Source of the DNA: a virus | DNA: 64,000 nt | Reading direction: 5' to 3' (one strand) | IMG/VR virus record: IMGVR_UViG_3300028840_003497 | Location: 1 to 64,000 of that record | In this document: positions 1 to 64,000 of the stretch, piece by piece | Position numbering within the stretch: the first letter of the stretch is position 1 | Layout of the letters: each line of letters starts with the position of its first letter | Position numbers and translations under genes: made by a program | The notes under the pieces: generated by a model | What the model was told of the DNA's origin: nothing | What the model saw: only the letters and a program-made list of their open reading frames with translations | The model's database searches: none

Positions 1-1031
1 ACCTGCGGCGTCTTGTCTCCGCCCATCTTAGAAAATATGTTATTGATCTTTTGAACCCCGCCAACAACATCCTTGGACCCATCCATAATAATGTCTTTGG
101 CCTCGTCGCTCGTAACGCCGAGTTGAGTCAGGAATTTAAACAGCGGGGAATCGGCCAGCGCGCCCTCTCCACCATACGCGTACAATTTCTCGATCCTTAC
201 CGCCTGCTCAGCAAACATTTTGGCAGTATCCTGGCCGAGAGCCGTCGCTTGTTCCTCCGTCTCTCCCATCTCTTTGAAGGCACCCGCGAGTTTATAGGTC
301 GACTCCATGAGACTCTGAACCTCACCAGACGTTCTGGCCATCGACGGCGGAAGTTGCTCGAAAATCGCATCCAAAGCATCCAGTTGAGTCTTGGCACCCT
401 TGATTGCCGATGTCCCAACCTTTGCAGCCTTGCCAATGGCCATTATATTATTGACCATATCCCCGGCCTGCTTGTCGGAGGCACCCCACGAGGCAACCAT
501 GTCACCCATGATCCCGGCGTAGTCCTGCATGGTCACGCCGGTTGTCTGCGTAACCTTGACCCAATCCTTTTCCGACAGACCCATCGCATCGATCGCCGCC
601 TTCGCAGGAGCGCCAGCGTCGTGAATGGCCTTGAACGTCTCAGCCACAGCATCCGCGCTAGTGTTGAGACCGATCGCCATCCCAACGGCCCTGCTGGTCA
701 TTTTCTTGGCTTCCTTGCCAGTCAGACTCATTGACGCGATGATCGGTTTGGCCGACTGCGCATAGCTCACAGCCATCGATTCAAGCCCGTTAGAAAGATT
801 GCCTGTCTCACCCGTCAACTCGCGAACATTACTAGCTATCGAAGCAACATTAAACTGCTTGACTTTCTCCCCTATTTTCCCCCAAACCTTGCCAGATTTG
901 CCACCTTTTTTGTTCTGCTCATCAAGGAGATTGTTTACCTTGTCCAGGTTCTTCGTGGCGGAACTCATCGCAGCACTGAGACCCACGTCTCTCGCGCCAA
1001 ACCCGAAAGCTGCTCCTAGAAAATTAGCCAT
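1..1031 (-). CDS. Tape measure protein, N-terminal part (runs off the left edge)
   Basis: The reading frame is open from an ATG at 1031 to the window edge, giving 343 residues without a stop. The visible part is alanine- and lysine-rich and mostly helical; near residues 85-165 it carries the alternating Gly/Ala-rich helices (VGMAIGLNTSADAVAETFK) seen in phage tail tape measure proteins, which set tail length and line the tube. It follows the tail assembly chaperone and its frameshift product by 26 bases, the usual gene order. The stated start avoids the ATG at 1037, which meets a stop after four codons. The C-terminus lies outside the window, so full length and any lytic domain cannot be judged. 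The assignment rests on composition and position. Confidence 0.8.
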   Translation of the reverse strand, partial: MANFLGAAFGFGARDVGLSAAMSSATKNLDKVNNLLDEQNKKGGKSGKVWGKIGEKVKQFNVASIASNVRELTGETGNLSNGLESMAVSYAQSAKPIIASMSLTGKEAKKMTSRAVGMAIGLNTSADAVAETFKAIHDAGAPAKAAIDAMGLSEKDWVKVTQTTGVTMQDYAGIMGDMVASWGASDKQAGDMVNNIMAIGKAAKVGTSAIKGAKTQLDALDAIFEQLPPSMARTSGEVQSLMESTYKLAGAFKEMGETEEQATALGQDTAKMFAEQAVRIEKLYAYGGEGALADSPLFKFLTQLGVTSDEAKDIIMDGSKDVVGGVQKINNIFSKMGGDKTPQ

Positions 1032-1043
1032 CGATCATCTCTG

Positions 1044-1057
1044 CGAACTTGAGTTCG
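1044..1057. repeat. Dispersed palindrome, copy 1
   Basis: CGAACTTGAGTTCG. It fills the gap between the stop of the frameshift product (1058) and the tape measure start (1031). Confidence 0.85.
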
Positions 1058-1260
1058 TCACCGAACCCGACGATGCCGACTACGATTAGCCTGCTGCTTC
1101 GCATGCTCAGCCTTACGCTGTTCCAACTGCTGTTTTTTCTCGACAAACCGCTTCCTCCTACTCCACGGGAGAGACATCGTGCTGTCGTAATCGCCGCCCT
1201 GCAGCTCTTCGAGATAAAACACCTCGGATTCCAGGACTCCTACGTGTCCGAGGGGAAGAA
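1058..1260 (-). CDS. Tail assembly chaperone, -1 frameshift extension (GT-like)
   Basis: This frame has no convincing start of its own: its first ATG (1297) lies inside the upstream gene and has no ribosome site. It is entered from the chaperone gene by a -1 shift at 1258-1264 and adds about 67 residues. The added part contains a Leu-Pro-Trp-Ser-Arg-Arg-Lys-Arg segment (MSLPWSRRKRFVEKKQQLEQ) followed by a Lys/Gln/Arg-rich helix. Extensions of this kind, with a Pro-x-x-x-Arg-Arg-x motif, are known in frameshifted tail chaperones. In lambda the equivalent gpGT binds the tape measure protein and recruits tube subunits, and the same role is inferred here. The stop at 1058-1060 directly abuts the palindrome and tape measure start. 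Confidence 0.75.
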
Positions 1261-1264
1261 AAAA
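1222..1264 (-). promoter_or_regulatory. Programmed -1 frameshift signal: slippery heptamer plus stem-loop
   Basis: On the transcribed strand the heptamer T TTT TTC lies at 1264-1258, exactly in phase with the upstream codons GGT TTT TTC. Four bases later a perfect 7-base-pair inverted repeat begins (CCTCGGA at 1253-1247 pairing with TCCGAGG at 1228-1222). The zero-frame stop TAG (1242-1240) lies in its loop. Heptamer, short spacer, stem and nearby stop are the known elements of tail chaperone frameshifting. Confidence 0.8.
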
Positions 1265-2121
1265 CCCGCCTGCCCCACGTCCATGTCGGCCTTCCACTCG
1301 TGGCTACATGCGGGACATTCGAACTCAACCTCGGTGTCCACGGAACCCTCGTGAATCTCGAAAAGTTTTCTAATGTCGTTACGATCACGGATCGGCAACG
1401 ACTTCAGAAGGGCCAGGGCTCTTTTATAGCCCTTCCCATCGCGCTGAACCTCAACGAGAGTCAGCACATCATCGACCATCACTTCGACGGCGTCAACGCG
1501 AGCCAGCATGGCAAGCGTCAAGACGTCCTCCTTGCGTTTTGTTTTCTTCGATAACCATTCCTCGTCGGCAGCACTCATGATGTGCCACTTGACCAACCTG
1601 TCCGCACCAATGCGATCCTCTCGATTGCGAGTCCTCTGATCACCCATCTTGACGATGTCTATGTCGGCAAGGTTTAACGAAAACCTACTCTGCTCCTTAC
1701 ACCCCGGAAAAGGACACTCGATCTTTACGTCATAAAAATCACCGAGTGACACACGACGAATAGCGATAAGCGCTGCCAATCGATCTGGAGCCAGCATCTG
1801 ATTCACCGCGTGGTTGATCTCCCGCTTCCCAGTCATCGATCCGAACCGCTTTGTACAGTTTGCTATAATCTGATTCAGGCGTGGAACGATCGGCCCTTTC
1901 CCTGCGAGAATATCCTCCTCGTATCCTGTCATCTCGCCAACTGTCATCGTGTCATGAAGACTTTCCTCTCCGTCAATGTGGCCGCACGGAAGATCCACTG
2001 TAAGTACACCTGGACCCTCGTCCATAAAATGCGCCTTTGTAGGCTCCGACTCGATCTTCTCGCCACCAGCTACGAAGGCCAATGCATCGCCTCCCTCAAC
2101 CTGCTCGTTCTTCTCGCTCAT
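1240..2121 (-). CDS. Tail assembly chaperone / baseplate hub-type protein (T4 gp26-like)
   Basis: 293 residues. The N-terminus is acidic. Around residues 75-135 there is a helical block with Cys (KIECPFPGCKEQSRFSLNL), and near the C-terminus a second Cys pair (EFECPACSHEW). Paired CxxC motifs of this form occur in the T4 base plate family (PF12322), whose members sit just before the tape measure gene. It is read in two forms: one ending at 1240 and a longer one made by -1 frameshifting that ends at 1058. Its start overlaps the end of the ribbon-helix-helix gene by 26 bases, so translation is probably coupled. Role inferred from position, Cys motifs and frameshift: helps assemble tail tube around the tape measure. 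Confidence 0.7.
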   Translation of the reverse strand: MSEKNEQVEGGDALAFVAGGEKIESEPTKAHFMDEGPGVLTVDLPCGHIDGEESLHDTMTVGEMTGYEEDILAGKGPIVPRLNQIIANCTKRFGSMTGKREINHAVNQMLAPDRLAALIAIRRVSLGDFYDVKIECPFPGCKEQSRFSLNLADIDIVKMGDQRTRNREDRIGADRLVKWHIMSAADEEWLSKKTKRKEDVLTLAMLARVDAVEVMVDDVLTLVEVQRDGKGYKRALALLKSLPIRDRNDIRKLFEIHEGSVDTEVEFECPACSHEWKADMDVGQAGFFFPSDT

Positions 2122-2296
2122 CTTTCACCTCTTCTGCCTCCTGCATCCGGAGAATTTCTATCATCTCTCGGCGCTTCTTGGCATTGCAATCTGTCACCAG
2201 TCCACGGATCACCTCGCTCATTGACTTGCCCTCTCGGGCGCAGTGCTGGGCGAACTCATCATATACATTTTTCCTTATATCAACATTCAGTCTCAT
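2096..2296 (-). CDS. Ribbon-helix-helix DNA-binding protein (Arc/CopG type)
   Basis: 66 residues, using the ATG at 2296 behind TAGGA; longer in-frame starts lack a ribosome site. The N-terminus MRLNVDIRKNVYDEFAQHC fits the strand plus first helix of the ribbon-helix-helix fold, followed by GKSMSEVIRGLV as the second helix (the typical S-x-S/x-E-x-I-R pattern). A charged helical tail (EILRMQEAEEVKDER) follows. Such proteins bind palindromic operators as dimers of dimers. It lies beside the only divergent region of the window. It is a candidate for recognising the 12 dispersed palindromes, but the sequence gives no direct evidence for this. Confidence 0.75.
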   Translation of the reverse strand: MRLNVDIRKNVYDEFAQHCAREGKSMSEVIRGLVTDCNAKKRREMIEILRMQEAEEVKDEREERAG

Positions 2297-2355
2297 TTGA
2301 GTAAATCCTACTTGAAAAAGAATTCTTGCACAAGTCAAAAAAAACAGCATAAAAG

Positions 2356-2384
2356 TTGACTAACGCAGGCACAGGGCTTAATGA
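2356..2384 (+). promoter_or_regulatory. Sigma70-like promoter for the first plus-strand gene
   Basis: TTGACT (2356-2361), a 17-base spacer and TAATGA (2379-2384). It lies 52 bases before the start codon at 2436 and is the best promoter-like pair in the divergent region. Start site not known. Confidence 0.55.
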
Positions 2385-2405
2385 TACCAGCAGGCAACGA
2401 GATAC

Positions 2406-2420
2406 CAGGCAAGATGCCTG
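2406..2420 (+). promoter_or_regulatory. 5' leader hairpin, copy A
   Basis: CAGGCA-AGA-TGCCTG, a perfect 6-base-pair stem with a 3-base loop, a few bases before the ribosome site (GAGGAG) of the gene at 2436. It matches copy B in loop and most of the stem, with one compensatory pair change. Confidence 0.6.
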
Positions 2421-2435
2421 AGAGGAGACAGTCAG

Positions 2436-2600
2436 ATGAAACGAACATTCCCAAAAATACAAATCGTCCTCGACAACCCCGACGACACCTACATCGACTC
2501 GGATCTGGAATCGATAATTTTGGACGAAGAAGAAGTCCTCTACTACCCGGCCCCAAACGAGCCTGGATCTGTTTTCGATCCAATATGGGATGAAGGATAG
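2436..2600 (+). CDS. Small acidic protein of unknown function
   Basis: 54 residues, one of only two supported plus-strand genes. The ribosome site AGAGGAGA lies 8 bases before the ATG. The N-terminus is basic (MKRTFPKIQIVL); the rest is strongly acidic, with Asp/Glu runs (DSDLESIILDEEEV) and a Tyr-Tyr-Pro segment, ending in DPIWDEG. I recognise no domain. A small, acidic, separately promoted protein transcribed against the late operon could be an early inhibitor of a host enzyme, but that is a guess. It has its own promoter-like pair and a hairpin leader shared with the next gene. Confidence 0.6.
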   Translation: MKRTFPKIQIVLDNPDDTYIDSDLESIILDEEEVLYYPAPNEPGSVFDPIWDEG

Positions 2601-2617
2601 TATTTTACAGACCCCAG

Positions 2618-2646
2618 TTGACAAACACTCTAACAGGGGTTGTCAG
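2618..2646 (+). promoter_or_regulatory. Possible promoter for the second plus-strand gene
   Basis: TTGACA (2618-2623) with a poor -10 (TGTCAG) after 17 bases. The block resembles the first promoter (GTTGAC-AAC-C...ACAGGG-TT shared), so the similarity between the two copies is better evidence than the -10 itself. Confidence 0.35.
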
Positions 2647-2662
2647 TAGAGATGCAAGATGC

Positions 2663-2677
2663 CGGGCAAGATGCCCG
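2663..2677 (+). promoter_or_regulatory. 5' leader hairpin, copy B
   Basis: CGGGCA-AGA-TGCCCG, 6-base-pair stem with the same AGA loop as copy A. The second pair is G-C here and A-T in copy A. AAGGAG follows within five bases. Confidence 0.6.
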
Positions 2678-2692
2678 AGAAGGAGAAACACG

Positions 2693-3130
2693 ATGAAAAT
2701 GATCGCTAGAGATCAGGAGTATTTTACAAAAAAATTCGGTGCTGCAATGGACTTCATCTCAGATGCTGAATTGAGGATGAAATGTTGCGTCCTCGCAACG
2801 AAGGATCGAGACAAATTTGAAAACAGACGGCTCGGAGAACTCCTCCACACTCCTGCATGTTCCGAAAAATGGTTCCGCAATCAAATAGCATCCAACATGA
2901 GTATCCCCCCTGGAGAACTGGACGCTCTAGCCGCCGACCTCGCCCCTCCCGAGATTGGAGAATTTATCCATATTTTTAACGGGGACATCGACGGATGCGT
3001 ATACGCCATCGAGAAACTAAAGGATGGCCCCATCGGTTCTATCCGCGTCACCCTGGAGACAGAACCCGATCAGCCCTGCGAAGACATGAAAACCTACTCT
3101 GTTTTACACGATCAGTACTGTATAGTCTAA
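2693..3130 (+). CDS. Protein of unknown function, plus strand
   Basis: 145 residues from the ATG at 2693, which follows AGAAGGAG by 7 bases; an upstream in-frame ATG at 2618 overlaps the promoter and hairpin and has no ribosome site. The N-terminal third is helical (DQEYFTKKFGAAMDFISDAE), with cysteines at CCV and ACS; the C-terminal part looks like alternating strands ending in YSVLHDQYCIV. No catalytic motif is evident. It shares promoter-like and hairpin leader architecture with the preceding gene, so the two are probably controlled together, opposite to the late operon. Confidence 0.65.
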   Translation: MKMIARDQEYFTKKFGAAMDFISDAELRMKCCVLATKDRDKFENRRLGELLHTPACSEKWFRNQIASNMSIPPGELDALAADLAPPEIGEFIHIFNGDIDGCVYAIEKLKDGPIGSIRVTLETEPDQPCEDMKTYSVLHDQYCIV

Positions 3131-3255
3131 ACAACCCCACACAACATCGAAATGCCCTCTCCGTCGCCCGACAGCACCCACGCACGAGTGATCCATCCCA
3201 GCAAAAAACAGCGCCTCCTGTGGCCTCTGTGGAGATGTTTCCAAAATAGAAATAG

Positions 3256-3332
3256 CTGGCCTGCCCGGACTTGAACCGGGGCATCTCACGATGTAGGAAA
3301 CCGTGGCTCTAATCCATCTGAGCTACAGGCCA
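3256..3332 (-). tRNA. tRNA-Arg(CCU)
   Basis: Acceptor TGGCCTG/CAGGCCA, T stem CCCGG/CCGGG, anticodon loop TTCCTAC. No encoded CCA. Reads AGG. Confidence 0.9.
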
Positions 3333-3336
3333 ATAG

Positions 3337-3411
3337 TTGCAGGAATGGGACTCGAACCCACGACAGACCAAGGTTATGAGCCTTGCGTTCTTCCAACTGA
3401 ACTACCCTGCA
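3337..3411 (-). tRNA. tRNA-Met(CAU) or Ile(CAU)
   Basis: Full cloverleaf; anticodon stem CAAGG/CCTTG with loop CTCATAA. A lysidine-modified Ile identity cannot be excluded from sequence. Confidence 0.9.
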
Positions 3412-3412
3412 A

Positions 3413-3496
3413 TGGCCGAGGCGGAGGGAATCGAACCCACGTTTGCAGCTCCTAGCTACGCTTGCCCGGTTAGAAGCCGGGTGCGGCTACGCCCCG
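3413..3496 (-). tRNA. tRNA-Arg(UCU)-like, no D arm, long variable arm
   Basis: Acceptor CGGGGCG/CGCCTCG with encoded CCA (3413-3415). Anticodon arm CCCGG-CTTCTAA-CCGGG is perfect. Only eight bases (TAGCCGCA) separate acceptor from anticodon stem, so there is no room for a D arm. The variable region forms a 6-pair stem (GTAGCT/AGCTGC). The T stem has one T-T mismatch. It may be a degenerate or non-standard tRNA. Confidence 0.55.
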
Positions 3497-3497
3497 T

Positions 3498-3574
3498 TGG
3501 TCTAGGTGGAGGGATTCGAACCCCCGATCTCTGCGACCCAAACGCAGCGCCATACCAGACTTGGCAACACCTAG
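3498..3574 (-). tRNA. tRNA-Pro(UGG)
   Basis: Acceptor CTAGGTG/CACCTAG with the C1-G72 pair typical of bacterial Pro tRNA; anticodon arm CTGCG-TTTGGGT-CGCAG; CCA encoded. Confidence 0.9.
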
Positions 3575-3581
3575 ATGTTTG

Positions 3582-3654
3582 TCGAGGAGACTGGAATCGA
3601 ACCAGCTTGGTCTCGGTCCCGAACCGAGCGGGTCATCCAATGCCCTACTCCTCG
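3582..3654 (-). tRNA. tRNA-Pro(CGG)
   Basis: Acceptor CGAGGAG/CTCCTCG (C1-G72), anticodon arm CTCGG-TTCGGGA-CCGAG, discriminator A. Confidence 0.88.
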
Positions 3655-3661
3655 TTTTTAA

Positions 3662-3733
3662 TAGGGGCAGAGGGATTTGAACCCCCGCGCTCGGGGTGTA
3701 GGCCCGAAGCTCTTCCATCTGAGCTATGCCCCC
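3662..3733 (-). tRNA. tRNA-Val(UAC)
   Basis: Acceptor GGGGGCA/TGCCCCT, anticodon arm TCGGG-CCTACAC-CCCGA, T loop TTCAAAT. Confidence 0.9.
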
Positions 3734-3736
3734 GTG

Positions 3737-3808
3737 TTGGCCCGCTCGGGTTCGAACCGAGTCCGCCCCGTTATGAGCGGGGTGCGCTTCCAGTTGCGCC
3801 ACAGGCCA
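3737..3808 (-). tRNA. tRNA-Met(CAU) or Ile(CAU), second copy
   Basis: Acceptor TGGCCTG/CGGGCCA, anticodon arm CCCCG-CTCATAA-CGGGG. Differs from the other CAU tRNA throughout the stems. Confidence 0.88.
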
Positions 3809-3813
3809 GTCAG

Positions 3814-3887
3814 CGAGGGCAGTAGGATTCGAACCTACAATCTCCGAGTTCGTAGCCCGGTGCCTTGATCCATTTGGCCATGCCCTC
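3814..3887 (-). tRNA. tRNA-Arg(ACG)
   Basis: Acceptor GAGGGCA/TGCCCTC, anticodon loop CTACGAA, T stem GTAGG/CCTAC, discriminator G. Confidence 0.9.
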
Positions 3888-3892
3888 ATCTG

Positions 3893-3964
3893 CTGATCCG
3901 GCAGGAATCGAACCTGCACTTCACCGTCCGGAGCGGCGCGTCGTGTCCATTTGACTACGGATCA
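3893..3964 (-). tRNA. tRNA-Arg(CCG)
   Basis: Acceptor TGATCCG/CGGATCA, anticodon arm CGCCG-CTCCGGA-CGGTG, T stem GCAGG/CCTGC. Confidence 0.88.
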
Positions 3965-3969
3965 TCTCG

Positions 3970-4040
3970 TGGATCCACGGGGAGTCGAACCCCGATTTCT
4001 GCCTTGCAAGGGCAGAGTCTTCCCATTGGACGATGGACCC
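3970..4040 (-). tRNA. tRNA-Ala(UGC)
   Basis: Acceptor GGGTCCA/TGGATCC with one G-T pair at position 3, the G3-U70 identity pair of Ala tRNA; anticodon arm CTGCC-CTTGCAA-GGCAG; discriminator A. Confidence 0.92.
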
Positions 4041-4048
4041 ATCTTCAA

Positions 4049-4123
4049 AAGAGGCGACGGGACTTGAACCCGCAATCTTCAGATCCAAAATCTGACGGCT
4101 TGATCCGATTTGCCTACGCCTCT
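4049..4123 (-). tRNA. tRNA-Gln(UUG)
   Basis: Acceptor AGAGGCG/CGCCTCT, anticodon arm TCAGA-TTTTGGA-TCTGA, T stem GCGGG/CCCGT. Confidence 0.9.
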
Positions 4124-4197
4124 GGAGCCTCCGACCGGGATCGAACCGGTGTCTCCGCGTTGGTAACGCAGCGCACTGGCCGCTGTGCTACGGAGGC
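4124..4197 (-). tRNA. tRNA-Gly(ACC)
   Basis: Acceptor GCCTCCG/CGGAGGC, D stem GCAC/GTGC, anticodon arm CTGCG-TTACCAA-CGCGG, discriminator T as in bacterial Gly tRNA. The A at position 34 is rare; GCC is usual. The 3' end abuts the Gln tRNA. Confidence 0.85.
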
Positions 4198-4199
4198 AA

Positions 4200-4271
4200 A
4201 GGATCGGGAGAGAATTGAACTCTCGACAACAGAATTAAAAGTTCTGCGTTCTACCACTGAACTACCGATCC
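4200..4271 (-). tRNA. tRNA-Lys(UUU)
   Basis: Acceptor GGATCGG/CCGATCC, anticodon arm CAGAA-CTTTTAA-TTCTG, T stem GAGAG/CTCTC. Confidence 0.92.
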
Positions 4272-4275
4272 AGAT

Positions 4276-4348
4276 AGCCTACGGAGGGAATCGAACCCCC
4301 GACATCCAGATTACAAATCTGGCGTTCTTCCATCTGAACTACGTAGGC
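4276..4348 (-). tRNA. tRNA-Thr(UGU)
   Basis: Acceptor GCCTACG/CGTAGGC, anticodon arm CCAGA-TTTGTAA-TCTGG, T loop TTCGATT. Confidence 0.9.
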
Positions 4349-4353
4349 ATCAG

Positions 4354-4425
4354 AGCCCCTGGCGAGGCTCGAACTCGCTTCTCCGTGTTGGAAGCCCGAT
4401 ACATCACCACTTATGCTTCAGGGGC
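4354..4425 (-). tRNA. tRNA-Gly(UCC)
   Basis: Acceptor GCCCCTG/CAGGGGC, anticodon loop CTTCCAA with one mismatch (G-A) in the stem, T stem GCGAG/CTCGC, discriminator T. Confidence 0.85.
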
Positions 4426-4430
4426 ATTCG

Positions 4431-4514
4431 AGGGCCGGGTGAGATTCGAACTCACGAGTGGATTTCTCCGGCGGGTTAACAGCCCGCTGCCTTCGACCAC
4501 TAGGCTACCGACCC
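4431..4514 (-). tRNA. tRNA with Asn(GUU) anticodon and long variable arm
   Basis: 84 bases. Acceptor GGGTCGG/CCGGCCC, D stem GCC/GGC with an 11-base loop, anticodon arm GCGGG-CTGTTAA-CCCGC, then a 15-base variable region able to pair (GGA-GAAA-TCC), T stem GTGAG/CTCAC. The body is of the Ser/Leu type while the anticodon loop is that of Asn. Confidence 0.8.
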
Positions 4515-4517
4515 ATT

Positions 4518-4590
4518 TGACCCGACCGGGGCTCGAACCCGGACTCTCCAAATTGAAAGTCTGGTGGCTTGCCAATTCGCCTACCGGGCC
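4518..4590 (-). tRNA. tRNA-Glu(UUC)
   Basis: Acceptor GGCCCGG/TCGGGTC, anticodon arm CCAGA-CTTTCAA-TTTGG, T stem CCGGG/CCCGG, discriminator A. First gene of the block in which the tRNAs are nearly contiguous. Confidence 0.9.
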
Positions 4591-4630
4591 ATCCGAAGGA
4601 AACGACACCTTTTGGGGTTATGTTGGAAAA

Positions 4631-4774
4631 TTACGCGAAAGAAGGAATCCGCAAAGGAGCCGTCCCCGGATCTAGAAATGGGGAATTCAAATTGTCAAAG
4701 AGCGAAGTCGATCCTTGGGGTTTTTGCCCCTGGGACGCCTGTTTGTTCTTTGCAATTTGGTTCAGACGTCCCAT
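4631..4774 (-). CDS. Possible small protein of unknown function
   Basis: 47 residues from the ATG at 4774, which follows GGGGAGG by about 9 bases. Sequence is Gln/Lys/Asn-rich at the start (MGRLNQIAKNKQASQGQ) and has no recognisable motif. It lies in the 330-base stretch between tRNA-Glu and the HNH gene, which otherwise holds only the next small frame. It may be real because of its ribosome site, but coding support is weak. Confidence 0.35.
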   Translation of the reverse strand: MGRLNQIAKNKQASQGQKPQGSTSLFDNLNSPFLDPGTAPLRIPSFA

Positions 4775-4778
4775 GGTC

Positions 4779-4883
4779 TTATGGCCTCCCCGCTTCCACG
4801 GCGACCGGGCGTGGATTAGCCCGACGACCACCAGCAGGCTGGCGCGTCTTTATCGCTGTGGTTGTAGTTCTTGCCGTTTCCAT
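4779..4883 (-). CDS. Possible very small basic protein
   Basis: 34 residues from the ATG at 4883, behind GAGGAGAGG. Threonine-rich then Arg/Pro-rich (METARTTTTAIKTRQPAGG). It ends just before the next small frame, and the GGGGAGG of that frame lies inside its last codons, an arrangement common in phage operons. No domain recognised. Confidence 0.35.
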   Translation of the reverse strand: METARTTTTAIKTRQPAGGRRANPRPVAVEAGRP

Positions 4884-4920
4884 GTTCGCCTCTCCTCGTC
4901 GGAGTGTTAATATGCGGGGA

Positions 4921-5364
4921 TCATAACTCTCCCCGATCCCAATTGCAAGCTTTTCTACATTCATTACAATTAGTTCTTTTCCCAGTCCTAGTACGGCCAT
5001 CTTTTCTCGCCCCAAAAAGATCCAATGGACGGAATCTTTGACAGACATAACACCACGACATTCCCTCTGGAATATCACGCTTCAAATATCCATTCATTCT
5101 TCTTCCTGCTTTATTGCACTTTCGATGCGAAAAAGAAATATTACCCAAATCCCAGAACAAGCCAACATCAACATCGAGCCAATCCCTTTTATGATCAACA
5201 CTAAGGTCCTGATAAGTTTCAATCTTCTCCCCACAGCGATAACAAACATCTTCACCAAGACGCTGAAGAAGCCGAAGCATCAACATCTTCTTCAGTCGAC
5301 CAGATGCCGTACCCATCGGCATTCCGAGCTGATCTGCCTTCTTTTGATTGGAATACCCACTCAT
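4921..5364 (-). CDS. HNH endonuclease inserted in the tRNA region
   Basis: 147 residues. The N-terminal 40 form a helix-turn-helix-like region (NQKKADQLGMPMGTASGRLK). A CYRCG pair is followed by LSVDHKRDW and NISFSHRKCN, the His-Asn-His/Cys metal site of HNH nucleases, and a second zinc knuckle (CYVCQRF...CNECRKAC) ends the protein. Free-standing HNH genes of this type are mobile and often lie in phage tRNA arrays. The start is 5 bases after the tRNA-Asp gene and has no clear ribosome site, so an internal start is possible. Likely a homing-type element rather than a phage function. Confidence 0.85.
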   Translation of the reverse strand: MSGYSNQKKADQLGMPMGTASGRLKKMLMLRLLQRLGEDVCYRCGEKIETYQDLSVDHKRDWLDVDVGLFWDLGNISFSHRKCNKAGRRMNGYLKRDIPEGMSWCYVCQRFRPLDLFGARKDGRTRTGKRTNCNECRKACNWDRGEL

Positions 5365-5368
5365 ACAA

Positions 5369-5440
5369 CGGGACCGAAGAGAATCGAACTCTCACCAGCT
5401 GGCTCGACAGGCCAGTGTCATACCATTAGACCACAATCCC
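5369..5440 (-). tRNA. tRNA-Asp(GUC)
   Basis: Acceptor GGGATTG/CGGTCCC, anticodon arm CTGGC-CTGTCGA-GCCAG, T stem GAGAG/CTCTT, discriminator G. Separated from the other tRNAs by the HNH gene. Confidence 0.9.
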
Positions 5441-5490
5441 AAACGACAACCATATTAATCACCGCATCACAGTTTGTCAACTACTTTCTG

Positions 5491-5504
5491 CGAACTCAAG
5501 TTCG
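5491..5504. repeat. Dispersed palindrome, copy 2
   Basis: CGAACTCAAGTTCG. The stop codon of the gene ending at 5496 lies inside it. Confidence 0.85.
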
Positions 5505-6464
5505 CTCGCAGATCTCCAGCAGTCGATCGGCGAGCACCACGAGGCGTGCATCCTCGGTGAATCTTTTCGATCGCGTCTTGGCCACGATCTTAAACTTCCC
5601 GGACGGGATCTTCTTGGAGGAGACATGGACGATCAGCTCATCACCGGAACCCTGGACGTCCCGCGCCAGCGGCATCAGGATCTGAGGGTCGAGCCCATAC
5701 CCAGGAAGTGGCACCGGAGCAAGCGCCACATCCCTCGGACTGAAAACCTTGGACACGATCACCCATGCGGAGTCCCCGGCGCGTCCACCGATGCCAGATC
5801 TGAATGCCTTCGCCAGCTCGTAGTCGCTGGTCCACGAACTGTACTTCCGCACATCAAGGGCACCCCCCCGGATCAAGTCCCGAGCCTGGTCCCCGTGTAT
5901 TCCGCGATAGAGCTTGATGCGCGTCCCGTATTTTTTCTTGACCGCCTGCTGGACCTTCTCAGAGAACGACTCCCAGTCCCTGTGCTTCGAGGCATTGATC
6001 CCGCTGCTGGATCCCTTCCAGTTTTTCACCTGAAAATCGAGCAGCTTGTGAAACTGCTGAGAGGACCTGGACGAGATGTCGTCGGCTGCATCCCGAACGT
6101 CTCCGCCCCAGTCGAGACCGAATATCGGGTGGTCGAACACAGCGAGGTGCTTCTTCGCTACTGCGTCCACCTTGGTCGTGGCGACCCCGACGGTCCCGGG
6201 AGACCCAGCATGCGTCCCTGTTCCAACTCCGGTCTGGTTCACAGCGTTCTCCATCGCCAACTCGAACTCAGCCTCGACCGACGATCGACTCTTGCCCCTC
6301 ACGATGATGTCGAGACTGATCCCGCTGGATACCGAGAAGTAGAGCGCGTAGTACATGGATCCCCGCTTGACCAGGAAAAACTCCTGCTTGTCGAATCCGT
6401 CGAGCCTCACGAAGCGGAGTATCTTGGGCGTCTCGGCACTCGACTTCTCGATCAGGTTTCTCAT
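5496..6464 (-). CDS. ADP-ribosyltransferase-like protein with leader
   Basis: 322 residues. Starts MRNLIEKSSAE, the leader shared by this cassette; the ATG at 6464 overlaps the upstream stop (TGATG). The C-terminal half shows the layout of ADP-ribosyltransferases: Arg187 in KLYRGIHG, the Ser-x-Ser-type segment YSSWTSDYELAKAF (208-221), and a candidate catalytic Glu276 in GSGDELIVH. The first Glu of the ExE motif is missing. T4 Alt, an injected head protein, has the same activity and modifies host RNA polymerase; a similar injected role is inferred. Residues 80-100 are a Gly/Thr/Val-rich linker. The fold assignment rests on motifs only. Confidence 0.6.
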   Translation of the reverse strand: MRNLIEKSSAETPKILRFVRLDGFDKQEFFLVKRGSMYYALYFSVSSGISLDIIVRGKSRSSVEAEFELAMENAVNQTGVGTGTHAGSPGTVGVATTKVDAVAKKHLAVFDHPIFGLDWGGDVRDAADDISSRSSQQFHKLLDFQVKNWKGSSSGINASKHRDWESFSEKVQQAVKKKYGTRIKLYRGIHGDQARDLIRGGALDVRKYSSWTSDYELAKAFRSGIGGRAGDSAWVIVSKVFSPRDVALAPVPLPGYGLDPQILMPLARDVQGSGDELIVHVSSKKIPSGKFKIVAKTRSKRFTEDARLVVLADRLLEICERT

Positions 6465-6781
6465 CACCAGCACTCACAGTTGGTCGCGGTGCAGTCACAA
6501 GCCGACGTGGTCGATGTGTACTGGATATTCGAATAGCATCCGCAGGTTCGCGAGATACATCCGCAGGTCCTCGCAGTTGTCGTCTGCTGTATAATCTGTG
6601 GTGGTTTCGGGGGCTCGATCGGAAGTGGTTTTTTCGCACCATAGGGTCGATCACGAGAGATAACTTTCGTCCTGACTTTTTGATTCGTCCGTTTTTTTAA
6701 CGTGTTCGACTTCTTAAGCGGAGACTGATCCAGGGACTGCACATTACGGAGATCATCCAGGACTTTGTAACGAGGACGCAA
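6464..6781 (-). CDS. Basic protein with Cys-rich tail
   Basis: 105 residues from a TTG at 6781 behind AAGGG. The N-terminal two thirds are Lys/Arg/Pro-rich (KKSNTLKKRTNQKVRTK; KPLPIEPPKPPQII). The last 35 residues contain eight cysteines in short CxC repeats (TCGCISRTCGC, ACDC, CEC), which could bind metal or form disulfides. Stop overlaps the ADP-ribosyltransferase start (TGATG), so they are co-translated. No family recognised. Confidence 0.6.
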   Translation of the reverse strand: MRPRYKVLDDLRNVQSLDQSPLKKSNTLKKRTNQKVRTKVISRDRPYGAKKPLPIEPPKPPQIIQQTTTARTCGCISRTCGCYSNIQYTSTTSACDCTATNCECW

Positions 6782-6791
6782 TCTTTTACCC

Positions 6792-7055
6792 TTAAGGCAG
6801 GACGTAGATGGTCTTGAATCCCCACTTCTTGGCGTGGGTCTTCGCTTTCTTTACAGCCTCTTTCCACGTGCCGGAAAAATTCACCATCTGATCCACAGGA
6901 GGATCCTTTTGGTCCATACCAAAAAACCAACCAGACGGATCCTTTGTCGGATTCCATTTGCCATGGGATCTCTCCCACTCTTTTGTGTTTACCTTCACAG
7001 CCTCATCCAGCTGCTCGCGCCCTCGCTCCTTCATTCTCTCAACCAAATTCCTCAT
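6792..7055 (-). CDS. Leader protein with WFFG-YVLP domain
   Basis: 87 residues, ATG at 7055 behind GAGGAG. The leader MRNLVERMKERGREQLDEA is followed by a compact domain (GWFFGMDQKDPP ... NFSGTWKEAVKKAKTHAKK ... TIYVLP). The same pattern ends the protein at 35298-36380, so this is a shared domain of two strands, a helix and a strand. Function unknown. Like its neighbours it is probably a virion-associated internal protein. Confidence 0.7.
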   Translation of the reverse strand: MRNLVERMKERGREQLDEAVKVNTKEWERSHGKWNPTKDPSGWFFGMDQKDPPVDQMVNFSGTWKEAVKKAKTHAKKWGFKTIYVLP

Positions 7056-7104
7056 CACTTATACTCCTCGTATTGACCAACACATTATTTGATCGTCCCA
7101 TCCT

Positions 7105-7218
7105 TCATTGATAAATGGTAGACTGAGAGACACAACAAGATGCAGCTATTTCCTCCTGAGACCAGCCAGAATCATACTTAGACTGGAGCCAATCCTTGTC
7201 GTGATAAAGCCTGCCCAT
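7105..7218 (-). CDS. Short helix-turn-helix peptide, possible remnant
   Basis: 37 residues. The sequence KYDSGWSQEEIAASCCVSQSTIYQ fits a helix-turn-helix of the homeodomain-like type found at the front of phage HNH endonucleases; it stops at the end of the recognition helix. The ribosome site is weak. It may be what is left of a lost homing endonuclease. It fills the otherwise empty 7056-7238 gap. Confidence 0.45.
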   Translation of the reverse strand: MGRLYHDKDWLQSKYDSGWSQEEIAASCCVSQSTIYQ

Positions 7219-7238
7219 AACTACCCGATTCCGCCTCC

Positions 7239-7916
7239 TCAGACCGTTGCAATAGCCTTCTTAGTATCTCTTTTTGCCTGACCAGGAAGGGATCCGGCGA
7301 GGGATGCGTCATGCTGCGCCAGTGTCATCACCAGGGCATTCTTGACCGCGTTCGCCAGGTCGTCCTCAATGAACGCCCTCTTGGCGACGTACTTCTCGGA
7401 ACCCTTCATCAATTTCTGAAACTGCGGAGCCTGGACCATCGCCTTCACCATGCGGTTAATCAGGGATTCTCCAATCGCCTCGGCCAACGCCTCCATGTCT
7501 ACAGCCTCGTCCGCCGGACCTGCTGCACCACCACTCTTAAGGCTCTTGAGAACAGCTGTCAACATCTGCTTGGCGGAGATGAGCGACGCGTGGTCGACAG
7601 TACCACCCTGGCCAATGATGAACGCAGTGATAATCGGCGTAATGAAAGAATAAAGAACCCCTTCGCTCCAATTGTTGGGATCGAGGCCGAGCTTCATCAA
7701 CTCCTTGTTCCACTTCGCCTCGTTCGTCACCATCTTGGCAGCCTTTAAAATCTTATTTATTCCTACTGCCTTCGCCCCCTCCTCGATATCCTCGGGCTCC
7801 GGATTGGATTCCTCCGCCTTCTTGGATTCTTCAAGTTGAGCCTTCTCATCCACGCTCAAACAATCCTCTTTTACGAACGCTTCGATCCCTTCTATTAGCC
7901 CCTTAAAATTTCTCAT
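7239..7916 (-). CDS. Leader protein of unknown function
   Basis: 225 residues, ATG at 7916 behind AAAGGTGAG. The start MRNFKGLIEGIEAFVKEDCL is a variant of the cassette leader. A Glu-rich stretch (ESKKAEESNPEPEDIEEGAK) follows, then long helices, with a Gly-Gly-Ala-Ala linker (KSGGAAGPADEAVDMEALAE). A moderately hydrophobic part (VLYSFITPIITAFIIG, about residues 95-110) could be a membrane-associated helix. No catalytic motif is visible. Confidence 0.7.
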   Translation of the reverse strand: MRNFKGLIEGIEAFVKEDCLSVDEKAQLEESKKAEESNPEPEDIEEGAKAVGINKILKAAKMVTNEAKWNKELMKLGLDPNNWSEGVLYSFITPIITAFIIGQGGTVDHASLISAKQMLTAVLKSLKSGGAAGPADEAVDMEALAEAIGESLINRMVKAMVQAPQFQKLMKGSEKYVAKRAFIEDDLANAVKNALVMTLAQHDASLAGSLPGQAKRDTKKAIATV

Positions 7917-7935
7917 AACACTCACCTTTCGTCGC

Positions 7936-8718
7936 TCAGCTTAGTCGTTCAATACTCTTGATTGGGACCTTGCCCTGACCCACAATCTGATAATCTCGCA
8001 CGCGCCCAGCCTTGAGCGTCTGAACGAGGTACTTACTATCTACCACAATCTTCCAGAGATCGCGACCTTCTGTGCTGCCTAAATCACTGCCGAACCCCTG
8101 TGCCCGATCTGCATTGTTCGTCACGAAAATACCAGACGGAACATTTTTTGTTCCATCGTAAATACCACGATCCTTCTTTGGCCTCGCCGTGAACACCTTC
8201 GTCGGCTTCCCAGACTTGTTCGCGCTCCCCGGGTTCCTGATCTCGTTCACCAGCTTGAAGTAGGCGATCTCCAGTTCTTCATCGTGGAAAAAATCTGCGT
8301 CTCCAGCTTCCAGCACGTCATCGACCTCGCGTGGGCCGAAGTAGCTAAACCCAGGAGCACCGCGCCCAGGCTTGCTGCCCTTGAACAGCTTCACATATGC
8401 ATGCTTCACAGGCTCGAACATGTTGTCTTTGCTGTAGTCCGGATAGATCTGAATCCCAACGTCGAGATCTAGCTTGGAGAGGATGCGCCCGAGACCACTC
8501 CCGAGCTTGTGCATGTTCTTCATAGATTTCGGAAACAGCGTCCTGGCCTCCTTGTCAGGATCGAAATCGGCCTTCCCGTTCCGACGCACCGCCCAGTCGT
8601 ATAAATCCTGCATCTCGTCCTTCAGTGCTTCCTCGTACTTGTCCATATCGATGATGACACGACCAGAAGATTCCAACAGAACGAACCCAAGTTCGTCAGT
8701 GAGCCTACGTAATATCAT
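7936..8718 (-). CDS. Second ADP-ribosyltransferase-like protein with leader
   Basis: 260 residues. Start overlaps the upstream stop (ATGA at 8718-8715). Begins MILRRLTDELGFVLLESSG, a leader variant ending in L-L-E. Near the C-terminus it has an Arg in VFTARPKKDRG (Arg179), GIFVTNNADRAQGFGSD (Thr200; compare the strand-x-T-N/T-x-x-x-A-x-x-F of ADP-ribosyltransferases), then LWKIVVD and DYQIVGQGKVPIKSI, which resembles the usual C-terminal strand before a proline turn. The catalytic Glu is not obvious, so activity is uncertain. A palindrome copy lies in its first codons. Confidence 0.5.
   Translation of the reverse strand: MILRRLTDELGFVLLESSGRVIIDMDKYEEALKDEMQDLYDWAVRRNGKADFDPDKEARTLFPKSMKNMHKLGSGLGRILSKLDLDVGIQIYPDYSKDNMFEPVKHAYVKLFKGSKPGRGAPGFSYFGPREVDDVLEAGDADFFHDEELEIAYFKLVNEIRNPGSANKSGKPTKVFTARPKKDRGIYDGTKNVPSGIFVTNNADRAQGFGSDLGSTEGRDLWKIVVDSKYLVQTLKAGRVRDYQIVGQGKVPIKSIERLS
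8682..8695. repeat. Dispersed palindrome, copy 3 (variant)
   Basis: CGAACCCAAGTTCG, in the first codons of the gene at 7936-8718. Confidence 0.6.
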
Positions 8719-8870
8719 TTCACCCTATATCCAGCCTTCTTCAGTGTGTGAATTGCTTTGAAAATATCCTCATCAGACTTCATCTGGCCTCTTTTGAGAA
8801 TAACCATGTCATATGAAGAAAATGGAGATTCTGAGACAAAACCACCCAATCTTTCCATCAACTCTCGCAT
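8715..8870 (-). CDS. Small leader protein
   Basis: 51 residues, ATG at 8870, stop overlapping the next start (ATGA). MRELMERLGGFVSE is one of the clearest leaders and ends in F-V-S-E. The remainder (SSYDMVILKRGQ then DEDIFKAIHTLKKAGYRVK) would be a strand, a helix and a strand, similar in layout to the small domains of other cassette members. Function unknown. Confidence 0.65.
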   Translation of the reverse strand: MRELMERLGGFVSESPFSSYDMVILKRGQMKSDEDIFKAIHTLKKAGYRVK

Positions 8871-8872
8871 GA

Positions 8873-9637
8873 TCATCCACCCCTCTTCTTTGCCAACTTG
8901 GCCGTGGCCATCGCCAGAGACTGCTCGGCGGCCTTGAACGCCTTCGGGTCGTCGTCCTTGAGCGCCTTCTGCATCTTCTTCAGCGCGCCACCCAGCTTCC
9001 GACCACCTTTGTTCCGGCTGGCCTTCAGCATCATTGCCTCGACACTGTCCAGTGTTTTTTTGTTATCCGGGATCTTGGTCTTGCCAGTCTTCTTGTTTTT
9101 TTTTGTGCCCCCAGAACCACCAGACGCCCTTCCAGTGCCTTTTTTGGCTTTCTTGGGCTTGACATCCCTGGCCGACGCCTTAGCGCCACCACCGCCTCCT
9201 AGTGCCCCGGAAATCTTGCTCATGATCGCGCCAAGGATGCCCTTCTTCTTTTTCTTGGGAGTTGCCGATCCACCACTTTTATTGGTTGACTTCGACTCTT
9301 TCTTCTTGCCACCGGGAATCTTGGGAGTCGAGCCCGAACCGTCGCTCGGGAAGAAATACCGCTTCCCGCGAATAGTCCTCCACACGCCGATCTTACCAGT
9401 GGAATTAATCTTCCAGAAACCATCACCAACTGCGGTTGTGTAAGCCTCACCAAGCTGCCCTACGTAGAGCATTCCGACCTGACCGTAGTTGTCGTTATCA
9501 ACCTTTTTCTTCTTGCGGGGCCTGATCTCGTCGACCTTGTACATTCGCGCCTTGCCGTATGGCCACGGACGAGTTCCACCTCCAGTCACCGCAAACGGCT
9601 GAGGAGTTCCAGCAATATTGCCAGACGTAGTCGTCAT
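8873..9637 (-). CDS. Lys/Gly-rich basic virion protein candidate
   Basis: 254 residues, good ribosome site GGGAGG. Residues 30-95 contain a compact part with VWRTIRGKRYFFPSDG, a pattern seen in several phage head-associated proteins. The rest is very basic and low in complexity (KKKKK, GGGGG, TKKNKKTGKTK), ending with two predicted helices. Such basic proteins bind DNA inside heads, which would fit the internal-protein cassette. It lacks the leader, so its sorting would differ. Function inferred only from composition. Confidence 0.6.
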   Translation of the reverse strand: MTTTSGNIAGTPQPFAVTGGGTRPWPYGKARMYKVDEIRPRKKKKVDNDNYGQVGMLYVGQLGEAYTTAVGDGFWKINSTGKIGVWRTIRGKRYFFPSDGSGSTPKIPGGKKKESKSTNKSGGSATPKKKKKGILGAIMSKISGALGGGGGAKASARDVKPKKAKKGTGRASGGSGGTKKNKKTGKTKIPDNKKTLDSVEAMMLKASRNKGGRKLGGALKKMQKALKDDDPKAFKAAEQSLAMATAKLAKKRGG

Positions 9638-9638
9638 G

Positions 9639-9911
9639 TTACCTCCCAGCTCTCACGCCCATCCCGACTGCAAGATTTGTGGCGTCCCGCTTGATCTGAT
9701 TGAGCTTAACCATGAGATCATCGATCTCACTAGCTTCACCTTTGTTGGCCTTGCCCCACTTCGAAGTCGGAATCGCCTTGAGTGCCTTAACTGCCGATCC
9801 AGTGCCCGAAATAACTGTCTTCAACGCACTGTAGACTTTCTTGTCGTCGAAACTGGCCTCTTCCAAATTATCACCTTTTACGTACTTCATCTTTTCGAGC
9901 AAATCACGCAT
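9639..9911 (-). CDS. Small leader protein
   Basis: 90 residues behind AGGAGATGAT. The leader MRDLLEKMKYVKGDNLEE ends in L-E-E, matching the T4 protease rule of cutting after Leu/Ile-x-Glu. The rest is helical with a Ser-Lys-Trp-Gly-Lys turn in the middle. No known domain. Confidence 0.65.
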   Translation of the reverse strand: MRDLLEKMKYVKGDNLEEASFDDKKVYSALKTVISGTGSAVKALKAIPTSKWGKANKGEASEIDDLMVKLNQIKRDATNLAVGMGVRAGR

Positions 9912-9922
9912 ATCATCTCCTG

Positions 9923-10201
9923 CTATGGTTTCGTCGGGGCAGGGCCAATGCCCCGCTTGATTTCCCTGAATCCGTTTTCATTATTGTCACAAAAATAATC
10001 GATCAGAGACTTTGAACCATGAATTCTCATCACAGCCCACCCCTTCTGCCAGTGTTTACCTGCGTCCGATTTCTTTACATTCCTAACGTGCAGACCAGCA
10101 CCCTGGGCAAAACGCTGGGTGTTCACGTAATTAGCCGTCTTACCAAATGCCCAAGCGAGACCAGCATATTCTTCCTCTATGCGCTCGATAATCCTACGCA
10201 T
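9923..10201 (-). CDS. Small leader protein
   Basis: 92 residues from the ATG at 10201 behind GGAGG; overlaps the upstream stop by 8 bases. Leader MRRIIERIEEEYAG. The remainder has aromatic and His residues (KHWQKGWAVMRIHGSKSLIDYF) that suggest a small alpha/beta domain. No catalytic motif recognised. Confidence 0.65.
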   Translation of the reverse strand: MRRIIERIEEEYAGLAWAFGKTANYVNTQRFAQGAGLHVRNVKKSDAGKHWQKGWAVMRIHGSKSLIDYFCDNNENGFREIKRGIGPAPTKP

Positions 10202-10535
10202 CCGCAACTACCTCCGGACGCAAAACAACACAGGCTCCATTTCTCGTCTTCACCGTCTCGACAGACTCTACACCTCTGGCACCATCAAATCGACGCGCAA
10301 CTTGACCTCCGACCGACATGGCATGGCGTCCCTCCATGATCATCAACAAGGAAACACCAGACTTTGTCTTGGCCTCAAACACGGTCTTGGAAACTTCACG
10401 ACCTTTGATCGCCCGCTCCCCAGCCGTTTTCATCGACCGGAACAGGCGCTCTTCGGCAACAGTCAAGTCGTTCTGACGATGCTTTTGTGGTACGCCAGAA
10501 ATGAAATCGTGGAGTTTGGTCGTAAGTTTTTCCAT
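10194..10535 (-). CDS. Small leader protein
   Basis: 113 residues. The ATG at 10535 overlaps the upstream stop (TGATG), and AAGGAAGG lies just before it. MEKLTTKLHDFISGV resembles the leader. A charged helix (NDLTVAEERLFRSMKTAGER) is followed by strands (GVSLLMIMEGRHAMSVGGQ; NGACVVLRPEV). Function unknown. Confidence 0.65.
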   Translation of the reverse strand: MEKLTTKLHDFISGVPQKHRQNDLTVAEERLFRSMKTAGERAIKGREVSKTVFEAKTKSGVSLLMIMEGRHAMSVGGQVARRFDGARGVESVETVKTRNGACVVLRPEVVADA

Positions 10536-11227
10536 CAACCTTCCTTCCATTTCCAATACGCTGATTCGCTTCCAAAGAAACGCTCTGTGTCGCTACCGCC
10601 AAATTCGGGATCAAATTCCTCATAATCCGGCATCTGTTTCTTTAACTCCTTCATCACTGTCTTGATAAGGGGCCACAAGTTCTTGCTCGGATCAAACGGC
10701 TTCTTTTTACGCTCCCATTGAGCCTCGATGTTGATTCCATCCTTTGGAGGCTCCGGAGACATCATCACACCGTCATCCCTGGCCTCTGGATCGAAACGGT
10801 CAACCATCACACTGCAAACCACACCCTCACCATCCCCATATGGGTAGCACGAGATAGCGAAGTCCGCGCTGGCAAGATCGACCGTCGTGTTCATCGGCTT
10901 GCCTCGTTGACCAGCCTCGTAGTCAGGCTCGATCATGCCGTCCCCGATGCCAATCGGATACCCATACTTGGCCTCCAACTGACTCTCCATTATCGCCTCG
11001 CCAAACTTGTCAAGAACCTGCTTGTCTAACGCCAGTGCTTCTGTGATATCCCACGGCCTCGGAAGCATGCGAGGAATCTCAGAAACTCTCGCCCTCATGG
11101 CAGCGCCGATCTGCTTGGCCAACATTTTGTCAGCATCGCTCGCGCGCTTGCGAGTACGACGTTTCCGAACCTTCTTCGCCCTGCCCTCCGAGATAAATCG
11201 GCCCAAATTATCAATAAGATGTTTCAT
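10535..11227 (-). CDS. Leader protein of unknown function
   Basis: 230 residues from the ATG at 11227, chosen because MKHLIDNLGRFISEG matches the shared leader; upstream in-frame starts would extend it with unrelated residues. F-I-S-E could be the cut site. A basic stretch (KKVRKRRTRKRASD) follows, then a domain with strands (DFAISCYPYGDGEGVVCSVM) and an acidic end. The basic patch right after the leader suggests contact with DNA. Confidence 0.65.
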   Translation of the reverse strand: MKHLIDNLGRFISEGRAKKVRKRRTRKRASDADKMLAKQIGAAMRARVSEIPRMLPRPWDITEALALDKQVLDKFGEAIMESQLEAKYGYPIGIGDGMIEPDYEAGQRGKPMNTTVDLASADFAISCYPYGDGEGVVCSVMVDRFDPEARDDGVMMSPEPPKDGINIEAQWERKKKPFDPSKNLWPLIKTVMKELKKQMPDYEEFDPEFGGSDTERFFGSESAYWKWKEG

Positions 11228-11278
11228 TGTTTCACGCCAACTTCCATGGGTTTTGTCCGCACACATAAAATGCTCATC

Positions 11279-11785
11279 TTATTTTTCCAAATGACGAGCG
11301 TCTTCGTTTTTCTCGACCAGACCACCGTAGAGCGCATTGATGCCCATTGCAATGTGTTCCGGATGGATATCGAACACTTTAGACTTGTCCTCGATCTCCA
11401 CCGGTTTGCTAATACCCACCGACATCGATCCGCGCTTCCAGAACTCCCACTTGTCACCCTTGCGAGAAACAACAATATCAATCTGCCAATTATCCCCGGC
11501 CAGCCGAACTCCACCGATCGACCCTCCACCACCCATTGGCGGCATATGGGTGATCTCCACCTTGAGACCCTTCTGATTCTGTCGCAGGTACTTTTTAGTC
11601 ACCACAGCTACGTTGCCCAGAAAGGCCTTCTCCGCAGCCTTGATCTTGTCGTTAATAGAGACGGTAGCTTCGGCAAGCGCCTGAGCCTCCTCGTCCAACT
11701 GCTGATCGTCCTGAGAGTACGACTCCACCAAAGGTGTCATCCCGGCTAGATAGCGCATCTCACTCATGAATTTATCTTTTGACAT
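11279..11785 (-). CDS. Leader-type protein of unknown function
   Basis: 168 residues, ATG at 11785. The start MSKDKFMSEMRYLAGMTPLV contains EMRYLAGM, close to the YMKRLAGL at the C-terminus of the protease-scaffold protein, so this region may be a different kind of prohead-targeting peptide. The middle part holds a Gly-rich loop (PPMGGGGSIGGVRL) between strands (DIVVSRKGDKWEFWKRG). Sits upstream of the other leader genes in the same operon. Confidence 0.6.
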   Translation of the reverse strand: MSKDKFMSEMRYLAGMTPLVESYSQDDQQLDEEAQALAEATVSINDKIKAAEKAFLGNVAVVTKKYLRQNQKGLKVEITHMPPMGGGGSIGGVRLAGDNWQIDIVVSRKGDKWEFWKRGSMSVGISKPVEIEDKSKVFDIHPEHIAMGINALYGGLVEKNEDARHLEK

Positions 11786-11812
11786 CACACACTCTCCCAG
11801 GGCATACCCTTG

Positions 11813-12328
11813 CTATACTGTCGGGATCATCTCTCCGAATAGGTAGACGTTTGCCAGCGAACCAGCGGTTCCTGTCGTGTCAGCTTTTGTCACTTTGACG
11901 AAAACTTCAGCATTGCCACCCATCGCCGCCTTCTTGACCGCGCTCAGATCGACAACCAACTTGTCGTTCAAGGTCGTCACCGCGATGACAGTCGCCGCCA
12001 GGATCTCGGTTCCGCCAGTGGTAATCCCGATAGTGATCTCGCCGTCGCCAGCCAATGTTCCGCCAACGCCAGTGCAGTGAACAACAGCTGTAACTGGGAC
12101 AAACTGCTTCGTCGCCACACCACCGATTTCCTTCGACTGCTCGTCGTTCAGCGTCACGATGTCTAAGTCCTCGACCAACACGCGAACTTTCTCGCCGCCG
12201 TTATCCAACACGTCGGCAAGGGAGTCTCCCTCGGAAACGGTGTCGTTCGGGATCTGTGATGCGAAAGGGATCGCCCCTTTGCTACGAATGTCATTTCCGG
12301 ACGGTGCATTTGTTCTGTTTCTGGACAT
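11813..12328 (-). CDS. Virion structural protein candidate, beta-rich
   Basis: 171 residues, strong ribosome site AAAGGAGG. Mostly short strands with Val/Thr (VTAVVHCTGVGGTLAGDGEI, LAATVIAVTTLNDKLVVDLS), ending in VYLFGEMIPTV. This looks like the beta-sandwich type used for capsid decoration or tail surface proteins, but no family is recognised. Lies directly downstream of the endolysin gene. Confidence 0.55.
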   Translation of the reverse strand: MSRNRTNAPSGNDIRSKGAIPFASQIPNDTVSEGDSLADVLDNGGEKVRVLVEDLDIVTLNDEQSKEIGGVATKQFVPVTAVVHCTGVGGTLAGDGEITIGITTGGTEILAATVIAVTTLNDKLVVDLSAVKKAAMGGNAEVFVKVTKADTTGTAGSLANVYLFGEMIPTV

Positions 12329-12348
12329 CTTTTCCTCCTTTGCGGGTA

Positions 12349-13308
12349 TTATACCCGATTTATAAAATCATTTAAAACATATCGCCCGTCACTGTGAGAG
12401 GCGAAGTCTCGATGCGCCACAATGCCCGGCCCAGGACGGCCTTTAGGTTTCATTGTGAGACCCTCGATCTGTCTCTTCTTCTTGTTCAAACCCTTAGTCG
12501 GAAACCGGAACGGAATACCAGTGAGTTTGCATATCCATGGCACCAGCAACCGAATCGCTGCCATCTGACGATCAGTAGGCAACACGTACCTGCGATCCTT
12601 CTTGTCCGGACACCACGTCCACCAGAGCGCTTTAATAAACTTCGACCAGATAGACTCGTCACGCACATACTTAGGAGCATATGGATTCACAATCTCCACA
12701 CCGATACTCGTGTCGTTAATCTGGTTGGCATGAACCATCCGATCCAAAACCAAATCTCCGTGGCAACTCAAGTGGCCATCAGGATCCAGGATCAACTGAA
12801 CTCCGTAGCCCTTCTTGAGCAGCGTACGTTTACACCCCTTGGCCGTATTCCCGCACGTCTCGTGCAAAACAAAGTGGATCAAATCCGCAGATCTCTGCCG
12901 ATGCTTAAAATGTGGCTCGCCATCATCCTCATAATTGGAAGCTGTCAACCCAGCATCAATAAACCCTTTTGGAAGCGTAACCCGCTCTCCATTCACAATA
13001 ATAGCATTCGAATACCCATGCTCGTTTGGCTTTCCATACGGAGGTGGATCTAAATCTGGACTCGGCTTTTTCGGTGTCTCCACCGATGTATCATCCTCGC
13101 TCTTTTTAATTGCCTTCAGCGTCACAGGCCCGAGCTTTCCGTCCACCTCAAGATTCTTCGACATTTGAAAACAAGCCGTCGCCCAGATAAATGTTTTAGA
13201 ATCAGAGAGACACCACGGCCACGGGAGATCCTTTAGTTCGTAGAGGCTTCCTAATTTTCCTGCATTGTGATGTATCGCAGATGTGACCTGTTTCTTCGTA
13301 AGCATCAT
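12349..13308 (-). CDS. Endolysin: peptidoglycan-binding domain plus N-acetylmuramoyl-L-alanine amidase
   Basis: 319 residues. Residues 47-67 (FQMSKNLEVDGKLGPVTLKA) match the PG_binding_1 repeat. Residues 143-301 form an Amidase_2 domain with candidate zinc ligands His149 (LIHFVLHETCG) and His299 with Asp301 (IVAHRDF); the central part has GYGVQLILDPDGHLSCHGD and SIGVEIVNPY as in T7-lysozyme-like amidases. It would cut the amide between muramic acid and the stem peptide at lysis. No signal peptide is seen, so it needs a holin. Its start overlaps the stop of the next gene upstream (ATGA). Confidence 0.92.
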   Translation of the reverse strand: MMLTKKQVTSAIHHNAGKLGSLYELKDLPWPWCLSDSKTFIWATACFQMSKNLEVDGKLGPVTLKAIKKSEDDTSVETPKKPSPDLDPPPYGKPNEHGYSNAIIVNGERVTLPKGFIDAGLTASNYEDDGEPHFKHRQRSADLIHFVLHETCGNTAKGCKRTLLKKGYGVQLILDPDGHLSCHGDLVLDRMVHANQINDTSIGVEIVNPYAPKYVRDESIWSKFIKALWWTWCPDKKDRRYVLPTDRQMAAIRLLVPWICKLTGIPFRFPTKGLNKKKRQIEGLTMKPKGRPGPGIVAHRDFASHSDGRYVLNDFINRV

Positions 13309-13802
13309 CCCACCATCAATCCGGCACGAGACGCACGATCTCGCACACGGCTCTTTTTGATTTTCTTAAACATCCTGTTCATCGATTTCACTTTGCTCGT
13401 GCCATCAGCCGTCCATCCAATCGGGTCAAGCGCCGTCCTGAGCCTGTTTACATTCGCATGCTCTGGATCGTCCACGGCACCTCGAAGGGTTACCTCCTGT
13501 CGGTACCAGAACCCGAATGAATGCCGAGTCCACTCGATCGTGAATTTGATATTCTCTCCGTTTGCCGGAACCGTTACATAGACCCGAATAAGACCCACAT
13601 TACGCCTCCTGCGACTCAGCAAATCACCCACCAACATCATCGTGTACTCAGACTGCCCACGAGGACGTGGAGATACCAGCTCCCTCTTGATCCGCCCCAT
13701 TCTCAGGAGTAGATCGCGCACCATGTCCAACCCCGCCTCGGCGGCTTGCGCCTGGGGTGACTCGGCTGCCGTCTCCGGCTTATTAGGAACTGCACCTGTC
13801 AT
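13305..13802 (-). CDS. Protein of unknown function in the lysis group
   Basis: 165 residues. An Ala/Gln/Glu-rich start is followed by a helical basic segment (RDLLLRMGRIKRELVSPRPR), strands (GLIRVYVTVPANGENIKF) and a basic C-terminal helix (MNRMFKKIKKSRVRDRASR). The stop overlaps the endolysin start. No domain recognised; could be a structural protein. Confidence 0.6.
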   Translation of the reverse strand: MTGAVPNKPETAAESPQAQAAEAGLDMVRDLLLRMGRIKRELVSPRPRGQSEYTMMLVGDLLSRRRRNVGLIRVYVTVPANGENIKFTIEWTRHSFGFWYRQEVTLRGAVDDPEHANVNRLRTALDPIGWTADGTSKVKSMNRMFKKIKKSRVRDRASRAGLMVG

Positions 13803-13820
13803 CTTTAGCCTTCAAATTTT

Positions 13821-14480
13821 TCATTTCTTACCTCCAAGAAGTTCTCCTAGATCTGGCAACCTATCCCTCACAGGGACCTCTTGCTGCTGCTGAATCAGGT
13901 CATCCAGTGATTTCTTCTTGCCCTCACGCGGGAGCGCGTGCGCCACAGGTGGTTTCGTAGCGACCGATCCTTCGCCGTCAGACGCACCCACAGGCTCCAT
14001 AGCGCCCTCTCCGTCCGTGTCGGCGTCTCCGTCGGCAGCTGCAGGAAACAGCTCCTCCGGGGGCAACAGGCCCGCGCTGGAGCCATCCACTCCAACACCA
14101 GAGCTTCCACCACCGCCAAACCCCCGCATGGCCTCCATCACGTCCAGGGCTTCGTCCTCGATAGAACCATCCAAGGCGTAGGCTGTGCTTCCGCCGCCAA
14201 TCATATCCAGCTTCGTCTGGAGCCGGGTCAGCTCGATCAACATCTTCTGATTGATCTCAGCCTGTCGCTTCCGAGCCTCGGTGTTGTCCTCCGCATCCTT
14301 CGCAAGAAGGGGATACGCACTCTCGATCGCCGTCAGGGCCTTCTCGTCAGTATCGTCGATAAATCGCTCCCACAGACCAGGCGTACTGGCGAGGGTGATC
14401 AGCAAGATCATAACCGGGTGAAACCCAGCCTTCTTCATAGCAGTCACCTTGTCCATAACGCTTGTCCTGTCGTCGCCCAT
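13821..14480 (-). CDS. Single hydrophobic segment plus coiled coil; possible lysis protein
   Basis: 219 residues. One hydrophobic stretch near residues 20-36 (FHPVMILLITLASTPG) is followed by a helical region (TEARKRQAEINQKMLIELTR) likely to form a coiled coil, then Gly- and acidic-rich disorder and a last helix. A membrane-anchored N-terminus with a coiled coil fits an inner-membrane spanin, and its place near the endolysin supports a lysis role. The hydrophobic segment is short and contains charged neighbours, so this remains tentative. Confidence 0.5.
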   Translation of the reverse strand: MGDDRTSVMDKVTAMKKAGFHPVMILLITLASTPGLWERFIDDTDEKALTAIESAYPLLAKDAEDNTEARKRQAEINQKMLIELTRLQTKLDMIGGGSTAYALDGSIEDEALDVMEAMRGFGGGGSSGVGVDGSSAGLLPPEELFPAAADGDADTDGEGAMEPVGASDGEGSVATKPPVAHALPREGKKKSLDDLIQQQQEVPVRDRLPDLGELLGGKK

Positions 14481-14489
14481 CGATTCCTC

Positions 14490-14774
14490 CTACGGCATAT
14501 GAATCGTCCAGACCTTGCCGCTGGACTCATGGCCCACATTTGCTTCCGGATACTTCTTCTGAACCTCGTCCGCGAATCGATCGAACAGCTTCAAGCCGTC
14601 CATCTCTGCATCCACGTCGGTGTGAATCGTGATGGACTTGCCCTTCTTCACGACCTTGCCGAACTGATCCCTGCCGATAATCTTGCTGAGCACCCTGGTC
14701 AACCAGCTTATCTTGACACCACCACCGAGGACCCCATCGGCAATCTTGATCTTCTTCTCTATCAACTGTCTCAT
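14490..14774 (-). CDS. Small leader protein
   Basis: 94 residues, GAGG before the ATG. Leader MRQLIEKKIKIADG, then KISWLTRVLSKIIG and a C-terminal domain of strands and a helix (SITIHTDVDAEMDG; LFDRFADEVQKKYP; GKVWTIHMP). The strand-helix-strand ending resembles other cassette members. Confidence 0.65.
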   Translation of the reverse strand: MRQLIEKKIKIADGVLGGGVKISWLTRVLSKIIGRDQFGKVVKKGKSITIHTDVDAEMDGLKLFDRFADEVQKKYPEANVGHESSGKVWTIHMP

Positions 14775-14807
14775 TCGTTTAACTCCTCGTGCCTCACCAG
14801 TCGTTCA

Positions 14808-15119
14808 CTATACTTCTGTGGCCTGTTTTCGCGCCCAATTCCTGTCAGAAGAAAACTCCTTAACTACTGGTTTGATTTTCTTGTAAATGTCTTTGCCTGC
14901 CATGTCAGAAAGCCAGTTAGACACACCTATGATGCTACCACTGACCGTCTGTTTTCCCGGACTGCCATTTTCAAATTCTACCTCGACATCAACAACCACG
15001 TAGGTGTTGCGGCTCTTCTCCAGTTTTCTAATCTGGTTTCTAAGACCCTTATCGAAGTCTTTTGCCGAAAACACCTCAGCCAGACATCTTGATTTTAAAC
15101 GCTCTATTAAAAGTCTCAT
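14808..15119 (-). CDS. Small leader protein
   Basis: 103 residues. The ATG at 15119 overlaps the holin-like gene's stop (ATGA), and GGAG lies 8 bases upstream. Leader MRLLIERLKSRCLAEV. The rest has strands (TYVVVDVEVEFENG) and a basic C-terminal helix. Unknown function. Confidence 0.65.
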   Translation of the reverse strand: MRLLIERLKSRCLAEVFSAKDFDKGLRNQIRKLEKSRNTYVVVDVEVEFENGSPGKQTVSGSIIGVSNWLSDMAGKDIYKKIKPVVKEFSSDRNWARKQATEV

Positions 15120-15481
15120 CCGTTTAGCTCCTTTGGCTTGTCATCGTCATCCATCTCAGACGTGTCATCCCAGTCAGGACCATCGTCATCGTCGTCGTCA
15201 TGCACATGAGACTGCCCGTTGCCGTTTCTAGCCCCAAGAGCGCCACTCACAGCCGCTGCAACGTCCGCGCCCCTACCCACAGCCCTCTCGGCTGCCTTAG
15301 CGGCACCCTGAGCCCCGTGATCACTGATGCCTTGACCAAGAATATACGTCGCCAGAATACCAAGCGCAGAGTACATAGCCTGATCACTCACAATCTTACC
15401 CAGCACATCGTTTACGATCATTCCAATCGCAGCCAATACACCCACTATCAATTTCTTCGATTTCAGACTATTAAAATCCAT
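15116..15481 (-). CDS. Holin-like membrane protein
   Basis: 121 residues. Two hydrophobic helices: LIVGVLAAIGMIVNDVLG (about 12-29) and MYSALGILATYILGQGI (about 37-53). An Ala-rich amphipathic part and a very acidic tail (HDDDDDDGPDWDD) follow. Small phage proteins with this two-helix pattern, including N-D near the end of helix 1 and YI-x-G-Q-G in helix 2, are commonly holins. It lies about 1.8 kb from the endolysin. The acidic tail would be cytoplasmic. Role inferred. Confidence 0.6.
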   Translation of the reverse strand: MDFNSLKSKKLIVGVLAAIGMIVNDVLGKIVSDQAMYSALGILATYILGQGISDHGAQGAAKAAERAVGRGADVAAAVSGALGARNGNGQSHVHDDDDDDGPDWDDTSEMDDDDKPKELNG

Positions 15482-15490
15482 GTCAATCTC

Positions 15491-15811
15491 CTACTTTTTA
15501 AAGTGTTTTATAATCCTCGACGCCGCACTCTTTGCACTCAAGCCAGTAGAGTATCGAGGAGCACCTTTACCAGCCAAAGAAACCACCCACCCATCATCGT
15601 CTATCCCGACCCTGATCACGGGCTTGTCTCTCCATCCCTCATACGTCAACATCCAGGCTGGATCATCCTGGCCAGGTCGATCTATCCGCTTGAATACAAT
15701 CTCGTAATCAGGGAGTTTATTGTCAACCATACTCTTGATTGTATTAATTTCACGGACATGTTTGGGCACATCCACCAGGCGACGCATCTTTTGTTCAATT
15801 AGTTTCCTCAT
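15491..15811 (-). CDS. Small leader protein
   Basis: 106 residues behind AAGGAG. Leader MRKLIEQKMRRLVDV. The C-terminal domain has strands (DKPVIRVGIDDDGWVVSLA) followed by a helix (AKSAASRIIKHFKK), the same strand-helix layout as the two genes further upstream. Unknown function. Confidence 0.65.
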   Translation of the reverse strand: MRKLIEQKMRRLVDVPKHVREINTIKSMVDNKLPDYEIVFKRIDRPGQDDPAWMLTYEGWRDKPVIRVGIDDDGWVVSLAGKGAPRYSTGLSAKSAASRIIKHFKK

Positions 15812-15836
15812 AACACAACTCCTTCTCCAGCACTCA

Positions 15837-16253
15837 TCACGACACCACAGCCCACTGAAGCCCGCGCTGCTTCGCTATTCGTTCTGCCGATTCAATCGCA
15901 TCTTCCTTGTCATCAAAAGACGCCAACTTTTCCCAGTTTCCACTTGCGAGAGGACCAATAATGACATCCCAAACCCCATCGATCAACTCGACTTCAATAC
16001 GCTGCACTATCGCAGCATCGCTCAAAACAGCTCGCAATTTTCGAATTGCTGAACTCTCAATATTTTTGATAATTGCTTCGGATCGCCGGAGAAGCTTCGG
16101 ATCTGCCGTTTTTTTAAACCTCTCGATGTTGCCAACAAGCGTATCAAGAGAATCTTTGATGTCACGAATCTCGTTCCTCACTTGCCTCAGAATCGAATTT
16201 CCAAGCCCTGTCTTTTCCAACTTGCGTTTCTTTGATTCTATGATATCACGCAC
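15837..16253 (-). CDS. Leader protein, paralogue of 16806-17441 in its middle part
   Basis: 138 residues from a GTG at 16253 behind GGAGG (7 bases). The longer in-frame start at 16313 would run across the palindrome and lacks a ribosome site. Leader MRDIIESKKRKLEK. The block IRDIKDSLDTLVGNIERF ... SAIRKLRAVLSD aligns with the 16806-17441 protein. A C-terminal strand-helix-strand domain ends in QWAVVS. Function unknown. Confidence 0.65.
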   Translation of the reverse strand: MRDIIESKKRKLEKTGLGNSILRQVRNEIRDIKDSLDTLVGNIERFKKTADPKLLRRSEAIIKNIESSAIRKLRAVLSDAAIVQRIEVELIDGVWDVIIGPLASGNWEKLASFDDKEDAIESAERIAKQRGLQWAVVS

Positions 16254-16267
16254 AATAAATCCTCCCG

Positions 16268-16281
16268 CGAACTTGAGTTCG
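16268..16281. repeat. Dispersed palindrome, copy 4
   Basis: CGAACTTGAGTTCG, in the 29-base gap between two cassette genes; adds CGC/GCG flanks. Confidence 0.85.
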
Positions 16282-16282
16282 C

Positions 16283-16804
16283 TCAGTCGTAAACACCAAG
16301 ACGATCTCCCCATGAAGGAGTCCCTCTGAACAATATCTCATTCGCTACATCCTGTGGGGAATCGCTGAATATCTTCATTCCGCTTAGACCACTCGGAGCC
16401 TTGACAGCTCCTGACTTCTTGTCGTCTCCACGATTAGCCTTCACCGTCAGCGACGGGCTGAGTTTATGTTCCATATTGATATAGATAGCAAATTCACCAC
16501 CCGCGTACGGGAGCGATGTGTCACCCTCGAACTTGACCCACAGTGATGCTCCTTGAACCTTCGCGCCGTACGTGGAGTACCCGCGCTCAGTGAGATGCTC
16601 GACCAGGATGAACCCGACCATCTGCAGAAATTCAGAAACGACCCCCTGCCATCCCTGTTGAAACTTTGCGCGCCTGTTGGTCGAGAAATCCGATCCCTCA
16701 TCAATATTTTTCCTAAAGGCATCCTCACCCAGCACCTTCTCCGGCCTCACACCAGCGTACTCCAAGACCTCCGTCAGAATTTGATTCTTGCTCTTTATCC
16801 GCAT
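16283..16804 (-). CDS. Cassette protein of unknown function
   Basis: 173 residues behind AGGAG. Begins MRIKSKNQILTEVLEYAGV and continues RPEKVLGEDAF, which aligns with QLLSEMIGNAGIDPKKVLGE in the neighbour at 16806-17441. The later domain has strands (GEFAIYINMEHKLSPSLTV) and an insert rich in Lys/Gly. The front part is a second type of leader used by two adjacent genes. Confidence 0.65.
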   Translation of the reverse strand: MRIKSKNQILTEVLEYAGVRPEKVLGEDAFRKNIDEGSDFSTNRRAKFQQGWQGVVSEFLQMVGFILVEHLTERGYSTYGAKVQGASLWVKFEGDTSLPYAGGEFAIYINMEHKLSPSLTVKANRGDDKKSGAVKAPSGLSGMKIFSDSPQDVANEILFRGTPSWGDRLGVYD

Positions 16805-16805
16805 A

Positions 16806-17441
16806 TCAAACTCCTTTCTTGACGTCCTGCTCGTACCCCTTCACCAGCGAGCGCATTCCACCCTCGCCATACTCTCCGTCAACCAGAAACTGCATCTTCT
16901 CCTGGAAGTGCGGAATGTCGCCCATAAAATCTACCGGCGGGATCTTTGCAAGCTCCTTGAGTGCCGAATCAATAAAATCTACGGCCTTCTTGAACGCAAC
17001 AGCGCGCTTCTTTAAGTTCGCCTTGGTCTTCGGAGCTAGTTCCTTCCTAGTCCGAGGATACTTGTAAGCAGCAGCCTCTTCAATATCACTCTTCTCTCCG
17101 AGCGATTCACCCTTGTGTGCGCTACGCACCCGCAAAGAAAGCCCCCCTTTGTAATCGTCGAGCATGCCACGCAACTTGCGAAAACCTGCTTTCTCAATTG
17201 AGTCAAGCGCCATGCCAGCTCTAGTAATCGTCGTCTTGTCAATCTTGGAATCGAGTTTCTTAACATATCCGACGAACATATCGAGAAAAGACTTGATATC
17301 CTTTACCTCATCCTTGGCAGCCATGTACACACCACGAGGCTCCCCCTCGGCAATATCATCCTCTCCGAGCACCTTCTTTGGATCGATTCCCGCGTTCCCA
17401 ATCATCTCGGACAGTAATTGTTTTTTCGTTTTCGTGATCAT
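16806..17441 (-). CDS. Cassette protein, mosaic of its two neighbours
   Basis: 211 residues from the ATG at 17441 (GGGAGTAGGATC before it). The N-terminus (KKQLLSEMIGNAGIDPKKVLGE) matches the gene at 16283-16804, and the next block (VKDIKSFLDMFVGYVKK ... GFRKLRGMLDD) matches the gene at 15837-16253. A Lys-rich helical domain completes it. This mosaic points to recombination or duplication within the cassette. Function unknown. Confidence 0.7.
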   Translation of the reverse strand: MITKTKKQLLSEMIGNAGIDPKKVLGEDDIAEGEPRGVYMAAKDEVKDIKSFLDMFVGYVKKLDSKIDKTTITRAGMALDSIEKAGFRKLRGMLDDYKGGLSLRVRSAHKGESLGEKSDIEEAAAYKYPRTRKELAPKTKANLKKRAVAFKKAVDFIDSALKELAKIPPVDFMGDIPHFQEKMQFLVDGEYGEGGMRSLVKGYEQDVKKGV

Positions 17442-17445
17442 GATC

Positions 17446-17988
17446 CTACTCCCAACCGTAGTCGTCTTTGCAGACCTTGAATGCCTTCTCAAACGCCTTC
17501 TTAGCGGTTGGCCCAGAACCGTGCGCGACAACCCTGTTGGCATGTTTGTCAGAGCTTTCTCTGACGCCGAACTCGTATTTCTCCGGCTGTCCGTATCCGC
17601 CCATGTGGAAGATACGAATCTCCCCCTGGCTCTTGCGTTTCTCTTCGTCTAGACCATCCGCGTCCTCATCCTCGTCCTCTCCAAGCACACTCTTGGCCGC
17701 CGTGGTCAAAGCATCAGACACCGCCGACAGATACTTCTTAGCCGTGTCGTCGTCCTTCGCGGCGACGGCAAGACCCTTAAGAAGCTGGACCATCTTGAAC
17801 TGCGCGTCGGCGTCTTTGTAGTCCGTGTCACGCAGGGCCTTGATGATACCCTCCGTCTTGTTTTCCTCGTCGAGCAACTGACAAAGCATCTCCAAGGATG
17901 CCGCCGCATCTGTCACAACAGCCTCAGACTCGTCCAGATGTTTACCATCGATAATATTACCCAGATCTTCGATTATTTTCTTTTTCAT
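17446..17988 (-). CDS. Leader protein with acidic middle
   Basis: 180 residues behind TAGGAG. Leader MKKKIIEDLGNIIDG. A helical domain (residues 25-105) is followed by SVLGEDEDEDADGLDEEKR and a C-terminal domain with strands and a helix (TAKKAFEKAFKVCKDD). First gene of the cassette downstream of the tail tube, 9 bases after it. Confidence 0.65.
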   Translation of the reverse strand: MKKKIIEDLGNIIDGKHLDESEAVVTDAAASLEMLCQLLDEENKTEGIIKALRDTDYKDADAQFKMVQLLKGLAVAAKDDDTAKKYLSAVSDALTTAAKSVLGEDEDEDADGLDEEKRKSQGEIRIFHMGGYGQPEKYEFGVRESSDKHANRVVAHGSGPTAKKAFEKAFKVCKDDYGWE

Positions 17989-17997
17989 GATAATCTC

Positions 17998-18537
17998 CTA
18001 AAGGGGCGACAAGAGAGTCAACTCCGTCACTGCCCATGGTTGAATTTCCAGTTCCGCAATACTAACTTCTCCGCCGCGAGCATCAAAATCCGTACCGGCC
18101 TTATAGCGCGTCGGAATGCAATCCCATAACAACCACGCCTTGCCTGGCCAGAATGCCGCAGCTTCCCAAGCACCAACGCCAATTTCATCGTCCGTATGAC
18201 CAATGCTTGTGAAATGGATCAGCAGAAGATTCCGGTTCGTCATGTCGAACCCACGAATCGCTCGCAACATCCACTGCCACATCGTATCGTCGTATCCGAG
18301 AACTCCTCGGGAGAGAGTAATCGGTGCAACAGCGCCACCAGAATACGCATGGCGCTTGTACATTGAATTGAGTTGCTTGATCTCGTCTACGTCTGCTGTG
18401 TACTCAGGCGTAGTAATCGCGCTGAACCCGAGGATGGGCGCTCCGAGAACGAGGTAAGGAAACGTCGCACTCGGAACCACGTCCAGAAGCCAAAAACGAT
18501 GGTTCTGCATGAAGTCTGCAAGACGATTCCGAGCCAT
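17998..18537 (-). CDS. Tail tube protein, gp19-like, copy 2
   Basis: 179 residues. Shows the gp19 family (PF06841) pattern: SGGAVAPITLSRGVLGYDDT, a strand NLLLIHFTS, then WLLWDCIPTRYKAGTDFDAR and GGEVSIAELEIQPWAV. The preceding gene at 18559 has the same layout. T4 gp19 is 163 residues. Tube proteins form stacked hexamers inside the sheath. Which of the two makes the main tube, and whether this one is a tail terminus or baseplate tube variant, cannot be told. Confidence 0.75.
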   Translation of the reverse strand: MARNRLADFMQNHRFWLLDVVPSATFPYLVLGAPILGFSAITTPEYTADVDEIKQLNSMYKRHAYSGGAVAPITLSRGVLGYDDTMWQWMLRAIRGFDMTNRNLLLIHFTSIGHTDDEIGVGAWEAAAFWPGKAWLLWDCIPTRYKAGTDFDARGGEVSIAELEIQPWAVTELTLLSPL

Positions 18538-18558
18538 TCAACGCTCTCCTCCCTCAGA

Positions 18559-19092
18559 CTAAGCGGGCTTCGGGAGCACGTCAAACGACTCCATTGCGAA
18601 ATCAACCTCTGCCAGCGACACCTCTCCAGACATCGAATCAAAATCCCCTGCTGGCTTCGCACGGGTCGGGACACAGTTGCTACACTCGATCCGTCGGAAC
18701 GAATCTGACGGATCGCCCTGCGTTGCGGCTCCCATCTCTGTCCGCTGGTAATGGTAGATTGTTACATCACACCGGTACTCGTCCCCATCGACCGAATCTC
18801 GGACCCAGTCGTAAAACGTAGTGTCAGACTTAGCCACGCCTCGCATCAGCGTGCAGTCTGAAACGGTCGGCGGTCCTGGGTACTTCTGCGTCCACTGGAA
18901 AGTACCCTCTCGGTACTCAACCGGCTCGACGCTAAGCTCTGGGATCGTCACACTCTGAAACCCAGCCTGACCGCCACCACTGAACTCGCCGGGACGGTTA
19001 AACTCCAGGGGATTGGCAGGTGCGCCTGCGCGATTCGCAACCACATGGAACCGGAATCCCTGCATCAGATCATCGACTGCTGCTCGTGCCAT
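18559..19092 (-). CDS. Tail tube protein, gp19-like, copy 1
   Basis: 177 residues. Characteristic features: MQGFRFHVVANRAG, TVSDCTLMRGVAKSDTTFYD, DVTIYHYQ, CVPTRAKPAGDFDSMSGEVS and LAEVDFAMESFDVL, all as in tail tube proteins of the gp19 family. It lies downstream of the sheath gene, with one structural gene between. The closer match to the family makes it the better candidate for the main tube protein. Confidence 0.85.
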   Translation of the reverse strand: MARAAVDDLMQGFRFHVVANRAGAPANPLEFNRPGEFSGGGQAGFQSVTIPELSVEPVEYREGTFQWTQKYPGPPTVSDCTLMRGVAKSDTTFYDWVRDSVDGDEYRCDVTIYHYQRTEMGAATQGDPSDSFRRIECSNCVPTRAKPAGDFDSMSGEVSLAEVDFAMESFDVLPKPA

Positions 19093-19110
19093 TTTTTCTC
19101 TCCTTCAGCC

Positions 19111-19875
19111 CTACGACCGCTGCATGGTCGGAGGGAGATTTTCTCTTCCAATTATTCCTGTCTGGCTCGCTGTGGGTTGACCCCATCCTTGGCGAAGACA
19201 GAACATAACTCGTCCAACGGAACCCCAGTCATAAGTCGCCAGGGCATTCACCGCATTAAAATCTGCTGGAGTAGTCAACGTAATACTGACCGCCCCAGTC
19301 GCATAATCAATCGTCCCCGATCCACCACCACCACCAGCACCGACAAGAACACCGTCGGATGCCGGATCGGTAAACGTAACAGACCCTGCAACGATTGACA
19401 CCGTTCCAGGAACCACATTGCCGTTAACCAACTGAAGAGCATATGTCGGAGTAACCCCGTCTCCTGTTACTCCGGTATTCTCTCCAGAAACTGCTGTATC
19501 GTCCATCGCCTGGCTGGCCTTCACACGGACTTTAAAGGACGGAGGAACCAGGAAGCCACCATTTGTCTGCATGTAGCTTCCACTCGCCGCCCCTGTCTCC
19601 GTGTGAATAAGATACTCGATCCCATCGTCGTCTACGATGTAGATCGAGACGTCAGGTGCCGACGCACAAACCATGTCCCAGAATACCTGCTCAACGCGCA
19701 TCCCAACAACATCCGGAGAATCCAATTCACCGCCCACTGTTCCAAGAAGCCTCTTTTGGACACGACCACGGAATAAAGCCTCTTCCGTCGGGGTGCCATC
19801 AGGAGCAATCCCAGTGAACTGCCCAGGACCTAAAACCTCCTGAATAACCATTGTCGGTATGACTTGCGTTGTCAT
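19111..19875 (-). CDS. Tail-associated structural protein sharing a domain with the sheath
   Basis: 254 residues. The N-terminal half is beta-rich (VSIYIVDDDGIEYLIHTETG). Residues 140-220 are a module (YALQLVNGNVVPGTVSIVAG ... GTIDYATGAVSITLTTPADF) that also occurs in the sheath protein. The end is Gln/Gly-rich. Its place between sheath and tube and the shared module point to a surface or sheath-linked role. No T4 counterpart is recognised. Confidence 0.6.
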   Translation of the reverse strand: MTTQVIPTMVIQEVLGPGQFTGIAPDGTPTEEALFRGRVQKRLLGTVGGELDSPDVVGMRVEQVFWDMVCASAPDVSIYIVDDDGIEYLIHTETGAASGSYMQTNGGFLVPPSFKVRVKASQAMDDTAVSGENTGVTGDGVTPTYALQLVNGNVVPGTVSIVAGSVTFTDPASDGVLVGAGGGGGSGTIDYATGAVSITLTTPADFNAVNALATYDWGSVGRVMFCLRQGWGQPTASQTGIIGRENLPPTMQRS

Positions 19876-19918
19876 TAATTCACCTGCTTCTCAAGTTCCT
19901 CTTGAAGCCTAGCAACCG

Positions 19919-22720
19919 TTAACTGAGCGCTTTTTGTTGAAACCGAAACACAATAAACTCAGCGGGCTTATTGGGTGCGATTCCAATATCGCAGAAGACA
20001 AGCCCCTGATCCACAGTGTTCTGTGGGTTGTTGGTGCGGTCGCAAATGATAAAGAATGCGTCCTCCGGGCTAGTTCCAGCAAAATAACCAGCCTGGTACA
20101 AACCAAGCAAGAAACTCGTCAATTGAGTCCGGATAGCAGCCCACAGTGGAGGACCATTGTTTTTGAAAACGTGGCTATGCGTCGCGTTGAAGACAGACTT
20201 CTCGACGAACATAAACAGTCTTCGCATTTGGATGTAAGGCCACTCGCCACCAGCAATATCCAAAGAACGAGCACCCCATACACAACGTCCAGTGTGTGGC
20301 CATTGAACCAGTGCGTTAATCTTCTCTGGGTAGATCGTCCCGACCTGTGTCGGTGTAAGATCCAACTCCAGGCCAACGCTCCAGTCGATTCGTCCGTCCT
20401 CAGTACCAGCCGGGGCTTTACCCACGTTTTTGCTAACGTCAGTCCGGGCGTAAACACCCGCAACGTGCCCACCACATGGAATATCAGTCGCCACCTCCGT
20501 CACCGGATCGATGATCTTGATGTGCGGATAGTAAAGAGCAGCATAAGATGTGTATTTCTGAAGTTGGAATTTCTTCCAATTGACCGCCTCCTGCGGAGTC
20601 AGACCAGAAGGAACAGTCAGAATCACAAACTTGTCTTTTGTCAGTTCGGCGTAGGTGATCAGCGCATCGGCAACCACTGTATCAGTCTGGAAGTCGGATG
20701 CAACCAACTGCATCAGTTCATCCACCTTGCCAAATGCCCACAGACCCCGCTGGTCGGCAGCCAGAGAGGCTCCAATCACATCACCCGAGGTAATGGACGA
20801 TCCATCGGATCCGCCCGTCATCTGACCCAGCACGCCGTCGTTAGGGGGCACCAAGGCAGTAGCCTGTGTGTAATAAGTTGCAGTCTGAGCAGTCGCACCA
20901 CCAGGGCCAGACGCCGGGGCTCCGTCAATTGCCCAGGTCAGCGTAAACTCGCCTGTGTCGTAGTCCACTTCATTGGTGCCATTTGCGTCCAGACTGAACT
21001 TCTGCGGATATCCAGTAGCCTGCGTACTGTTCAGTGAGAGATTTCCGTCGCCGTCATCCACGATCGATACTGCCTCTGCATAATCAAACGCCATATAGAT
21101 GACCGCTCCTGCCACGAAATCAGGAGTCCCTGTACAGGCTGCGAGATTCAAAACGTCATCGGTCGGACCCACGAGGTCAGCTATCTGGCCAGTGGTATAA
21201 TCGATAGTTCCGATTTGAACAGCCGGACCAGCCCCGTCTGGGTGCATCAGCTTGCCAGTTCCATCGTCTGTAACAACCTGCAGGCCGTTCACCGAGTCAA
21301 TAAGGTAAATACTGACGCTGCTCGGAGTAATAGCCGCCGGAGTCGTCGTGCTACCAGGAGACACTATCGGAGCAATGGCAGCCGCCGGATTCGGACCTGT
21401 TCCAATCTGGAGAGCTGGCCGAATTTCATACGTGTCCGCCGCAGTCCAGGTGTTCGCTGTGCCACCGAGCAACGTTCCCACGACTGTCGTCGCAGTATTG
21501 TCGGTAATCAATGCCCGGCTGCCGTCTGTGGTGTTGTAGATGACCATTCCGATCAGAGCGTCTTCAACAAAACCAGCCCCAGTGTCGGTCATGAATGCAG
21601 CACCAGCCGAGGTAGTGTCCGCGCCACTCGCGTACAGTGTCCCCTCAGCGAAAGTGAAACTTGCCGCGAATGTCGTTGGGAAGCACGAATTTGCCAACTC
21701 GTAACTCCACCCCTTCCAGAGACCATCGTAGGCGTCTGGCGTGGCTACAGAAGATCCATCCGAATGAACCATTGTTGCCGAGAAGTCCTCAGCAGAAACC
21801 GAAGTCCCGGCCAGGGCTGGAGGGTCCATCTCATTGCCGTACTCGACGACTTCTATGAAATCAGATCCTCCAAAGTCCGCGTTCATGACCGTTGCCACGT
21901 AGCTCTTATGACTTGAATCATTGAAAACGAGGTCGGTAAATTGCTCAATTCCTACCCAGGACGGAACGCCGGTCTCACCAGCGTCCGTGTCTTCCTCGAT
22001 CAAAACCGTGAACCGTGTGTACCTGGCCTCTGCGTCCACGAGATAGTCGCTCGCGCCGGGAGTAATCCGAACTCGGTAGTAATTACCCGAGTCGCCAGGC
22101 CATTTCATCCGAAACTGGAAAATAGAATAATCGTAGATCGACTCGATGTCGTCGGCCCCGCCAGCATAGTCAGCTGGGTTCGCCAGCGTGATCGTGACCT
22201 CGCCAGTGTTGTAGTCGACAAATCCCGTTCCACCAGCTCCCGTTCCACCTGTTGCCGAGAGCACTCCGTCACCAGCTGCATCAGTGAAAATGTTATTGGT
22301 AGCTCCAGTAAACTCAAGGCTTACGGTTCCAGGAATCACCGGTGGGTTCGTTAACTGCAGGGCATACATGCCGCTGGCTTCCACCGTGTTTCCAAGGTCG
22401 TCCGGGCTGCTACTCGGGATCGAGTAAGCATAGTTCCAGAGGCCATCCTCTGCGTCTGACGCTGCAACTCGTACAACATACAAACGCTGCCCCCCGTTCT
22501 GAAAGAATGCAAACGCCATAGTCGGCGTCAGACCCTTTGAAGTGAACGTTCCGAATTTAGATGCGAACTCTGGATAGCTCGTCACCAGGATCGGATCATC
22601 GACAGGTCCCTTTTCAGTGAATCCGATCAGCCCAAGATTGGACGTCGAAACGCCAGCGATCGGGCCAGGGCCACCAGGAATCTCTTTAATGTACACACCG
22701 GGATACGTGTATTCTGACAT
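19919..22720 (-). CDS. Tail sheath protein, enlarged
   Basis: 933 residues against 659 in T4 gp18. The N-terminus (YTYPGVYIKEIPGGPGPIAG, then LGLIGFTEKGPVDDP) and C-terminus (PLWAAIRTQLTSFLLGLYQAG; DQGLVFCDIGIAPNKPAEFI) are those of contractile sheath proteins; the ends form the core that links subunits and contracts. The middle carries at least three inserted beta modules with a D-Y-x-T-G signature (around residues 115-200, 450-520 and 560-620), which explains the extra length and probably face outward. Behind it comes a 43-base gap with no evident signal. Confidence 0.92.
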   Translation of the reverse strand: MSEYTYPGVYIKEIPGGPGPIAGVSTSNLGLIGFTEKGPVDDPILVTSYPEFASKFGTFTSKGLTPTMAFAFFQNGGQRLYVVRVAASDAEDGLWNYAYSIPSSSPDDLGNTVEASGMYALQLTNPPVIPGTVSLEFTGATNNIFTDAAGDGVLSATGGTGAGGTGFVDYNTGEVTITLANPADYAGGADDIESIYDYSIFQFRMKWPGDSGNYYRVRITPGASDYLVDAEARYTRFTVLIEEDTDAGETGVPSWVGIEQFTDLVFNDSSHKSYVATVMNADFGGSDFIEVVEYGNEMDPPALAGTSVSAEDFSATMVHSDGSSVATPDAYDGLWKGWSYELANSCFPTTFAASFTFAEGTLYASGADTTSAGAAFMTDTGAGFVEDALIGMVIYNTTDGSRALITDNTATTVVGTLLGGTANTWTAADTYEIRPALQIGTGPNPAAAIAPIVSPGSTTTPAAITPSSVSIYLIDSVNGLQVVTDDGTGKLMHPDGAGPAVQIGTIDYTTGQIADLVGPTDDVLNLAACTGTPDFVAGAVIYMAFDYAEAVSIVDDGDGNLSLNSTQATGYPQKFSLDANGTNEVDYDTGEFTLTWAIDGAPASGPGGATAQTATYYTQATALVPPNDGVLGQMTGGSDGSSITSGDVIGASLAADQRGLWAFGKVDELMQLVASDFQTDTVVADALITYAELTKDKFVILTVPSGLTPQEAVNWKKFQLQKYTSYAALYYPHIKIIDPVTEVATDIPCGGHVAGVYARTDVSKNVGKAPAGTEDGRIDWSVGLELDLTPTQVGTIYPEKINALVQWPHTGRCVWGARSLDIAGGEWPYIQMRRLFMFVEKSVFNATHSHVFKNNGPPLWAAIRTQLTSFLLGLYQAGYFAGTSPEDAFFIICDRTNNPQNTVDQGLVFCDIGIAPNKPAEFIVFRFQQKALS

Positions 22721-22747
22721 TGTTCGTCTCCGTGTTGTCGAGCCGCC

Positions 22748-23308
22748 TTACTTTTTCTTGCGGCGTTTTTTCTTGTTTGATTTAAACGCACCATCGCCCT
22801 TGCTATTATCATCAGGGCTTCCGTCAACAATCGGCAACACGTCAACAACGTCAGCACTAGAACTTAGATCACTGGACTCGTCAACCGAGCCCTGTGCTGA
22901 AACCTTATCGGACTTATCGGGAGTCTCTTCGGCAGTATTCTGCTCATCTATCTGATCTTTATTGGCAGCAACCACCTCACCATCTGTCATCTCTGGCTGG
23001 CCCTTCGGCTTTCTCGGAGCCTGCGTCTTGTCAGTCGTCACACCCTTCTCTGCAATCTTTTGAGCCATCGCAGACTTGGGAGTCACAGCCTTTATATCCT
23101 CGGGCGTAACAGGCTTGAGAGTCGCAACCATCGATGCGCCAGGTTGCTTACCAGTACGTCGAAGAAGCCCCTTATTCTTGAGCGCCTGAACTTCACGGAG
23201 GTTTGGCTCTAAAATTTCGACCCGAGAATGGGGACGGACCGCAATGGAAACCCCCTTCTTCACCGGCACTGTTTTAGCGACATTTCCTGAGTAATAAAAC
23301 CACGGCAT
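22748..23308 (-). CDS. Protein of unknown function upstream of the sheath
   Basis: 186 residues, ribosome site GGAGG. The first 55 residues form a compact part (PWFYYSGNVAKTVPVKKG; SRVEILEPNLREVQALKNKG); the rest is low-complexity, Ser/Asp/Lys-rich and ends with NKKKRRKKK. It may be a connector or tail assembly protein with a disordered tail. No family recognised. Confidence 0.6.
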   Translation of the reverse strand: MPWFYYSGNVAKTVPVKKGVSIAVRPHSRVEILEPNLREVQALKNKGLLRRTGKQPGASMVATLKPVTPEDIKAVTPKSAMAQKIAEKGVTTDKTQAPRKPKGQPEMTDGEVVAANKDQIDEQNTAEETPDKSDKVSAQGSVDESSDLSSSADVVDVLPIVDGSPDDNSKGDGAFKSNKKKRRKKK

Positions 23309-23317
23309 AATGCCTCC

Positions 23318-24043
23318 TCACCTCACAACGAGGCCATCATTGACCTCTTGGATTTGACTTGGGGTATATCGAGCATAGGTCACATGCGGTTCAATCATTG
23401 CAGGGAAAACACGATCATCGTGAAGGTCAATCTCTGCTCTCACTGTGAATGACACTGTATATCCCACTGTTCTCTCCGCAATATCTGCCAGCTCCGAGGT
23501 ATTGGAAATCGAAACCTCTCCTGCATCATATTCTCGCACATCACCCTTGCTGTCAACCACTTTGAAAATGAACCATGGCGGAATAAATCTTCGAAGGACG
23601 TAGTGCAGCATCAAAATGGCTTCCTGCTTGCGCCGCGCCATCACCATGCAATCATACGTTATGTCAAATTGCGTGGCCCTCCACTGATTATCATATTTTG
23701 TGTATCCAACAGTACCGTCCGGCAACTCCACCTTCTGGGCATCCTTGGATGGAGCCCTCGCCACCCAGGTATACCAGGGATGACGATCGAAAGCCGGAGT
23801 CAGATCGTTCTGACGAAACTGAAAACACGGGAGCATGAACGGTTGGTACACGTCCTCTGGATCCTGAAACTGACAAGGAACTTTATTGTTAATATCCGAG
23901 AATCCAGAATTTAAATGCGGAACATCGCAAGCGTAAATAGAACGAGTCTCACCATCCACATCGTAATGTTCAATATCGGCTTCGAGGGTCTTCATACAAC
24001 CCTCGTCCCAATCGCGCAGATTAAGTGTTCCAATTACGGACAT
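23318..24043 (-). CDS. Tail completion/terminator candidate
   Basis: 241 residues. Mixed alpha/beta with ATQFDITYDCMVMARRKQ and a strand-rich end (TVGYTVSFTVRAEIDLHDD). In T4-like virions the tail terminator gene (gp15) lies between neck genes and the sheath gene, the position held here, and such proteins have the same pattern of long helix (EAILMLHYVLRRF) and sheet. The assignment is by position and general look, not a motif. Confidence 0.45.
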   Translation of the reverse strand: MSVIGTLNLRDWDEGCMKTLEADIEHYDVDGETRSIYACDVPHLNSGFSDINNKVPCQFQDPEDVYQPFMLPCFQFRQNDLTPAFDRHPWYTWVARAPSKDAQKVELPDGTVGYTKYDNQWRATQFDITYDCMVMARRKQEAILMLHYVLRRFIPPWFIFKVVDSKGDVREYDAGEVSISNTSELADIAERTVGYTVSFTVRAEIDLHDDRVFPAMIEPHVTYARYTPSQIQEVNDGLVVR

Positions 24044-24056
24044 TAACCACCATCTG

Positions 24057-24070
24057 CGAACTCAAGTTCG
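24057..24070. repeat. Dispersed palindrome, copy 5
   Basis: CGAACTCAAGTTCG in the 30-base gap between stop (24074) and start (24043) of neighbouring genes. Confidence 0.85.
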
Positions 24071-24073
24071 TAG

Positions 24074-24328
24074 CTACTCTTCGTCGTCAGTGGAAACGTC
24101 ACTATCTCCACTTTCTTCACCCTCGCCACCTTGAGTTTCGCTCTCGCCCTCTCCATCATCACAGCCTTCGCATCCGCCGATCTCAATATCGCCGTCTTCC
24201 GCAGCCTTGTTAATAACGTCAAGCGCGTCATCAATTGTTGCATCCCTTCGATCAAGAGCGCGTTTCATCAACTCGTTCTCGACCCCCTGTAGCGTTCCCT
24301 TTAAATCTACTAGTTTTTCATCTGGCAT
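24074..24328 (-). CDS. Small acidic protein
   Basis: 84 residues. A helical first half (TLQGVENELMKRALDRRDAT) and a very acidic Gly/Glu/Ser tail with CEGC. Could be a small chaperone or scaffold for the neck, but no family is recognised. Ends directly before palindrome copy 5. Confidence 0.6.
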   Translation of the reverse strand: MPDEKLVDLKGTLQGVENELMKRALDRRDATIDDALDVINKAAEDGDIEIGGCEGCDDGEGESETQGGEGEESGDSDVSTDDEE

Positions 24329-24344
24329 CGTAATCCACCTTCAA

Positions 24345-25211
24345 CTACCCCTTTGGGGAAAATGGAGCGAGAGTTTCTGCAAACCGCGCCCCTTTGTTCA
24401 ACTCAGTTGCTGTAACACTCTCAACATTGTTTGGCAAATCAAACACACTCTCGCGCCCAGTTATCATGTATTTCAAATATCGCTTCATTAAATCTGGCAT
24501 CGCACTTTTGATCTCCCGCAGAGCCGGTCTCCAATGAGCCACGGATTGTTCTCCGTCATAACCAAACTCTGAACGAAGAATATTGTACCCCACATCTTCA
24601 TGAACTACAACACCCACTGCACCAGGAGTCTTGTCAATGCTCACCCCGCTCACACCAGAACGACGCAAGTCGCTCTCAATCTGTCCACGGTTTACATAAA
24701 TTCGATCGGAGAGAGCCTTTAGCTCGTCCTCACGGGCGTTTCGTGAAATAACCCGAGCATGGATGCGCTCCACAGGAACAGGGACCATGTGAGCGGGCCA
24801 GGGGCCGTACAACATCAGCGTGTTTACCCACTTCGGCGATTGATCCGTTGCCTGAAAATAAAGAGCCTTCCCGTCCATGTCGCCTTTTTCAAGGACGACA
24901 GTCTTGTTGTCGAAGAAGATCGCCACGGCGTCCATGTCGCCCTCGGTTCCAGAAAGAAGCCCGATCCGAAGATGCTCAGCATATGGAAACTGCTTGCTAC
25001 CCATTTTTATATCAGGTGCTCTCCGTGCCACCACATTGCGTACAAATGACGCCATAGACAGCAAAAACAAAATGCGTCCGCGTTCGATCCTTTTTGGAAC
25101 TTTTCGGGTGAGAGTGTTCATCGTATCGACAAACTCGTGCATCCCATAGATCCCCGGGACCGTAGATTCAACTGCCATCTTAGGCTTCTTGTACCGGTAC
25201 CGCTTCGGCAA
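24345..25211 (-). CDS. Neck/tail structural protein candidate
   Basis: 288 residues from a TTG at 25211 with AGGAGG five bases upstream. The start is basic (PKRYRYKKPKMA). Residues 25-60 are a long helix (HEFVDTMNTLTRKVPKRIER). A second helical region near the C-terminus precedes ESVFDLPNNVESV. The form recalls minor head-to-tail joining proteins of the HK97 gp10 or T4 gp14 class, but no motif decides it. Confidence 0.5.
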   Translation of the reverse strand: MPKRYRYKKPKMAVESTVPGIYGMHEFVDTMNTLTRKVPKRIERGRILFLLSMASFVRNVVARRAPDIKMGSKQFPYAEHLRIGLLSGTEGDMDAVAIFFDNKTVVLEKGDMDGKALYFQATDQSPKWVNTLMLYGPWPAHMVPVPVERIHARVISRNAREDELKALSDRIYVNRGQIESDLRRSGVSGVSIDKTPGAVGVVVHEDVGYNILRSEFGYDGEQSVAHWRPALREIKSAMPDLMKRYLKYMITGRESVFDLPNNVESVTATELNKGARFAETLAPFSPKG

Positions 25212-25220
25212 ACTTGCCTC

Positions 25221-25529
25221 CTACTGAAAAAGCTGTGTCACTTTGAAAGTCGTTGTATTCCCATGTCCGGCCCAACCAGGAATCTCTATATACGCCTGCA
25301 ACCGGTATTCGCCCACTTGGTCAAAGTCGTTAATATCCACATAGTATCGAATCTTCGTTGTGTCATACACACTGCCGATCCATCGAACCTGCGTCCCGTC
25401 CGGCTTCGTAACATCAAGCGCCACGAGCGTGGCCTGCGTAATGTCGCTACAGACATCCACAATAATCGCGGTCCCCACATCTCCGACGTAGTAAATATCA
25501 GGCCCACTGCACGAATTATTACAAGTCAT
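25221..25529 (-). CDS. Ig-like beta-sandwich virion protein candidate
   Basis: 102 residues. The pattern VDVCSDITQATLVALDVTKP, GTQVRWIGSVYDTTKIRYYV, VGEYRLQAYIEIPGW looks like one immunoglobulin-like domain as used in fibres and decoration proteins. Start overlaps the upstream stop (ATGA). Confidence 0.6.
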   Translation of the reverse strand: MTCNNSCSGPDIYYVGDVGTAIIVDVCSDITQATLVALDVTKPDGTQVRWIGSVYDTTKIRYYVDINDFDQVGEYRLQAYIEIPGWAGHGNTTTFKVTQLFQ

Positions 25530-25711
25530 TGCATCACCTCCAAATCGATCTTCGAGACGACTGTTGCCGCCATGGAAATCTTAGACACAACGGAAACCTC
25601 ATCATCAAACATAGACGTCATTACAAGATCCATATCCACCCGGGAGGTCCTTTCAATATCGCTGGTCAAAGCCGATATCTTCGATATTAAACACAGTCTG
25701 TCTTCTTCCAT
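25526..25711 (-). CDS. Small helical protein
   Basis: 61 residues behind GAGGGTG. Alternating Ser/Val/Met/Asp helices (SKISALTSDIERTSRVDMDL). Overlaps both neighbours, so translation is coupled. No domain recognised. Confidence 0.55.
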   Translation of the reverse strand: MEEDRLCLISKISALTSDIERTSRVDMDLVMTSMFDDEVSVVSKISMAATVVSKIDLEVMQ

Positions 25712-25854
25712 TTCGACACCCTCAATAAGTTCTTTGTGACCCTCGAAACGAGCCGCATCACCTCGCGAAACTGCTCTACCAATTTACTAACGCCGTACCC
25801 TCGCGTAATAATCAGATGATCCTTCCCAAACCCCCTGGTAACAATCCTATGCAT
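25687..25854 (-). CDS. Small conserved-type virion protein
   Basis: 55 residues from the ATG at 25854, 10 bases after GGAGGGAG. Begins MHRIVTRGFGKDHLIITRGYG, a repeat-like start (I-V/I-T-R-G-F/Y-G twice) that I associate with small phage structural proteins, then a basic helix. Function unknown. Confidence 0.6.
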   Translation of the reverse strand: MHRIVTRGFGKDHLIITRGYGVSKLVEQFREVMRLVSRVTKNLLRVSKWKKTDCV

Positions 25855-25855
25855 G

Positions 25856-26359
25856 CTACGGCTCCCTCCGCTCAAACACGTTCTCATCGGACGGAAGCCC
25901 AGACTGATCGTACAAATTAAAGACCAGCAGCGGTGTCACGCCATCATCGTCGTAAAAGGTCATCTGATTACTCTCTATCTTCCAACGCCCCGTCTCAACT
26001 TTCTTGACTATCTCCAGGTCAGACTGCACCAGCAACAACGTCGACTGCTTGGCGATATCTGTCAATTCACGCACGATTACATCTTCAGGAAGTCTTGCTG
26101 TCACACCATCAACATCTACTACGGCGTACTCCGCGACGTAATTCTCCACTGGAAGCGATGCAGGAGCCCAATCGTATCGCCACTTATTTCCTCCCACATT
26201 GACCAGCGCGACAGGTGCAAGAACCTCCGTCTCAGATCCTCCGTCTATATAGTAGACCCTCACGGTTCCGCTGGTCATATCCAGCTTCTCAGAACCATCT
26301 GGATTTACCGCGTAAAGAATCAGCGGAACTTCGGTCGAATCTGGTTCGAAAAGAATCAT
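25856..26359 (-). CDS. Virion protein candidate, fibre or baseplate-like
   Basis: 167 residues. Two parts: a beta domain (GTVRVYYIDGGSETEVLAPV) with YDWAPASLPVENYVAEYAVV, an Ig-like feature of fibre proteins, and a C-terminal part (RWKIESNQMTFYDDDGVTPL) common in proteins that precede fibre genes. No family named. Confidence 0.6.
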   Translation of the reverse strand: MILFEPDSTEVPLILYAVNPDGSEKLDMTSGTVRVYYIDGGSETEVLAPVALVNVGGNKWRYDWAPASLPVENYVAEYAVVDVDGVTARLPEDVIVRELTDIAKQSTLLLVQSDLEIVKKVETGRWKIESNQMTFYDDDGVTPLLVFNLYDQSGLPSDENVFERREP

Positions 26360-26385
26360 GCCAGTTCTAAGCCTTCATGGTGTTA

Positions 26386-26943
26386 TTATTCAACATCAGG
26401 ATCGTCGTAGATTTCCGCAAAATATCTGCCTCTAGCCAGCTTGCCGGGATTCCCGTCTTCATCTTTGTAAGGTACATTGTTCGCTATTCTTACAACCATT
26501 TTGTTCAACTTTGGATTACCTAACAAGTCCACTCCAGCACTGGTCCAAAGAGCAGGAGGATCTGCGAATGCAATATTGTACTGCATATATGGACCCACTG
26601 ATGCCGCCTTGTAATCGATCCGTTGCTTTGCGTGTGATCTGGAAATCCAATCACTCATCGTCACGTAAGACCTAGACACCACCGGGTTGGGGTTTCCAGT
26701 CATGAAAAACTCAATAACGAGTTCCCCTCCATCGTGTATTTTTATCAACTCAGCAAAGTCCAGTTGGATTTCGTTCAATCGCACTACTTTATCGTGATAA
26801 GGACTGCTCTCATTCGTGGGATCTAATGTCCACCTACTGTCGTCTGTGGCTGGCCAACCCTCCGTGTTTGAAAAATCGTGCATACCTATCGTGTCGAATT
26901 TGCATTCCACTGGCAACCCATTCTCTTGTGTTCCTATTCCCAT
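26386..26943 (-). CDS. Virion protein candidate
   Basis: 185 residues. Beta-rich, with DGGELVIEFFMTGNPNPVV and KMVVRIANNVPYKDEDGNP; ends in GRYFAEIYDDPDVE. Lies in the fibre region. Overlaps the upstream gene's end by 10 bases. No recognised family. Confidence 0.55.
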   Translation of the reverse strand: MGIGTQENGLPVECKFDTIGMHDFSNTEGWPATDDSRWTLDPTNESSPYHDKVVRLNEIQLDFAELIKIHDGGELVIEFFMTGNPNPVVSRSYVTMSDWISRSHAKQRIDYKAASVGPYMQYNIAFADPPALWTSAGVDLLGNPKLNKMVVRIANNVPYKDEDGNPGKLARGRYFAEIYDDPDVE

Positions 26944-27440
26944 GACTTAGCCTCCCAATCAAACTCGATTGTAGTTAATCCATTTATCAATGACGCATTC
27001 TTCGAATTGCTCGAAGTTCCTACGGCAGTGACCCTGAAGTCGAAATTTCGTTCTGTTACTTGTACCAGTTCAAACTTTGCCACACCGTCGAACCGGACAT
27101 TTGAAACTGAGATTTTAGGTTCTCCCTTGAACCTAACATCAAACCTTACACGACGCCTGTGTTTCTCCCACCTAGAACCTCTCCTGCCAATCAGTTCAAA
27201 AAATTCACTGCCTGTATCTAGTTGGAAATCGACTACGCCCAAACATTGCGAAACTAAAGCGTCTAATATCGTCTTGTCGTCGTCGCTCAAAGGATCTTCA
27301 AACCAGACCTTAAGCCAATGCTCTTCAGAATGATACGAAATATCCGATACTTCAGTCTGTTCCATCTTAGATATTGATATCGAATGTAACAACATCTCCT
27401 GATTGGGAGCAGACTCTAAATCCTCATATGAGTATTCCAA
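26934..27440 (-). CDS. Virion protein candidate
   Basis: 168 residues from a TTG at 27440, six bases after AGGAGG. It contains DPLSDDDKTILDALVSQCLG, similar in idea to the LSPSEQTTLATVISDHVA of the protein at 29905-30348, so these two may share a domain. Strands follow (RVRFDVRFKGEPKISVSNV). Unknown role in the fibre or baseplate region. Confidence 0.6.
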   Translation of the reverse strand: MEYSYEDLESAPNQEMLLHSISISKMEQTEVSDISYHSEEHWLKVWFEDPLSDDDKTILDALVSQCLGVVDFQLDTGSEFFELIGRRGSRWEKHRRRVRFDVRFKGEPKISVSNVRFDGVAKFELVQVTERNFDFRVTAVGTSSNSKNASLINGLTTIEFDWEAKSWE

Positions 27441-27448
27441 AATGCCTC

Positions 27449-29899
27449 CTAATAGCTATTCGTACAGACCAAAGTTGCGGAATAAATATTTCCAGTCAGA
27501 CTAACATGCTTAACCATCAACTCCATGTAATCCCCAACCTCCAGATCAATACCTGACAGCGGTAAGGTAATAGCTTGATCCTCATTACCGTAATTGCCCG
27601 TCCGTATTCGAGTGCCTGGAATCTCTGTAGTGCCGTTTTTCCTCCACCATGCCTCCACATTCCACGTATACCCGCCTGTGGAATCAATGTTTATCATCCC
27701 TACAAAATGGTAATGATCCTTGTACTCAACTTCCACTCTGCTTGGATTGGGAGTGACAGCCCAACTCACAATATCTGGATTGTCGTCATAGTCTTGGTTG
27801 TCCCAAGGAATTGCAGCACCAGCTCCACTGAAATTAGTAGCTGCCCACGTTGCCGCTCTCCTCAATTGGAAATGGTTCTCCAGCGTTGATATACGTACCC
27901 ATACAGACCCTAACGACCCGTTGGCACACCCGAGCATGATGGACCCACCAGTATTCTTTATCGTTGCATTCGCCAACCCATCCAGACTCTTGCCATCGAA
28001 ATCAACATGAACATGGTACCCGTCTCCACCAAAATTGCCGATATACAAACGCCTTAACAACCCATCTGCATAGGGCAATCCAGCGGGATCTGGAAGTGTA
28101 ATGGTCACGTCCTCCGTTGTGAATGTGCCTGTAAGGGAATCCCCCTCAAACCACAACACCTTCCCATCGTCGGTCCCGTCTGTGTATGGGGAAATCAAAG
28201 CAGTCGTAGTAGACAGCCGACACCGAACTCCTCTGAATGGATAACCAGCAACTCCTGGAGTTACCAGTGCCCACACTGACCCGTTGTAAACGACCAATGC
28301 TCCAGCCGTCACAGCAACAGACCCAGATGTGATAGTGCCTGAGTCAGTGACGACATACGAATCGTTTGCAGTTGGTGTCAGTCCGTTGATCGTAGCGACC
28401 GTCGCGTTCCCAACTAATCCTGTGAGCGAGATACTGGTATTGCAAAAAATACACGAACCATGAGCAAACAAATCTGCCCATGACGGTTCCCAGTCTTCGC
28501 ATATCAGTTCGTTGTACCTAAGAATCGGAAGTGGCTCATCCTCCCACTCGCTCGTATTGTCATTGAAAAACAGCTTCGCACCACCAGCAGGAGCATTCGC
28601 ATCGACGTCTCCAACGTCCTTCAGATTGTCTACCGTACTTCCACCAGTTCCACTACGGTCAATGTACTCAATGAGAAGCCGCTGGGTATACGCAAGCGTT
28701 TCCTCGTCTGGCTCGGTAGGTACTGTATCGTAAACAGTAAGACGTATTTTGTCTCCTTCACTGAATTGGAACAATCCAACGCCCGTAATCGACGTAGACA
28801 ACTCGTTCGACGTATCCTCTCGAACATACCCACCCATTTTATCCGGCTGGGCTACAAAGCCGCTGCCCGTGTCTATCTGGATATTAAGAACTGGATTTCC
28901 CCTGATTCCACCACTAGCACTCTGACAACCAACGGTCATCATCGCTGTGATCTTGTACCAGCCATCTTCTTGAATCTCTACTTCGCCTGGATTTACTGTT
29001 GTGCTGTGAACATAATAGTCGTCTTTTATCGACTCGTAATTCAGAGGGATGGCCTGTGCTACATTAGTGACAGTCAATCCTCCTTCGGTATCCACACCCT
29101 GAAAAAGCTTGGAAATATTACCTCCAGAGCTTGGAGTCTCCATTGTCAGACCACCAGCCCCGTCTGACGTAGGAACCTGTCCAGACGTTCCATCTGTCCC
29201 AAAATCCTCTACTAAATTTTCGTCAGAACCATCTTTCTCGTGTAGCTCATGATGTGTCCCCTCAACCATGCCTCCATAGTCGTTAAAAACAGGAACACGA
29301 CCGGCAGTTGCACCTTCTACATAGTTGTCAAAATTGAACGTAGTGTTAGGAGTATCCCAATCATCTGCCCAAACCCCACCACCATGAACCACAACCCAGG
29401 TGTTATCTCCAACGAACATAATAGAGATTCTAGACATACCCTGTTCTGTTTCCAACTCAGTCACACCATCAGAGTTGGGAAGGACTAACCCGTCTGATTC
29501 GTTATCAAACTCTATCCTCACCCTTTGGATCGGAGTATCCGGTGTTGACGCTACGGAACAAAACCACCCTATCTCTGGAGTGTCTGGCATCGTAAATACA
29601 ACAGGATCATCAACCCCTCCTCCAGTCCCTACAAAGAAATATCCAATCTGATCCTCTGTCACTAATATGGAGGCATCAGACGGGTACGGAACTTTAGGAG
29701 ATTCGATACCACCTCCAACCTGTATCCATGTCGGAGTAGTTGCTGTTAGCATCCATATGGAATTGTCGTCTAGTTGCCGTGCGAACTTCCCCACATCTCC
29801 AGCAACAAAACCAGAAGCACCCGTCCTAGCAGCTGCATTTGCATAGCTCCAATTGTACGGAATATGGATTGCGCCTACTGTTGATTCACTATGTTTCAT
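27449..29899 (-). CDS. Large fibre-like structural protein
   Basis: 816 residues. The start (IPYNWSYANAAARTGASGFV, GDVGKFARQLDDNSIWML) and repeated beta segments are typical of phage fibres. It includes a module (GLVGNATVATINGLTPTAND ... SYVVTDSGTITSGSVAVTAG ... TTTALISPYTDGTDDGK) that is also in the protein at 31976-33430. The C-terminal domain (VEVEYKDHYHFVGMINIDST; GIDLEVGDYMELMVKHVSL) resembles a C1q/TNF-like jelly roll used for binding. Probable receptor-binding or head fibre. Confidence 0.7.
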   Translation of the reverse strand: MKHSESTVGAIHIPYNWSYANAAARTGASGFVAGDVGKFARQLDDNSIWMLTATTPTWIQVGGGIESPKVPYPSDASILVTEDQIGYFFVGTGGGVDDPVVFTMPDTPEIGWFCSVASTPDTPIQRVRIEFDNESDGLVLPNSDGVTELETEQGMSRISIMFVGDNTWVVVHGGGVWADDWDTPNTTFNFDNYVEGATAGRVPVFNDYGGMVEGTHHELHEKDGSDENLVEDFGTDGTSGQVPTSDGAGGLTMETPSSGGNISKLFQGVDTEGGLTVTNVAQAIPLNYESIKDDYYVHSTTVNPGEVEIQEDGWYKITAMMTVGCQSASGGIRGNPVLNIQIDTGSGFVAQPDKMGGYVREDTSNELSTSITGVGLFQFSEGDKIRLTVYDTVPTEPDEETLAYTQRLLIEYIDRSGTGGSTVDNLKDVGDVDANAPAGGAKLFFNDNTSEWEDEPLPILRYNELICEDWEPSWADLFAHGSCIFCNTSISLTGLVGNATVATINGLTPTANDSYVVTDSGTITSGSVAVTAGALVVYNGSVWALVTPGVAGYPFRGVRCRLSTTTALISPYTDGTDDGKVLWFEGDSLTGTFTTEDVTITLPDPAGLPYADGLLRRLYIGNFGGDGYHVHVDFDGKSLDGLANATIKNTGGSIMLGCANGSLGSVWVRISTLENHFQLRRAATWAATNFSGAGAAIPWDNQDYDDNPDIVSWAVTPNPSRVEVEYKDHYHFVGMINIDSTGGYTWNVEAWWRKNGTTEIPGTRIRTGNYGNEDQAITLPLSGIDLEVGDYMELMVKHVSLTGNIYSATLVCTNSY

Positions 29900-29904
29900 T
29901 TACC

Positions 29905-30348
29905 TCACCCATTCACCAAAACATTGCCTTGGTTATCGTCGGACAACATTGCTCCAGTATTGTCGTCTACTAGAATACTATCGGCATTTAAACCAACACC
30001 ATACCCTATCGGTGAAAATTTAAGTCCTGTAATGTTTACAGCCGGTCCCCCGCATTCGGGACACACTGTCGGACAAACAGCTGCAATGACGTCATACCAC
30101 GTATCGCAATTGTCACACCAAATCCGGTAGTCGTGCATTGTCAGCGCAACATGATCAGAAATGACCGTAGCCAGAGTAGTCTGCTCAGAAGGACTCAAGT
30201 CGTTAAAGAAAGTTACTGTGAGATTGTCTACAGGCTTATCGTAATAAGTAATCCCATCCAACTCAGGAACAATATCCGAAGACTGGATCTCCGTCACCAA
30301 CTGAGGGATAGCAACAGGTGTTTTCGAATATGGCCCGTAACTGCTCAT
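29905..30348 (-). CDS. Zinc-ribbon virion protein candidate
   Basis: 147 residues. Residues 79-105 carry CDNCDTW and CPECG, a four-cysteine zinc ribbon. The end (ILVDDNTGAMLSDDNQGNV) looks like a small beta hairpin repeat. Stop overlaps nothing, but the next start upstream overlaps (ATGA). Function unknown. Confidence 0.6.
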   Translation of the reverse strand: MSSYGPYSKTPVAIPQLVTEIQSSDIVPELDGITYYDKPVDNLTVTFFNDLSPSEQTTLATVISDHVALTMHDYRIWCDNCDTWYDVIAAVCPTVCPECGGPAVNITGLKFSPIGYGVGLNADSILVDDNTGAMLSDDNQGNVLVNG

Positions 30349-31952
30349 CCAACTCTCCAGAATTCAATACGTGTGTTTCTCAACTTAGATGTCTCAGTGT
30401 TCTTTTCGGACTTCCAATCTATATCAATAAAATGATCTCCCTCGCTCAACGTTACAAAATAAAAACCTGTTACCGTATTCCAGTCTGCGGGATCTTTAGG
30501 CTCTATGCTCAACTCCACCACTGTCGTAGTGTCGTCTGCCTCCAGCCTGATACTAATAGACCTAGCTGTAGAACTGTATTGCCATTCGGTCTGAAAACCA
30601 ACACGGTAAGTCCCCTCTGGAAGACCTCCTAGGTCAAGTCGTAATTTCTGTTGGTATGTTGTCGAAGTCGTTGACGACGTAGTGGCATCTGAATCGTATG
30701 CCAACTGCGTGCCGAAAGGTTTGACCCCTTCTGCTGCTATTCCTATTGACGCTCTCTGAACGCCTCTCCAATCAACATAATCCTTTCCAGCAATACTCAC
30801 TATCCTTGCATTCACGCTATTTGTATAAGAATCGTCACACTCGAACAGAACAGACCCAAGAGGCGTCGTTTCTGCAAACGGAAACCCGTCTCCGATAATT
30901 TCGTCCAACTCCGAAGCAGCTCCAAACTGGGCGCTAAAATAAGCGATGTAGCTATTTCGGCCTTGTATTGCTATCACCGGGTAATCGATATCATTGGTAG
31001 CAAACAAGTGCATCAACATGTAGTTCTCGTCTGGAACTTCAGTTTGTTGCCAGGTACTTCCTGTCCACTCGTTGAACGCTGGTCTGTTTCCCCCTCCACC
31101 TCCATAAATACGTAGAGGGAAATTCGTCGGGGTATACCGCAACCAGTCTGCACCGCTTCCACTGAAATAAAAAACGGGTATTTGAGCAGGAGCAGCGTCA
31201 ACCGCTATGGAATGTCTTAAATCCTCATCCCGAATGACGCCTGTCGCATAACCCAACTGAGCATGAGTATCAGAACTCCCATCTTCATCTGCAAGTATTC
31301 CAGTAAGATCTAACCCACTGATCCAAGACGTACCCATAGATAGATGAAAATGTATGTGTGTCTCGCCATCCATCGTGATACCATGCCGCTCGTCACCAAT
31401 GTATATGGCTTCAGCCATCGACACCGACCAGTAAATAACCGCAACATAAGCATAAGAATAGATGATAGCAGGATCGAATATCGTGGTTTCTACCAAAACG
31501 TCCCCATCGAAATAGATGTAATGAAAACCCTCGACGTTCGAAATCACCACCGTCTTCGCAGACGTTATTTCATACATCACACCGGACAAAAAATAGATAA
31601 AATCAGAGCTTACAGGTTCAATAGTGAAAGTACGTGACGCATCTACAAAAGAGATCGTGGATAAAGTGCGATCTGGAAAACCTGTTGGCTCTCCGGTGGA
31701 TTGACTATATGCCCTCTTCAGTCTCTCAAGAGAAACTTCATCCTCGATCACTTTGTCAATGAAAGTCAGATTGTCGGAGGCGTCACGACTAACAATAACA
31801 TCTTCATCATTTGATGAATCATTCTGAAACGTGACGCCCCTGACATCTGGATAATCTTCGTTGGGATCGGCCTCGGTTGGAAAGGCATCGTCCTGTGTCC
31901 CACCTGTTGCGGGACTTTCTAGCTTCATTGGACGAATACGATCAACGGCCAT
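30345..31952 (-). CDS. Fibre-like structural protein
   Basis: 535 residues. Beta-rich, with FVDASRTFTIEPVSSDFIYF (an opening found in several phage fibre proteins), ERHGITMDGETHIHFHLSMG and a C-terminal domain (YQQKLRLDLGGLPEGTYRVG; SISIRLEADDTTTVVELSIE) that looks like a jelly roll. Likely part of a tail or head fibre. Ends overlap the downstream start (ATGA). Confidence 0.65.
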   Translation of the reverse strand: MAVDRIRPMKLESPATGGTQDDAFPTEADPNEDYPDVRGVTFQNDSSNDEDVIVSRDASDNLTFIDKVIEDEVSLERLKRAYSQSTGEPTGFPDRTLSTISFVDASRTFTIEPVSSDFIYFLSGVMYEITSAKTVVISNVEGFHYIYFDGDVLVETTIFDPAIIYSYAYVAVIYWSVSMAEAIYIGDERHGITMDGETHIHFHLSMGTSWISGLDLTGILADEDGSSDTHAQLGYATGVIRDEDLRHSIAVDAAPAQIPVFYFSGSGADWLRYTPTNFPLRIYGGGGGNRPAFNEWTGSTWQQTEVPDENYMLMHLFATNDIDYPVIAIQGRNSYIAYFSAQFGAASELDEIIGDGFPFAETTPLGSVLFECDDSYTNSVNARIVSIAGKDYVDWRGVQRASIGIAAEGVKPFGTQLAYDSDATTSSTTSTTYQQKLRLDLGGLPEGTYRVGFQTEWQYSSTARSISIRLEADDTTTVVELSIEPKDPADWNTVTGFYFVTLSEGDHFIDIDWKSEKNTETSKLRNTRIEFWRVG

Positions 31953-31975
31953 TTCCTATCCCAATCCACCTCGGC

Positions 31976-33430
31976 CTAGCTTGCGCGACGACCAAAGTCC
32001 ATGATGTTGACATCGAGTTCTGTAGCTGAAGCTGCGAAACCTACACGGATAAATCGACCCGGCCTCGGTACGGAGCCGTGAACCACCAGAGCACCTGCCG
32101 CACCCAGGTAATACGCTGTCCTCTGCGTCAGCCCTGTCAGGCCAGAACAGAGTCCGCACTTGACAACCTCTGCATCGGAACCGGCACCGGCACCCACTCT
32201 GGCAACACCAATAATCTGCGAGGTGTAGTCCGCACTATTGTCTCCGTGCTCGATCTCGTCAGCCGTGTCACTCCAGCAAACTGCCCTGCTAGTCGTGACA
32301 GCCGTCTTGCAAGTGTGCGTGTCCTCTACCTTCGGAGCCTCAGTTGAAGGCTGCGAAGCATGTGTATGCAGAGAGTCAGCGTTGGATGCCGAACCAGCAG
32401 TTAATGTGTCCAGATTAGGAGCCGTGACCTGCCCCGTGCCAGCGTCATCGTAGTGAGTTGCGACATCATTGATCTTGAAGTCTTCGGGCAGACCCACAAC
32501 CTTCAGACCGTCCGCATCAACATCCAACGTGTCTGGAGTATCGTCGATCTCGATCTCGATACCAGAAGCACCCAGCACAAGACCGTGAGCGCCGTCCACC
32601 TTCGCTTGGAGCGTCTTATCTGGAGTAGTCCCCGCCAATTCCAGTCCCGGATTGGACGCCGACAACTCTACAGCCACGTAATCCGACGCCTCGGTAATAC
32701 CATCACCGAAGTTAACTCCGATGGTATTGCCAGCCTTGTACAGACCGGGGCCAGCCGTAATGTTTCCAGCTCCCGTGAACTGGACCCACACACCGGAGGG
32801 AACGGTTCCGTCAAATACGAATCCGTCGTTCTCCCAGTACGCGCCCTCTCCATTTACCAGAACACCGTTGCCGTCCACTGCATCGCCAGTATCAGCACCT
32901 GTCAAGGTCGTACCGTCGAAGTCCATGATCTTGCCGTCGTCAGTAGCATCTGTATATGGAGAAACCAGAGCCGTTGCTGTTGACAAGATGACTCGGGTCG
33001 TGTCAGGAGGAAAGCCTCCAACTGCGTCTACGACCAGCACCCAATTGGTTCCATCGAACTCTACGATGTCACCAACTGTGACTGCAACCGAACCGGCAGT
33101 AAGAGTACCCGAGTCAGTCACAACATAAGCATCTGCCGCTGCGGGTGTCAGCGCGTTAATCGCCGCAACCGCGAGGTTTCCAACCAGACCATTGACTGCC
33201 ACAGGCTCCTTCCATCGGATTCCAGCCGCAATGTTGTCAACGTAGTTCTTGTTGACAGCATCCGTGCCAGCACTCGGTATATCTGGAACACCAGTGATCT
33301 TGTTGCTCCCCATTGCCAAGTTGCCAGCGCCGATGGTGACTCCGTACATCGTGAAGGTGTCAGACGTTAAATCCTGCTCCTCTGGATAGGAATAGTTGTC
33401 GTCCATGTAAAGTGCTCTGCGTTCAGTCAT
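31976..33430 (-). CDS. Fibre-like structural protein with shared modules
   Basis: 484 residues. Contains the GLVGNLAVAAINALTPAAAD ... SGTLTAGSVAVTVGDIVEFD ... TATALVSPYTDATDDGK module shared with 27449-29899, a central ELAGTTPDKTLQAKVDGAHG region, and a C-terminal part (GLTGLTQRTAYYLGAAGALV) that matches the small protein at 33881-34300. Strongly suggests a mosaic phage fibre or head decoration protein. It starts behind GGAGAG. Confidence 0.7.
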   Translation of the reverse strand: MTERRALYMDDNYSYPEEQDLTSDTFTMYGVTIGAGNLAMGSNKITGVPDIPSAGTDAVNKNYVDNIAAGIRWKEPVAVNGLVGNLAVAAINALTPAAADAYVVTDSGTLTAGSVAVTVGDIVEFDGTNWVLVVDAVGGFPPDTTRVILSTATALVSPYTDATDDGKIMDFDGTTLTGADTGDAVDGNGVLVNGEGAYWENDGFVFDGTVPSGVWVQFTGAGNITAGPGLYKAGNTIGVNFGDGITEASDYVAVELSASNPGLELAGTTPDKTLQAKVDGAHGLVLGASGIEIEIDDTPDTLDVDADGLKVVGLPEDFKINDVATHYDDAGTGQVTAPNLDTLTAGSASNADSLHTHASQPSTEAPKVEDTHTCKTAVTTSRAVCWSDTADEIEHGDNSADYTSQIIGVARVGAGAGSDAEVVKCGLCSGLTGLTQRTAYYLGAAGALVVHGSVPRPGRFIRVGFAASATELDVNIMDFGRRAS

Positions 33431-33453
33431 TGTTCTCTCCTCTTCTCAGGATG

Positions 33454-33861
33454 CTACTCTTCGGGCGTAGGCTCGTCGGGCAGCGGGTTATACACCAGAT
33501 ATCCATCTGGCTCGATAGAATAGTCCTTCAGGGCAATACCAAGCCCACTCTCCAAATCTGAAATGAACTGATTGTGCTCCTGTTTTATTTTCTGCAAACT
33601 GTCATTCGTAGACCGTATACGTGCCTTGATCGCAGCCATCTGATTCCTGTACTCAGCGGTTATAGCATCACCCTTCAGCCGAAGGTTCTCTGCAACCACC
33701 TGCTGCATCTGACCACGCGCCTCAAACAGATCCAGACTCTTCATCTGAACCTCTGTCAGAGAGATCTCTTTTGGAGCCACGCTCTCTTTTGGACCCGCAC
33801 TCTCTTTCAAGGCTTTCACAATCTTTTTCTTCGTTGTCTTTTTCGTCTTCGCTTTCGACAT
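33454..33861 (-). CDS. Coiled-coil protein, fibre or head-associated
   Basis: 135 residues from the ATG at 33861, behind AAAGGAG. Lys/Thr-rich start (KAKTKKTTKKKIVKALKES), a long central coiled coil (about residues 40-105), and an acidic end with DGYLVYNPLPDEP. May act as a trimeric stalk or as an assembly chaperone for the neighbouring fibre proteins. No family recognised. Confidence 0.6.
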   Translation of the reverse strand: MSKAKTKKTTKKKIVKALKESAGPKESVAPKEISLTEVQMKSLDLFEARGQMQQVVAENLRLKGDAITAEYRNQMAAIKARIRSTNDSLQKIKQEHNQFISDLESGLGIALKDYSIEPDGYLVYNPLPDEPTPEE

Positions 33862-33880
33862 AATCATCTCCTTTTTCAGC

Positions 33881-34300
33881 TTACAGCTTTCTCAACACCA
33901 TCCACGATTCCCCTGTCAAGCGTAACACGTTAGACGCCGTTGGGAATCCCATTTTTTGAACCCATACATTAGAACCAACCGACGGGACAGGAGCCGGATT
34001 AACCAGCCCCCCATCATCGCCAACATAATAATCATCATCCACTTGTAACCCGCTAAATATATCAGAAACATCTCCAACTACTCTCATTATACCAGTAGTA
34101 GGTGTCTGCTTACTAATCAAAATTCCAATCCCAGGCATAAAAATCCTGTCGGTTGGCTGCGCCTTTGTCACCCTCCACCGTCCAGCTAACGTCTGCACAT
34201 CTCTGATGCACATTATATTGCCAACAGCATCCGTCACCAAGCACGCGACACGAACGTCGGAACTGAATGGGCTGGTGCCGAATTTCCCGATGAGCGACAT
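33881..34300 (-). CDS. Small virion protein matching the end of the fibre at 31976
   Basis: 139 residues. GLQVDDDYYVGDDGGLVNPA and VWVQKMGFPTASNVLRL align with the C-terminal part of the 31976-33430 protein (YYLGAAGAL ... VRVGFAASATELDVNI). Earlier strands (VACLVTDAVGNIMCIRDV) complete a small beta domain. Possibly a capsid or fibre decoration protein. Confidence 0.6.
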   Translation of the reverse strand: MSLIGKFGTSPFSSDVRVACLVTDAVGNIMCIRDVQTLAGRWRVTKAQPTDRIFMPGIGILISKQTPTTGIMRVVGDVSDIFSGLQVDDDYYVGDDGGLVNPAPVPSVGSNVWVQKMGFPTASNVLRLTGESWMVLRKL

Positions 34301-34312
34301 CAGTCAACTCCA

Positions 34313-34714
34313 TCAGTTCTGTTCGCCGAACAGCGGGATTCGTTTCTCCTCGAATGTCCTCACCACCCGGGGGTTACTCAACTGGTCACGCAAGATATCC
34401 ATGCAAGTCTTGTCTGCATGCTTACGATTTTTGCACACGCCTACCATCCCCTTACCGTGGATCGCGACGCAGGCATCCGGCTCACCTCCACAGATGTAAC
34501 AAAAACTATCAAGATGCCCCTTCATTGGCCCCTCATACTCAGGGAATGCCATCCCCTGCATCGGTCCACCGCATGGCCTCGCGGACTGGCATCTATACGA
34601 ACTTGAGTTCGCATCGTCATGTCCTCTTGCATTCCAGTACTTCAGACACCACGCACAAACTGCACTTATTCCGTTTTTTTTGATCTCCAACTCAACCTTC
34701 ATCTTATCCAGCAT
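34313..34714 (-). CDS. Cysteine-rich zinc-binding protein
   Basis: 133 residues from the ATG at 34714, behind AGGAAGG; the longer in-frame start at 34804 lies in the neighbouring gene. Contains CAWCLKYWNARG, CQSARPCGG, FCYICGGEPDACV and CKNRKHADKTC, at least eight cysteines with two CxxC pairs. No named family. A palindrome copy lies within its coding sequence (encoding DANSSSY). Confidence 0.65.
   Translation of the reverse strand: MLDKMKVELEIKKNGISAVCAWCLKYWNARGHDDANSSSYRCQSARPCGGPMQGMAFPEYEGPMKGHLDSFCYICGGEPDACVAIHGKGMVGVCKNRKHADKTCMDILRDQLSNPRVVRTFEEKRIPLFGEQN
34598..34611. repeat. Dispersed palindrome, copy 6
   Basis: CGAACTTGAGTTCG, inside the coding sequence of the Cys-rich protein, read as A-N-S-S-S. 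Confidence 0.8.
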
Positions 34715-34715
34715 A

Positions 34716-35264
34716 TCACACCTTCCTGTCCGGGGTATACTGGGTACGCTTCCGCAATTCGAGCCGGTACCCAACAAACTCTGGTGAATCAAGAATGTAC
34801 CCACTTCGACCAGCTTTTACAACATCCCACCACTCACCGAACAAATAGAGCACATCACCCTCCTTCGGTTCGCGGCCTGCACACATTAAATCCTCCCAGG
34901 CACATTCCCAGTGATTTCTGGAAATCGCAATAATCGAATCATACTCGTAAACGAACCCCTCAGTCCTTACCGATGGAGTCCGGTTGTCGGATTCCTGATA
35001 TTCAATCGAGCAAGGGAACACAACGGGCTCCTCACCGGCGTCAACGTCTGGGCAGAAGTTCCATGCCTCGTCGGACACGGACGGCGCTCCACGGGCCGAG
35101 GAGCCCCCGTACAGAGGATCATTCGTGGGCTCGCCATACAGCGCATCCACATTCTTACCTCTGTTTAGAGAATAATACTCGCAGGGGGGTCCGACCAGCT
35201 CGATTCTTTCCTCTTCGAGTGATCTCAGATATGTTGCATCTTCATCAAAATATACCCGGGCCAT
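34716..35264 (-). CDS. Head-tail connector candidate
   Basis: 182 residues. Contains GPPCEYYSLNRGKNVDALYG and a strand-rich end (YLFGEWWDVVKAGRSGYILD; VGYRLELRKRTQY). The pattern Y-Y-x-L-N-x-G-x-N-V-D-x-L-Y-G-E-P with a strand-rich ending is one I associate with phage head-completion or neck proteins. It lies between fibre genes and neck/head genes. Tentative. Confidence 0.5.
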   Translation of the reverse strand: MARVYFDEDATYLRSLEEERIELVGPPCEYYSLNRGKNVDALYGEPTNDPLYGGSSARGAPSVSDEAWNFCPDVDAGEEPVVFPCSIEYQESDNRTPSVRTEGFVYEYDSIIAISRNHWECAWEDLMCAGREPKEGDVLYLFGEWWDVVKAGRSGYILDSPEFVGYRLELRKRTQYTPDRKV

Positions 35265-35297
35265 TGACTCTCCGCTCTCTTGCCAAATATCAGCCTA

Positions 35298-36380
35298 TTA
35301 CGGAAGCAAATATACTACGCCCGCCCCTGCCTTCTTTCCCGCTTTAAGAGCGGCTTTCTTGGCGTCCTTAAGCGAACCATTGAACTTGAAAATCTCGTCG
35401 TTTGTCGGATACTTCTCATCGAATCCGAACATCCACATGGCAGATCCACCACCGCGAGGCTTCGCTCCGTGGTTATTTACATACGGGGAGATATCCACCT
35501 TAGCCTCGGTCATGTTTTCATCGTCCTTCGGATCTCCCATAGGACCTTTGCCATCCCCGCGAGCAAACCCCTTACCCTTTCCTTTGGATTTCTTCTTTTT
35601 ACCAGGAGTCTTGCAAGCCTCGCCAAACTCATCCTCTACGATCTTCGCCATCTCATTGATGTGTTTGACAGCCTCCAGCATCGCATTCAACTCGTCATCG
35701 GTGATGCGCTCATTATTGATGCGCCTGCTCATCACATTCGCCAGCTTGAGACCAATTTCCTTCTTGCCCTCCCAGCAGCGAATGCCCTTGCCATTGTGTC
35801 TGGTAGATCGCGCGCCTGGTTTTTTTGTCGAATAAAACCGGACAACGGTGTCTTCAGATTTGACCTTTACTTTGGGAACCCCAGACATATTGACGATAAC
35901 GTCAGCAATATTTTCGGCCAGCGCATGAAAAGCCTCTTTGCTACTCTCTTCAACGCTGTCGTAATAGGCCAGCATCGCAGCCTGAAGAACCTCTGGCTTC
36001 ATCACCAGGACATGGGACGCGAAGTGAACGGACGCCTGATTCTCGATCATCTTGATCTTGATTTCGCCAGGCTCCAATAACCCCAAGTTCACCACGAAAT
36101 CGTACAACTGCTGCGCGTCCATGATGCTCTCAAAATTAAAAGCTATCTCTGAGTCCGATTCCTTGCCCTGCCAAGGGTAGAGCGTGCGCTTGTCGACCAT
36201 TCGAACCAGTGGTTCCAGGGTAACAGACTGACCCAGGTTACCCTCGACAAGCCCTCTGACCCTAGATTCAAGCTTTGCGGGGTCGTTCCTTGGATCAAAC
36301 CCCATGGCCTTCCGATCCTCTGGAGTGAGGATCCCATCGACCTTAAGGGACAATTTCTTGAGTTCTTCCAAATCTAACAT
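35298..36380 (-). CDS. Virion protein with WMFG-YLLP domain
   Basis: 360 residues. Helical first 230 residues (MLDLEELKKLSLKVDGILTP; SMDAQQLYDF is absent but IMDAQQLYDFVVNLGLLEPG is present), a Lys/Gly-rich linker (KKKKSKGKGKGF), then a C-terminal domain (MWMFGFDEKYPTND; FKFNGSLKDAKKAALKAGKK; VVYLLP) also found at 6792-7055. The linker suggests the small domain is displayed or delivered. No named family. Confidence 0.6.
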   Translation of the reverse strand: MLDLEELKKLSLKVDGILTPEDRKAMGFDPRNDPAKLESRVRGLVEGNLGQSVTLEPLVRMVDKRTLYPWQGKESDSEIAFNFESIMDAQQLYDFVVNLGLLEPGEIKIKMIENQASVHFASHVLVMKPEVLQAAMLAYYDSVEESSKEAFHALAENIADVIVNMSGVPKVKVKSEDTVVRFYSTKKPGARSTRHNGKGIRCWEGKKEIGLKLANVMSRRINNERITDDELNAMLEAVKHINEMAKIVEDEFGEACKTPGKKKKSKGKGKGFARGDGKGPMGDPKDDENMTEAKVDISPYVNNHGAKPRGGGSAMWMFGFDEKYPTNDEIFKFNGSLKDAKKAALKAGKKAGAGVVYLLP

Positions 36381-36395
36381 TACTATTTCTCCTTG

Positions 36396-36409
36396 CGAAC
36401 TCGTGTTCG
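36396..36409. repeat. Dispersed palindrome, copy 7 (variant)
   Basis: CGAACTCGTGTTCG, with the arms CGAAC/GTTCG kept. Sits in the 29-base gap between the stop at 36410 and start at 36380. Confidence 0.7.
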
Positions 36410-37132
36410 CTACTCCGCAAAGAACCCCACCGGGGCCTGTAATTGACGAGCCTTCTCTTCCATGTCAGCTTCGAGGGCTTCGGCATTCGCCCAGAGGGTG
36501 TCGCCATCCATCGAAAACTCACCAGTCGCCCCCGGCTTCCCGGCGTACTTCATCCGAATCATTCCAAGGGTCTTCATCGCTTGCGAAAGCGCATAATTAC
36601 GGAAGACTCGCATTTCGTAGTTCGTGATGTATTCCATCTGTACCGTCGTTGATATGTACGTTATCAACACCTTCGCCCCGGCGTCTGGCTTCGGTGATAT
36701 AATAACAGACCGTTTCGCCCGGTCCCAGTCCCAGTCTTTATCCGACGATGATATCTGCTTCGACATCTCTCGATACTGCATATACTGCACCAGCGTAGAG
36801 TACCCCGAATTCTCGTTACCACCATAGATCCATGTATACGGATTGATCTCCACACCTGCCCAACTGAACAGGTTCGAAAAACTCTGCGATGACAACTCAA
36901 AAACGACGTCCACAACAGAATCAATATCTGAAGCAATCAAAGTCTCGTGATACTCGGTGGTTCCTGTAAGCGTGAACAATACGGATTTGCACTGCCCCAC
37001 CCACATTTGCCACCATTCCTTGGAGTCTCGGACCGCGTCGTCCAACTGCTCATCTGTCAATTCAACATTCACCACCCCTTTGCCGAGGCGACGACATATC
37101 CATTCCTTGACCTGGGCCTCAGTGAATCTCAA
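36410..37132 (-). CDS. Neck protein, gp13-like candidate
   Basis: 240 residues. The start MRFTEAQVKEWICRRLGKGV and VNVELTDEQLDDAVRDSKEW match the N-terminus I associate with T4-type neck protein gp13 in distant phages (V-x-V-E-L-T-D-E-Q-x-D-x-x-x). A middle part with IYGGNENSGYSTLVQYMQYR and a C-terminal helical part follow. Position next to the capsid genes fits. It would join the portal to the tail. Confidence 0.6.
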   Translation of the reverse strand: MRFTEAQVKEWICRRLGKGVVNVELTDEQLDDAVRDSKEWWQMWVGQCKSVLFTLTGTTEYHETLIASDIDSVVDVVFELSSQSFSNLFSWAGVEINPYTWIYGGNENSGYSTLVQYMQYREMSKQISSSDKDWDWDRAKRSVIISPKPDAGAKVLITYISTTVQMEYITNYEMRVFRNYALSQAMKTLGMIRMKYAGKPGATGEFSMDGDTLWANAEALEADMEEKARQLQAPVGFFAE

Positions 37133-37135
37133 CGC

Positions 37136-37852
37136 CTACTCCTTCTTTTCTGATGGCTTCTTGCCCGTTAGAACCTCAAAGGCTGCGTCATTTATCTTCT
37201 GCACGATCGAAAAGACCTCCCGCTCAGAAACACCATTCCTTTTCAACCCCTTTAGCGTCACATCAGAAATATCACTGAGGACACCATTGAGCTGCGTCTC
37301 GTCCATGTCCTTGGTCGAGATGATAGCTTTCTTGATGTCGTCTGGAAGGTTGTCAGTTTCAATCGAGGACTCTGGATCGGCAACGGCCTTCTTCTTGCCT
37401 TTGTCGTCGTCCTTCTTTTTTTCGGGATCGTCCTTGTCCTTGTCGTCGTCACCACCGTCCTTATCCTTCTCGCCGTCCTTATCCTTATAGTCAGCGTCGG
37501 ATGCGTTGGGATCGAGTGGCTTCGCGCCTGTGTCCGCAGGGGTAGGATCCCCTGCCTCCCCCATCGCGATCAGTTTCTGCTGCACACGAGCATCCAAAGA
37601 TGTGTCGTGCAACTGATCCTGGACCACAGTGGGTGGATCCACTTCCAATGAAGCAAACAGGTAAAGATCCGATTTGTAGAACTTGGTATCGCCTGTAGAC
37701 TCGCGCACAATTAAACCGAACGGCGTAACCGAAAACACAGTCCCACGAGCATGGGCCACTCCCATTTTCGTGCGAATTTCGACCGCCTCTCCGTCTCCAA
37801 ACTTCCCAGCCGGAATCGTATCATCCAGCCGTCTTTCGTGATCCAGACCCAT
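37136..37852 (-). CDS. Head-associated protein with Asp/Lys low-complexity linker
   Basis: 238 residues. N-terminal 90 residues form a beta-barrel-like part (EIRTKMGVAHARGTVFSVTP, FGLIVRESTGDTKFYKSD). Residues 115-160 are Asp/Lys repeats (KDKDGEKDKDGGDDDKDKDD). The C-terminal 75 form a helical domain (PDDIKKAIISTKDMDETQLN). Between neck and capsid genes; perhaps a head completion factor. Function unknown. Confidence 0.55.
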   Translation of the reverse strand: MGLDHERRLDDTIPAGKFGDGEAVEIRTKMGVAHARGTVFSVTPFGLIVRESTGDTKFYKSDLYLFASLEVDPPTVVQDQLHDTSLDARVQQKLIAMGEAGDPTPADTGAKPLDPNASDADYKDKDGEKDKDGGDDDKDKDDPEKKKDDDKGKKKAVADPESSIETDNLPDDIKKAIISTKDMDETQLNGVLSDISDVTLKGLKRNGVSEREVFSIVQKINDAAFEVLTGKKPSEKKE

Positions 37853-37861
37853 TGACTCCTC

Positions 37862-38410
37862 CTAGCGGTGCTTGTCCTCGATGTGATCAATAATCCCCTT
37901 CTCGGTTTTGAGGATCTTCTCTTCACCTTCGCGTTTACACACGAGACATTCGAAGCGACCGTCGTCCGTCTCTTCGTAATCGAAATCGCCGTTCCCATTG
38001 GGAGAGATAGTTACCTCGTCATCCTCAGTCCCAAGCTCTCCGTCTTCACCTGGATCGATCTCCGCCGTCATCGCCCCTACGTCAACCGTGATGGGCTTGT
38101 CGTCCCCTTTGGGCTCGTCATCGACATCCATCTCGGGCTCGTCGACTGGATCCTCAGACTTCGGCGCTACAAGGGCCTCCTCTTTGATCTCACGGAATTT
38201 GTCAGTATTGACCTCTACGATAAAACCGGCATCGACCGCTGCGCTCATATCCACATTGACATCAACATCGGAAATCTTGCCAGGAATGAACGGAACATAT
38301 CGTTGCATCATCACGTCCGGCTGATTGCCAGGCTTCGGAATGACTTCGATCCCGAGATGAGTACATGGTTTTTTCTGCTGCCGGGTCAACATGAATTGCT
38401 TATTCGGCAT
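37862..38410 (-). CDS. Head-region protein with C-terminal C2H2 zinc finger
   Basis: 182 residues from the ATG at 38410, seven bases after GAAGGAG; a longer in-frame start lies in the terminator. N-terminus basic (MPNKQFMLTRQQKKPCTHLG), a middle acidic linker, and a C-terminal finger FECLVCKREGEEK ... IIDHIEDKHR with Cys-x2-Cys and His-x4-His. First gene after the capsid gene's terminator. Function unknown. Confidence 0.6.
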   Translation of the reverse strand: MPNKQFMLTRQQKKPCTHLGIEVIPKPGNQPDVMMQRYVPFIPGKISDVDVNVDMSAAVDAGFIVEVNTDKFREIKEEALVAPKSEDPVDEPEMDVDDEPKGDDKPITVDVGAMTAEIDPGEDGELGTEDDEVTISPNGNGDFDYEETDDGRFECLVCKREGEEKILKTEKGIIDHIEDKHR

Positions 38411-38425
38411 GATAATTTCTCCTTC

Positions 38426-38467
38426 AAAAAAAAGGGGCCGCGCCGGTTGAGTTACCGACCCGGCCCC
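38426..38467 (-). terminator. Intrinsic terminator after the major capsid gene
   Basis: Transcribed strand: GGGGCCG and CGGCCCC arms (38467-38461 with 38440-38434), a second inner pairing TCGGT/ACCGG, then eight T (38433-38426). It lies 39 bases after the capsid stop. Some read-through must feed the genes beyond. Confidence 0.85.
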
Positions 38468-38505
38468 TGGATTCACACGTCTATCTGACGTCCTACCTCA
38501 ACCCC

Positions 38506-40131
38506 CTACAGAGTTGTGGTTACAACCGGCAGACCAGATACTGTGATCGTGCCATAGTACTCTGGACGTAGCATCCGAGTTGCATACCGAGTCCTCACGC
38601 CCTTGCGGAACGTGAAATCATTTGGATCGAGGAAGGTCGGGGTGACCTGCAGCGGCACGTAGGGTGCGTAAACGTACCCAGCGTCGATGAAGGAATTACC
38701 CTTGAGACCGACCAGGATCTGGTTGGCAGGCATGTACGGATCTTGGTAAACTGCATACTTGCGCAGCAGCGTTCCGATCCGGGCAATACCGTAGTTGGCA
38801 GTAACAGGACCGTAGCTCGCAGCCTGTACATTCTGCTCGATGCTGGCAAAGTCTCCATGCGTCGAGAGCTGATCAAGCAACCCACCAATGCCCGGGGGTA
38901 CAACAATAAAGTTGGCCGGGGCACGTCCTGATGTCCTGTGGATCTCTGCCGAGAGCGCACTGATCTGCGTGATCAACTGACGGATGCTCTCAATCTCACC
39001 CGGGATACCTGGAGCATAAGTGTACGGAATCGAATGCGCCGCCCCATTGACGAGGTCAGTAATGATCTCGCGGTCCACTTCCAGCATAACCTCATTGGAG
39101 AATGTGCTTACCAACTCAGCCTCTGCGTCCATCCCGTGCAATGCACGAAGATCATCCACAGCCTCTACTGTCCAGCGAGCCTTCAGTTTGCGACTCTCAG
39201 CCTGCACAGTGTGAAGAGCGATATCCAAGCTGATGCTGGGAATCTCCGCTCCATCGGTGTAGCCAACCAATTCCCAATTCACAAAGTACTGGAAATAGAT
39301 GACTGTGTTGTTGGTGAAGTTGGAAGCCGATCCACCGGATCCGAGAGGAGTAACCGCCCACTGACCGTTGGTCACATCAAACGTACCACAGACCTGAGTT
39401 CCCGATGGGTTCAGATCGTCGATGAGGTTACCAGCATCGTTCATCGTTGCTTCGACCTCTGTCGGAGCATTTGCATTGTCCGCATCGTTGCAGCGGAAGA
39501 ATGCCTTCACGTAGAACGTGCGCTGTCCAGCAGTTCCGTTTGCACGGATTGGCGACCAGTCGGTCACTGCACAATTGGTCGAACCCTGGTTCAGGGTCGC
39601 CGTGGCAGTTCCAGTGTCTGTACAGACAGCATCGTAGTCGTTGAACTCAGAGCTGTAGTACTTCGCAAAGTTCTGGTTAAGATTGTCCCCAGCTTCCAAC
39701 TCGCCACCATAAGCCATGTCGGTCGGGTTGTTGGCGATCGCAGCCTGTGGCAGTTTGGTGCCTTTGCGTCCGTCATACTTTTTCTCGTAGTAGAAAACGC
39801 CTCCAATGGGGGACGTCATCGGCTGAACCGATACCAGCTGGTTGGCGATCAAGTTCGGGAAAACCCGACGCAGGATCGGGAACACATATTTCGTGAACGC
39901 GCCAGCGTTTGTGCTCAGGGTGTCCTCATGGAAAGACTTGATGTGCTCCATCTCGTTTTCCAGAAGAATCGCCGTCGCTTTTTTGGTGTATCCGTTGTCG
40001 TGTTGAACCGGAATACCCTCCAGAAGATCGCCCCATTTGCCAACGCATGCGCCAGCGTAGCTGTTATCGTGGATGGTTTTCGGTCCGGCTTGCTCCAGGA
40101 TTGCCCTGGCTTCTGTGCTTTCGATGCCCAT
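38506..40131 (-). CDS. Major capsid protein, gp23-like
   Basis: 541 residues (T4 gp23: 521). Features: FPILRRVFPNLIANQLVSVQ, PMTSPIGGVFYYEKKYDG, LKARWTVEAVDDLRALHGMD, AEAELVSTFSNEVMLEVDRE and the C-terminal MLRPEYYGTITVSG, all as in T4-type major capsid proteins (HK97 fold). Residues 60-75 (MEHIKSFHEDTLSTNAG) could hold the protease cut that removes the N-terminal propeptide, near EDT. An inserted part (185-285) is Thr/Asn-rich. The gene has its own terminator, fitting high expression. Confidence 0.93.
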   Translation of the reverse strand: MGIESTEARAILEQAGPKTIHDNSYAGACVGKWGDLLEGIPVQHDNGYTKKATAILLENEMEHIKSFHEDTLSTNAGAFTKYVFPILRRVFPNLIANQLVSVQPMTSPIGGVFYYEKKYDGRKGTKLPQAAIANNPTDMAYGGELEAGDNLNQNFAKYYSSEFNDYDAVCTDTGTATATLNQGSTNCAVTDWSPIRANGTAGQRTFYVKAFFRCNDADNANAPTEVEATMNDAGNLIDDLNPSGTQVCGTFDVTNGQWAVTPLGSGGSASNFTNNTVIYFQYFVNWELVGYTDGAEIPSISLDIALHTVQAESRKLKARWTVEAVDDLRALHGMDAEAELVSTFSNEVMLEVDREIITDLVNGAAHSIPYTYAPGIPGEIESIRQLITQISALSAEIHRTSGRAPANFIVVPPGIGGLLDQLSTHGDFASIEQNVQAASYGPVTANYGIARIGTLLRKYAVYQDPYMPANQILVGLKGNSFIDAGYVYAPYVPLQVTPTFLDPNDFTFRKGVRTRYATRMLRPEYYGTITVSGLPVVTTTL

Positions 40132-40162
40132 TTCTTTTCTCCTCGTTCGTGGTTGTGACAGC

Positions 40163-41788
40163 CTAATCCAGATTTCCTAGACCGGCCAAGCGCTTCATGT
40201 AGGACATATCGTTCCCTAGATCATCGCTCCTACGACGCATGGAAACTTTACTTTCGTCCTCATTCAGCTGTTCCTGCTCCTGCCGCTCACCCATGCCACG
40301 CTGTAGTTTTCTGCGCGCATCCATGAGTTGCTGCTCAGAGACATCTCGGACTCCCTTCTCCGTCACCAACTTGTCAACCACGGCCTCCGAGGATACATCC
40401 TCTAATAGACCAAGCAACTGTCTACCATTTGCCAACCCAACAACCTTGTCGTGCTTATAGACCTCAATCTTGAGCGTGCGCTTTGCCTCTTCGGCTTCCT
40501 CCAGCGCCTTTGCCCGAGACTCCTCAGCCTCTTGCACGCGGCTCTCAGCATCTGAACGCTGAGCATCTGCCTCCATACCTACTTCTACAGCTTTCTTCAG
40601 TTTCGCATTCAACGATTCTACCCTCTCCGTGAGGAGGGACAATTTCTCTATCATTACTGCGTTTTCTGCCAGCAGTTCGGCATCTTCTTTTGTAACCATT
40701 CCCTCGTCGGTCCTCTCGGGCAGGTCCGCGAGGATCGTAGCGAGTTTCTCTTTGGCATCGTCCAGGTCTACAAATTTATGCTTCGCGACCAATTTACGAA
40801 TAGACTCTGCCATCGGATGCCCACCAATTTCGCGCTCTATGTACTCCATGCACTCAGCACGGACAGCACGCTCTTCATTCTTCTCTGCCGACTCCATAGC
40901 CTCGGCAACTTCGATATCTTTGGCTTTCGCTGCATCCGCCAATGCTCGCTCGTCCTCAGTCGCCTGGAACGGAGCTACCATCTCCCAAATAGCCGAGAGA
41001 ATCGCTTTCGATCCTCCAATGTCCGGATCGGATGCATACTCCTCGCGCAACTCGCTAGAGATGTCTTCCTTGGCCTCCAAGAGCCCCTCAGCGAGCTGTT
41101 TCTGGAACGCCTCGGACATCTCATCTCGCACACGCTGTTCGGCCTCAGCAACCGCCTCGTCGACGCCCTTGTTGACCTTGATCTTCGCCTTGGAAATCGC
41201 ATCCTCTTGCAGGGATGAAGCTACCTCGGGAAACTCGTCAAGAAACATCTGCGCGATGTCAGGCTGGTTCTCGTCAACATCCTCAGTAAAAATACCAGGA
41301 ACCGCCGACTTTACCGCTGGATCGGCCACGAAGTCCCAGGTCTTTAGAACGAAATCATCCTGAACAACCTCTCCCTCTGTCTTGGGATCATGGGACGGCT
41401 TGGTAGATCCAAAGCCACGAGATGAAATGCCTATCTGCACGTTTGCTTCGATCAACGCCTTCAGAGTCTTTCCCTCTGGAGTGTTCAGGATCTCAGCCTC
41501 TCCGACAACGACACCATCCTTTATCTTAAGACCAGTAATAACGTGTGACACACGCTTCAGACTCGTCTTGCCATCTGTTGGATGATCCAATTCACCCAAG
41601 ACCCTCCGTGAAGATATATCCTCGGACAGGCGTTTAATCTCGCGAAGCATCAGTGTCTCTGGATAAATACGGCCATTCTGTGTGGGAACACCAACACGAC
41701 CAAATTCACCGCGAGCTATTACTTTGCCGCCAGCCGCCTCGGTAAGGGTAAGCTGTACTGGACTCGATTCGATTAAAAGATTCGGCAT
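40163..41788 (-). CDS. Prohead protease (gp21-like) fused to a scaffold-like coiled coil
   Basis: 541 residues from the ATG at 41788; longer starts lie in another gene. Residues 25-165 are a peptidase S77 domain: QNGRIYPETLMLREIKR, GELDHPTDG (His69), HVITGLKIKDGVVVGEAEIL and NVQIGISSRGFGS (catalytic Ser122 or 123). T4 gp21 has about 212 residues; here 370 residues of charged helix follow, with long coiled coils (e.g. about 395-455), like a scaffold protein. The fusion would place protease and core in one chain. Ends in SYMKRLAGLGNLD. Cleaves head proteins after Glu in related phages. Confidence 0.88.
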   Translation of the reverse strand: MPNLLIESSPVQLTLTEAAGGKVIARGEFGRVGVPTQNGRIYPETLMLREIKRLSEDISSRRVLGELDHPTDGKTSLKRVSHVITGLKIKDGVVVGEAEILNTPEGKTLKALIEANVQIGISSRGFGSTKPSHDPKTEGEVVQDDFVLKTWDFVADPAVKSAVPGIFTEDVDENQPDIAQMFLDEFPEVASSLQEDAISKAKIKVNKGVDEAVAEAEQRVRDEMSEAFQKQLAEGLLEAKEDISSELREEYASDPDIGGSKAILSAIWEMVAPFQATEDERALADAAKAKDIEVAEAMESAEKNEERAVRAECMEYIEREIGGHPMAESIRKLVAKHKFVDLDDAKEKLATILADLPERTDEGMVTKEDAELLAENAVMIEKLSLLTERVESLNAKLKKAVEVGMEADAQRSDAESRVQEAEESRAKALEEAEEAKRTLKIEVYKHDKVVGLANGRQLLGLLEDVSSEAVVDKLVTEKGVRDVSEQQLMDARRKLQRGMGERQEQEQLNEDESKVSMRRRSDDLGNDMSYMKRLAGLGNLD

Positions 41789-41792
41789 TGTA

Positions 41793-41990
41793 TCATCCTT
41801 TTTTGCCAGTCTTGCTTCTCCAACGCCGGATGCGTGTTCTAGCAAGCGGGTTCCTGTCGAGCTTACGCTTGGCTTCCGGGGAGACTCGTCGATCTGTCTT
41901 TTTCCCATCACCGCGAGCAGCTTTCTTGAGCGACTCAAACCCTACCAGCTCCTTTCGCCCCGACGGAGTTCCCGTGCGACGTCGCCACAC
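41793..41990 (-). CDS. Small basic head-core protein candidate
   Basis: 65 residues, probable GTG start at 41990 with a weak site; an upstream in-frame CTG would add TSRLGEAV-type residues. Very basic (RRRTGTPSGRKE; KRKLDRNPLARTRIRRWRSK). In T4 small core proteins (gp67, gp68) lie between portal and protease genes, the place held here. No sequence match claimed. Confidence 0.5.
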   Translation of the reverse strand: MWRRRTGTPSGRKELVGFESLKKAARGDGKKTDRRVSPEAKRKLDRNPLARTRIRRWRSKTGKKG

Positions 41991-42010
41991 GGCTTCACCG
42001 AGACGGCTTG

Positions 42011-43003
42011 TCAGTTTCCCAACGTGTCCTCACCACCGATTCGATCCAAAGATTTATGGATCAGAGTGAGCACAGGTTTGATCTCCGATATGAACTCGTC
42101 CACTTCCATCACATCTTCGTCGATCCTACCGGCATCCCAGGACGCCAAGACAGGCTCGTAAGCCTCTGTGAAAACGCGGGTCACGGCCTCGTCGTTGAAC
42201 TCCTCGGAAAGGAGATCGAACACATTGCCGATCATCTCAATCAACTCATCGCGCAGAGTCTCGGATGCTTCCTGGCTGTCCTCCATGAGACCCATCAGCT
42301 CGGCTGCGAACGGAGACTCGACTCCCTCTCGCCTGGCCGCCACACGAGCAGATTTGCGCTCAGATTTCTTGCCAGCGCCACCCTTCGCCCACTTTTTCTT
42401 TTTGCGACTTTCCTTGGCCACTTTACCTGCTCCGCCCATCGCCTTCACGGTGGGCTCACATCCTGGTTTCCCCTTCTTGGCGCGAGTACCCTCGGGACAC
42501 TGCCTGGATTTCTTTTTCGTAGTCTTGCCAGCCACGTGACGCCTGACAACCTTGGCGGCCCTCTCGGCAATCAGGAAGTCGACGACCTCCTCGGCCCGCT
42601 CCTTCAGCTCATCAGAAGCATCCTCTGGGAGTTCCTTGGACTTTAGTGCCTCCAGGATCTCATCGATGTCCTCAGACTTGAGACCCTCAAAAGGAATCTC
42701 CATAATAGCATCGAAAAGCTCGATGTTGACCCCGACAGCCTCCAAGGGATCGATGCTTTCATCCTGATCGTCGCCCTCTTGGTCATCGTCCTCGGCCTTC
42801 TTGTACCCACACTTTGTACACTTGCCGTCCTTCATGTCGGCCTTGCACTTCGGGCACATCTTGTCCTCTTCCTCAACAGAATCATTGGTGCCCTCGGTCA
42901 GCGGGATGCCGCCGAGTAGTGCTTGCTCCTGCATGTTGAATCCTGGAATACCAAGGCCCTGCAGATCCTCATCGAGAGAGGTGTTGATGGTACGCTTTCC
43001 CAT
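42011..43003 (-). CDS. Head core/scaffold candidate with zinc ribbon
   Basis: 330 residues from the ATG at 43003 (GAGGAG upstream). Residues near 45-70 carry MCPKCKADMKDGKCTKCGYK, a four-Cys ribbon. An acidic part follows, then a Lys-rich section (KTTKKKSRQCPEGTRAKKGK; SRKKKKWAKGGAGKKSERKS) and an acidic helical C-terminus. Located between portal and protease, so probably a prohead component. Function inferred from position. Confidence 0.55.
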   Translation of the reverse strand: MGKRTINTSLDEDLQGLGIPGFNMQEQALLGGIPLTEGTNDSVEEEDKMCPKCKADMKDGKCTKCGYKKAEDDDQEGDDQDESIDPLEAVGVNIELFDAIMEIPFEGLKSEDIDEILEALKSKELPEDASDELKERAEEVVDFLIAERAAKVVRRHVAGKTTKKKSRQCPEGTRAKKGKPGCEPTVKAMGGAGKVAKESRKKKKWAKGGAGKKSERKSARVAARREGVESPFAAELMGLMEDSQEASETLRDELIEMIGNVFDLLSEEFNDEAVTRVFTEAYEPVLASWDAGRIDEDVMEVDEFISEIKPVLTLIHKSLDRIGGEDTLGN

Positions 43004-43007
43004 TGTT

Positions 43008-43871
43008 CTACTCCTCATTGTTGGTGGGCTGTGACCTTATTTTCATGTAGGTGGTCACGACAGCCATTGTTTTTGCTCGCTCAGCAAGCCTGTCATGTGC
43101 TTCTGCCATGCGCCCGACATCTTCGGTTCGCATCAACTTTTCGGCCTTGCCGAGCAAGCCACCAATGACCTGCGCTTCAACTTTCAACGATCCACAGATA
43201 GCACTAAAAAACTCATCTTGATCCTGATCAAACACCATCTTGGCACATTCGTCAACCATCTCCGTTACCAAGTTAGCAACGAGAGTTAACCCTTCGCGCA
43301 ACTCCCCTTCAAATTCCGGGAGCTTAGATGATGCTATTTTTTTAAATTTTGTAGACGGGAATGGAGCCTCGATCTCGCGAATTTTTCCATACAAGGTCGT
43401 GCGAATTTGCTCCGCGTTAGCCTCGTACATTCCAAACCAATCCGCATTGACAATAGCCTCGTCAATCTGATCCAGCACTTCTGATACCCAGTAATGTTCG
43501 TCTTTGGTCAGAAGCTGAGACACTTCGCGAACTTGAGTTCGCGACAATCCTTTTCCCTTTGCAACCCCTTCAGACAATACTCGCAACCGATCAGCAACGA
43601 AACGCGGGATGTCCTCATCCTCGATGACTGGAATATCCTTCGTAGGCTTCGCCTTGATGCCCTTCACGTCGTCACCCTCGATTTCATAAGTAACCTTTAA
43701 AATCTGACCATCGGAATCCATTGCATAGGCATGCTTGGCGTGGGATGCGATAACACGCACTGGGGAATCCCCGAAATGCTCGGTGATAGAATTCTGAATA
43801 ATCAGAGATCGGTGCTCCAGGCTGTTTTTGAACTTTTTATCGATCGCTGAACCCTGAATATACGGCATCAT
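43008..43871 (-). CDS. Head-associated protein of unknown function
   Basis: 287 residues directly after the portal gene. N-terminal sheet (HAKHAYAMDSDGQILKVTYE), central and C-terminal helices (EVLDQIDEAIVNADWFGMYE; REGLTLVANLVTEMVDECAK), ending TTYMKIRSQPTNNEE. No family recognised. A palindrome copy is embedded in codons 110-115 (LSRTQVRE). Confidence 0.55.
   Translation of the reverse strand: MMPYIQGSAIDKKFKNSLEHRSLIIQNSITEHFGDSPVRVIASHAKHAYAMDSDGQILKVTYEIEGDDVKGIKAKPTKDIPVIEDEDIPRFVADRLRVLSEGVAKGKGLSRTQVREVSQLLTKDEHYWVSEVLDQIDEAIVNADWFGMYEANAEQIRTTLYGKIREIEAPFPSTKFKKIASSKLPEFEGELREGLTLVANLVTEMVDECAKMVFDQDQDEFFSAICGSLKVEAQVIGGLLGKAEKLMRTEDVGRMAEAHDRLAERAKTMAVVTTYMKIRSQPTNNEE
43528..43541. 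repeat. Dispersed palindrome, copy 8
   Basis: CGAACTTGAGTTCG with CGC/GCG flanks, inside the coding sequence at 43008-43871, read as R-T-Q-V-R. Confidence 0.8.
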
Positions 43872-43877
43872 TAACCC

Positions 43878-46800
43878 CTATCCCGAGATTGCCCTTTTCC
43901 GAATAGTCTTCTCAATTTCGACCATCCTTCGATCGAGCTTCTCAAATCTTTTTAACACTTCTGGAAACGTTTGACCAGCCTCTTGTAATACCTTCTTCAG
44001 GCCAATCAACTCACTACCCATCTTTGATTCTTGTGATAAACCAGCAGCACCTTTCCCCTCGGGCATGTCCTGAAGCTGCGGATACATACGCATTATATCT
44101 GCCTGCGTCGACGCTTCCTTCTTCATTTCACCGTCGACCTCATCCTCTTTGTCCTTAGAAATAAGACTCGCGTCATCATCTGTGAAGTGGAAGACATGCT
44201 GCAGGATCCATGGTTTGCTCGCCCACTCTGCCATCGAGGACGCGAGGGCCGCCTGTGCATTCATCACTTCAATTTGCTGCATTTCGAAGATCGCACTCGG
44301 AACGGTCATTTTAAGCTTCCACTCAATGGAGTCCGGATCAATGTTCAACGCCGCCATGTGGATCCGCAGAACCTTCCGCATCCCCATTATAAACTCACGC
44401 TGAACCCTCATGCACGCTCTCGCGAACCGTACATCCGCAGCCGACAGAGTCTTATCCGTCTCGCCACGATCATCACCAATCCCCAGATATCCCCTGGGAA
44501 CTTTGACTGCCGTGACGAGTTTACCCTGGAAGTACTCGACGTCATCCATCATCTGAACATCTGGCCCAGCAATGGTCTCGATCCTCGTAGATTCCTTGCC
44601 ACCCCGCGTAGGGATCCAGAAATCCTCATGTGGGCTGTTGCATACGACGACGCCAGCAGCAACACCGAAGTTATGACACCCATCAACAGTCAACGTGTAG
44701 GTATCTTCACGCTCCTTCAAGCGCTCGACAGAGACAACCTTGTGGTTAAAGGAACAAACACTCTCCTTAAATTCTGAAAAATCCTTGTAACCATGCGACC
44801 GATATGCCTTCAGAAGTAAATGGCGATGCGCTTTTTCAATCTTTCGAGGACTACCATCATTCAGCAATCTAAGTGCTTCCTTGTCCGAGCTTACAAACCC
44901 AGCAACAGCGTCCGCACTCGAACCCGGATTCTGACGCACAAATCTCTCTATTACATCTATGAATTCGCGAGAATACGATATTGTCCTAAATTCAGAATAC
45001 GCTTCTCTCGCATCATCAGTCCAGTACGCCTTCATCGCATCACTGCGAATCGCATTGTCCTGGGCGTGTTTCGGAGATCTGTTGTACTCCCGGATATGCC
45101 TCGCGCTATCCCTCCTCCGGTTCGTCTCGCTAATCATAGCAGACTTGCGATCCCTGTACCCAGGATCTTCGTGTAGCTTTTTCAAAGTTCGTGAAGCCGC
45201 GTCCTTGAGTCGCTGATCAAGGGCAGGATCATGTTTACGAGCCTCCGCAAGAGCCGCTCCTCCCATCTGACCAAGACGACAATGGTGCTCTGAATGCTCC
45301 TTGCGGGTCATGCTCTTCAGGAACCGAGGATCGTTGTTCAACTTACCCTGGTCGTGATGGATCAGTTTCCCCTTCTCGTAGATGCCACATGCACGAGCCA
45401 CCATGCGGTGCGTGTAAACATACTTCTTGGTCGCCGGATCGTAGACCTTTTCATACCCATCCAGACTGTCACCCTTGTCGAAAGAGGAAGCCGTTCGACG
45501 AAGCGGCATCAGCGAATCACCACATGCCAGATCCTCAGCATCCCGAACCTCGCCGCTCCTAAGAACGCATTTATGATCGGGCGTAACACGGAAAGATTCA
45601 CCATTATCCAATGTAACCCGGACCAACTCTGCATTTTTTCTGGTCTTGCCAGCCCAGACAACCTTGCCCGGAACAATCTTGTTACCATTCTTTCGGTCAA
45701 CACCATAGACCCACTGATCATCGCCAGATTTAAACGCTTCGGCCATCTCCACAACGGTCTTCTGCGTTCCATCCAGCATCGGAATCTCAGTATCCGCCGC
45801 GACGCAAAGAGGATTGTATCGAAAGTCCAATTTGCCAGTCGATGGATCGACCAGCTTAACCTTCTTGTATCCTCTCTTGACTTTCTTGACGAGCGCCATC
45901 GCTTCCTTCGGTGGGAGGTCTCCAGTGTCTACATAGAATGCAAACCGGCCAGGTGCCCTAGTCAACTTCTGGACGAGCGCAGTGTCCTCCATCAGCATGA
46001 GCCGCTTCCAGATCCAACGCGCCGAATCGAGTACGCTGTACCCATACTGCGCTCTCATCATCTTGGATCGGAGACGCCAATGAACAACCTGCCACGGATG
46101 AAAGAACGTAACTTTGGCCTTGCCTGGCTCGTCTTCCTTTTCCGTCGGAAGCTGCCCCTTCTTCATATGTTCAACGACAACGCCATACTCGAAATTAAAA
46201 GCCCCGCTCGCGTCCTGCACGAAACCAACGAGAGATCCCTTCTCGTCAACAATGCGTCGCATCGTCGGAACCGGCAACCAGTTCAAACCTACGACACCCT
46301 TCTCGTTGACTAATATCTCGGCGAAACAATTGCCGTACTTACTCAACGTCCGAACAGCAACCCAGATGTCTTCCTCGATGCGACACCTCCGATGCATACA
46401 GTCGTCAACAATATCACGGATCACTCTGTCGCGGGATATCCCCCAGATGGTCTTGCCATGAACACTGTCAGGAATCGTGGAGTCGTCGGAGTAGTAGTCC
46501 AGGGCCGCCGAATTGTGAACCACAACACCGTTGCAGACAAAGTTCGCATACCCCGGAACCGTCAAGTCGTACACCGGTTCGCCTCCTTCGATAGGCTCCA
46601 CCGACATCACACGATGATTTGCAGAGGCGCTCAGAAGATCATGTTCAACAGCTGCACGCTTTGCCTTGCTCCAGGAAACACCAAGAATCCTGGCCGCCCC
46701 AGCAATGTTTCCACCAGACTCAAGAGCAGCCTCAACATCTTCTCGGCCTAGATCGATACGATTCGGCTGTGCAAGACCGATCTTCTTCCGCCACTCCTCA

Positions 46801-47747
46801 TCCTTGGGTTTCCCTCTATTGGAATCTGATATCTTGCGACGAGCCTCATCGCTCATCACAGATCCTCTCCGATATGTGTTTCCACGCATTCGGAGGGCCA
46901 TAGCTGCCCGACGTCCCTCGGTCCACTCTGGGAAATATTCACTATTATCCAGGTCTGCGATATGACGATGAGCGTGTTCCGACAAACTCACACCCTCCAG
47001 ATTCTCCGGAGCATTATTGAGTTGATTCCCGTCCTTGTGATGGACGTGAGGAGCACCAACATCCCCATTGATCAACTCCGCCACCAGACGATGAACCCAC
47101 GTCCACCTCTGCTGCCTATCCTTGCGACCACCCTCGATCTTGGAATCGGCATGAGGCTGATGCACCTGCCAGTACGGTTGACTCTCAGCCGAGTTCAAAC
47201 TCCGCATCCTGACAGCCCCTGGCATCAACCGATCCCCACGCGACAGATTCCCAGCCTCAACCCAGAATCCATCTTTCCCCATGAAAAGATGATCGGCTGT
47301 GCAACGAATCGCCCTCCCATCATCAAGAATCACACGAACCATTGGCTTGTTGTGCCCAGGCTTCCCCGTCATCCTCGCGTCGCACGCCTTTGCAGGAACC
47401 AGAGACTTCAGATCCTGATCATAGGCCAAGACATGGAAGTTTTCCTGCGTCTCAACCAATTCATGAATCTGCACCCACCCTCGTTCGACAGTAAAAATGA
47501 GCGAATCCCCAGCGAGACATGTCTCCACATAGTCATCCATGTTCTCGTAGTCGGCGTAGCGCCGCATAAGGTCAGAGTCAACAGCGAGTTCTTGATGGAG
47601 CGCGGTGTATCCCTCATTGCCCGACACACCCCACGAGGATCCTGCTTCCGAAGGTGCCGCCCCTATCGACACACCACGCGCCTCATCAGCAATCTGCTGA
47701 TCCTTGTCGCGTTTAGCGAATATGCTTATCCAGTCACGCCATCCCAT
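43878..47747 (-). CDS. Portal protein (gp20-like) precursor with two inteins
   Basis: 1289 residues; 563 after removal of inteins 77-412 and 648-1037 (T4 gp20: 524). Portal features: DYYSDDSTIPDSVHGKTIW, RTLSKYGNCFAEILVNEKG, ARWIWKRLMLMEDTALVQKL, then VPRGYLGIGDDRGETDKTLS and ADVRFARACMRVQREFI. The joined sequence reads DDYVET-SAALDYY and FRYNPL-SPHEDFW, which restores the usual portal context. The portal is the DNA channel at the head vertex and docks the terminase. It starts 3 bases after the terminase gene. Splicing must work for heads to form. Confidence 0.93.
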   Translation of the reverse strand: MGWRDWISIFAKRDKDQQIADEARGVSIGAAPSEAGSSWGVSGNEGYTALHQELAVDSDLMRRYADYENMDDYVETCLAGDSLIFTVERGWVQIHELVETQENFHVLAYDQDLKSLVPAKACDARMTGKPGHNKPMVRVILDDGRAIRCTADHLFMGKDGFWVEAGNLSRGDRLMPGAVRMRSLNSAESQPYWQVHQPHADSKIEGGRKDRQQRWTWVHRLVAELINGDVGAPHVHHKDGNQLNNAPENLEGVSLSEHAHRHIADLDNSEYFPEWTEGRRAAMALRMRGNTYRRGSVMSDEARRKISDSNRGKPKDEEWRKKIGLAQPNRIDLGREDVEAALESGGNIAGAARILGVSWSKAKRAAVEHDLLSASANHRVMSVEPIEGGEPVYDLTVPGYANFVCNGVVVHNSAALDYYSDDSTIPDSVHGKTIWGISRDRVIRDIVDDCMHRRCRIEEDIWVAVRTLSKYGNCFAEILVNEKGVVGLNWLPVPTMRRIVDEKGSLVGFVQDASGAFNFEYGVVVEHMKKGQLPTEKEDEPGKAKVTFFHPWQVVHWRLRSKMMRAQYGYSVLDSARWIWKRLMLMEDTALVQKLTRAPGRFAFYVDTGDLPPKEAMALVKKVKRGYKKVKLVDPSTGKLDFRYNPLCVAADTEIPMLDGTQKTVVEMAEAFKSGDDQWVYGVDRKNGNKIVPGKVVWAGKTRKNAELVRVTLDNGESFRVTPDHKCVLRSGEVRDAEDLACGDSLMPLRRTASSFDKGDSLDGYEKVYDPATKKYVYTHRMVARACGIYEKGKLIHHDQGKLNNDPRFLKSMTRKEHSEHHCRLGQMGGAALAEARKHDPALDQRLKDAASRTLKKLHEDPGYRDRKSAMISETNRRRDSARHIREYNRSPKHAQDNAIRSDAMKAYWTDDAREAYSEFRTISYSREFIDVIERFVRQNPGSSADAVAGFVSSDKEALRLLNDGSPRKIEKAHRHLLLKAYRSHGYKDFSEFKESVCSFNHKVVSVERLKEREDTYTLTVDGCHNFGVAAGVVVCNSPHEDFWIPTRGGKESTRIETIAGPDVQMMDDVEYFQGKLVTAVKVPRGYLGIGDDRGETDKTLSAADVRFARACMRVQREFIMGMRKVLRIHMAALNIDPDSIEWKLKMTVPSAIFEMQQIEVMNAQAALASSMAEWASKPWILQHVFHFTDDDASLISKDKEDEVDGEMKKEASTQADIMRMYPQLQDMPEGKGAAGLSQESKMGSELIGLKKVLQEAGQTFPEVLKRFEKLDRRMVEIEKTIRKRAISG
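44637..45806 (-). mobile_element. Portal intein 2 (HNH type), 390 residues
   Basis: Starts with Cys648 (CVAADTEIPMLDG), block B at SFRVTPDHKCVL, and ends VVVCN (Asn1037) before Ser1038. The inner part carries KLIHHDQGKLNNDP and RKEHSEHH, an HNH-type endonuclease signature, and a NUMOD-like helical tail (AYRSHGYKDFSEFK). The penultimate Cys (C-N) instead of His is unusual but known. Confidence 0.88.
46512..47519 (-). mobile_element. Portal intein 1 (HNH type), 336 residues
   Basis: Starts with Cys77 (CLAGDSLIFTVERG), block B at AIRCTADHLFMG, and ends GVVVHN (Asn412) before Ser413. The endonuclease part has HVHHKDGNQLNNAPENLE and SEHAHRH, an HNH site. A helix-turn-helix-like region (GNIAGAARILGVSWSKAKR) precedes the C-terminal splicing block. 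Confidence 0.92.
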
Positions 47748-47750
47748 GCA

Positions 47751-50700
47751 TTAATCTCCAAACAGGATAGGCAAAAAATCCGAATCATCCACCGCTTCTT
47801 CTGCCATTGCTTTCGCATCTTCAAGGCCAACTTGAGAAACTGGAATCATTGGACTCACCCATGCATGCTCATGCCTACCCTTCTTATGACTATCAGTTCC
47901 GAGACCGATTGGCAAGCGCGCTGTTCCCTGAGACAAACCGTAAACAACTCCAGCCACAGCATCACTAACATCTTTGGATCCAGCCTGCGGGTGATCGATT
48001 TTCCCCCTCAACCTGTCATATTCTAGGGCCTTCATCTCATCAATAAATGGCTCATACCTGTGATATCGAATGCGATCCTCGTAAATAGCGCTCTTCAGTT
48101 CATCGTAGGGATCTGTCTTCTCATCCATGGAAATAAGCTCGCAATGAATCCCTCGCCGCTTAACTTGTTGGTGCATCTCCACATACTGATATTTATCTGT
48201 GCTGAACCCCATAAAAGAATACCCATGGGCCTGCAATTCATATACGAGCCTTCGCAAATCTGGCATATAGATCTGTTCGCCAGGTGGAGGGTTAATTCTC
48301 AAGAGCACATCAATGTGATAAAACGGTTCGTAATCGGTGAAACGAACCCCATCACCATCCCGACGAACAACCTCCACCCACCGATCAATATGCCCCACCG
48401 AGAAACCGGTACAGTCTCCGGAGAGAGATGTATCAATATGACACCATCTAAGCTTGTTTGGATTAATCCGTGGAATGTGCCCCGTCTCAATAAACCCCCC
48501 TGGAATACGCCGCTCGAACTCCTTGCACATCTCTCCCCATTTGAACTTGCCAGGGCCACCGGCTGTCCACTCACCCATTGAAAACGCATGTCTCACACGA
48601 TCATCAGCACAACTATCCACAGCTTCCACTCGCTGAATGTATGCCGAGATCGCCTGCGTCGAAATGCCACCAATATCACGAAGAGCGTTCTCGATGTCCG
48701 TCTCGAAGTCATTGAGATATTCAATCGGGATATCAATCAGCCACGCATCATTGTCCCTTAGATAGTCATCAGTAACATCATCATATTCGTCCTCCTCCAG
48801 TATCCGAGCCTTCATCGAGGACGAAGAACAGACGACCCAGAACTTCTCTCCGCAGAAATCCGTCTCAGGTTTGGCCGTCCATGGGGTGTGGTCGCGCACG
48901 AAAACATTCGGATCATTCACGCTCTCTTTTATCTTGCGCTCAGTAAAGCTCTCCAACGTGGCCGCAGACGAAGCGAGAATAACCATTCCAGGAAAGTCCC
49001 CACCGGCCTTCTGGAATCTGGATTTGATCCGGCGCAGAAGATTCCGGTAAACTTTTTCAACAGGATCGAAGTGGGCCGCCGTCTTGCGCTGACCAATCGT
49101 CGTGGTGATCTGCTGAGAACGACGTACAGGTGGAAAGTTGGTCTCGTCCAGCCCAACTGCGAACACGTTAGACCCGAGTATTCTTTCCGATCCGTATGAC
49201 CCAATGATCACCTTTATATTATTGGGGAAAACAGTGCTCTCTTTGGATATCTTAGGAGCGAACTTCTCCATAAAATAGATCGACTCGCGGACCTTGTCAT
49301 CTACGGCAGTCTTCATCACCTCCCGGGCCAGAATCAAGTTCTTGGAGATAAGAGGAATCACCATATCGGTACCGGACGACAGACCGAATGTCTTCTGTGG
49401 ATTCACGAGGCACGATAACTCGTACAGCACCCTACACAGAGCAATAGACAGCACGAAGGTGTTGTGAACAATGATTCCGTGAGCTGCAAAGTTTTGTGTC
49501 CCTGGCACCTCGATATCGTACACCGGCTCTAGAACTTCACTTTGGTCATAGCGCTCAACGCGATCCCAGAACACATTTCCCCACCACGAACACCAATCAG
49601 GGAGATCATATTTCTCGGCAAACCGCACAAAAACACCGTGCCCCATCTGCGATTTCATGGCAGGACGTGGCCACCATGCTGCACGGGGGAACGGCCCTAT
49701 TTCATTCCTTAGTCGCTTCATCACTGTTCTGTTCATCGGTGTGATGTCCACATTGGAATTCGGCTTCACGAACTCAAGTTCACGAACGGCATCCCTGCAC
49801 GCATCCTCCTTCCCTAATACCTCTCCGATCGATTCCACGAACCTCAGCACGTTATCACTTCCCAGGATCGACAAAGACCATGCCTCTGATGTCCGACTCT
49901 CACCGTCGTGCGAGTACGTCATCATCCGAGGCCGCACCCTTGAATGAATACCAAATCGCAACATCAACTGCTGAATGTCGAAGATGAATTTTTCGCTGGC
50001 AAGGGCAATCCCCACCTCCCAGTCACCGCCCTCCCTGCGACAAACCCAGCCATCACACGCCCATACCCTATTAAAAAACAACGCAAGTTGCCGATCATCA
50101 AGTCCATAAAATCCAGCAGGCACCCTCTTTTCAGTCGCCTTCTTGTGCAAACCATACTTCTCACGCATCCAAAGCGTAGAGAGCGGTCTAACCGTCCACG
50201 CACTTCCGGCGTTCTCAACGAAAGAACACCCTCTCCGCCCAGATCCACCGAACGCCAACCTCGCCGTCACGCTTTCAAACTCACAATGAATTTCAAAATT
50301 CTCGTTAGTGAAAGCCATACTATTTGTCGTGGTTCCTCCATCGGTCAGCATGTACGCAACCCACATCACCTCATCGTCTGACACGACAGGAGGCGATGAT
50401 GGTGCTGGCATCTCACGCGCAGTGGCAACCAGATCGCCGGGACGCAGATCGCCAACAGCGACGTACCCATCCGGCGTCAACACAGGATGATCAGGAGAGA
50501 GGCCCAGCCTCTTTCCGCTCGCCAATGTCAGATCACCACACTTCTTTAATCCGCTCTGCACCACGACACATCCGCGCTCACCCGTTACTCGACCATCAAA
50601 TGAAGCACAAGCGGACCCTCCAGTGGCCAGTGTCGCATCTTTTACATTGACCCTACTGCCTCTCACGGGATCGTAGATCTCCGTATCCCCACGGAGACAC

Positions 50701-51041
50701 TTACCAACTCCGATCCCGCCTGTCAGCACCACCTCTCGGTACGGGAAGTCAAAAAGATCGATCAAATCCTTCCTCAACTCCGGATACAGCGTCGAGCACG
50801 ACTCGCCCAGATAATAAGGATCTTCCAGGAACTGTTCCATGGATACCGGTCGCGTATGGTACCGGTGTTCGATCATTGTCTCGGTGACCAATATCTGCTC
50901 TTCTGGGTCGTCGTCGAGCATCCCAAACAGCAAGTCTTGTTCTTGATGAGTCAATGTAGAGATGATATCACCAGCCCGATTTTCGATTTCATCTGGGGTA
51001 AGCACAGACTTCTTGCGCCCGTGTTTGTTGGTGATAATCAC
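47751..51041 (-). CDS. Large terminase (gp17-like) precursor with an intein in the P-loop
   Basis: 1096 residues, 683 after removal of 115-527. The intein divides the ATPase Walker A motif: TGGIGVGK at 107-114, then TFVLSIALC from 528. Walker B is in FAVGLDETNFPP. The nuclease domain shows HIDTSLSGDCTGF, GFSTDKYQYVEMH and SKDVSDAVAGVVYG with three acidic residues. It is the packaging motor and cuts concatemeric DNA into headfuls. Activity requires splicing, since the unspliced P-loop is broken. It follows the probable small terminase by one base. Confidence 0.95.
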   Translation of the reverse strand: MIITNKHGRKKSVLTPDEIENRAGDIISTLTHQEQDLLFGMLDDDPEEQILVTETMIEHRYHTRPVSMEQFLEDPYYLGESCSTLYPELRKDLIDLFDFPYREVVLTGGIGVGKCLRGDTEIYDPVRGSRVNVKDATLATGGSACASFDGRVTGERGCVVVQSGLKKCGDLTLASGKRLGLSPDHPVLTPDGYVAVGDLRPGDLVATAREMPAPSSPPVVSDDEVMWVAYMLTDGGTTTNSMAFTNENFEIHCEFESVTARLAFGGSGRRGCSFVENAGSAWTVRPLSTLWMREKYGLHKKATEKRVPAGFYGLDDRQLALFFNRVWACDGWVCRREGGDWEVGIALASEKFIFDIQQLMLRFGIHSRVRPRMMTYSHDGESRTSEAWSLSILGSDNVLRFVESIGEVLGKEDACRDAVRELEFVKPNSNVDITPMNRTVMKRLRNEIGPFPRAAWWPRPAMKSQMGHGVFVRFAEKYDLPDWCSWWGNVFWDRVERYDQSEVLEPVYDIEVPGTQNFAAHGIIVHNTFVLSIALCRVLYELSCLVNPQKTFGLSSGTDMVIPLISKNLILAREVMKTAVDDKVRESIYFMEKFAPKISKESTVFPNNIKVIIGSYGSERILGSNVFAVGLDETNFPPVRRSQQITTTIGQRKTAAHFDPVEKVYRNLLRRIKSRFQKAGGDFPGMVILASSAATLESFTERKIKESVNDPNVFVRDHTPWTAKPETDFCGEKFWVVCSSSSMKARILEEDEYDDVTDDYLRDNDAWLIDIPIEYLNDFETDIENALRDIGGISTQAISAYIQRVEAVDSCADDRVRHAFSMGEWTAGGPGKFKWGEMCKEFERRIPGGFIETGHIPRINPNKLRWCHIDTSLSGDCTGFSVGHIDRWVEVVRRDGDGVRFTDYEPFYHIDVLLRINPPPGEQIYMPDLRRLVYELQAHGYSFMGFSTDKYQYVEMHQQVKRRGIHCELISMDEKTDPYDELKSAIYEDRIRYHRYEPFIDEMKALEYDRLRGKIDHPQAGSKDVSDAVAGVVYGLSQGTARLPIGLGTDSHKKGRHEHAWVSPMIPVSQVGLEDAKAMAEEAVDDSDFLPILFGD
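49461..50699 (-). mobile_element. Terminase intein with LAGLIDADG endonuclease, 413 residues
   Basis: Cys115 (CLRGDTEIYDPVRG) to Asn527 (GIIVHN), followed by Thr528. Block B: GLSPDHPVLTPDG. LAGLIDADG motifs: VMWVAYMLTDGG (225-236) and ALFFNRVWACDG (320-331). The insertion point between Lys and Thr of the P-loop is a common intein site in ATPases. Confidence 0.93.
49769..49781. repeat. Dispersed palindrome, copy 9 (one arm imperfect)
   Basis: CGAACTCAAGTTC, lacking the last G, inside the terminase intein, read as R-E-L-E-F-V. Confidence 0.55.
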
Positions 51042-51042
51042 C

Positions 51043-52122
51043 CTATTTCTTCTTTCTGGTGTTGTTGCTCGTTAGGCGACTCTTCACATTTCCTCGAACA
51101 CTCGGCTTCCTTGGTCCAGGTGGAAGATTTGGCTTCGGAGCCCTGCGAATCGGCTCCATCTCCACCTCTTTCTCCTTTGGTGGAGGTGCTGGAGCTTCAG
51201 CCTCTTCCAGATCGTCATCTTCTTCTTTTCCGTCATCGTCATCGTCGTCCGTATCCAAAGCCTCCACGCGCTCGTCCATCCCCTCATCAGGCTTGCTAAA
51301 GTCCTCGCGTACATCACTCCAGTCCGGATCCTGTGGGGCTTCCTCCTCATGGTCTGCCCCGTTGTCACCGTCAAACTCGTCGGGCACGTCGTCGGCGTCT
51401 GTGGCCTCGTACTCAACGTCCACGATTTGTGACTCATCATCTTCAAGATTCATGTGATCCCCTAACTGCATTGGAGTTCCGTCTTGATTGCGAAGATTCC
51501 CGGCCCGTTTGATAGCCCCAAGAGCAGCCAGTACGCGCCCGCGAGACACGGGATCCTTGAACGCATCCGACGCCCCAGCCCCGTATTTGTTTTTGATGTA
51601 TTCGACACGCTCCGCCGAAACCGTGATCGTGCCCAAGTCCCGCGATCCCACCAATCCCAGGTCCATCTTGATGCTGTGGATCCTGGTAATGATCGACTCC
51701 ATCCGTTTGTCAATTTTGTCGACCTGCGGGTTGATATTTCCGGTCATCCGCTCCTCGGCATGGAGCACGTCGAATCGATACTGCTGGGCGTTATACTGAT
51801 CCTCCAGCCGCTCCAACTCCTTCATCTTATTGGCGAACTTCTTCTCTGCGGTGGCGAACACACGAGGGAGCGTGGAATGGATCATTCCACCCTCTCGCAT
51901 AGACTGCCTGAATCTCTTTAACATTTCGATCAGAGATGAACGTTTGACGTCGCGGTACTCGTTCATCCTGCTCTGGATAAAATTCGCTACCGCAGATGGA
52001 GGATACCCTGCATACAGCATCTCTTCGACCTGAACATAGCATTTTAGACTACGTATTCTCTTGAATTTGTCGATCGATCTGCTCGCTGTCTCAGCCTTTA
52101 CGCAGCTTCCCATCAAACACAC
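51043..52122 (-). CDS. Small terminase candidate
   Basis: 359 residues from a GTG at 52122 (AGGAAG upstream); an ATG at 52113 is also possible. N-terminal helix-turn-helix-like region (EEMLYAGYPPSAVANFIQSR) then coiled coil (FANKMKELERLEDQYNAQQY). The last 150 residues are acidic and disordered and end basic (RLTSNNTRKKK). It ends one base before the large terminase gene. Helix-turn-helix plus coiled coil just upstream of the large subunit is the usual pattern for the DNA-recognition subunit. Longer than most. Confidence 0.65.
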   Translation of the reverse strand: MCLMGSCVKAETASRSIDKFKRIRSLKCYVQVEEMLYAGYPPSAVANFIQSRMNEYRDVKRSSLIEMLKRFRQSMREGGMIHSTLPRVFATAEKKFANKMKELERLEDQYNAQQYRFDVLHAEERMTGNINPQVDKIDKRMESIITRIHSIKMDLGLVGSRDLGTITVSAERVEYIKNKYGAGASDAFKDPVSRGRVLAALGAIKRAGNLRNQDGTPMQLGDHMNLEDDESQIVDVEYEATDADDVPDEFDGDNGADHEEEAPQDPDWSDVREDFSKPDEGMDERVEALDTDDDDDDGKEEDDDLEEAEAPAPPPKEKEVEMEPIRRAPKPNLPPGPRKPSVRGNVKSRLTSNNTRKKK

Positions 52123-55006
52123 CTAGCAACTTCCTGCGATTGCCTTTCCCAGGCAACGCCTTCAACCGTGTACCGTTTATCCTATCCGCTTTCGGAGTTT
52201 TTTTCCACCTCCCATTTTTTTCCACCTTTAATTTGTCCACCAGGATGTTGATCCGGTTTGCAGCACGCTCCTCCGCTTCCTTCTGATCCTCTAGACTCTC
52301 AGGTTCATCACCCATAAGCCCAACGAACTGCCCTGTCTTTACCCCAAGCACATCCAACATCAACTCGTCGTACCCAACGCTGGCCACGCAGTAGTAGCTC
52401 GGAACATCCTGAAGAGCATCGTCCACTCCGATCCGAGAAATCCGTGTCTCACATTGAGAATTTCCAGTGACTGACACCTTGCCGTTCCTCCTCATCACCA
52501 GCGTTCCAAGTTCATTATTCAGACACCACACTCGCTTGCCGGGACTAACAGACTCATCCCGCCTAAATGAATTCTCCCGCATCGGACTGTCCTGAAGATA
52601 TGCATCCTGCCTATCGCTAATGTAAATATCATAGACAATATTGCCAGCAGACGTCCTATCCTTTCTTGTTGAAATGTTTGCACAAAAACCTCTCCGAACA
52701 CAAAGAGACTGCAGTCTCTCAAACATCACGATATTCGTGTTCGTTATTCTCCTGACAGACGAATCCCATTTCTTCTTTGCTCCGTCTCCAAGCCAAAGAC
52801 CATGAATAAAACACTCCAACTGTTCTCTGGTGCAACCTTCAAGAAGCGGACTCATATTCTTGTCGAGATAACGACGCAGGTCGCACCAACCCTTCAAAGG
52901 CTTATCGCGATCCAACCTGCTACGCCTCGACCCAGTCGGGATTCCATACCAAAGCATCCCTCGGATACGATTAACCCACCACTGAACCCCTGCCCCGTTG
53001 AGAATTTCAACGATATCCTTATTCCATGGTTGATGCTCAGCCTGGTAAATCGTGACCTGCCTACCGTTGAAGTTCCCATCGCTCACAAAAAGACCTATCA
53101 GTCTCAACTCATCATCTGACAGGTCAACACCAGGGGCATCCTGTATACCGCACACTGGAACATACCGCCTCTTCACACCTGATAATTTTTCAGCCGTCCC
53201 AACACCCCACTCAGATCTCACCGTTCCTTCCGTCGTCCTTCTGTTGCTTCTGTACACCATTCTGTGGTCACCAGTAACAAGCAGGTCGAGAGTTACAGAA
53301 TTTATCCGGTACATTTCCTCGTCGTCACCAAGTGAGCGATCCACCTTACCCAAAGCAGGAATCCATCTTATTCTCCCACTATCAACCTCAAACCCAGCCA
53401 CCAGATCACCAACGGCGACATCATCAACGCCTCTGAACCCGTCTTTTGTCAAAACCTCTGTTTTCTCATCAAAGCAATGAATAGCAGGTGACCAGTCCAG
53501 TTCCCCAAACACGCACATTGTTGCTCTATGCTGAAGGCCATCCAGCCCAGCCGCAGATCTCAAGCTCAGCAGCCCGAGGTCTGTTTTCCCATCCATGAAC
53601 CGACGTAGATTCACATCCTTCTGCGCCGTCGTCTGCCTGCCAGTAAAAATGGCAGGTTTGAATTCCTTCAGTCTCTCCTGAAAAATATCGTGAACATCAT
53701 GATGCCAAGCATACACCAAAGGACGCTCTCCACCCTCAATTAGGCTCGCCACAAACTCAGCAACGTACTTGGCCTTCGCCACACCAGTCGCCTTGCGAGA
53801 CTCGCGCTCAATCATACGAGCCATCTGCCCTTTCACATGAAACCGCGCTGTGTCGTATCCTTTTGCCTGCTGCTTAGCCGCACCAATCAGCTTGTCATAC
53901 ATGGCCTCGTCATGATGCAAATCCTCGATCTTCCTCGCTATCTTGGGCAGATCAATCGCCACCTCATCATCAGAAGCTCGGCGACGCAAAAGTAGTCCCT
54001 CGCGAGACAAGTGACCGTTCAATGCCTTCGGGTCAGATACTATCTTCTCGCCGTACCCCGTACACCACTCTCTCGTGAATGCCTCGTGGGATCCCAGAGA
54101 GTGAAAATCGATCGCGTTCATGACAGACCATATCTCTTGCCCATACCCGTACACAGGTGTACCAGATAGCCCCCACACATTCTCTGCTGCCTGGGATGCA
54201 AGCGATGCAGCCGAATACTTCGCTGTCCCAGTGTGCCTTAATTCCTGGACCTCATCAAAGATCACCGTTTTAAACCCACGCGCCAGGATTGTCTTTCTCC
54301 ACCAAGAGATTAACCCGTAATGAATGATCGCAAACGGGGCGTCCGGGATCTTGTACGGCGTCTGCGTCTTGAGGATCGGGGCCAGCTTCTCGCCGCGCTT
54401 CGTCGCCAACTCAAACGGACCCATGTCGCGCTGCCCCTTCAGCCCAGGGAGATCGAACAGCGTGCCCACCATCCGCTGCCACTGCTTCTGGACGTGGGTT
54501 TGGCAGACGATCAGGACAGGATACTTGTTTGCCGTCGCTGCCGAGGCCAACCCGCTCCACGTCTTACCAAGCCCCATCCCATCCCCGAGAACACAGCGAC
54601 GATTGGACGTCAAAAAAGTAACAGCCGACTCCTGAAATGGATACAAATCTCCAAGAAAGTCCGCTGGAGGAGTTGTTCGACGACGATCCGCCCCTGACAC
54701 CCTTTTGTTAATCTGGTCTATCGCGCTCTGCCGAGCATCGTCCAGAACGGATCGACACTGGTCAATATTCACAGGGAAACGCATCAGGAGCCAGTTAAGA
54801 TCGGCAATCTCCCGGCGCGTAGAATGAAATTCCAAATACCCGCCGCCGCCCCTCGTTACCCGCGCGCCTGGGAATATCCTCTTCGCATACTCCAGCAGAA
54901 GAGCCTCTCCGCTCAGCCGGAACATGTTCAGTTTATCAATAAACACCAGCTTGCCGTAGATGTGCCCATCCATGCTCGGCTCTTTGAGGTAATCAGGGAC
55001 CATCAT
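52091..55006 (-). CDS. SNF2-type helicase precursor with intein
   Basis: 971 residues, 632 after removal of 511-849. Walker A GDGMGLGKTW (141-150), the DEAH-box equivalent FDEVQEL (250-256), GLSGTPVYG (279-287), GRPL-type start of helicase lobe 2 at 427-440 and motif VI split by the intein: LDWSPAIH, then SQCETRISRIG (850-860). This is the D-W-x-P ... Q-x-x-x-R-x-x-R-I-G block of SNF2 enzymes. Similar phage proteins (T4 UvsW-like or recombination/remodelling helicases) act in replication and repair. It starts at the first of two ATG codons behind GGAGG. Confidence 0.93.
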   Translation of the reverse strand: MMVPDYLKEPSMDGHIYGKLVFIDKLNMFRLSGEALLLEYAKRIFPGARVTRGGGGYLEFHSTRREIADLNWLLMRFPVNIDQCRSVLDDARQSAIDQINKRVSGADRRRTTPPADFLGDLYPFQESAVTFLTSNRRCVLGDGMGLGKTWSGLASAATANKYPVLIVCQTHVQKQWQRMVGTLFDLPGLKGQRDMGPFELATKRGEKLAPILKTQTPYKIPDAPFAIIHYGLISWWRKTILARGFKTVIFDEVQELRHTGTAKYSAASLASQAAENVWGLSGTPVYGYGQEIWSVMNAIDFHSLGSHEAFTREWCTGYGEKIVSDPKALNGHLSREGLLLRRRASDDEVAIDLPKIARKIEDLHHDEAMYDKLIGAAKQQAKGYDTARFHVKGQMARMIERESRKATGVAKAKYVAEFVASLIEGGERPLVYAWHHDVHDIFQERLKEFKPAIFTGRQTTAQKDVNLRRFMDGKTDLGLLSLRSAAGLDGLQHRATMCVFGELDWSPAIHCFDEKTEVLTKDGFRGVDDVAVGDLVAGFEVDSGRIRWIPALGKVDRSLGDDEEMYRINSVTLDLLVTGDHRMVYRSNRRTTEGTVRSEWGVGTAEKLSGVKRRYVPVCGIQDAPGVDLSDDELRLIGLFVSDGNFNGRQVTIYQAEHQPWNKDIVEILNGAGVQWWVNRIRGMLWYGIPTGSRRSRLDRDKPLKGWCDLRRYLDKNMSPLLEGCTREQLECFIHGLWLGDGAKKKWDSSVRRITNTNIVMFERLQSLCVRRGFCANISTRKDRTSAGNIVYDIYISDRQDAYLQDSPMRENSFRRDESVSPGKRVWCLNNELGTLVMRRNGKVSVTGNSQCETRISRIGVDDALQDVPSYYCVASVGYDELMLDVLGVKTGQFVGLMGDEPESLEDQKEAEERAANRINILVDKLKVEKNGRWKKTPKADRINGTRLKALPGKGNRRKLLGVFDGKLRKG
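52460..53476 (-). mobile_element. Helicase intein with LAGLIDADG endonuclease, 339 residues
   Basis: Cys511 (CFDEKTEVLTKDGF) to Asn849 (VSVTGN), followed by Ser850. Block B: LLVTGDHRMVY. LAGLIDADG motifs: LIGLFVSDG (636-644) and FIHGLWLGDG (733-742). The penultimate residue is Gly rather than His. It interrupts helicase motif VI. Confidence 0.92.
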
Positions 55007-55334
55007 ATCCGGAACCTCCGATACAGATGACAGGATAATAACATGAATTAATCTCCGGCATTTTCGGCCTCTCGATTTTTAAATCAAGGGGTAGCAAAAA
55101 CGAAGTCCTGTCAAACGAATCCACCCCAAACACCTCGGCCATCCCACCGTACATCTTGATAATCAAGGGGCAAAGCCTGAGAGTATTCACGTACGCCCTC
55201 ACCTTCGAAACGTACTCGGCCCTGCTCTTTGCCGCTTTTTCTGCCATTTCCATCAGATCCTCAAGATTCAAAACACTCTCATCCCAGGATCGCACATCGG
55301 AATACGTATTCCTTTCACCCGTTTTGTTGTTCAT
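54993..55334 (-). CDS. Protein of unknown function
   Basis: 113 residues, ATG at 55334 behind GGGGACTGAC. Helical first half (NLEDLMEMAEKAAKSRAEYV) and a C-terminal part with Pro and aromatic residues (PEINSCYYPVICIGGSGYD). Overlaps the helicase start by 14 bases. No recognised family. Confidence 0.6.
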   Translation of the reverse strand: MNNKTGERNTYSDVRSWDESVLNLEDLMEMAEKAAKSRAEYVSKVRAYVNTLRLCPLIIKMYGGMAEVFGVDSFDRTSFLLPLDLKIERPKMPEINSCYYPVICIGGSGYDGP

Positions 55335-55720
55335 ATCGTCAGTCCCCAATTCTTCGCCAGCGCCACGTATTTAATAGGCTTCCCGTGCGCCTCTTCTATA
55401 TGGTAATGCAGCCCCCGCTCGCTCACCAGGACAACCGTCTCAACCATCTCACTAGATGCGTAACGGGCCACCTGAGAAGCCACAGACTTCGCATTAGGCT
55501 TCCCTTTCTTCACCTCGACGGCCACAGCGCCCTCCACGAGCAAGTCCACCCTGCAACGCGGGGCAATGGTCACCTCGCGTTCATAGGCCAACCCTGCGCC
55601 CTCCAGGGCCTTTATAATCGCCACCACAACCTCAGACTCCAACCGGACCACTGGGATACGGATGCTTCGAGTGGCAACCAAGACTCGATCAACGAGAGAG
55701 AGTTCGGGTTCGTGGGTCAT
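55331..55720 (-). CDS. PD-(D/E)XK nuclease
   Basis: 129 residues. Core: RCRVDLLVEGAVAVEVKKG, i.e. Asp ... Glu-Val-Lys, the catalytic PD-(D/E)XK layout, then SVASQVARYASSEMVETVVL with Gln and a helix as in Holliday-junction resolvase-like and VRR-NUC folds. The small size fits a resolvase or nicking enzyme. Start is behind GGAGGG. The gene is beside the helicase, so a repair or recombination role is likely. Confidence 0.7.
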   Translation of the reverse strand: MTHEPELSLVDRVLVATRSIRIPVVRLESEVVVAIIKALEGAGLAYEREVTIAPRCRVDLLVEGAVAVEVKKGKPNAKSVASQVARYASSEMVETVVLVSERGLHYHIEEAHGKPIKYVALAKNWGLTI

Positions 55721-55734
55721 CAGCCCTCCTGGAA

Positions 55735-55748
55735 CGAACTTGAGTTCG
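55735..55748. repeat. Dispersed palindrome, copy 10
   Basis: CGAACTTGAGTTCG in the 30-base gap between a stop at 55751 and a start at 55720. Confidence 0.85.
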
Positions 55749-55750
55749 CG

Positions 55751-56212
55751 CTATTTCTTCAACGATGACAATTTACTATGATCGACCGCCACGAAATTAC
55801 GCATCGGTCCAAGCCTTAGATTCATTCCACAATGAGGACACGGATCCCCAACTGCACCAATGTCCTTCTGGGGATCCAGTTTGCAGTTCGCGCACACCAC
55901 CTCAAACACCGCAGCAATGGCACCAAACCCTGTCCTCTCATCTATCCCGAAGAGACCATTCAGCACCCCGAGAAAGCCAACTTTGTAAACTTTCCTGCCG
56001 CCAACTTCTACCGGCTCGTCATCCTCCCACACGTCGTGGACGGCCCCTGGGATTTGATCCATACTAACCTGGATCTCCTCATCTTTGGCCAATTCATCAT
56101 TACAAGGAACCTTTGCTGCTCGCAACGCAGCCATCGCCTCCGGATCAGCCTTGACCGCCCGATTGAGAACATTCAATGCGTCAGCGATACTGATGTTCTT
56201 TCTAATAGTCAC
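55751..56212 (-). CDS. Zinc-ribbon protein of unknown function
   Basis: 153 residues. The C-terminal half has CANCKLDP and CPHCGMNLRLG, a four-Cys ribbon; the N-terminal half is helical (ISIADALNVLNRAVKADPEA). Start overlaps the upstream stop by 11 bases. No family recognised. Confidence 0.65.
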   Translation of the reverse strand: MTIRKNISIADALNVLNRAVKADPEAMAALRAAKVPCNDELAKDEEIQVSMDQIPGAVHDVWEDDEPVEVGGRKVYKVGFLGVLNGLFGIDERTGFGAIAAVFEVVCANCKLDPQKDIGAVGDPCPHCGMNLRLGPMRNFVAVDHSKLSSLKK

Positions 56213-56810
56213 TCCGCCACCTTACAGAAGATTTGCACCCAGTCATGACCATTGGAGCATTCGGAAGATTAACATGGTCTTCATCTTGCTTCACCAAGGG
56301 CCTGTCCAAGATTTCATCGATCCACCCCATCATCTCGTCGGACATACCTGTGCCGATCTGTTTCATCAGCGCCGCCTTGAGATTGTCACGCTGGTAGATC
56401 ACCTCGGCGAGCTTGATACCTGTCGACTCTTGGATCGCCATTTTGTGTGTCACAAATTGAGACCGAACCAGCCGCAATTCCTCCCGGACCTCATCCAGTT
56501 TTTCGCGAAGCAATTTATTGTCTTCGTTTTTAGACGACGCCTCTGTTGCCAATCTAACAAACTCGTCACGATTGATATGAACGCGCTCCCCCCCATCAAA
56601 ACGGGCATCCATCAACACGGCAACCAACGTGGACATCCCTATCTGCTTGCGCTTGAAATCATGCCGCTCATCAGACAACTGTGTCTCCAGTTCTCTGATA
56701 TGCAACCCGAGCTTATCATTTTCGTTCTGCAAATCTCTCTTCTCCAGCAATACACGCCGAACATCCTGTCCCACCACGTCCTCTTTTGACTTTTTTTCTT
56801 CGTCTGACAT
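56202..56810 (-). CDS. Coiled-coil protein of unknown function
   Basis: 202 residues, ATG at 56810 behind AAAGGAG. Almost all charged helix, with heptad-like stretches (RDLQNENDKLGLHIRELETQ; LLREKLDEVREELRLVRSQF). The end holds NLPNAPMVMTGCKSSVRW. Could be a scaffold or regulator. No recognised family. Confidence 0.6.
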   Translation of the reverse strand: MSDEEKKSKEDVVGQDVRRVLLEKRDLQNENDKLGLHIRELETQLSDERHDFKRKQIGMSTLVAVLMDARFDGGERVHINRDEFVRLATEASSKNEDNKLLREKLDEVREELRLVRSQFVTHKMAIQESTGIKLAEVIYQRDNLKAALMKQIGTGMSDEMMGWIDEILDRPLVKQDEDHVNLPNAPMVMTGCKSSVRWRSDY

Positions 56811-57337
56811 CACAATCTCCTTTGTTCCTTTATTTTCTGCAGGCACTCCCACGCATGCTTATTCCATCTTGCATCGATCAACGCATTGTGCGCGCCATCT
56901 GGATCCTTGGGCAACTCAGAACGCTCCACATTCATCCAGAACATCTCCTGTTTAATGTCGAGCGTGTACCAGGGCATCCCTTTGGGCAGATCGATCATCA
57001 TCCCGAAGATCCAGCACAGGAGGACGTGATCGTAGTCGGCGTAATAGCCCCACAGCTCGACCGGATCTTCTTTGCTAGGCTTCAAGAAGTCTAACAAAGC
57101 ACTTCGGATCTCGGGCATGCGCTTCCAGGCTGGATTGTACCCACATGCGATGTCGCCCTTGTCTGGCAATTTGCAAATGACGTTTTTACGCACCCACTCG
57201 TTCGCCCTGCTCATGTCAGCGTCTAGATTGATCGCGTAGAACTCGCTATTATCCTCGCCAACCACACCGATCGATATCATCTCCAGAAAACCGGGCTCCT
57301 CCATAAACTCAAAATCGTAAAAAAACCGTCTACTCAT
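56810..57337 (-). CDS. 3'-5' exonuclease of the DEDDh superfamily
   Basis: 175 residues from the ATG at 57337 behind GGAGG. RRFFYDFEFMEEPGFLEM gives Exo I (Asp-x-Glu), GYYADYDHVLLCW gives Exo II (Asp), and AHNALIDARWNKHAW gives Exo III with His-x4-Asp. This layout and length match the Rv2179c-like exoribonucleases (PF16473) and oligoribonuclease relatives. Expected to trim RNA or DNA 3' ends. Overlaps the upstream gene by 8 bases. Confidence 0.8.
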   Translation of the reverse strand: MSRRFFYDFEFMEEPGFLEMISIGVVGEDNSEFYAINLDADMSRANEWVRKNVICKLPDKGDIACGYNPAWKRMPEIRSALLDFLKPSKEDPVELWGYYADYDHVLLCWIFGMMIDLPKGMPWYTLDIKQEMFWMNVERSELPKDPDGAHNALIDARWNKHAWECLQKIKEQRRL

Positions 57338-57620
57338 CGTACTCCTCCCATTTCGCAATCACGGGCTGAACCTCAATATTCTCCCGCTCTTCTTTATCGG
57401 TCACGCCGCCCCAGAAACTCTCCCCAGATGAGCAATACACGTCGCTGTTGTTCCCCATGGCCCATCTAATCTCCGGCCCAGGAACATTCGTCGAACCAAC
57501 CGCTTCAAACTGTCTATACTCCGTTTTGAAGCACAGACTGTCGCCGTGTAAGAAGAACCCAGGCGGACACTCCCGAATCGAGCAAGGCCAACCATCCGGC
57601 TCAAGAATCAACCGTCTCAT
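57330..57620 (-). CDS. Conserved-type phage protein of unknown function
   Basis: 96 residues from the ATG at 57620, seven bases after GGAAGG; longer in-frame frames lie inside the neighbour. LILEPDGWPCSIRECPPGFF, SGESFWGG and VQPVIAKWEE form a pattern I have the impression is common in phage genomes. Function unknown. Confidence 0.65.
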   Translation of the reverse strand: MRRLILEPDGWPCSIRECPPGFFLHGDSLCFKTEYRQFEAVGSTNVPGPEIRWAMGNNSDVYCSSGESFWGGVTDKEERENIEVQPVIAKWEEYDE

Positions 57621-58002
57621 CTGTTGCCTTCCGCGAACTTGAGTTCGCAACCTTGAGTTTGCATACCGGACACCTTTCATCCATCCTTGAATACCGATCC
57701 CCGCATGATCGGCACGTCTCTATCGCCTCATCCTGTCGATGCAGCAAATCCAACAATGCCTCTCGCGCTTTGGCTCGCGGAACAACTTCAACATCCCACC
57801 CTGGAGTCAGGAACAGAACCGTCACGTTCTTCCCGGTGGACTTATTGACCTCACGGATCCCCTTTCGGAGCCTATTCCACAGCGCCTTCTGCCACTGGTA
57901 GCTCGGCTCTTCCACCCGGATGACGATCAGATCGCCGTCTCCCAGGTTGTGGGACTCGGAGTTCTCCTCCAGCCATGCCCGGATCTCAGATTCCTGCCCC
58001 AT
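57601..58002 (-). CDS. Zinc-ribbon protein of unknown function
   Basis: 133 residues. N-terminal helical half (SYQWQKALWNRLRKGIREVN), then CRSCGDRYSRMDERCPVC, a four-Cys ribbon near the end. The last codons contain palindrome copy 11 and the ribosome site of the next gene. No family recognised. Confidence 0.65.
   Translation of the reverse strand: MGQESEIRAWLEENSESHNLGDGDLIVIRVEEPSYQWQKALWNRLRKGIREVNKSTGKNVTVLFLTPGWDVEVVPRAKAREALLDLLHRQDEAIETCRSCGDRYSRMDERCPVCKLKVANSSSRKATDETVDS
57634..57647. repeat. Dispersed palindrome, copy 11
   Basis: CGAACTTGAGTTCG at the 3' end of the gene at 57601-58002, just upstream of the ribosome site and start (57620) of the next gene. Confidence 0.85.
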
Positions 58003-58483
58003 GCTCCATCTCCTTGATTTGGTGTGCCGTATTGATGAGTATTTTCATCAGTTGTGGGCTCATCCCAAAACGCACCTTATTCTTCCGGAGGCTTTCGAAA
58101 ATATCCCCGTCGCCACGTTTTACTGCCGCCATCCAGTCGCAAATCATCTCAACTATCGCAAACAAACCCATGTCTTCCAGGTCGTCTCCGTGCTCGGGAT
58201 GATGATCGTTGTTCGCGTAGTGGTGTTCCAGCGCCGGTCCCATGTCCTGCAACACAACCTTGTACTCAGGAGATCCGTACGTCAGTAGCCGCAACAATGG
58301 CGTCACCCTGATAAATGTCTCACGCTCCGGATCCTCCATTTTTGAAGCATCGTGAACCATAGCTCTCCGTAAAAGCTCCTGCGCGAACATCATCATTATC
58401 TTAGACACCTCCTGCTGGTGCTTGCGTGTCTCGGCCTCGAAGAATAGTTCCTCTTTGCTCATATCTTCATTCGATTTCGTCAT
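57986..58483 (-). CDS. DUF5662-like protein
   Basis: 165 residues from the ATG at 58483 behind GGGAG. Contains RRAMVHDASKMEDPERETFI, GSPEYKVVLQDMGPALEHHY and NNDHHPEHGDDLEDMGLFAI, then EMICDWMAAVKRG. The H-D-x-S-K, H-H-Y-x-x-N-x-H-H-P-E-H and D-W motifs match the DUF5662 family; the His/Asp pattern resembles HD-type metal sites. Function not established. Confidence 0.75.
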   Translation of the reverse strand: MTKSNEDMSKEELFFEAETRKHQQEVSKIMMMFAQELLRRAMVHDASKMEDPERETFIRVTPLLRLLTYGSPEYKVVLQDMGPALEHHYANNDHHPEHGDDLEDMGLFAIVEMICDWMAAVKRGDGDIFESLRKNKVRFGMSPQLMKILINTAHQIKEMEHGAGI

Positions 58484-58916
58484 AAAATTCTCCCACGTTA
58501 ATAGCCTGCGGAACAAAATCGAGAGATCCCTCTTCAATAACATCCACGCAAGTCTCGTTGATTCTAGGACGATATGTCCTGACGAACAGAAATCCATCCT
58601 TCTCCATCGCCCACACGGGAACATTGAATTTGTCCCACTCTGGAAGGAACCCGCTATCCTTCGGCCAGCACAAGATCCACATCTGGTTGTGCTTGTCGGT
58701 CCATTCCTTCGCTAGAGGCATATGACCAGCACGATTAAAACCAGTCGGAAGCCCTATAGCAAAACTGCCAATCTGCGGCGACATAGTACCAACGACATGA
58801 TTCCTACAACCTGCAGCCTCGCCCCATTCAATCGGCTTATAATGCCCACACGTCGTGTCCATTCCTGAAGCACATCCAGGGCACACGAATTTCTTAATCA
58901 TCTCAACATCATTCAT
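58467..58916 (-). CDS. Cys/His-rich protein of unknown function
   Basis: 149 residues. Begins KKFVCPGCASGMDTTCGHYK with CRNH further on, a probable zinc site, then strands (IGSFAIGLPTGFN; FNVPVWAMEKDGFLFVRTYR). No family recognised. Confidence 0.6.
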   Translation of the reverse strand: MNDVEMIKKFVCPGCASGMDTTCGHYKPIEWGEAAGCRNHVVGTMSPQIGSFAIGLPTGFNRAGHMPLAKEWTDKHNQMWILCWPKDSGFLPEWDKFNVPVWAMEKDGFLFVRTYRPRINETCVDVIEEGSLDFVPQAINVGEFYDEIE

Positions 58917-58947
58917 CCGTCAACTCCTCAGCAGCAACAAAAACGAC

Positions 58948-59130
58948 TCAGTCTTCATATCGAATGGTCACAGTTAACACTTTGTCGTCTTTCTTCTTCT
59001 TGACCTTCTCCGCCCAGGCCATAATCGTCCCTGTCCTGGTGTCGGAATCAAACACGCGCACCTTGTCATAACGAACCTCGCGGCAGTTCCATCCGTAGAG
59101 CGCAGTGGCGATGATTTTCTTAGGTTCCAT
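58948..59130 (-). CDS. Small protein of unknown function
   Basis: 60 residues behind GGAGGG. Alternating strands with basic patches (DKVRVFDSDTRTGTIMAWAE; KKKKDDKVLTVTIRYED) suggest a small beta fold. Nothing recognised. Confidence 0.55.
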   Translation of the reverse strand: MEPKKIIATALYGWNCREVRYDKVRVFDSDTRTGTIMAWAEKVKKKKDDKVLTVTIRYED

Positions 59131-59131
59131 T

Positions 59132-59473
59132 TCAGCCCTCCACCGGATTTACGTCGAGCACGATGAGGTGCATGTACTGCACGTCGCTGACCTGCCTGGA
59201 GTAACGATGGTACGCCTTTATCTGCTCGCGCTCCCTGCACGTCACATCGACCGTGACGCAGACGTACGGCTTGCCCGTCTCGGGATCCCATTCGATCTCC
59301 GCCTTGGGATCACCAATCACCTCGAATGCCTTCCTAGCAGCCTCTACGTGCGCATCGACAGCATCTTTCCACTTCGAAGCCCCAGCTATCACCCGTCGAT
59401 TGTGCCGCATCTCACGCTTCAACTGCTCGTTCCTGCTCTCCATCGCTTCCCTCAACTCTTCAACACCGATCAT
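59132..59473 (-). CDS. Protein of unknown function
   Basis: 113 residues from the ATG at 59473 directly after AAGGAGGATGAT; a longer start overlaps the upstream gene. A helical start (EELREAMESRNEQLKREMRH) and a strand-rich end (GKPYVCVTVDVTCREREQIK; MHLIVLDVNPVEG). Nothing recognised. Confidence 0.6.
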   Translation of the reverse strand: MIGVEELREAMESRNEQLKREMRHNRRVIAGASKWKDAVDAHVEAARKAFEVIGDPKAEIEWDPETGKPYVCVTVDVTCREREQIKAYHRYSRQVSDVQYMHLIVLDVNPVEG

Positions 59474-59508
59474 ATCATCCTCCTTACACACCTCAGTCAG
59501 GTGGTTAT

Positions 59509-60372
59509 TTAGCAATTCTTTTTTTCTTCCTCGTCCAATAACTTCTCTACGTACCGCCATACTCTCATCATCAAGTCAACAACCGGAGGCTCGATAAACA
59601 TCATCGCAAAACTCTCGTCCTGGGGCCTCAGATCACTGACCGCATCAATGGCAAGCCTCCGCTTCCTCTTCTTCCAACATTTGAGACCCTCGTCCATCTC
59701 CCACCCGTGAGCCTGAAGTGCTCGAAATTTACACTCGAAGAAAACTCGCGATCTGACCATAACAGCATTGAGATCTCCATCACGCCAATGTCCATCTGTA
59801 TAGATACTTAAGGCCATCTTCTTGGCTCGGACAGTGGCCACCTCATCTAACGCAACGGCCTTCTCTCTCCCTTCGAGTTCCACCTCTCCAGGAGTTCCAG
59901 CAGTGTCACTTGTCTCCACCCTGGCCCCTTCGTCCTCGCAGCTTCCAGGATCTGATTCACAGTCGGATTCGCCCCCACTCTGCTCCGAAACTCCGTCACA
60001 CCTTTCCGTGCAAACCCCTCGATCAATGTCATCTGCTCCTGGCCTATAGTCTTCATTCTCAACCTCCGCTTGGTAAAGCAAGTCGTTAATCATCATGATA
60101 AAATTGGACACATCAGCGCATTCCTCGCGAACCGATCTGATATTCTCCAACTGGACATGCGCCAAAATGCGACCCTGACCATCGATCACCTTCGGAAGCA
60201 CAAGAGACAATTCACGAACCTCATCGTAAACCCTCGCCAGGAGCGACCCAGGAAGATCTCTGGCCCACCCGCGCTCTCCGCGCAGTTTGTCGTGTTTTCT
60301 CAGCTTAGCTTCCTGCAACAAAGCCAGCCGAATCACCGGCTCCCGAATATCGCCAACAGTCAACTTCTTCAT
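59509..60372 (-). CDS. Protein of unknown function, weak MazG-like part
   Basis: 287 residues. Residues 48-100 have YDEVRELSLVL and REECADVSNFIMMINDLLY; the E-x-x-E ... E-x-x-D arrangement is reminiscent of all-alpha NTP pyrophosphohydrolases, but spacing is loose. A long Ser/Glu/Gly-rich linker follows, then a helical basic part. Start overlaps the upstream stop (ATGA). Confidence 0.5.
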   Translation of the reverse strand: MKKLTVGDIREPVIRLALLQEAKLRKHDKLRGERGWARDLPGSLLARVYDEVRELSLVLPKVIDGQGRILAHVQLENIRSVREECADVSNFIMMINDLLYQAEVENEDYRPGADDIDRGVCTERCDGVSEQSGGESDCESDPGSCEDEGARVETSDTAGTPGEVELEGREKAVALDEVATVRAKKMALSIYTDGHWRDGDLNAVMVRSRVFFECKFRALQAHGWEMDEGLKCWKKRKRRLAIDAVSDLRPQDESFAMMFIEPPVVDLMMRVWRYVEKLLDEEEKKNC

Positions 60373-60689
60373 TTACTCACCTTCTTCTCAGCGCGTCGGA
60401 TTCGCGCTTTGATCCGCTTCTCTTCAGCTGCCAAATCCTTCACGCGATGTTGAATATCGTCCAGAGCCTCTCGGCGGTAGCGAAACTGGCGCTCTTTGTT
60501 AGCGTACTGAAGGAGCACCTCGACAGGATCAAGTATTTCCTCGCAGTCCCGGCACTCTACACGCCGCAGCTTTGGATCCACCCGCACCCGGGTATGCCTG
60601 CACTCATTGATCATACGCGGCTTAATGTCGAGTCGCGCCGAGCCGAAGTTGCCAACGACAACCTCCGCCAGCTTATCTTCATCGCTCAT
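60369..60689 (-). CDS. Zinc-binding, coiled-coil protein
   Basis: 106 residues. CRHTRVRVDPKLRRVECRDC gives a C-x-H/C-x2-C-type site, followed by a long helix that is charged (HRVKDLAAEEKRIKARIRRA). Overlaps neighbours at both ends (ATGA type). Nothing recognised. Confidence 0.6.
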   Translation of the reverse strand: MSDEDKLAEVVVGNFGSARLDIKPRMINECRHTRVRVDPKLRRVECRDCEEILDPVEVLLQYANKERQFRYRREALDDIQHRVKDLAAEEKRIKARIRRAEKKVSK

Positions 60690-61240
60690 GTGTACCCCTC
60701 AAACAAAACGGGCCGTAGAGACTTCTTCAAATAAAGAGGATGCTTTGGATGGCCAGCAGCAGTAATTCCGAAACAATACATCTCCATATCCTTCGCAGCC
60801 AACAACATTGCAACTTGGCGACCACGATCAAGATGGCCACCATGAGATCCCCAGCATAATACAATCAGATCACTCTGCTTTGCAACATCAATGATCGCGT
60901 TGTCATTGTCCGGACCAACCGGATCAGGCTCTGCCTTCATCACCTTCGGGTCAGTAGCCCGGAACGAGAAAATGTTCAGCATCACCATCCTGCCATACCC
61001 CCACGCCTTCGCATAGTTGACACAACGTCTAACAGTGGGGTCGTTCTTCTTTTCGTCAGCGGTCGACGGGTTGAGACCCACAAATACCGCGCAGCCCTTG
61101 GTGCTATCCCACTCGCGCCACAGCCTATAACGGTGCCGACGATCAATGCTGAAATCGGCACCTTCCCCCGCAACGTCGAGCAGGTCTAGCTGTCTATCAA
61201 TGGAGTTTCTTCTCACACTCATGTCCTGGCCCCGGACCAT
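60686..61240 (-). CDS. DUF1643 family protein
   Basis: 184 residues. CAVFVGLNPSTADEKKNDPT, RRCVNYAKAWGYGRMVMLNI and FSFRATDPKVMK match DUF1643 (PF07799). C-terminal WGSHGGHLDRGR and YCFGITAAGHPKHPLYL also fit. Biochemical role unknown. The start is unsure: no strong ribosome site precedes 61240 or the ATG at 61222, and the frame continues upstream through one TGA to an ATG at 61333. Confidence 0.8.
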   Translation of the reverse strand: MVRGQDMSVRRNSIDRQLDLLDVAGEGADFSIDRRHRYRLWREWDSTKGCAVFVGLNPSTADEKKNDPTVRRCVNYAKAWGYGRMVMLNIFSFRATDPKVMKAEPDPVGPDNDNAIIDVAKQSDLIVLCWGSHGGHLDRGRQVAMLLAAKDMEMYCFGITAAGHPKHPLYLKKSLRPVLFEGYT

Positions 61241-61329
61241 GGTATCCGTACCGATGACAAGTCCCGATACTGTTCACTGGCAATTCTGCGGCCTCCCACA
61301 CGGGAGCTTTTCCAGATCGAACTCACCCG

Positions 61330-61800
61330 TCATGACACGTACCGGGCAAATCGCCTCGCAGCTGTCTTGGCTTGTCCGAGTTTCTCTATCTTGATCTTGC
61401 CAGCCTTTACGAACGGGGTCTTGTCAGTCTTGAGGTACCGCTCCGCAAACATCATATCACCAATCCCAAACCCACAAGCTGCTCTGTGGCTCCAACCGTA
61501 CCACTTCTGCTCTTCCTCATTAAATCCAATTGAACAACAATTGTTCACTGCCCCTTTTGGGTCGGCTAGTTGTACCTGCCTGATGCCGTGCTTGATGCAC
61601 AGATAGCGAGCCATCTTTGCGTCCCCCATGTATTGCCCATTGAAGTCAGAGTAACAGCAGACCATATCCAGCTTGCCGTCGCCCCCATACGCAGAAGTGT
61701 CGCGCAACTCCCGGCAGTAGAAATACCCCGGATAGTGCCTGCAAAACAACGTCTCTATAACATTCGGCAAATGTTTAATTTCCTCTTTCTTAATCGTCAT
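61330..61800 (-). CDS. Protein of unknown function, Cys-rich
   Basis: 156 residues from the ATG at 61800, after GGAGGCAGAAA. FCRHYPGYFYCRELRDTSAY, VNNCCSIGF and KWYGWSHRAACGFGIGD are distinctive; the last one I have the impression recurs in phage and plasmid genomes. Function unknown. The stop overlaps an ATG (ATGA) that opens the frame leading into the DUF1643 gene. Confidence 0.65.
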   Translation of the reverse strand: MTIKKEEIKHLPNVIETLFCRHYPGYFYCRELRDTSAYGGDGKLDMVCCYSDFNGQYMGDAKMARYLCIKHGIRQVQLADPKGAVNNCCSIGFNEEEQKWYGWSHRAACGFGIGDMMFAERYLKTDKTPFVKAGKIKIEKLGQAKTAARRFARYVS

Positions 61801-62140
61801 TTTCTGCCTCCATCGAATCATATGTCGCATCAAAGATATCCGGCTTGCACGGATATCTCTCACCTTGGACCCCGGTAATAATCCAGTCTCCAGGACAAAC
61901 AATGTGTCCACCCTCCAGCGTATCAACCCATCCGTGACGACGCATAATCTCTCCGCACTTCTCACATTTTTTATCACCATCGCATTCCGGCCTACGATAG
62001 CGCCTTACAACCTTCCCCTCGGGTATGAACCCTTCCTTATCGTTCACATAGATAGGCTCAGAATCGTCCTCCGGATGATCTCCGTTCTTGAACCACTGCG
62101 TAGCATCAATTACAACCGGCTTCTTTCTAAACTTTGACAT
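61790..62140 (-). CDS. PGDYG-type phage protein
   Basis: 116 residues from the ATG at 62140 behind GGGAG. FRKKPVVIDATQWFKNGD, CEKCGEIMRRHGWVDT and CPGDWIITGVQGERYPCKPD followed by IFDATY match the small conserved phage family with a P-G-D-Y/W-x-x-T-G-V motif. Function unknown. Overlaps both neighbours. Confidence 0.7.
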   Translation of the reverse strand: MSKFRKKPVVIDATQWFKNGDHPEDDSEPIYVNDKEGFIPEGKVVRRYRRPECDGDKKCEKCGEIMRRHGWVDTLEGGHIVCPGDWIITGVQGERYPCKPDIFDATYDSMEAENDD

Positions 62141-62480
62141 CTTTCGACACTCCCTTTTCATTAATAATCGACATTACCTGATTGCCCTTCTTCTTGATAC
62201 TAAGCGACACGGCAAACAACTCTTCGGCAATCCACTTGATCGCCTGATCTCGCGTCTCACACAACCAAAGAGCATTGACTACGTGCACATTGCCATCCGA
62301 CTTGAATGCCACTTGAGCCCTCTGGGCATCCCCTTCTTTCGTGGCAATAAAACGAAGGAAAACCACCTCCTTCGGACGATAGTCAGCCTCCCAGATCAGA
62401 GAGGGACTATCTGAACCAACATGCATTACCCACATCCGATCCCCAAACTCCATCGCTTTCAATTTCTCTTCACACATCAT
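62127..62480 (-). CDS. Protein of unknown function
   Basis: 117 residues. Strands with RMWVMHVGSDSPSLIWEADY and helix (CETRDQAIKWIAEELFAVSL). Overlaps the next gene's start by 14 bases. Nothing recognised. Confidence 0.6.
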   Translation of the reverse strand: MMCEEKLKAMEFGDRMWVMHVGSDSPSLIWEADYRPKEVVFLRFIATKEGDAQRAQVAFKSDGNVHVVNALWLCETRDQAIKWIAEELFAVSLSIKKKGNQVMSIINEKGVSKDVKV

Positions 62481-62495
62481 GAGCCTGCCTTTCCG

Positions 62496-62509
62496 CGAAC
62501 TTAAGTTCG
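62496..62509. repeat. Dispersed palindrome, copy 12 (fully symmetric)
   Basis: CGAACTTAAGTTCG, a perfect palindrome. The TAA stop of the gene at 62501-62581 lies inside it. Confidence 0.85.
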
Positions 62510-62581
62510 CTCTTCATTGCTGATTTCAACAATTTTCTGGACTATCTCGTTCGACCGCCCCTCACGCCTCTTGTTCTCCAT
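62501..62581 (-). CDS. Very small protein
   Basis: 26 residues from the ATG at 62581 (GAGGAG 9 bases upstream, inside the overlapping gene): a charged helix with EGRSNEIVQKIVEISNEERT. Its stop codon is in the palindrome. It may be a real small gene or a coupled leader peptide. Confidence 0.4.
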   Translation of the reverse strand: MENKRREGRSNEIVQKIVEISNEERT

Positions 62582-62774
62582 GACTCCGTGCTCCTCTAAT
62601 CTTGGGCTTAAATAACGACCTACGTAAGAGATTGATACTAGTAACAACTGCATCTTTAGGCCAACCCCTGTCACGGATGATATCCTCAATATCAGGAACA
62701 GGTCCTATTTGGGTATGTATCGAATTCCCTATTTCACTACCATTGCGCCATGCAATAAAATACGTGTACCACAT
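62562..62774 (-). CDS. Small protein of unknown function
   Basis: 70 residues. MWYTYFIAWRNGSEIGNS and GPVPDIEDIIRDRGWPKDAV: strand, turn, helix and strand, a form common among small phage proteins. No function known. Confidence 0.6.
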   Translation of the reverse strand: MWYTYFIAWRNGSEIGNSIHTQIGPVPDIEDIIRDRGWPKDAVVTSINLLRRSLFKPKIRGARSHGEQEA

Positions 62775-62804
62775 CTAAACGCCTTCCTTTCTCATACACA
62801 GTCA

Positions 62805-63119
62805 TCAATCCTCCTTCACAAAATCAGCATCATCTAAGGATCCTGCAAATACGTTACGTCCACGAAGATTCAACGGTGCCCCATTATCCGATGGCATAAA
62901 CCATGATTCGCGTGGAACTGTGCCCTTCTGAACGTAGAAGCCGAACCTGTCCGAAAGCTGCATTCCACATGACTTACATTCCCAATGAACGATACTAGCT
63001 GGCGTAGGCAACAATTTTCCCATACGGTTTCCCGTACAGTTCTCCATGCACGTAATTTCGGAGCCGACCCTATTCATCGAGGCACCGCACTTGCACTTTC
63101 TGGTGTCTATCTCAACCAT
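62805..63119 (-). CDS. Zinc-binding protein of unknown function
   Basis: 104 residues. CKCGASMNRVGSEITCMENC and WECKSCGMQLSDRFGF give two Cys pairs, i.e. one or two zinc ribbons; the rest has RESWFMPSDNGAPLNLRGRN. Overlaps the upstream stop by 8 bases; no good ribosome site. Confidence 0.65.
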   Translation of the reverse strand: MVEIDTRKCKCGASMNRVGSEITCMENCTGNRMGKLLPTPASIVHWECKSCGMQLSDRFGFYVQKGTVPRESWFMPSDNGAPLNLRGRNVFAGSLDDADFVKED

Positions 63120-63405
63120 CTTTCGCCATCGGAACCTCGATGCCGCGCTTCACGCACTCACGCCTACTCTCACTATCGAACATAAGCTGCTCCCCTCTCC
63201 GCGTGACAATGATCGGCTCGCCCTCCGGGAACTGGTCGCCTAAGTTGCGGAGGATCTCCCCGACAATCTTCACGCCTCCCAGCCAGTAGACGTCCGTGTC
63301 CGGATCGTAGTTGAGGCCCCCGTCCCGAACCTCCATTATGCGCTCACGCGCAGCCTCATCGACCATCTCCCCGTACAGTGCGTCGAACTTGGTTCTCTTT
63401 GCCAC
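63112..63405 (-). CDS. Protein of unknown function
   Basis: 97 residues from a GTG at 63405, five bases after GGAGG. Basic start (AKRTKFDALYGEMVDEAARE), then DTDVYWLGGVKIVGEILRNL and EGEPIIVTRRGEQLMFDSES. A small alpha/beta fold is likely. Nothing recognised. Confidence 0.6.
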   Translation of the reverse strand: MAKRTKFDALYGEMVDEAARERIMEVRDGGLNYDPDTDVYWLGGVKIVGEILRNLGDQFPEGEPIIVTRRGEQLMFDSESRRECVKRGIEVPMAKDG

Positions 63406-63414
63406 AGTGTCCTC

Positions 63415-63735
63415 CTACCTGCGCCACCCGGCGCGATGGGCTGTGACGATTATCTCGCACAGCTCTCTTGCCGCGTCCCCGGTGAGCGCGGTGATGTTCT
63501 CTTCGCTCGAATGAAAGACGTCCTCGTGTGCGCCCTCGTCGGACACCGCGAAAAACCAGTCGCCAATCAGCGTCGCCCCGCACGACTCACACTCTCCATC
63601 GGGACCTTCATTCTCATGGCCGCACTCGTCGCAGGGGTGGTGCCCCATGCTCTCAACGTGAGCCAGGTACTTGTCTTCGGTAGTGAACGAGCAGTCGTCG
63701 TTCAAGTCCCCGTTCCATTTAAAATCAGTCGCCAT
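63415..63735 (-). CDS. Zinc-ribbon protein of unknown function
   Basis: 106 residues behind AGGAGGG. PCDECGHENEGPDGECESCG is a complete four-Cys ribbon; LIGDWFFAVSDEGAHEDVFH and a C-terminal helix follow. No family recognised. Confidence 0.65.
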   Translation of the reverse strand: MATDFKWNGDLNDDCSFTTEDKYLAHVESMGHHPCDECGHENEGPDGECESCGATLIGDWFFAVSDEGAHEDVFHSSEENITALTGDAARELCEIIVTAHRAGWRR

Positions 63736-63744
63736 CCAGCCCTC

Positions 63745-63975
63745 CTAGTCGTCTGCTATTGCCTTATCGACATCCCATCTCAGTAACCAGCATCTGCTCA
63801 TCATGAAATCGGCTGCGTCCACTCGCTCACGACCATAGAGTTCACTAATAGAATCGCCAATGATCTCACAAGCCTCTGCGAGAGTGTCCCTGGTGATATC
63901 TCTATCGCACGTCGGGCGCTCTGGACAAACGGGACACTGGACTTTTTCCGGCACCTGTGAACACTCTGGAAACAC
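63745..63975 (-). CDS. Small Cys-containing protein of unknown function
   Basis: 76 residues from a GTG at 63975, seven bases after GGAGG; the open frame reaches the window edge, so an upstream start cannot be excluded. QCPVCPERPTCDRDITRDTL has three Cys; a helical part follows (LAEACEIIGDSISELYGRER). Nothing recognised. Confidence 0.55.
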   Translation of the reverse strand: MFPECSQVPEKVQCPVCPERPTCDRDITRDTLAEACEIIGDSISELYGRERVDAADFMMSRCWLLRWDVDKAIADD

Positions 63976-64000
63976 CCTATCCCCTCCGACTACCGTCAAC

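What the first reader, a model, noticed from the sequence alone, without database searches (positions are those of the whole stretch)
5496..17988. A cassette of about seventeen proteins with a shared N-terminal leader: candidate injected internal head proteins
Proteins with unrelated bodies begin alike: MRNLIEKSSAE, MRNLVERMKER, MRELMERLGGFVSE, MRDLLEKMKY, MRRIIERIEEE, MKHLIDNLGRFISE, MRQLIEKKIK, MRLLIERLKS, MRKLIEQKMR, MRDIIESKKR, MKKKIIEDLGN and others. A common leader on varied proteins is the mark of the T4 capsid-targeting sequence of internal proteins (IPI-III, Alt), which the gp21 protease removes after Leu/Ile-x-Glu. Several leaders here end in F-V-S-E, F-I-S-E, L-L-E or L-E-E, and a gp21-like protease is encoded at 40163. 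The system would load many effectors into the head for injection. T4 has only a few such proteins; this set is much larger and its leader sequence differs.
Basis: partly seen in the sequence, partly recalled or inferred. Interest (0 to 1): 0.85.

Follow-up and report, generated by a model that had tools for sequence, protein, structure and literature searches.

The report
Phage's large tagged injected-protein set
An uncultured T4-like virus of bacteria puts one short N-terminal tag on about twenty otherwise unrelated proteins, most likely to load them into its head, clip the tag off and inject them into the host; T4 does this with only about four proteins, so the tag may let injected proteins be predicted from sequence in such viruses.

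Summary
Ten window proteins start M-[R/K]-x-L-I-E; seven more carry degenerate or second-type leaders. Six further canonical members form a second cluster at 150-153 kb of the same 176-kb phage and one lies alone: 17 canonical leaders in all. Unsupervised N-terminal pattern discovery recovers the leader as the top pattern in G000 and four relatives. Codons vary synonymously, so selection acts on the peptide. Bodies are mostly unrelated and basic. The T4-type protease site (L/I/M/F-x-E before A/S/G) is about 7-fold enriched just after the leader, and an S77 prohead protease is encoded. Natural swaps support a removable tag: KTSC-domain proteins with and without it, a Tad6-like half-domain joined to it, and an effector whose N-terminus was replaced while the cut site stayed. 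That effector family has the site in phages with the protease (7/7) and lacks it where none was found (2/2). A related phage has a different leader (M-[G/S]-h-[S/A]-x-Q-L-Q-E|A) on 12 unrelated proteins. Best reading: a T4-like capsid-targeting and injection system with clade-specific leaders, no detected homology to T4 internal proteins, and expanded cargo. Packaging, cleavage and injection remain inferred.

The parts
5496..6464 (-). class I leader protein, 322 aa, MRNLIEKSSAE; body with an ADP-ribosyltransferase-like motif by eye only
   Evidence: no Pfam, PHROG, INPHARED or Alt-profile match
6792..7055 (-). class I leader protein, 87 aa, MRNLVERMKERGREQLDE|A
7239..7916 (-). degenerate leader protein, 225 aa, MRNFKGLIEGIEAFVKE
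7936..8718 (-). degenerate leader protein, 260 aa, MILRRLTDELGFVLLE|S; effector family with ART-superfamily-like predicted fold, nine diverse members aligned
8715..8870 (-). class I leader protein, 51 aa, MRELMERLGGFVSE|S
9639..9911 (-). class I leader protein, 90 aa, MRDLLEKMKYVKGDNLEE|A; cut site kept in relatives
9923..10201 (-). class I leader protein, 92 aa, MRRIIERIEEE
10194..10550 (-). weak candidate leader protein, about 118 aa, MEGRLMEKLTTKLHDFISG
   Evidence: start uncertain
10535..11227 (-). class I leader protein, 230 aa, MKHLIDNLGRFISE|G; relatives KFIAE|S and TFLDE|A
11279..11785 (-). leader variant, 168 aa, MSKDKFMSEMRYLAGMTPLVE|S
14490..14774 (-). class I leader protein, 94 aa, MRQLIEKKIK
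14808..15119 (-). class I leader protein, 103 aa, MRLLIERLKSRCLAE|V
15491..15811 (-). class I leader protein, 106 aa, MRKLIEQKMR
15837..16253 (-). class I leader protein, 138 aa, GTG start, MRDIIESKKR
16283..16804 (-). class II leader protein, 173 aa, KNQILTEVLEYAGVRPEKVLGE|D
16806..17441 (-). class II leader protein, 211 aa, MITKTKKQLLSEMIGNAGIDPKKVLGE|D
17446..17988 (-). degenerate class I leader protein, 180 aa, MKKKIIEDLGNIIDGKHLDE|S; relatives MRKLIEKLGNAIEG and MKKFVEELGDVIKGKVLSE
12349..13308 (-). amidase endolysin inside the cassette (not a member)
15116..15481 (-). small hydrophobic, holin-like gene inside the cassette (not a member)
   Evidence: inference from sequence
40163..41938 (-). 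prohead protease (gp21-like, S77) with a long charged C-terminal extension, possibly a fused scaffold
38506..40131 (-). gp23-like major capsid protein
43878..47747 (-). T4-type portal protein with intein(s)
42011..43871 (-). two genes in the position of T4 core genes 67 and 68, between portal and protease
   Evidence: position only

Best explanation
The leaders are capsid-targeting sequences of a T4-type internal-protein system. During late infection the N-terminal amphipathic peptide (M-R-x-L-I-E-[RK]-[LMI]-x-x-[LI]-x-E) docks each cargo on the prohead core. The S77 prohead protease then cuts after Glu in L/I-x-E, either at residue 6 as in T4 Alt or at residues 10-20 as in T4 IPIII, releasing a basic body that stays with the packaged DNA and is injected at infection, where cargo such as anti-defence proteins and enzymes acts on the host. 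Shown here: the shared leader, its protein-level conservation, the variety and basic charge of bodies, cut-site enrichment and conservation, tag swaps, and presence of the protease. Inferred: core docking, cleavage, packaging, injection and cargo function.
For: Leader pattern concentrated in two clusters and recovered unsupervised as the top N-terminal pattern in G000, G002, G006, G009 and G011. Codons differ freely at each leader position. 72 leader proteins share only M1 and E6. [LIMF]xE[ASG] 21 times in 854 positions at residues 7-20 against 21 in 6414 in bodies; scrambling residues 7-24 gives 4.8 against 22 observed. Bodies basic, +3.1 against -2.5 per 100 aa. S77 protease. Family 10535-11227 keeps F-I-S-E|G, F-I-A-E|S, F-L-D-E|A, like T4 IPIII MKTYQEFIAE|A, whose 10-residue leader is removed. 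T4 gp67 starts MEGLIEA and T4 Alt starts MELITE with 6 residues removed. Tad6-like half-domain with leader in G002 versus full-length without in G000 and G010; KTSC domain with leader in five records, without in two. Family 7936-8718: leader disordered (residues 1-18) and body folded just after the proposed cut; N-terminus replaced in G005 with FVLE|S kept; site present in 7 of 7 members from protease-bearing phages and absent in 2 of 2 without a detected protease. G017 has another leader ending L-Q-E|A on 12 unrelated proteins.
Against: No virion proteomics. Only 21 of 61 leader families have the strict site at residues 7-20, so the exact cut point is unsettled for many. No homology to IPI-III or Alt. 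No T4-type late promoter TATAAATA in the window, so late expression is inferred only from strand and neighbours. G012 and G015 have few leaders; G013, G014 and G016 (fragments) have none under this pattern; G020 shows no shared leader. The capsid protein's own cut site could not be placed: two alignments disagree.
Confidence: 0.82

Rival explanations
1. The leader targets proteins to another virion part (tail tube, baseplate, portal) or acts as a docking peptide for structural proteins that are never injected.
For: The second cluster lies close to baseplate-like structural genes and the first directly follows tail sheath and neighbouring tail genes.
Against: Cut-site enrichment and co-occurrence with the head protease; rapid turnover and basic charge of bodies; anti-defence and enzyme-like domains behind the leader.
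Confidence: 0.08
2. The leader is a translation-start or regulatory element or a recombination seam at the DNA level, giving similar N-termini as a by-product.
For: Genes are packed and accessory genes turn over between relatives.
Against: Synonymous codons differ at every leader position; hydrophobic moment 0.52 against 0.36 for scrambled leaders; the leader holds in relatives with different DNA.
Confidence: 0.02
3. The leader sends cytoplasmic early proteins to a host site (membrane or RNA polymerase) after synthesis; it is not a packaging tag.
For: Amphipathic N-terminal helices can bind membranes; a few leader genes lie alone (129494, KTSC).
Against: Genes sit in late structural regions on the same strand; protease-site enrichment would be unexplained.
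Confidence: 0.06

Closest known systems
T4 internal proteins IPI, IPII, IPIII with the capsid-targeting sequence (PMC9026906, PMC3012670, PMC12373910)
   Same: Short N-terminal leader on unrelated small basic proteins; L/I-x-E cut site; S77 protease; genes near endolysin and a tRNA cluster; diverse anti-defence cargo in T4.
   Different: Leader is MRxLIE..., not MKTYQEFIAE; no homologous bodies; 17 canonical members against three IPs plus Alt in T4 (at least 10 IPs reported across T4 relatives, PMC12373910); a second leader class in the same cassette.
T4 Alt (injected ADP-ribosyltransferase) and core protein gp67
   Same: Alt MELITE, cut after residue 6, and gp67 MEGLIEA share M-x-x-[LI]-x-E with this leader; one window effector has an ART-superfamily-like predicted fold.
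   Different: No detectable sequence homology; whether cleavage falls at residue 6 is unknown.
P1 DarB N-terminal packaging signal (PMC9024508)
   Same: N-terminal peptide sufficient to load cargo into a myophage head.
   Different: No shared sequence among the P1 Dar proteins; one demonstrated cargo.
SPN3US / phiKZ-type ejection proteins (PMC5694885, PMC10052503)
   Same: Many head proteins, prohead protease processing, ejected into the host.
   Different: Propeptides there are mostly over 100 residues, cut after A-x-E in SPN3US; no short shared leader.

Membership tests
T4-type capsid-targeted internal head proteins | shared short N-terminal leader on otherwise unrelated bodies | tested here: met
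T4-type capsid-targeted internal head proteins | leader sequence resembles the T4 IP leader MKTYQEFIAE | tested here: not met
   consensus M-R-x-L-I-E-R-L-x-x-[LI]-x-E; only the layout agrees: basic 2, hydrophobic 4 and 8, E6
T4-type capsid-targeted internal head proteins | L/I-x-E prohead-protease site at the end of the leader | tested here: met
   enriched about 7-fold at residues 7-20; conserved within families; exact cut not observed
T4-type capsid-targeted internal head proteins | S77 (gp21-type) prohead protease and T4-like head genes in the same phage | tested here: met
   PF03420, phrog_207, phrog_138, Portal_T4
T4-type capsid-targeted internal head proteins | bodies homologous to IPI, IPII, IPIII or Alt | tested here: not met
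   no such match in Pfam, PHROGs, NCBIfam; Alt profile negative for 5496-6464 and four other window proteins
T4-type capsid-targeted internal head proteins | small, basic bodies | tested here: met
   median 126 aa, +3.1 charge per 100 aa against -2.5 for other proteins
T4-type capsid-targeted internal head proteins | present, processed, in the mature virion and injected | not testable with these tools
   needs virion proteomics
S77 prohead protease (gp21) | family profile match in the head gene order portal - x - x - protease - capsid | tested here: met
ADP-ribosyltransferase superfamily (family of 7936-8718) | ART fold | tested here: inconclusive
   Foldseek best PDB hits are KptA/Tpt1, probability 0.87-0.99 but E 0.009-0.03 and TM-score about 0.2
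T4 Alt (5496-6464) | sequence homology to Alt | tested here: not met
   single-sequence model useless, pLDDT 36

The most novel reading that the evidence does not exclude
T4-like phages of uncultured hosts carry clade-specific, rapidly replaced packaging codes (MRxLIE... here, M[G/S]hSxQLQE|A in G017, MKTYQEFIAE|A in T4), sometimes two codes in one phage (class I and class II K-x-x-L-L-x-E-M-L-x-N-A-G-V-D-P-x-K-I-L-G-E|D), all read out by the same L/I-x-E protease, so that complete injected-effector repertoires of 10-20 or more proteins can be read from sequence alone.
Probability: 0.5. Interest if true: 0.78.

Novelty: new variant of a known kind. Interest (0 to 1): 0.68.

Why it matters
Injected proteins are hard to recognise because they share no homology. 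A clade-specific leader plus cut site would let the whole first-wave arsenal of uncultured phages be listed from sequence, including new anti-defence proteins and host-modifying enzymes, and would supply new cargo tags for phage-based protein delivery. It would also show that the T4 packaging peptide is replaceable over evolution while the protease rule stays fixed.

Tried and rejected
ADP-ribosyltransferase identity of 5496-6464: motif by eye only; Pfam, PDB sequence search and an Alt profile gave nothing and the model was useless. A C-terminal copy of the tag: no enrichment. Reading the capsid protein's own cut site off an alignment with T4: two alignments disagree. Host by capsid protein in GTDB genomes: nothing. 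Known relatives in INPHARED: no DNA match, capsid below 32% identity; three cassette proteins without any match. The closest INPHARED record by capsid protein, LR756511, has no leader cluster in the 100 kb read. T4 late promoter: none found. Spurious motif hits, such as an internal Met of an antirepressor, were removed from the leader set (72 to 61 families).
Full report
WHAT WAS CHECKED. The window is one end of a 176,267-base virus record (G000). Its genes run mostly on the minus strand and it encodes a gp23-like capsid protein (phrog_138, 8e-68), a T4-type portal, a tail sheath and an S77 prohead protease at 40163-41938 (PF03420 2.3e-15, phrog_207 2.5e-40). No DNA match exists in INPHARED and the closest capsid proteins there are about 31% identical or less, so this is an uncultured T4-like clade.

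THE LEADER IS REAL. All quoted N-termini are present. Among starts preceded by a Shine-Dalgarno-like stretch, M/V-[RK]-x-h-h-[ED] occurs at 9 of 108 in the window cassette, 5 of 19 in a second cluster at 150-153 kb and 0 of 1278 elsewhere (Fisher 1e-15). Because the pattern was taken from the window, three independent checks were made. First, the second cluster itself, plus a lone gene at 129494. Second, relatives found through the capsid protein carry the same leader: 16 proteins in G002, 10 in G011, 9 each in G009 and G008, 7 each in G005 and G006; G000 has 17. Third, an unsupervised search for over-represented N-terminal patterns returned this leader first in G000 (13 against 0.9 expected, log10 p -10.8), G002, G011, G006 and G009, and a related pattern in G005. 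Codons for the same leader residue differ freely (CGT/AGG/AGA/CGA; CTA/TTA/TTG/CTG), so the peptide is conserved, not the DNA. Across 72 proteins only M1 is invariant and E6 nearly so; the rest does not align, and after removal of doubtful starts the bodies form 61 unrelated families.

EVIDENCE FOR PROTEASE PROCESSING. T4 gp21 cuts after L/I-x-E (PMC9026906). In the leader families [LIMF]xE[ASG] occurs 21 times in 854 positions at residues 7-20 and 21 times in 6414 positions of the bodies; shuffling residues 7-24 gives 4.8 against 22 observed in the uncurated set, never reached in 5000 shuffles. Within families the site persists while the residues before it change: MKHLIDNLGRFISE|G, MRDLIESLGKFIAE|S, MKRLLESLGTFLDE|A; NLEE|A, NLEE|A, VLDE|A. 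The leader core M-x-x-L-I-E is itself a possible site: T4 Alt begins MELITE and loses six residues, and T4 gp67 begins MEGLIEA. T4 IPIII begins MKTYQEFIAE and loses ten. Where cleavage falls in each protein here is therefore open.

NATURAL EXPERIMENTS. (a) KTSC-domain proteins carry the leader in G000, G001, G002, G003 and G005 and lack it in G008 and G011. (b) G002 has a leader joined to the C-terminal half of a Tad6-like domain (Pfam: type I Thoeris inhibitor family) inside its cassette, while G000 (61330-61980) and G010 have the full-length domain without a leader. (c) The family of 7936-8718: the N-terminus is a leader variant in G000, G002, G009 and G011, but in G005 it is replaced by fusion to the neighbouring MTTTSxNIA-type protein; the boundary still reads VLE|S. 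Of nine diverse members, seven have [LIV]xE|[SAG] just before the body, and all seven come from phages with an S77 protease (for L136, a contig carrying the G002 version, the protease was tested in G002); the two members without the site come from records (494 and 200 kb) in which no S77 protease or T4-like capsid protein was found. The sample is small and absence from a record is not proof. (d) The AlphaFold model of this protein is confident (pLDDT 81.5) except for residues 1-18 and a short loop, so the fold begins directly after the proposed cut at residue 16. (e) One protease-bearing relative, G017, has its own leader, M-[G/S]-h-[S/A]-x-Q-L-Q-E|A, on 12 mutually unrelated proteins (log10 p -17). 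Leader sequence changes between clades while an L-x-E|A ending is kept.

SECOND LEADER CLASS. Two window genes (16283-16804, 16806-17441) and genes in G002, G009 and G010 share K-x-x-L-L-x-E-M-L-x-N-A-G-V-D-P-x-K-I-L-G-E|D in front of five unrelated body types. It also ends in L-x-E. Its role is inferred by analogy.

WHAT THE CARGO MAY DO. Bodies are small (median 126 aa) and basic (+3.1 against -2.5 per 100 aa; p 7e-9), as described for T4 internal proteins (PMC9026906), which inhibit type IV restriction enzymes (PMC12373910). Here most are orphans. The 7936-8718 body gives KptA/Tpt1, members of the ART superfamily, as best solved-structure hits (probability 0.87-0.99, E 0.009-0.03, low TM-scores): suggestive only. 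The 5496-6464 protein looks ART-like by eye, but no tool supported it.

GENOME CONTEXT. The cassette lies beside 16 tRNA genes and contains an amidase endolysin and a holin-like gene. In T4 the ip genes also lie beside the e lysozyme gene and the tRNA cluster. The similarity of layout is noted; shared ancestry of the locus was not tested.

VERDICT. This works like the T4 capsid-targeting system. It is not a set of T4 internal proteins by homology, and its leader is not the T4 leader. It is a new variant of a known kind: larger cargo set, clade-specific leaders and a second leader class. Shown: leader, its selection at protein level, cut-site enrichment and conservation, protease presence, tag swaps. 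Inferred: docking on the core, cleavage, packaging, injection, function. Basis for T4 facts: PMC9026906, PMC3012670, PMC12373910, PMC9391042 and the T4 records read here.

Noticed in passing
window 43878-55006: Intein or homing-endonuclease domains interrupt three genes: portal, the 47751-51041 gene (large terminase by position) and a SNF2-type helicase at 52091-55006.
   Followed up: no
window 61330-61980: Full-length Tad6-like (type I Thoeris inhibitor family) protein without a leader, E 2e-37.
   Followed up: partly
window 40163-41938: The protease is 591 aa with a long charged C-terminal extension and no separate scaffold gene before the capsid gene; possibly a protease-scaffold fusion. 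Its likely start, MPNLLIESS, resembles T4 gp21 MNEPQLLIET.
   Followed up: partly
window 3255-5441: Sixteen tRNA genes directly beside the cassette.
   Followed up: no
G017 (L149-L158), e.g. 71350, 99485, 127490, 150058, 153224: A different shared leader, M[G/S]hSxQLQEA, on 12 unrelated proteins of a T4-like phage.
   Followed up: partly
window 8873-9637: MTTTSGNIAG-type N-terminus shared by homologues in G002, G009, G012 and fused to another effector in G005; possibly a further targeting module.
   Followed up: partly
window 11279-11785; G001 117046; protease C-terminus: Recurrent [M/L]-x-x-L-[A/S]-G-[V/I/L/M] element near N-termini and at the protease C-terminus.
   Followed up: partly
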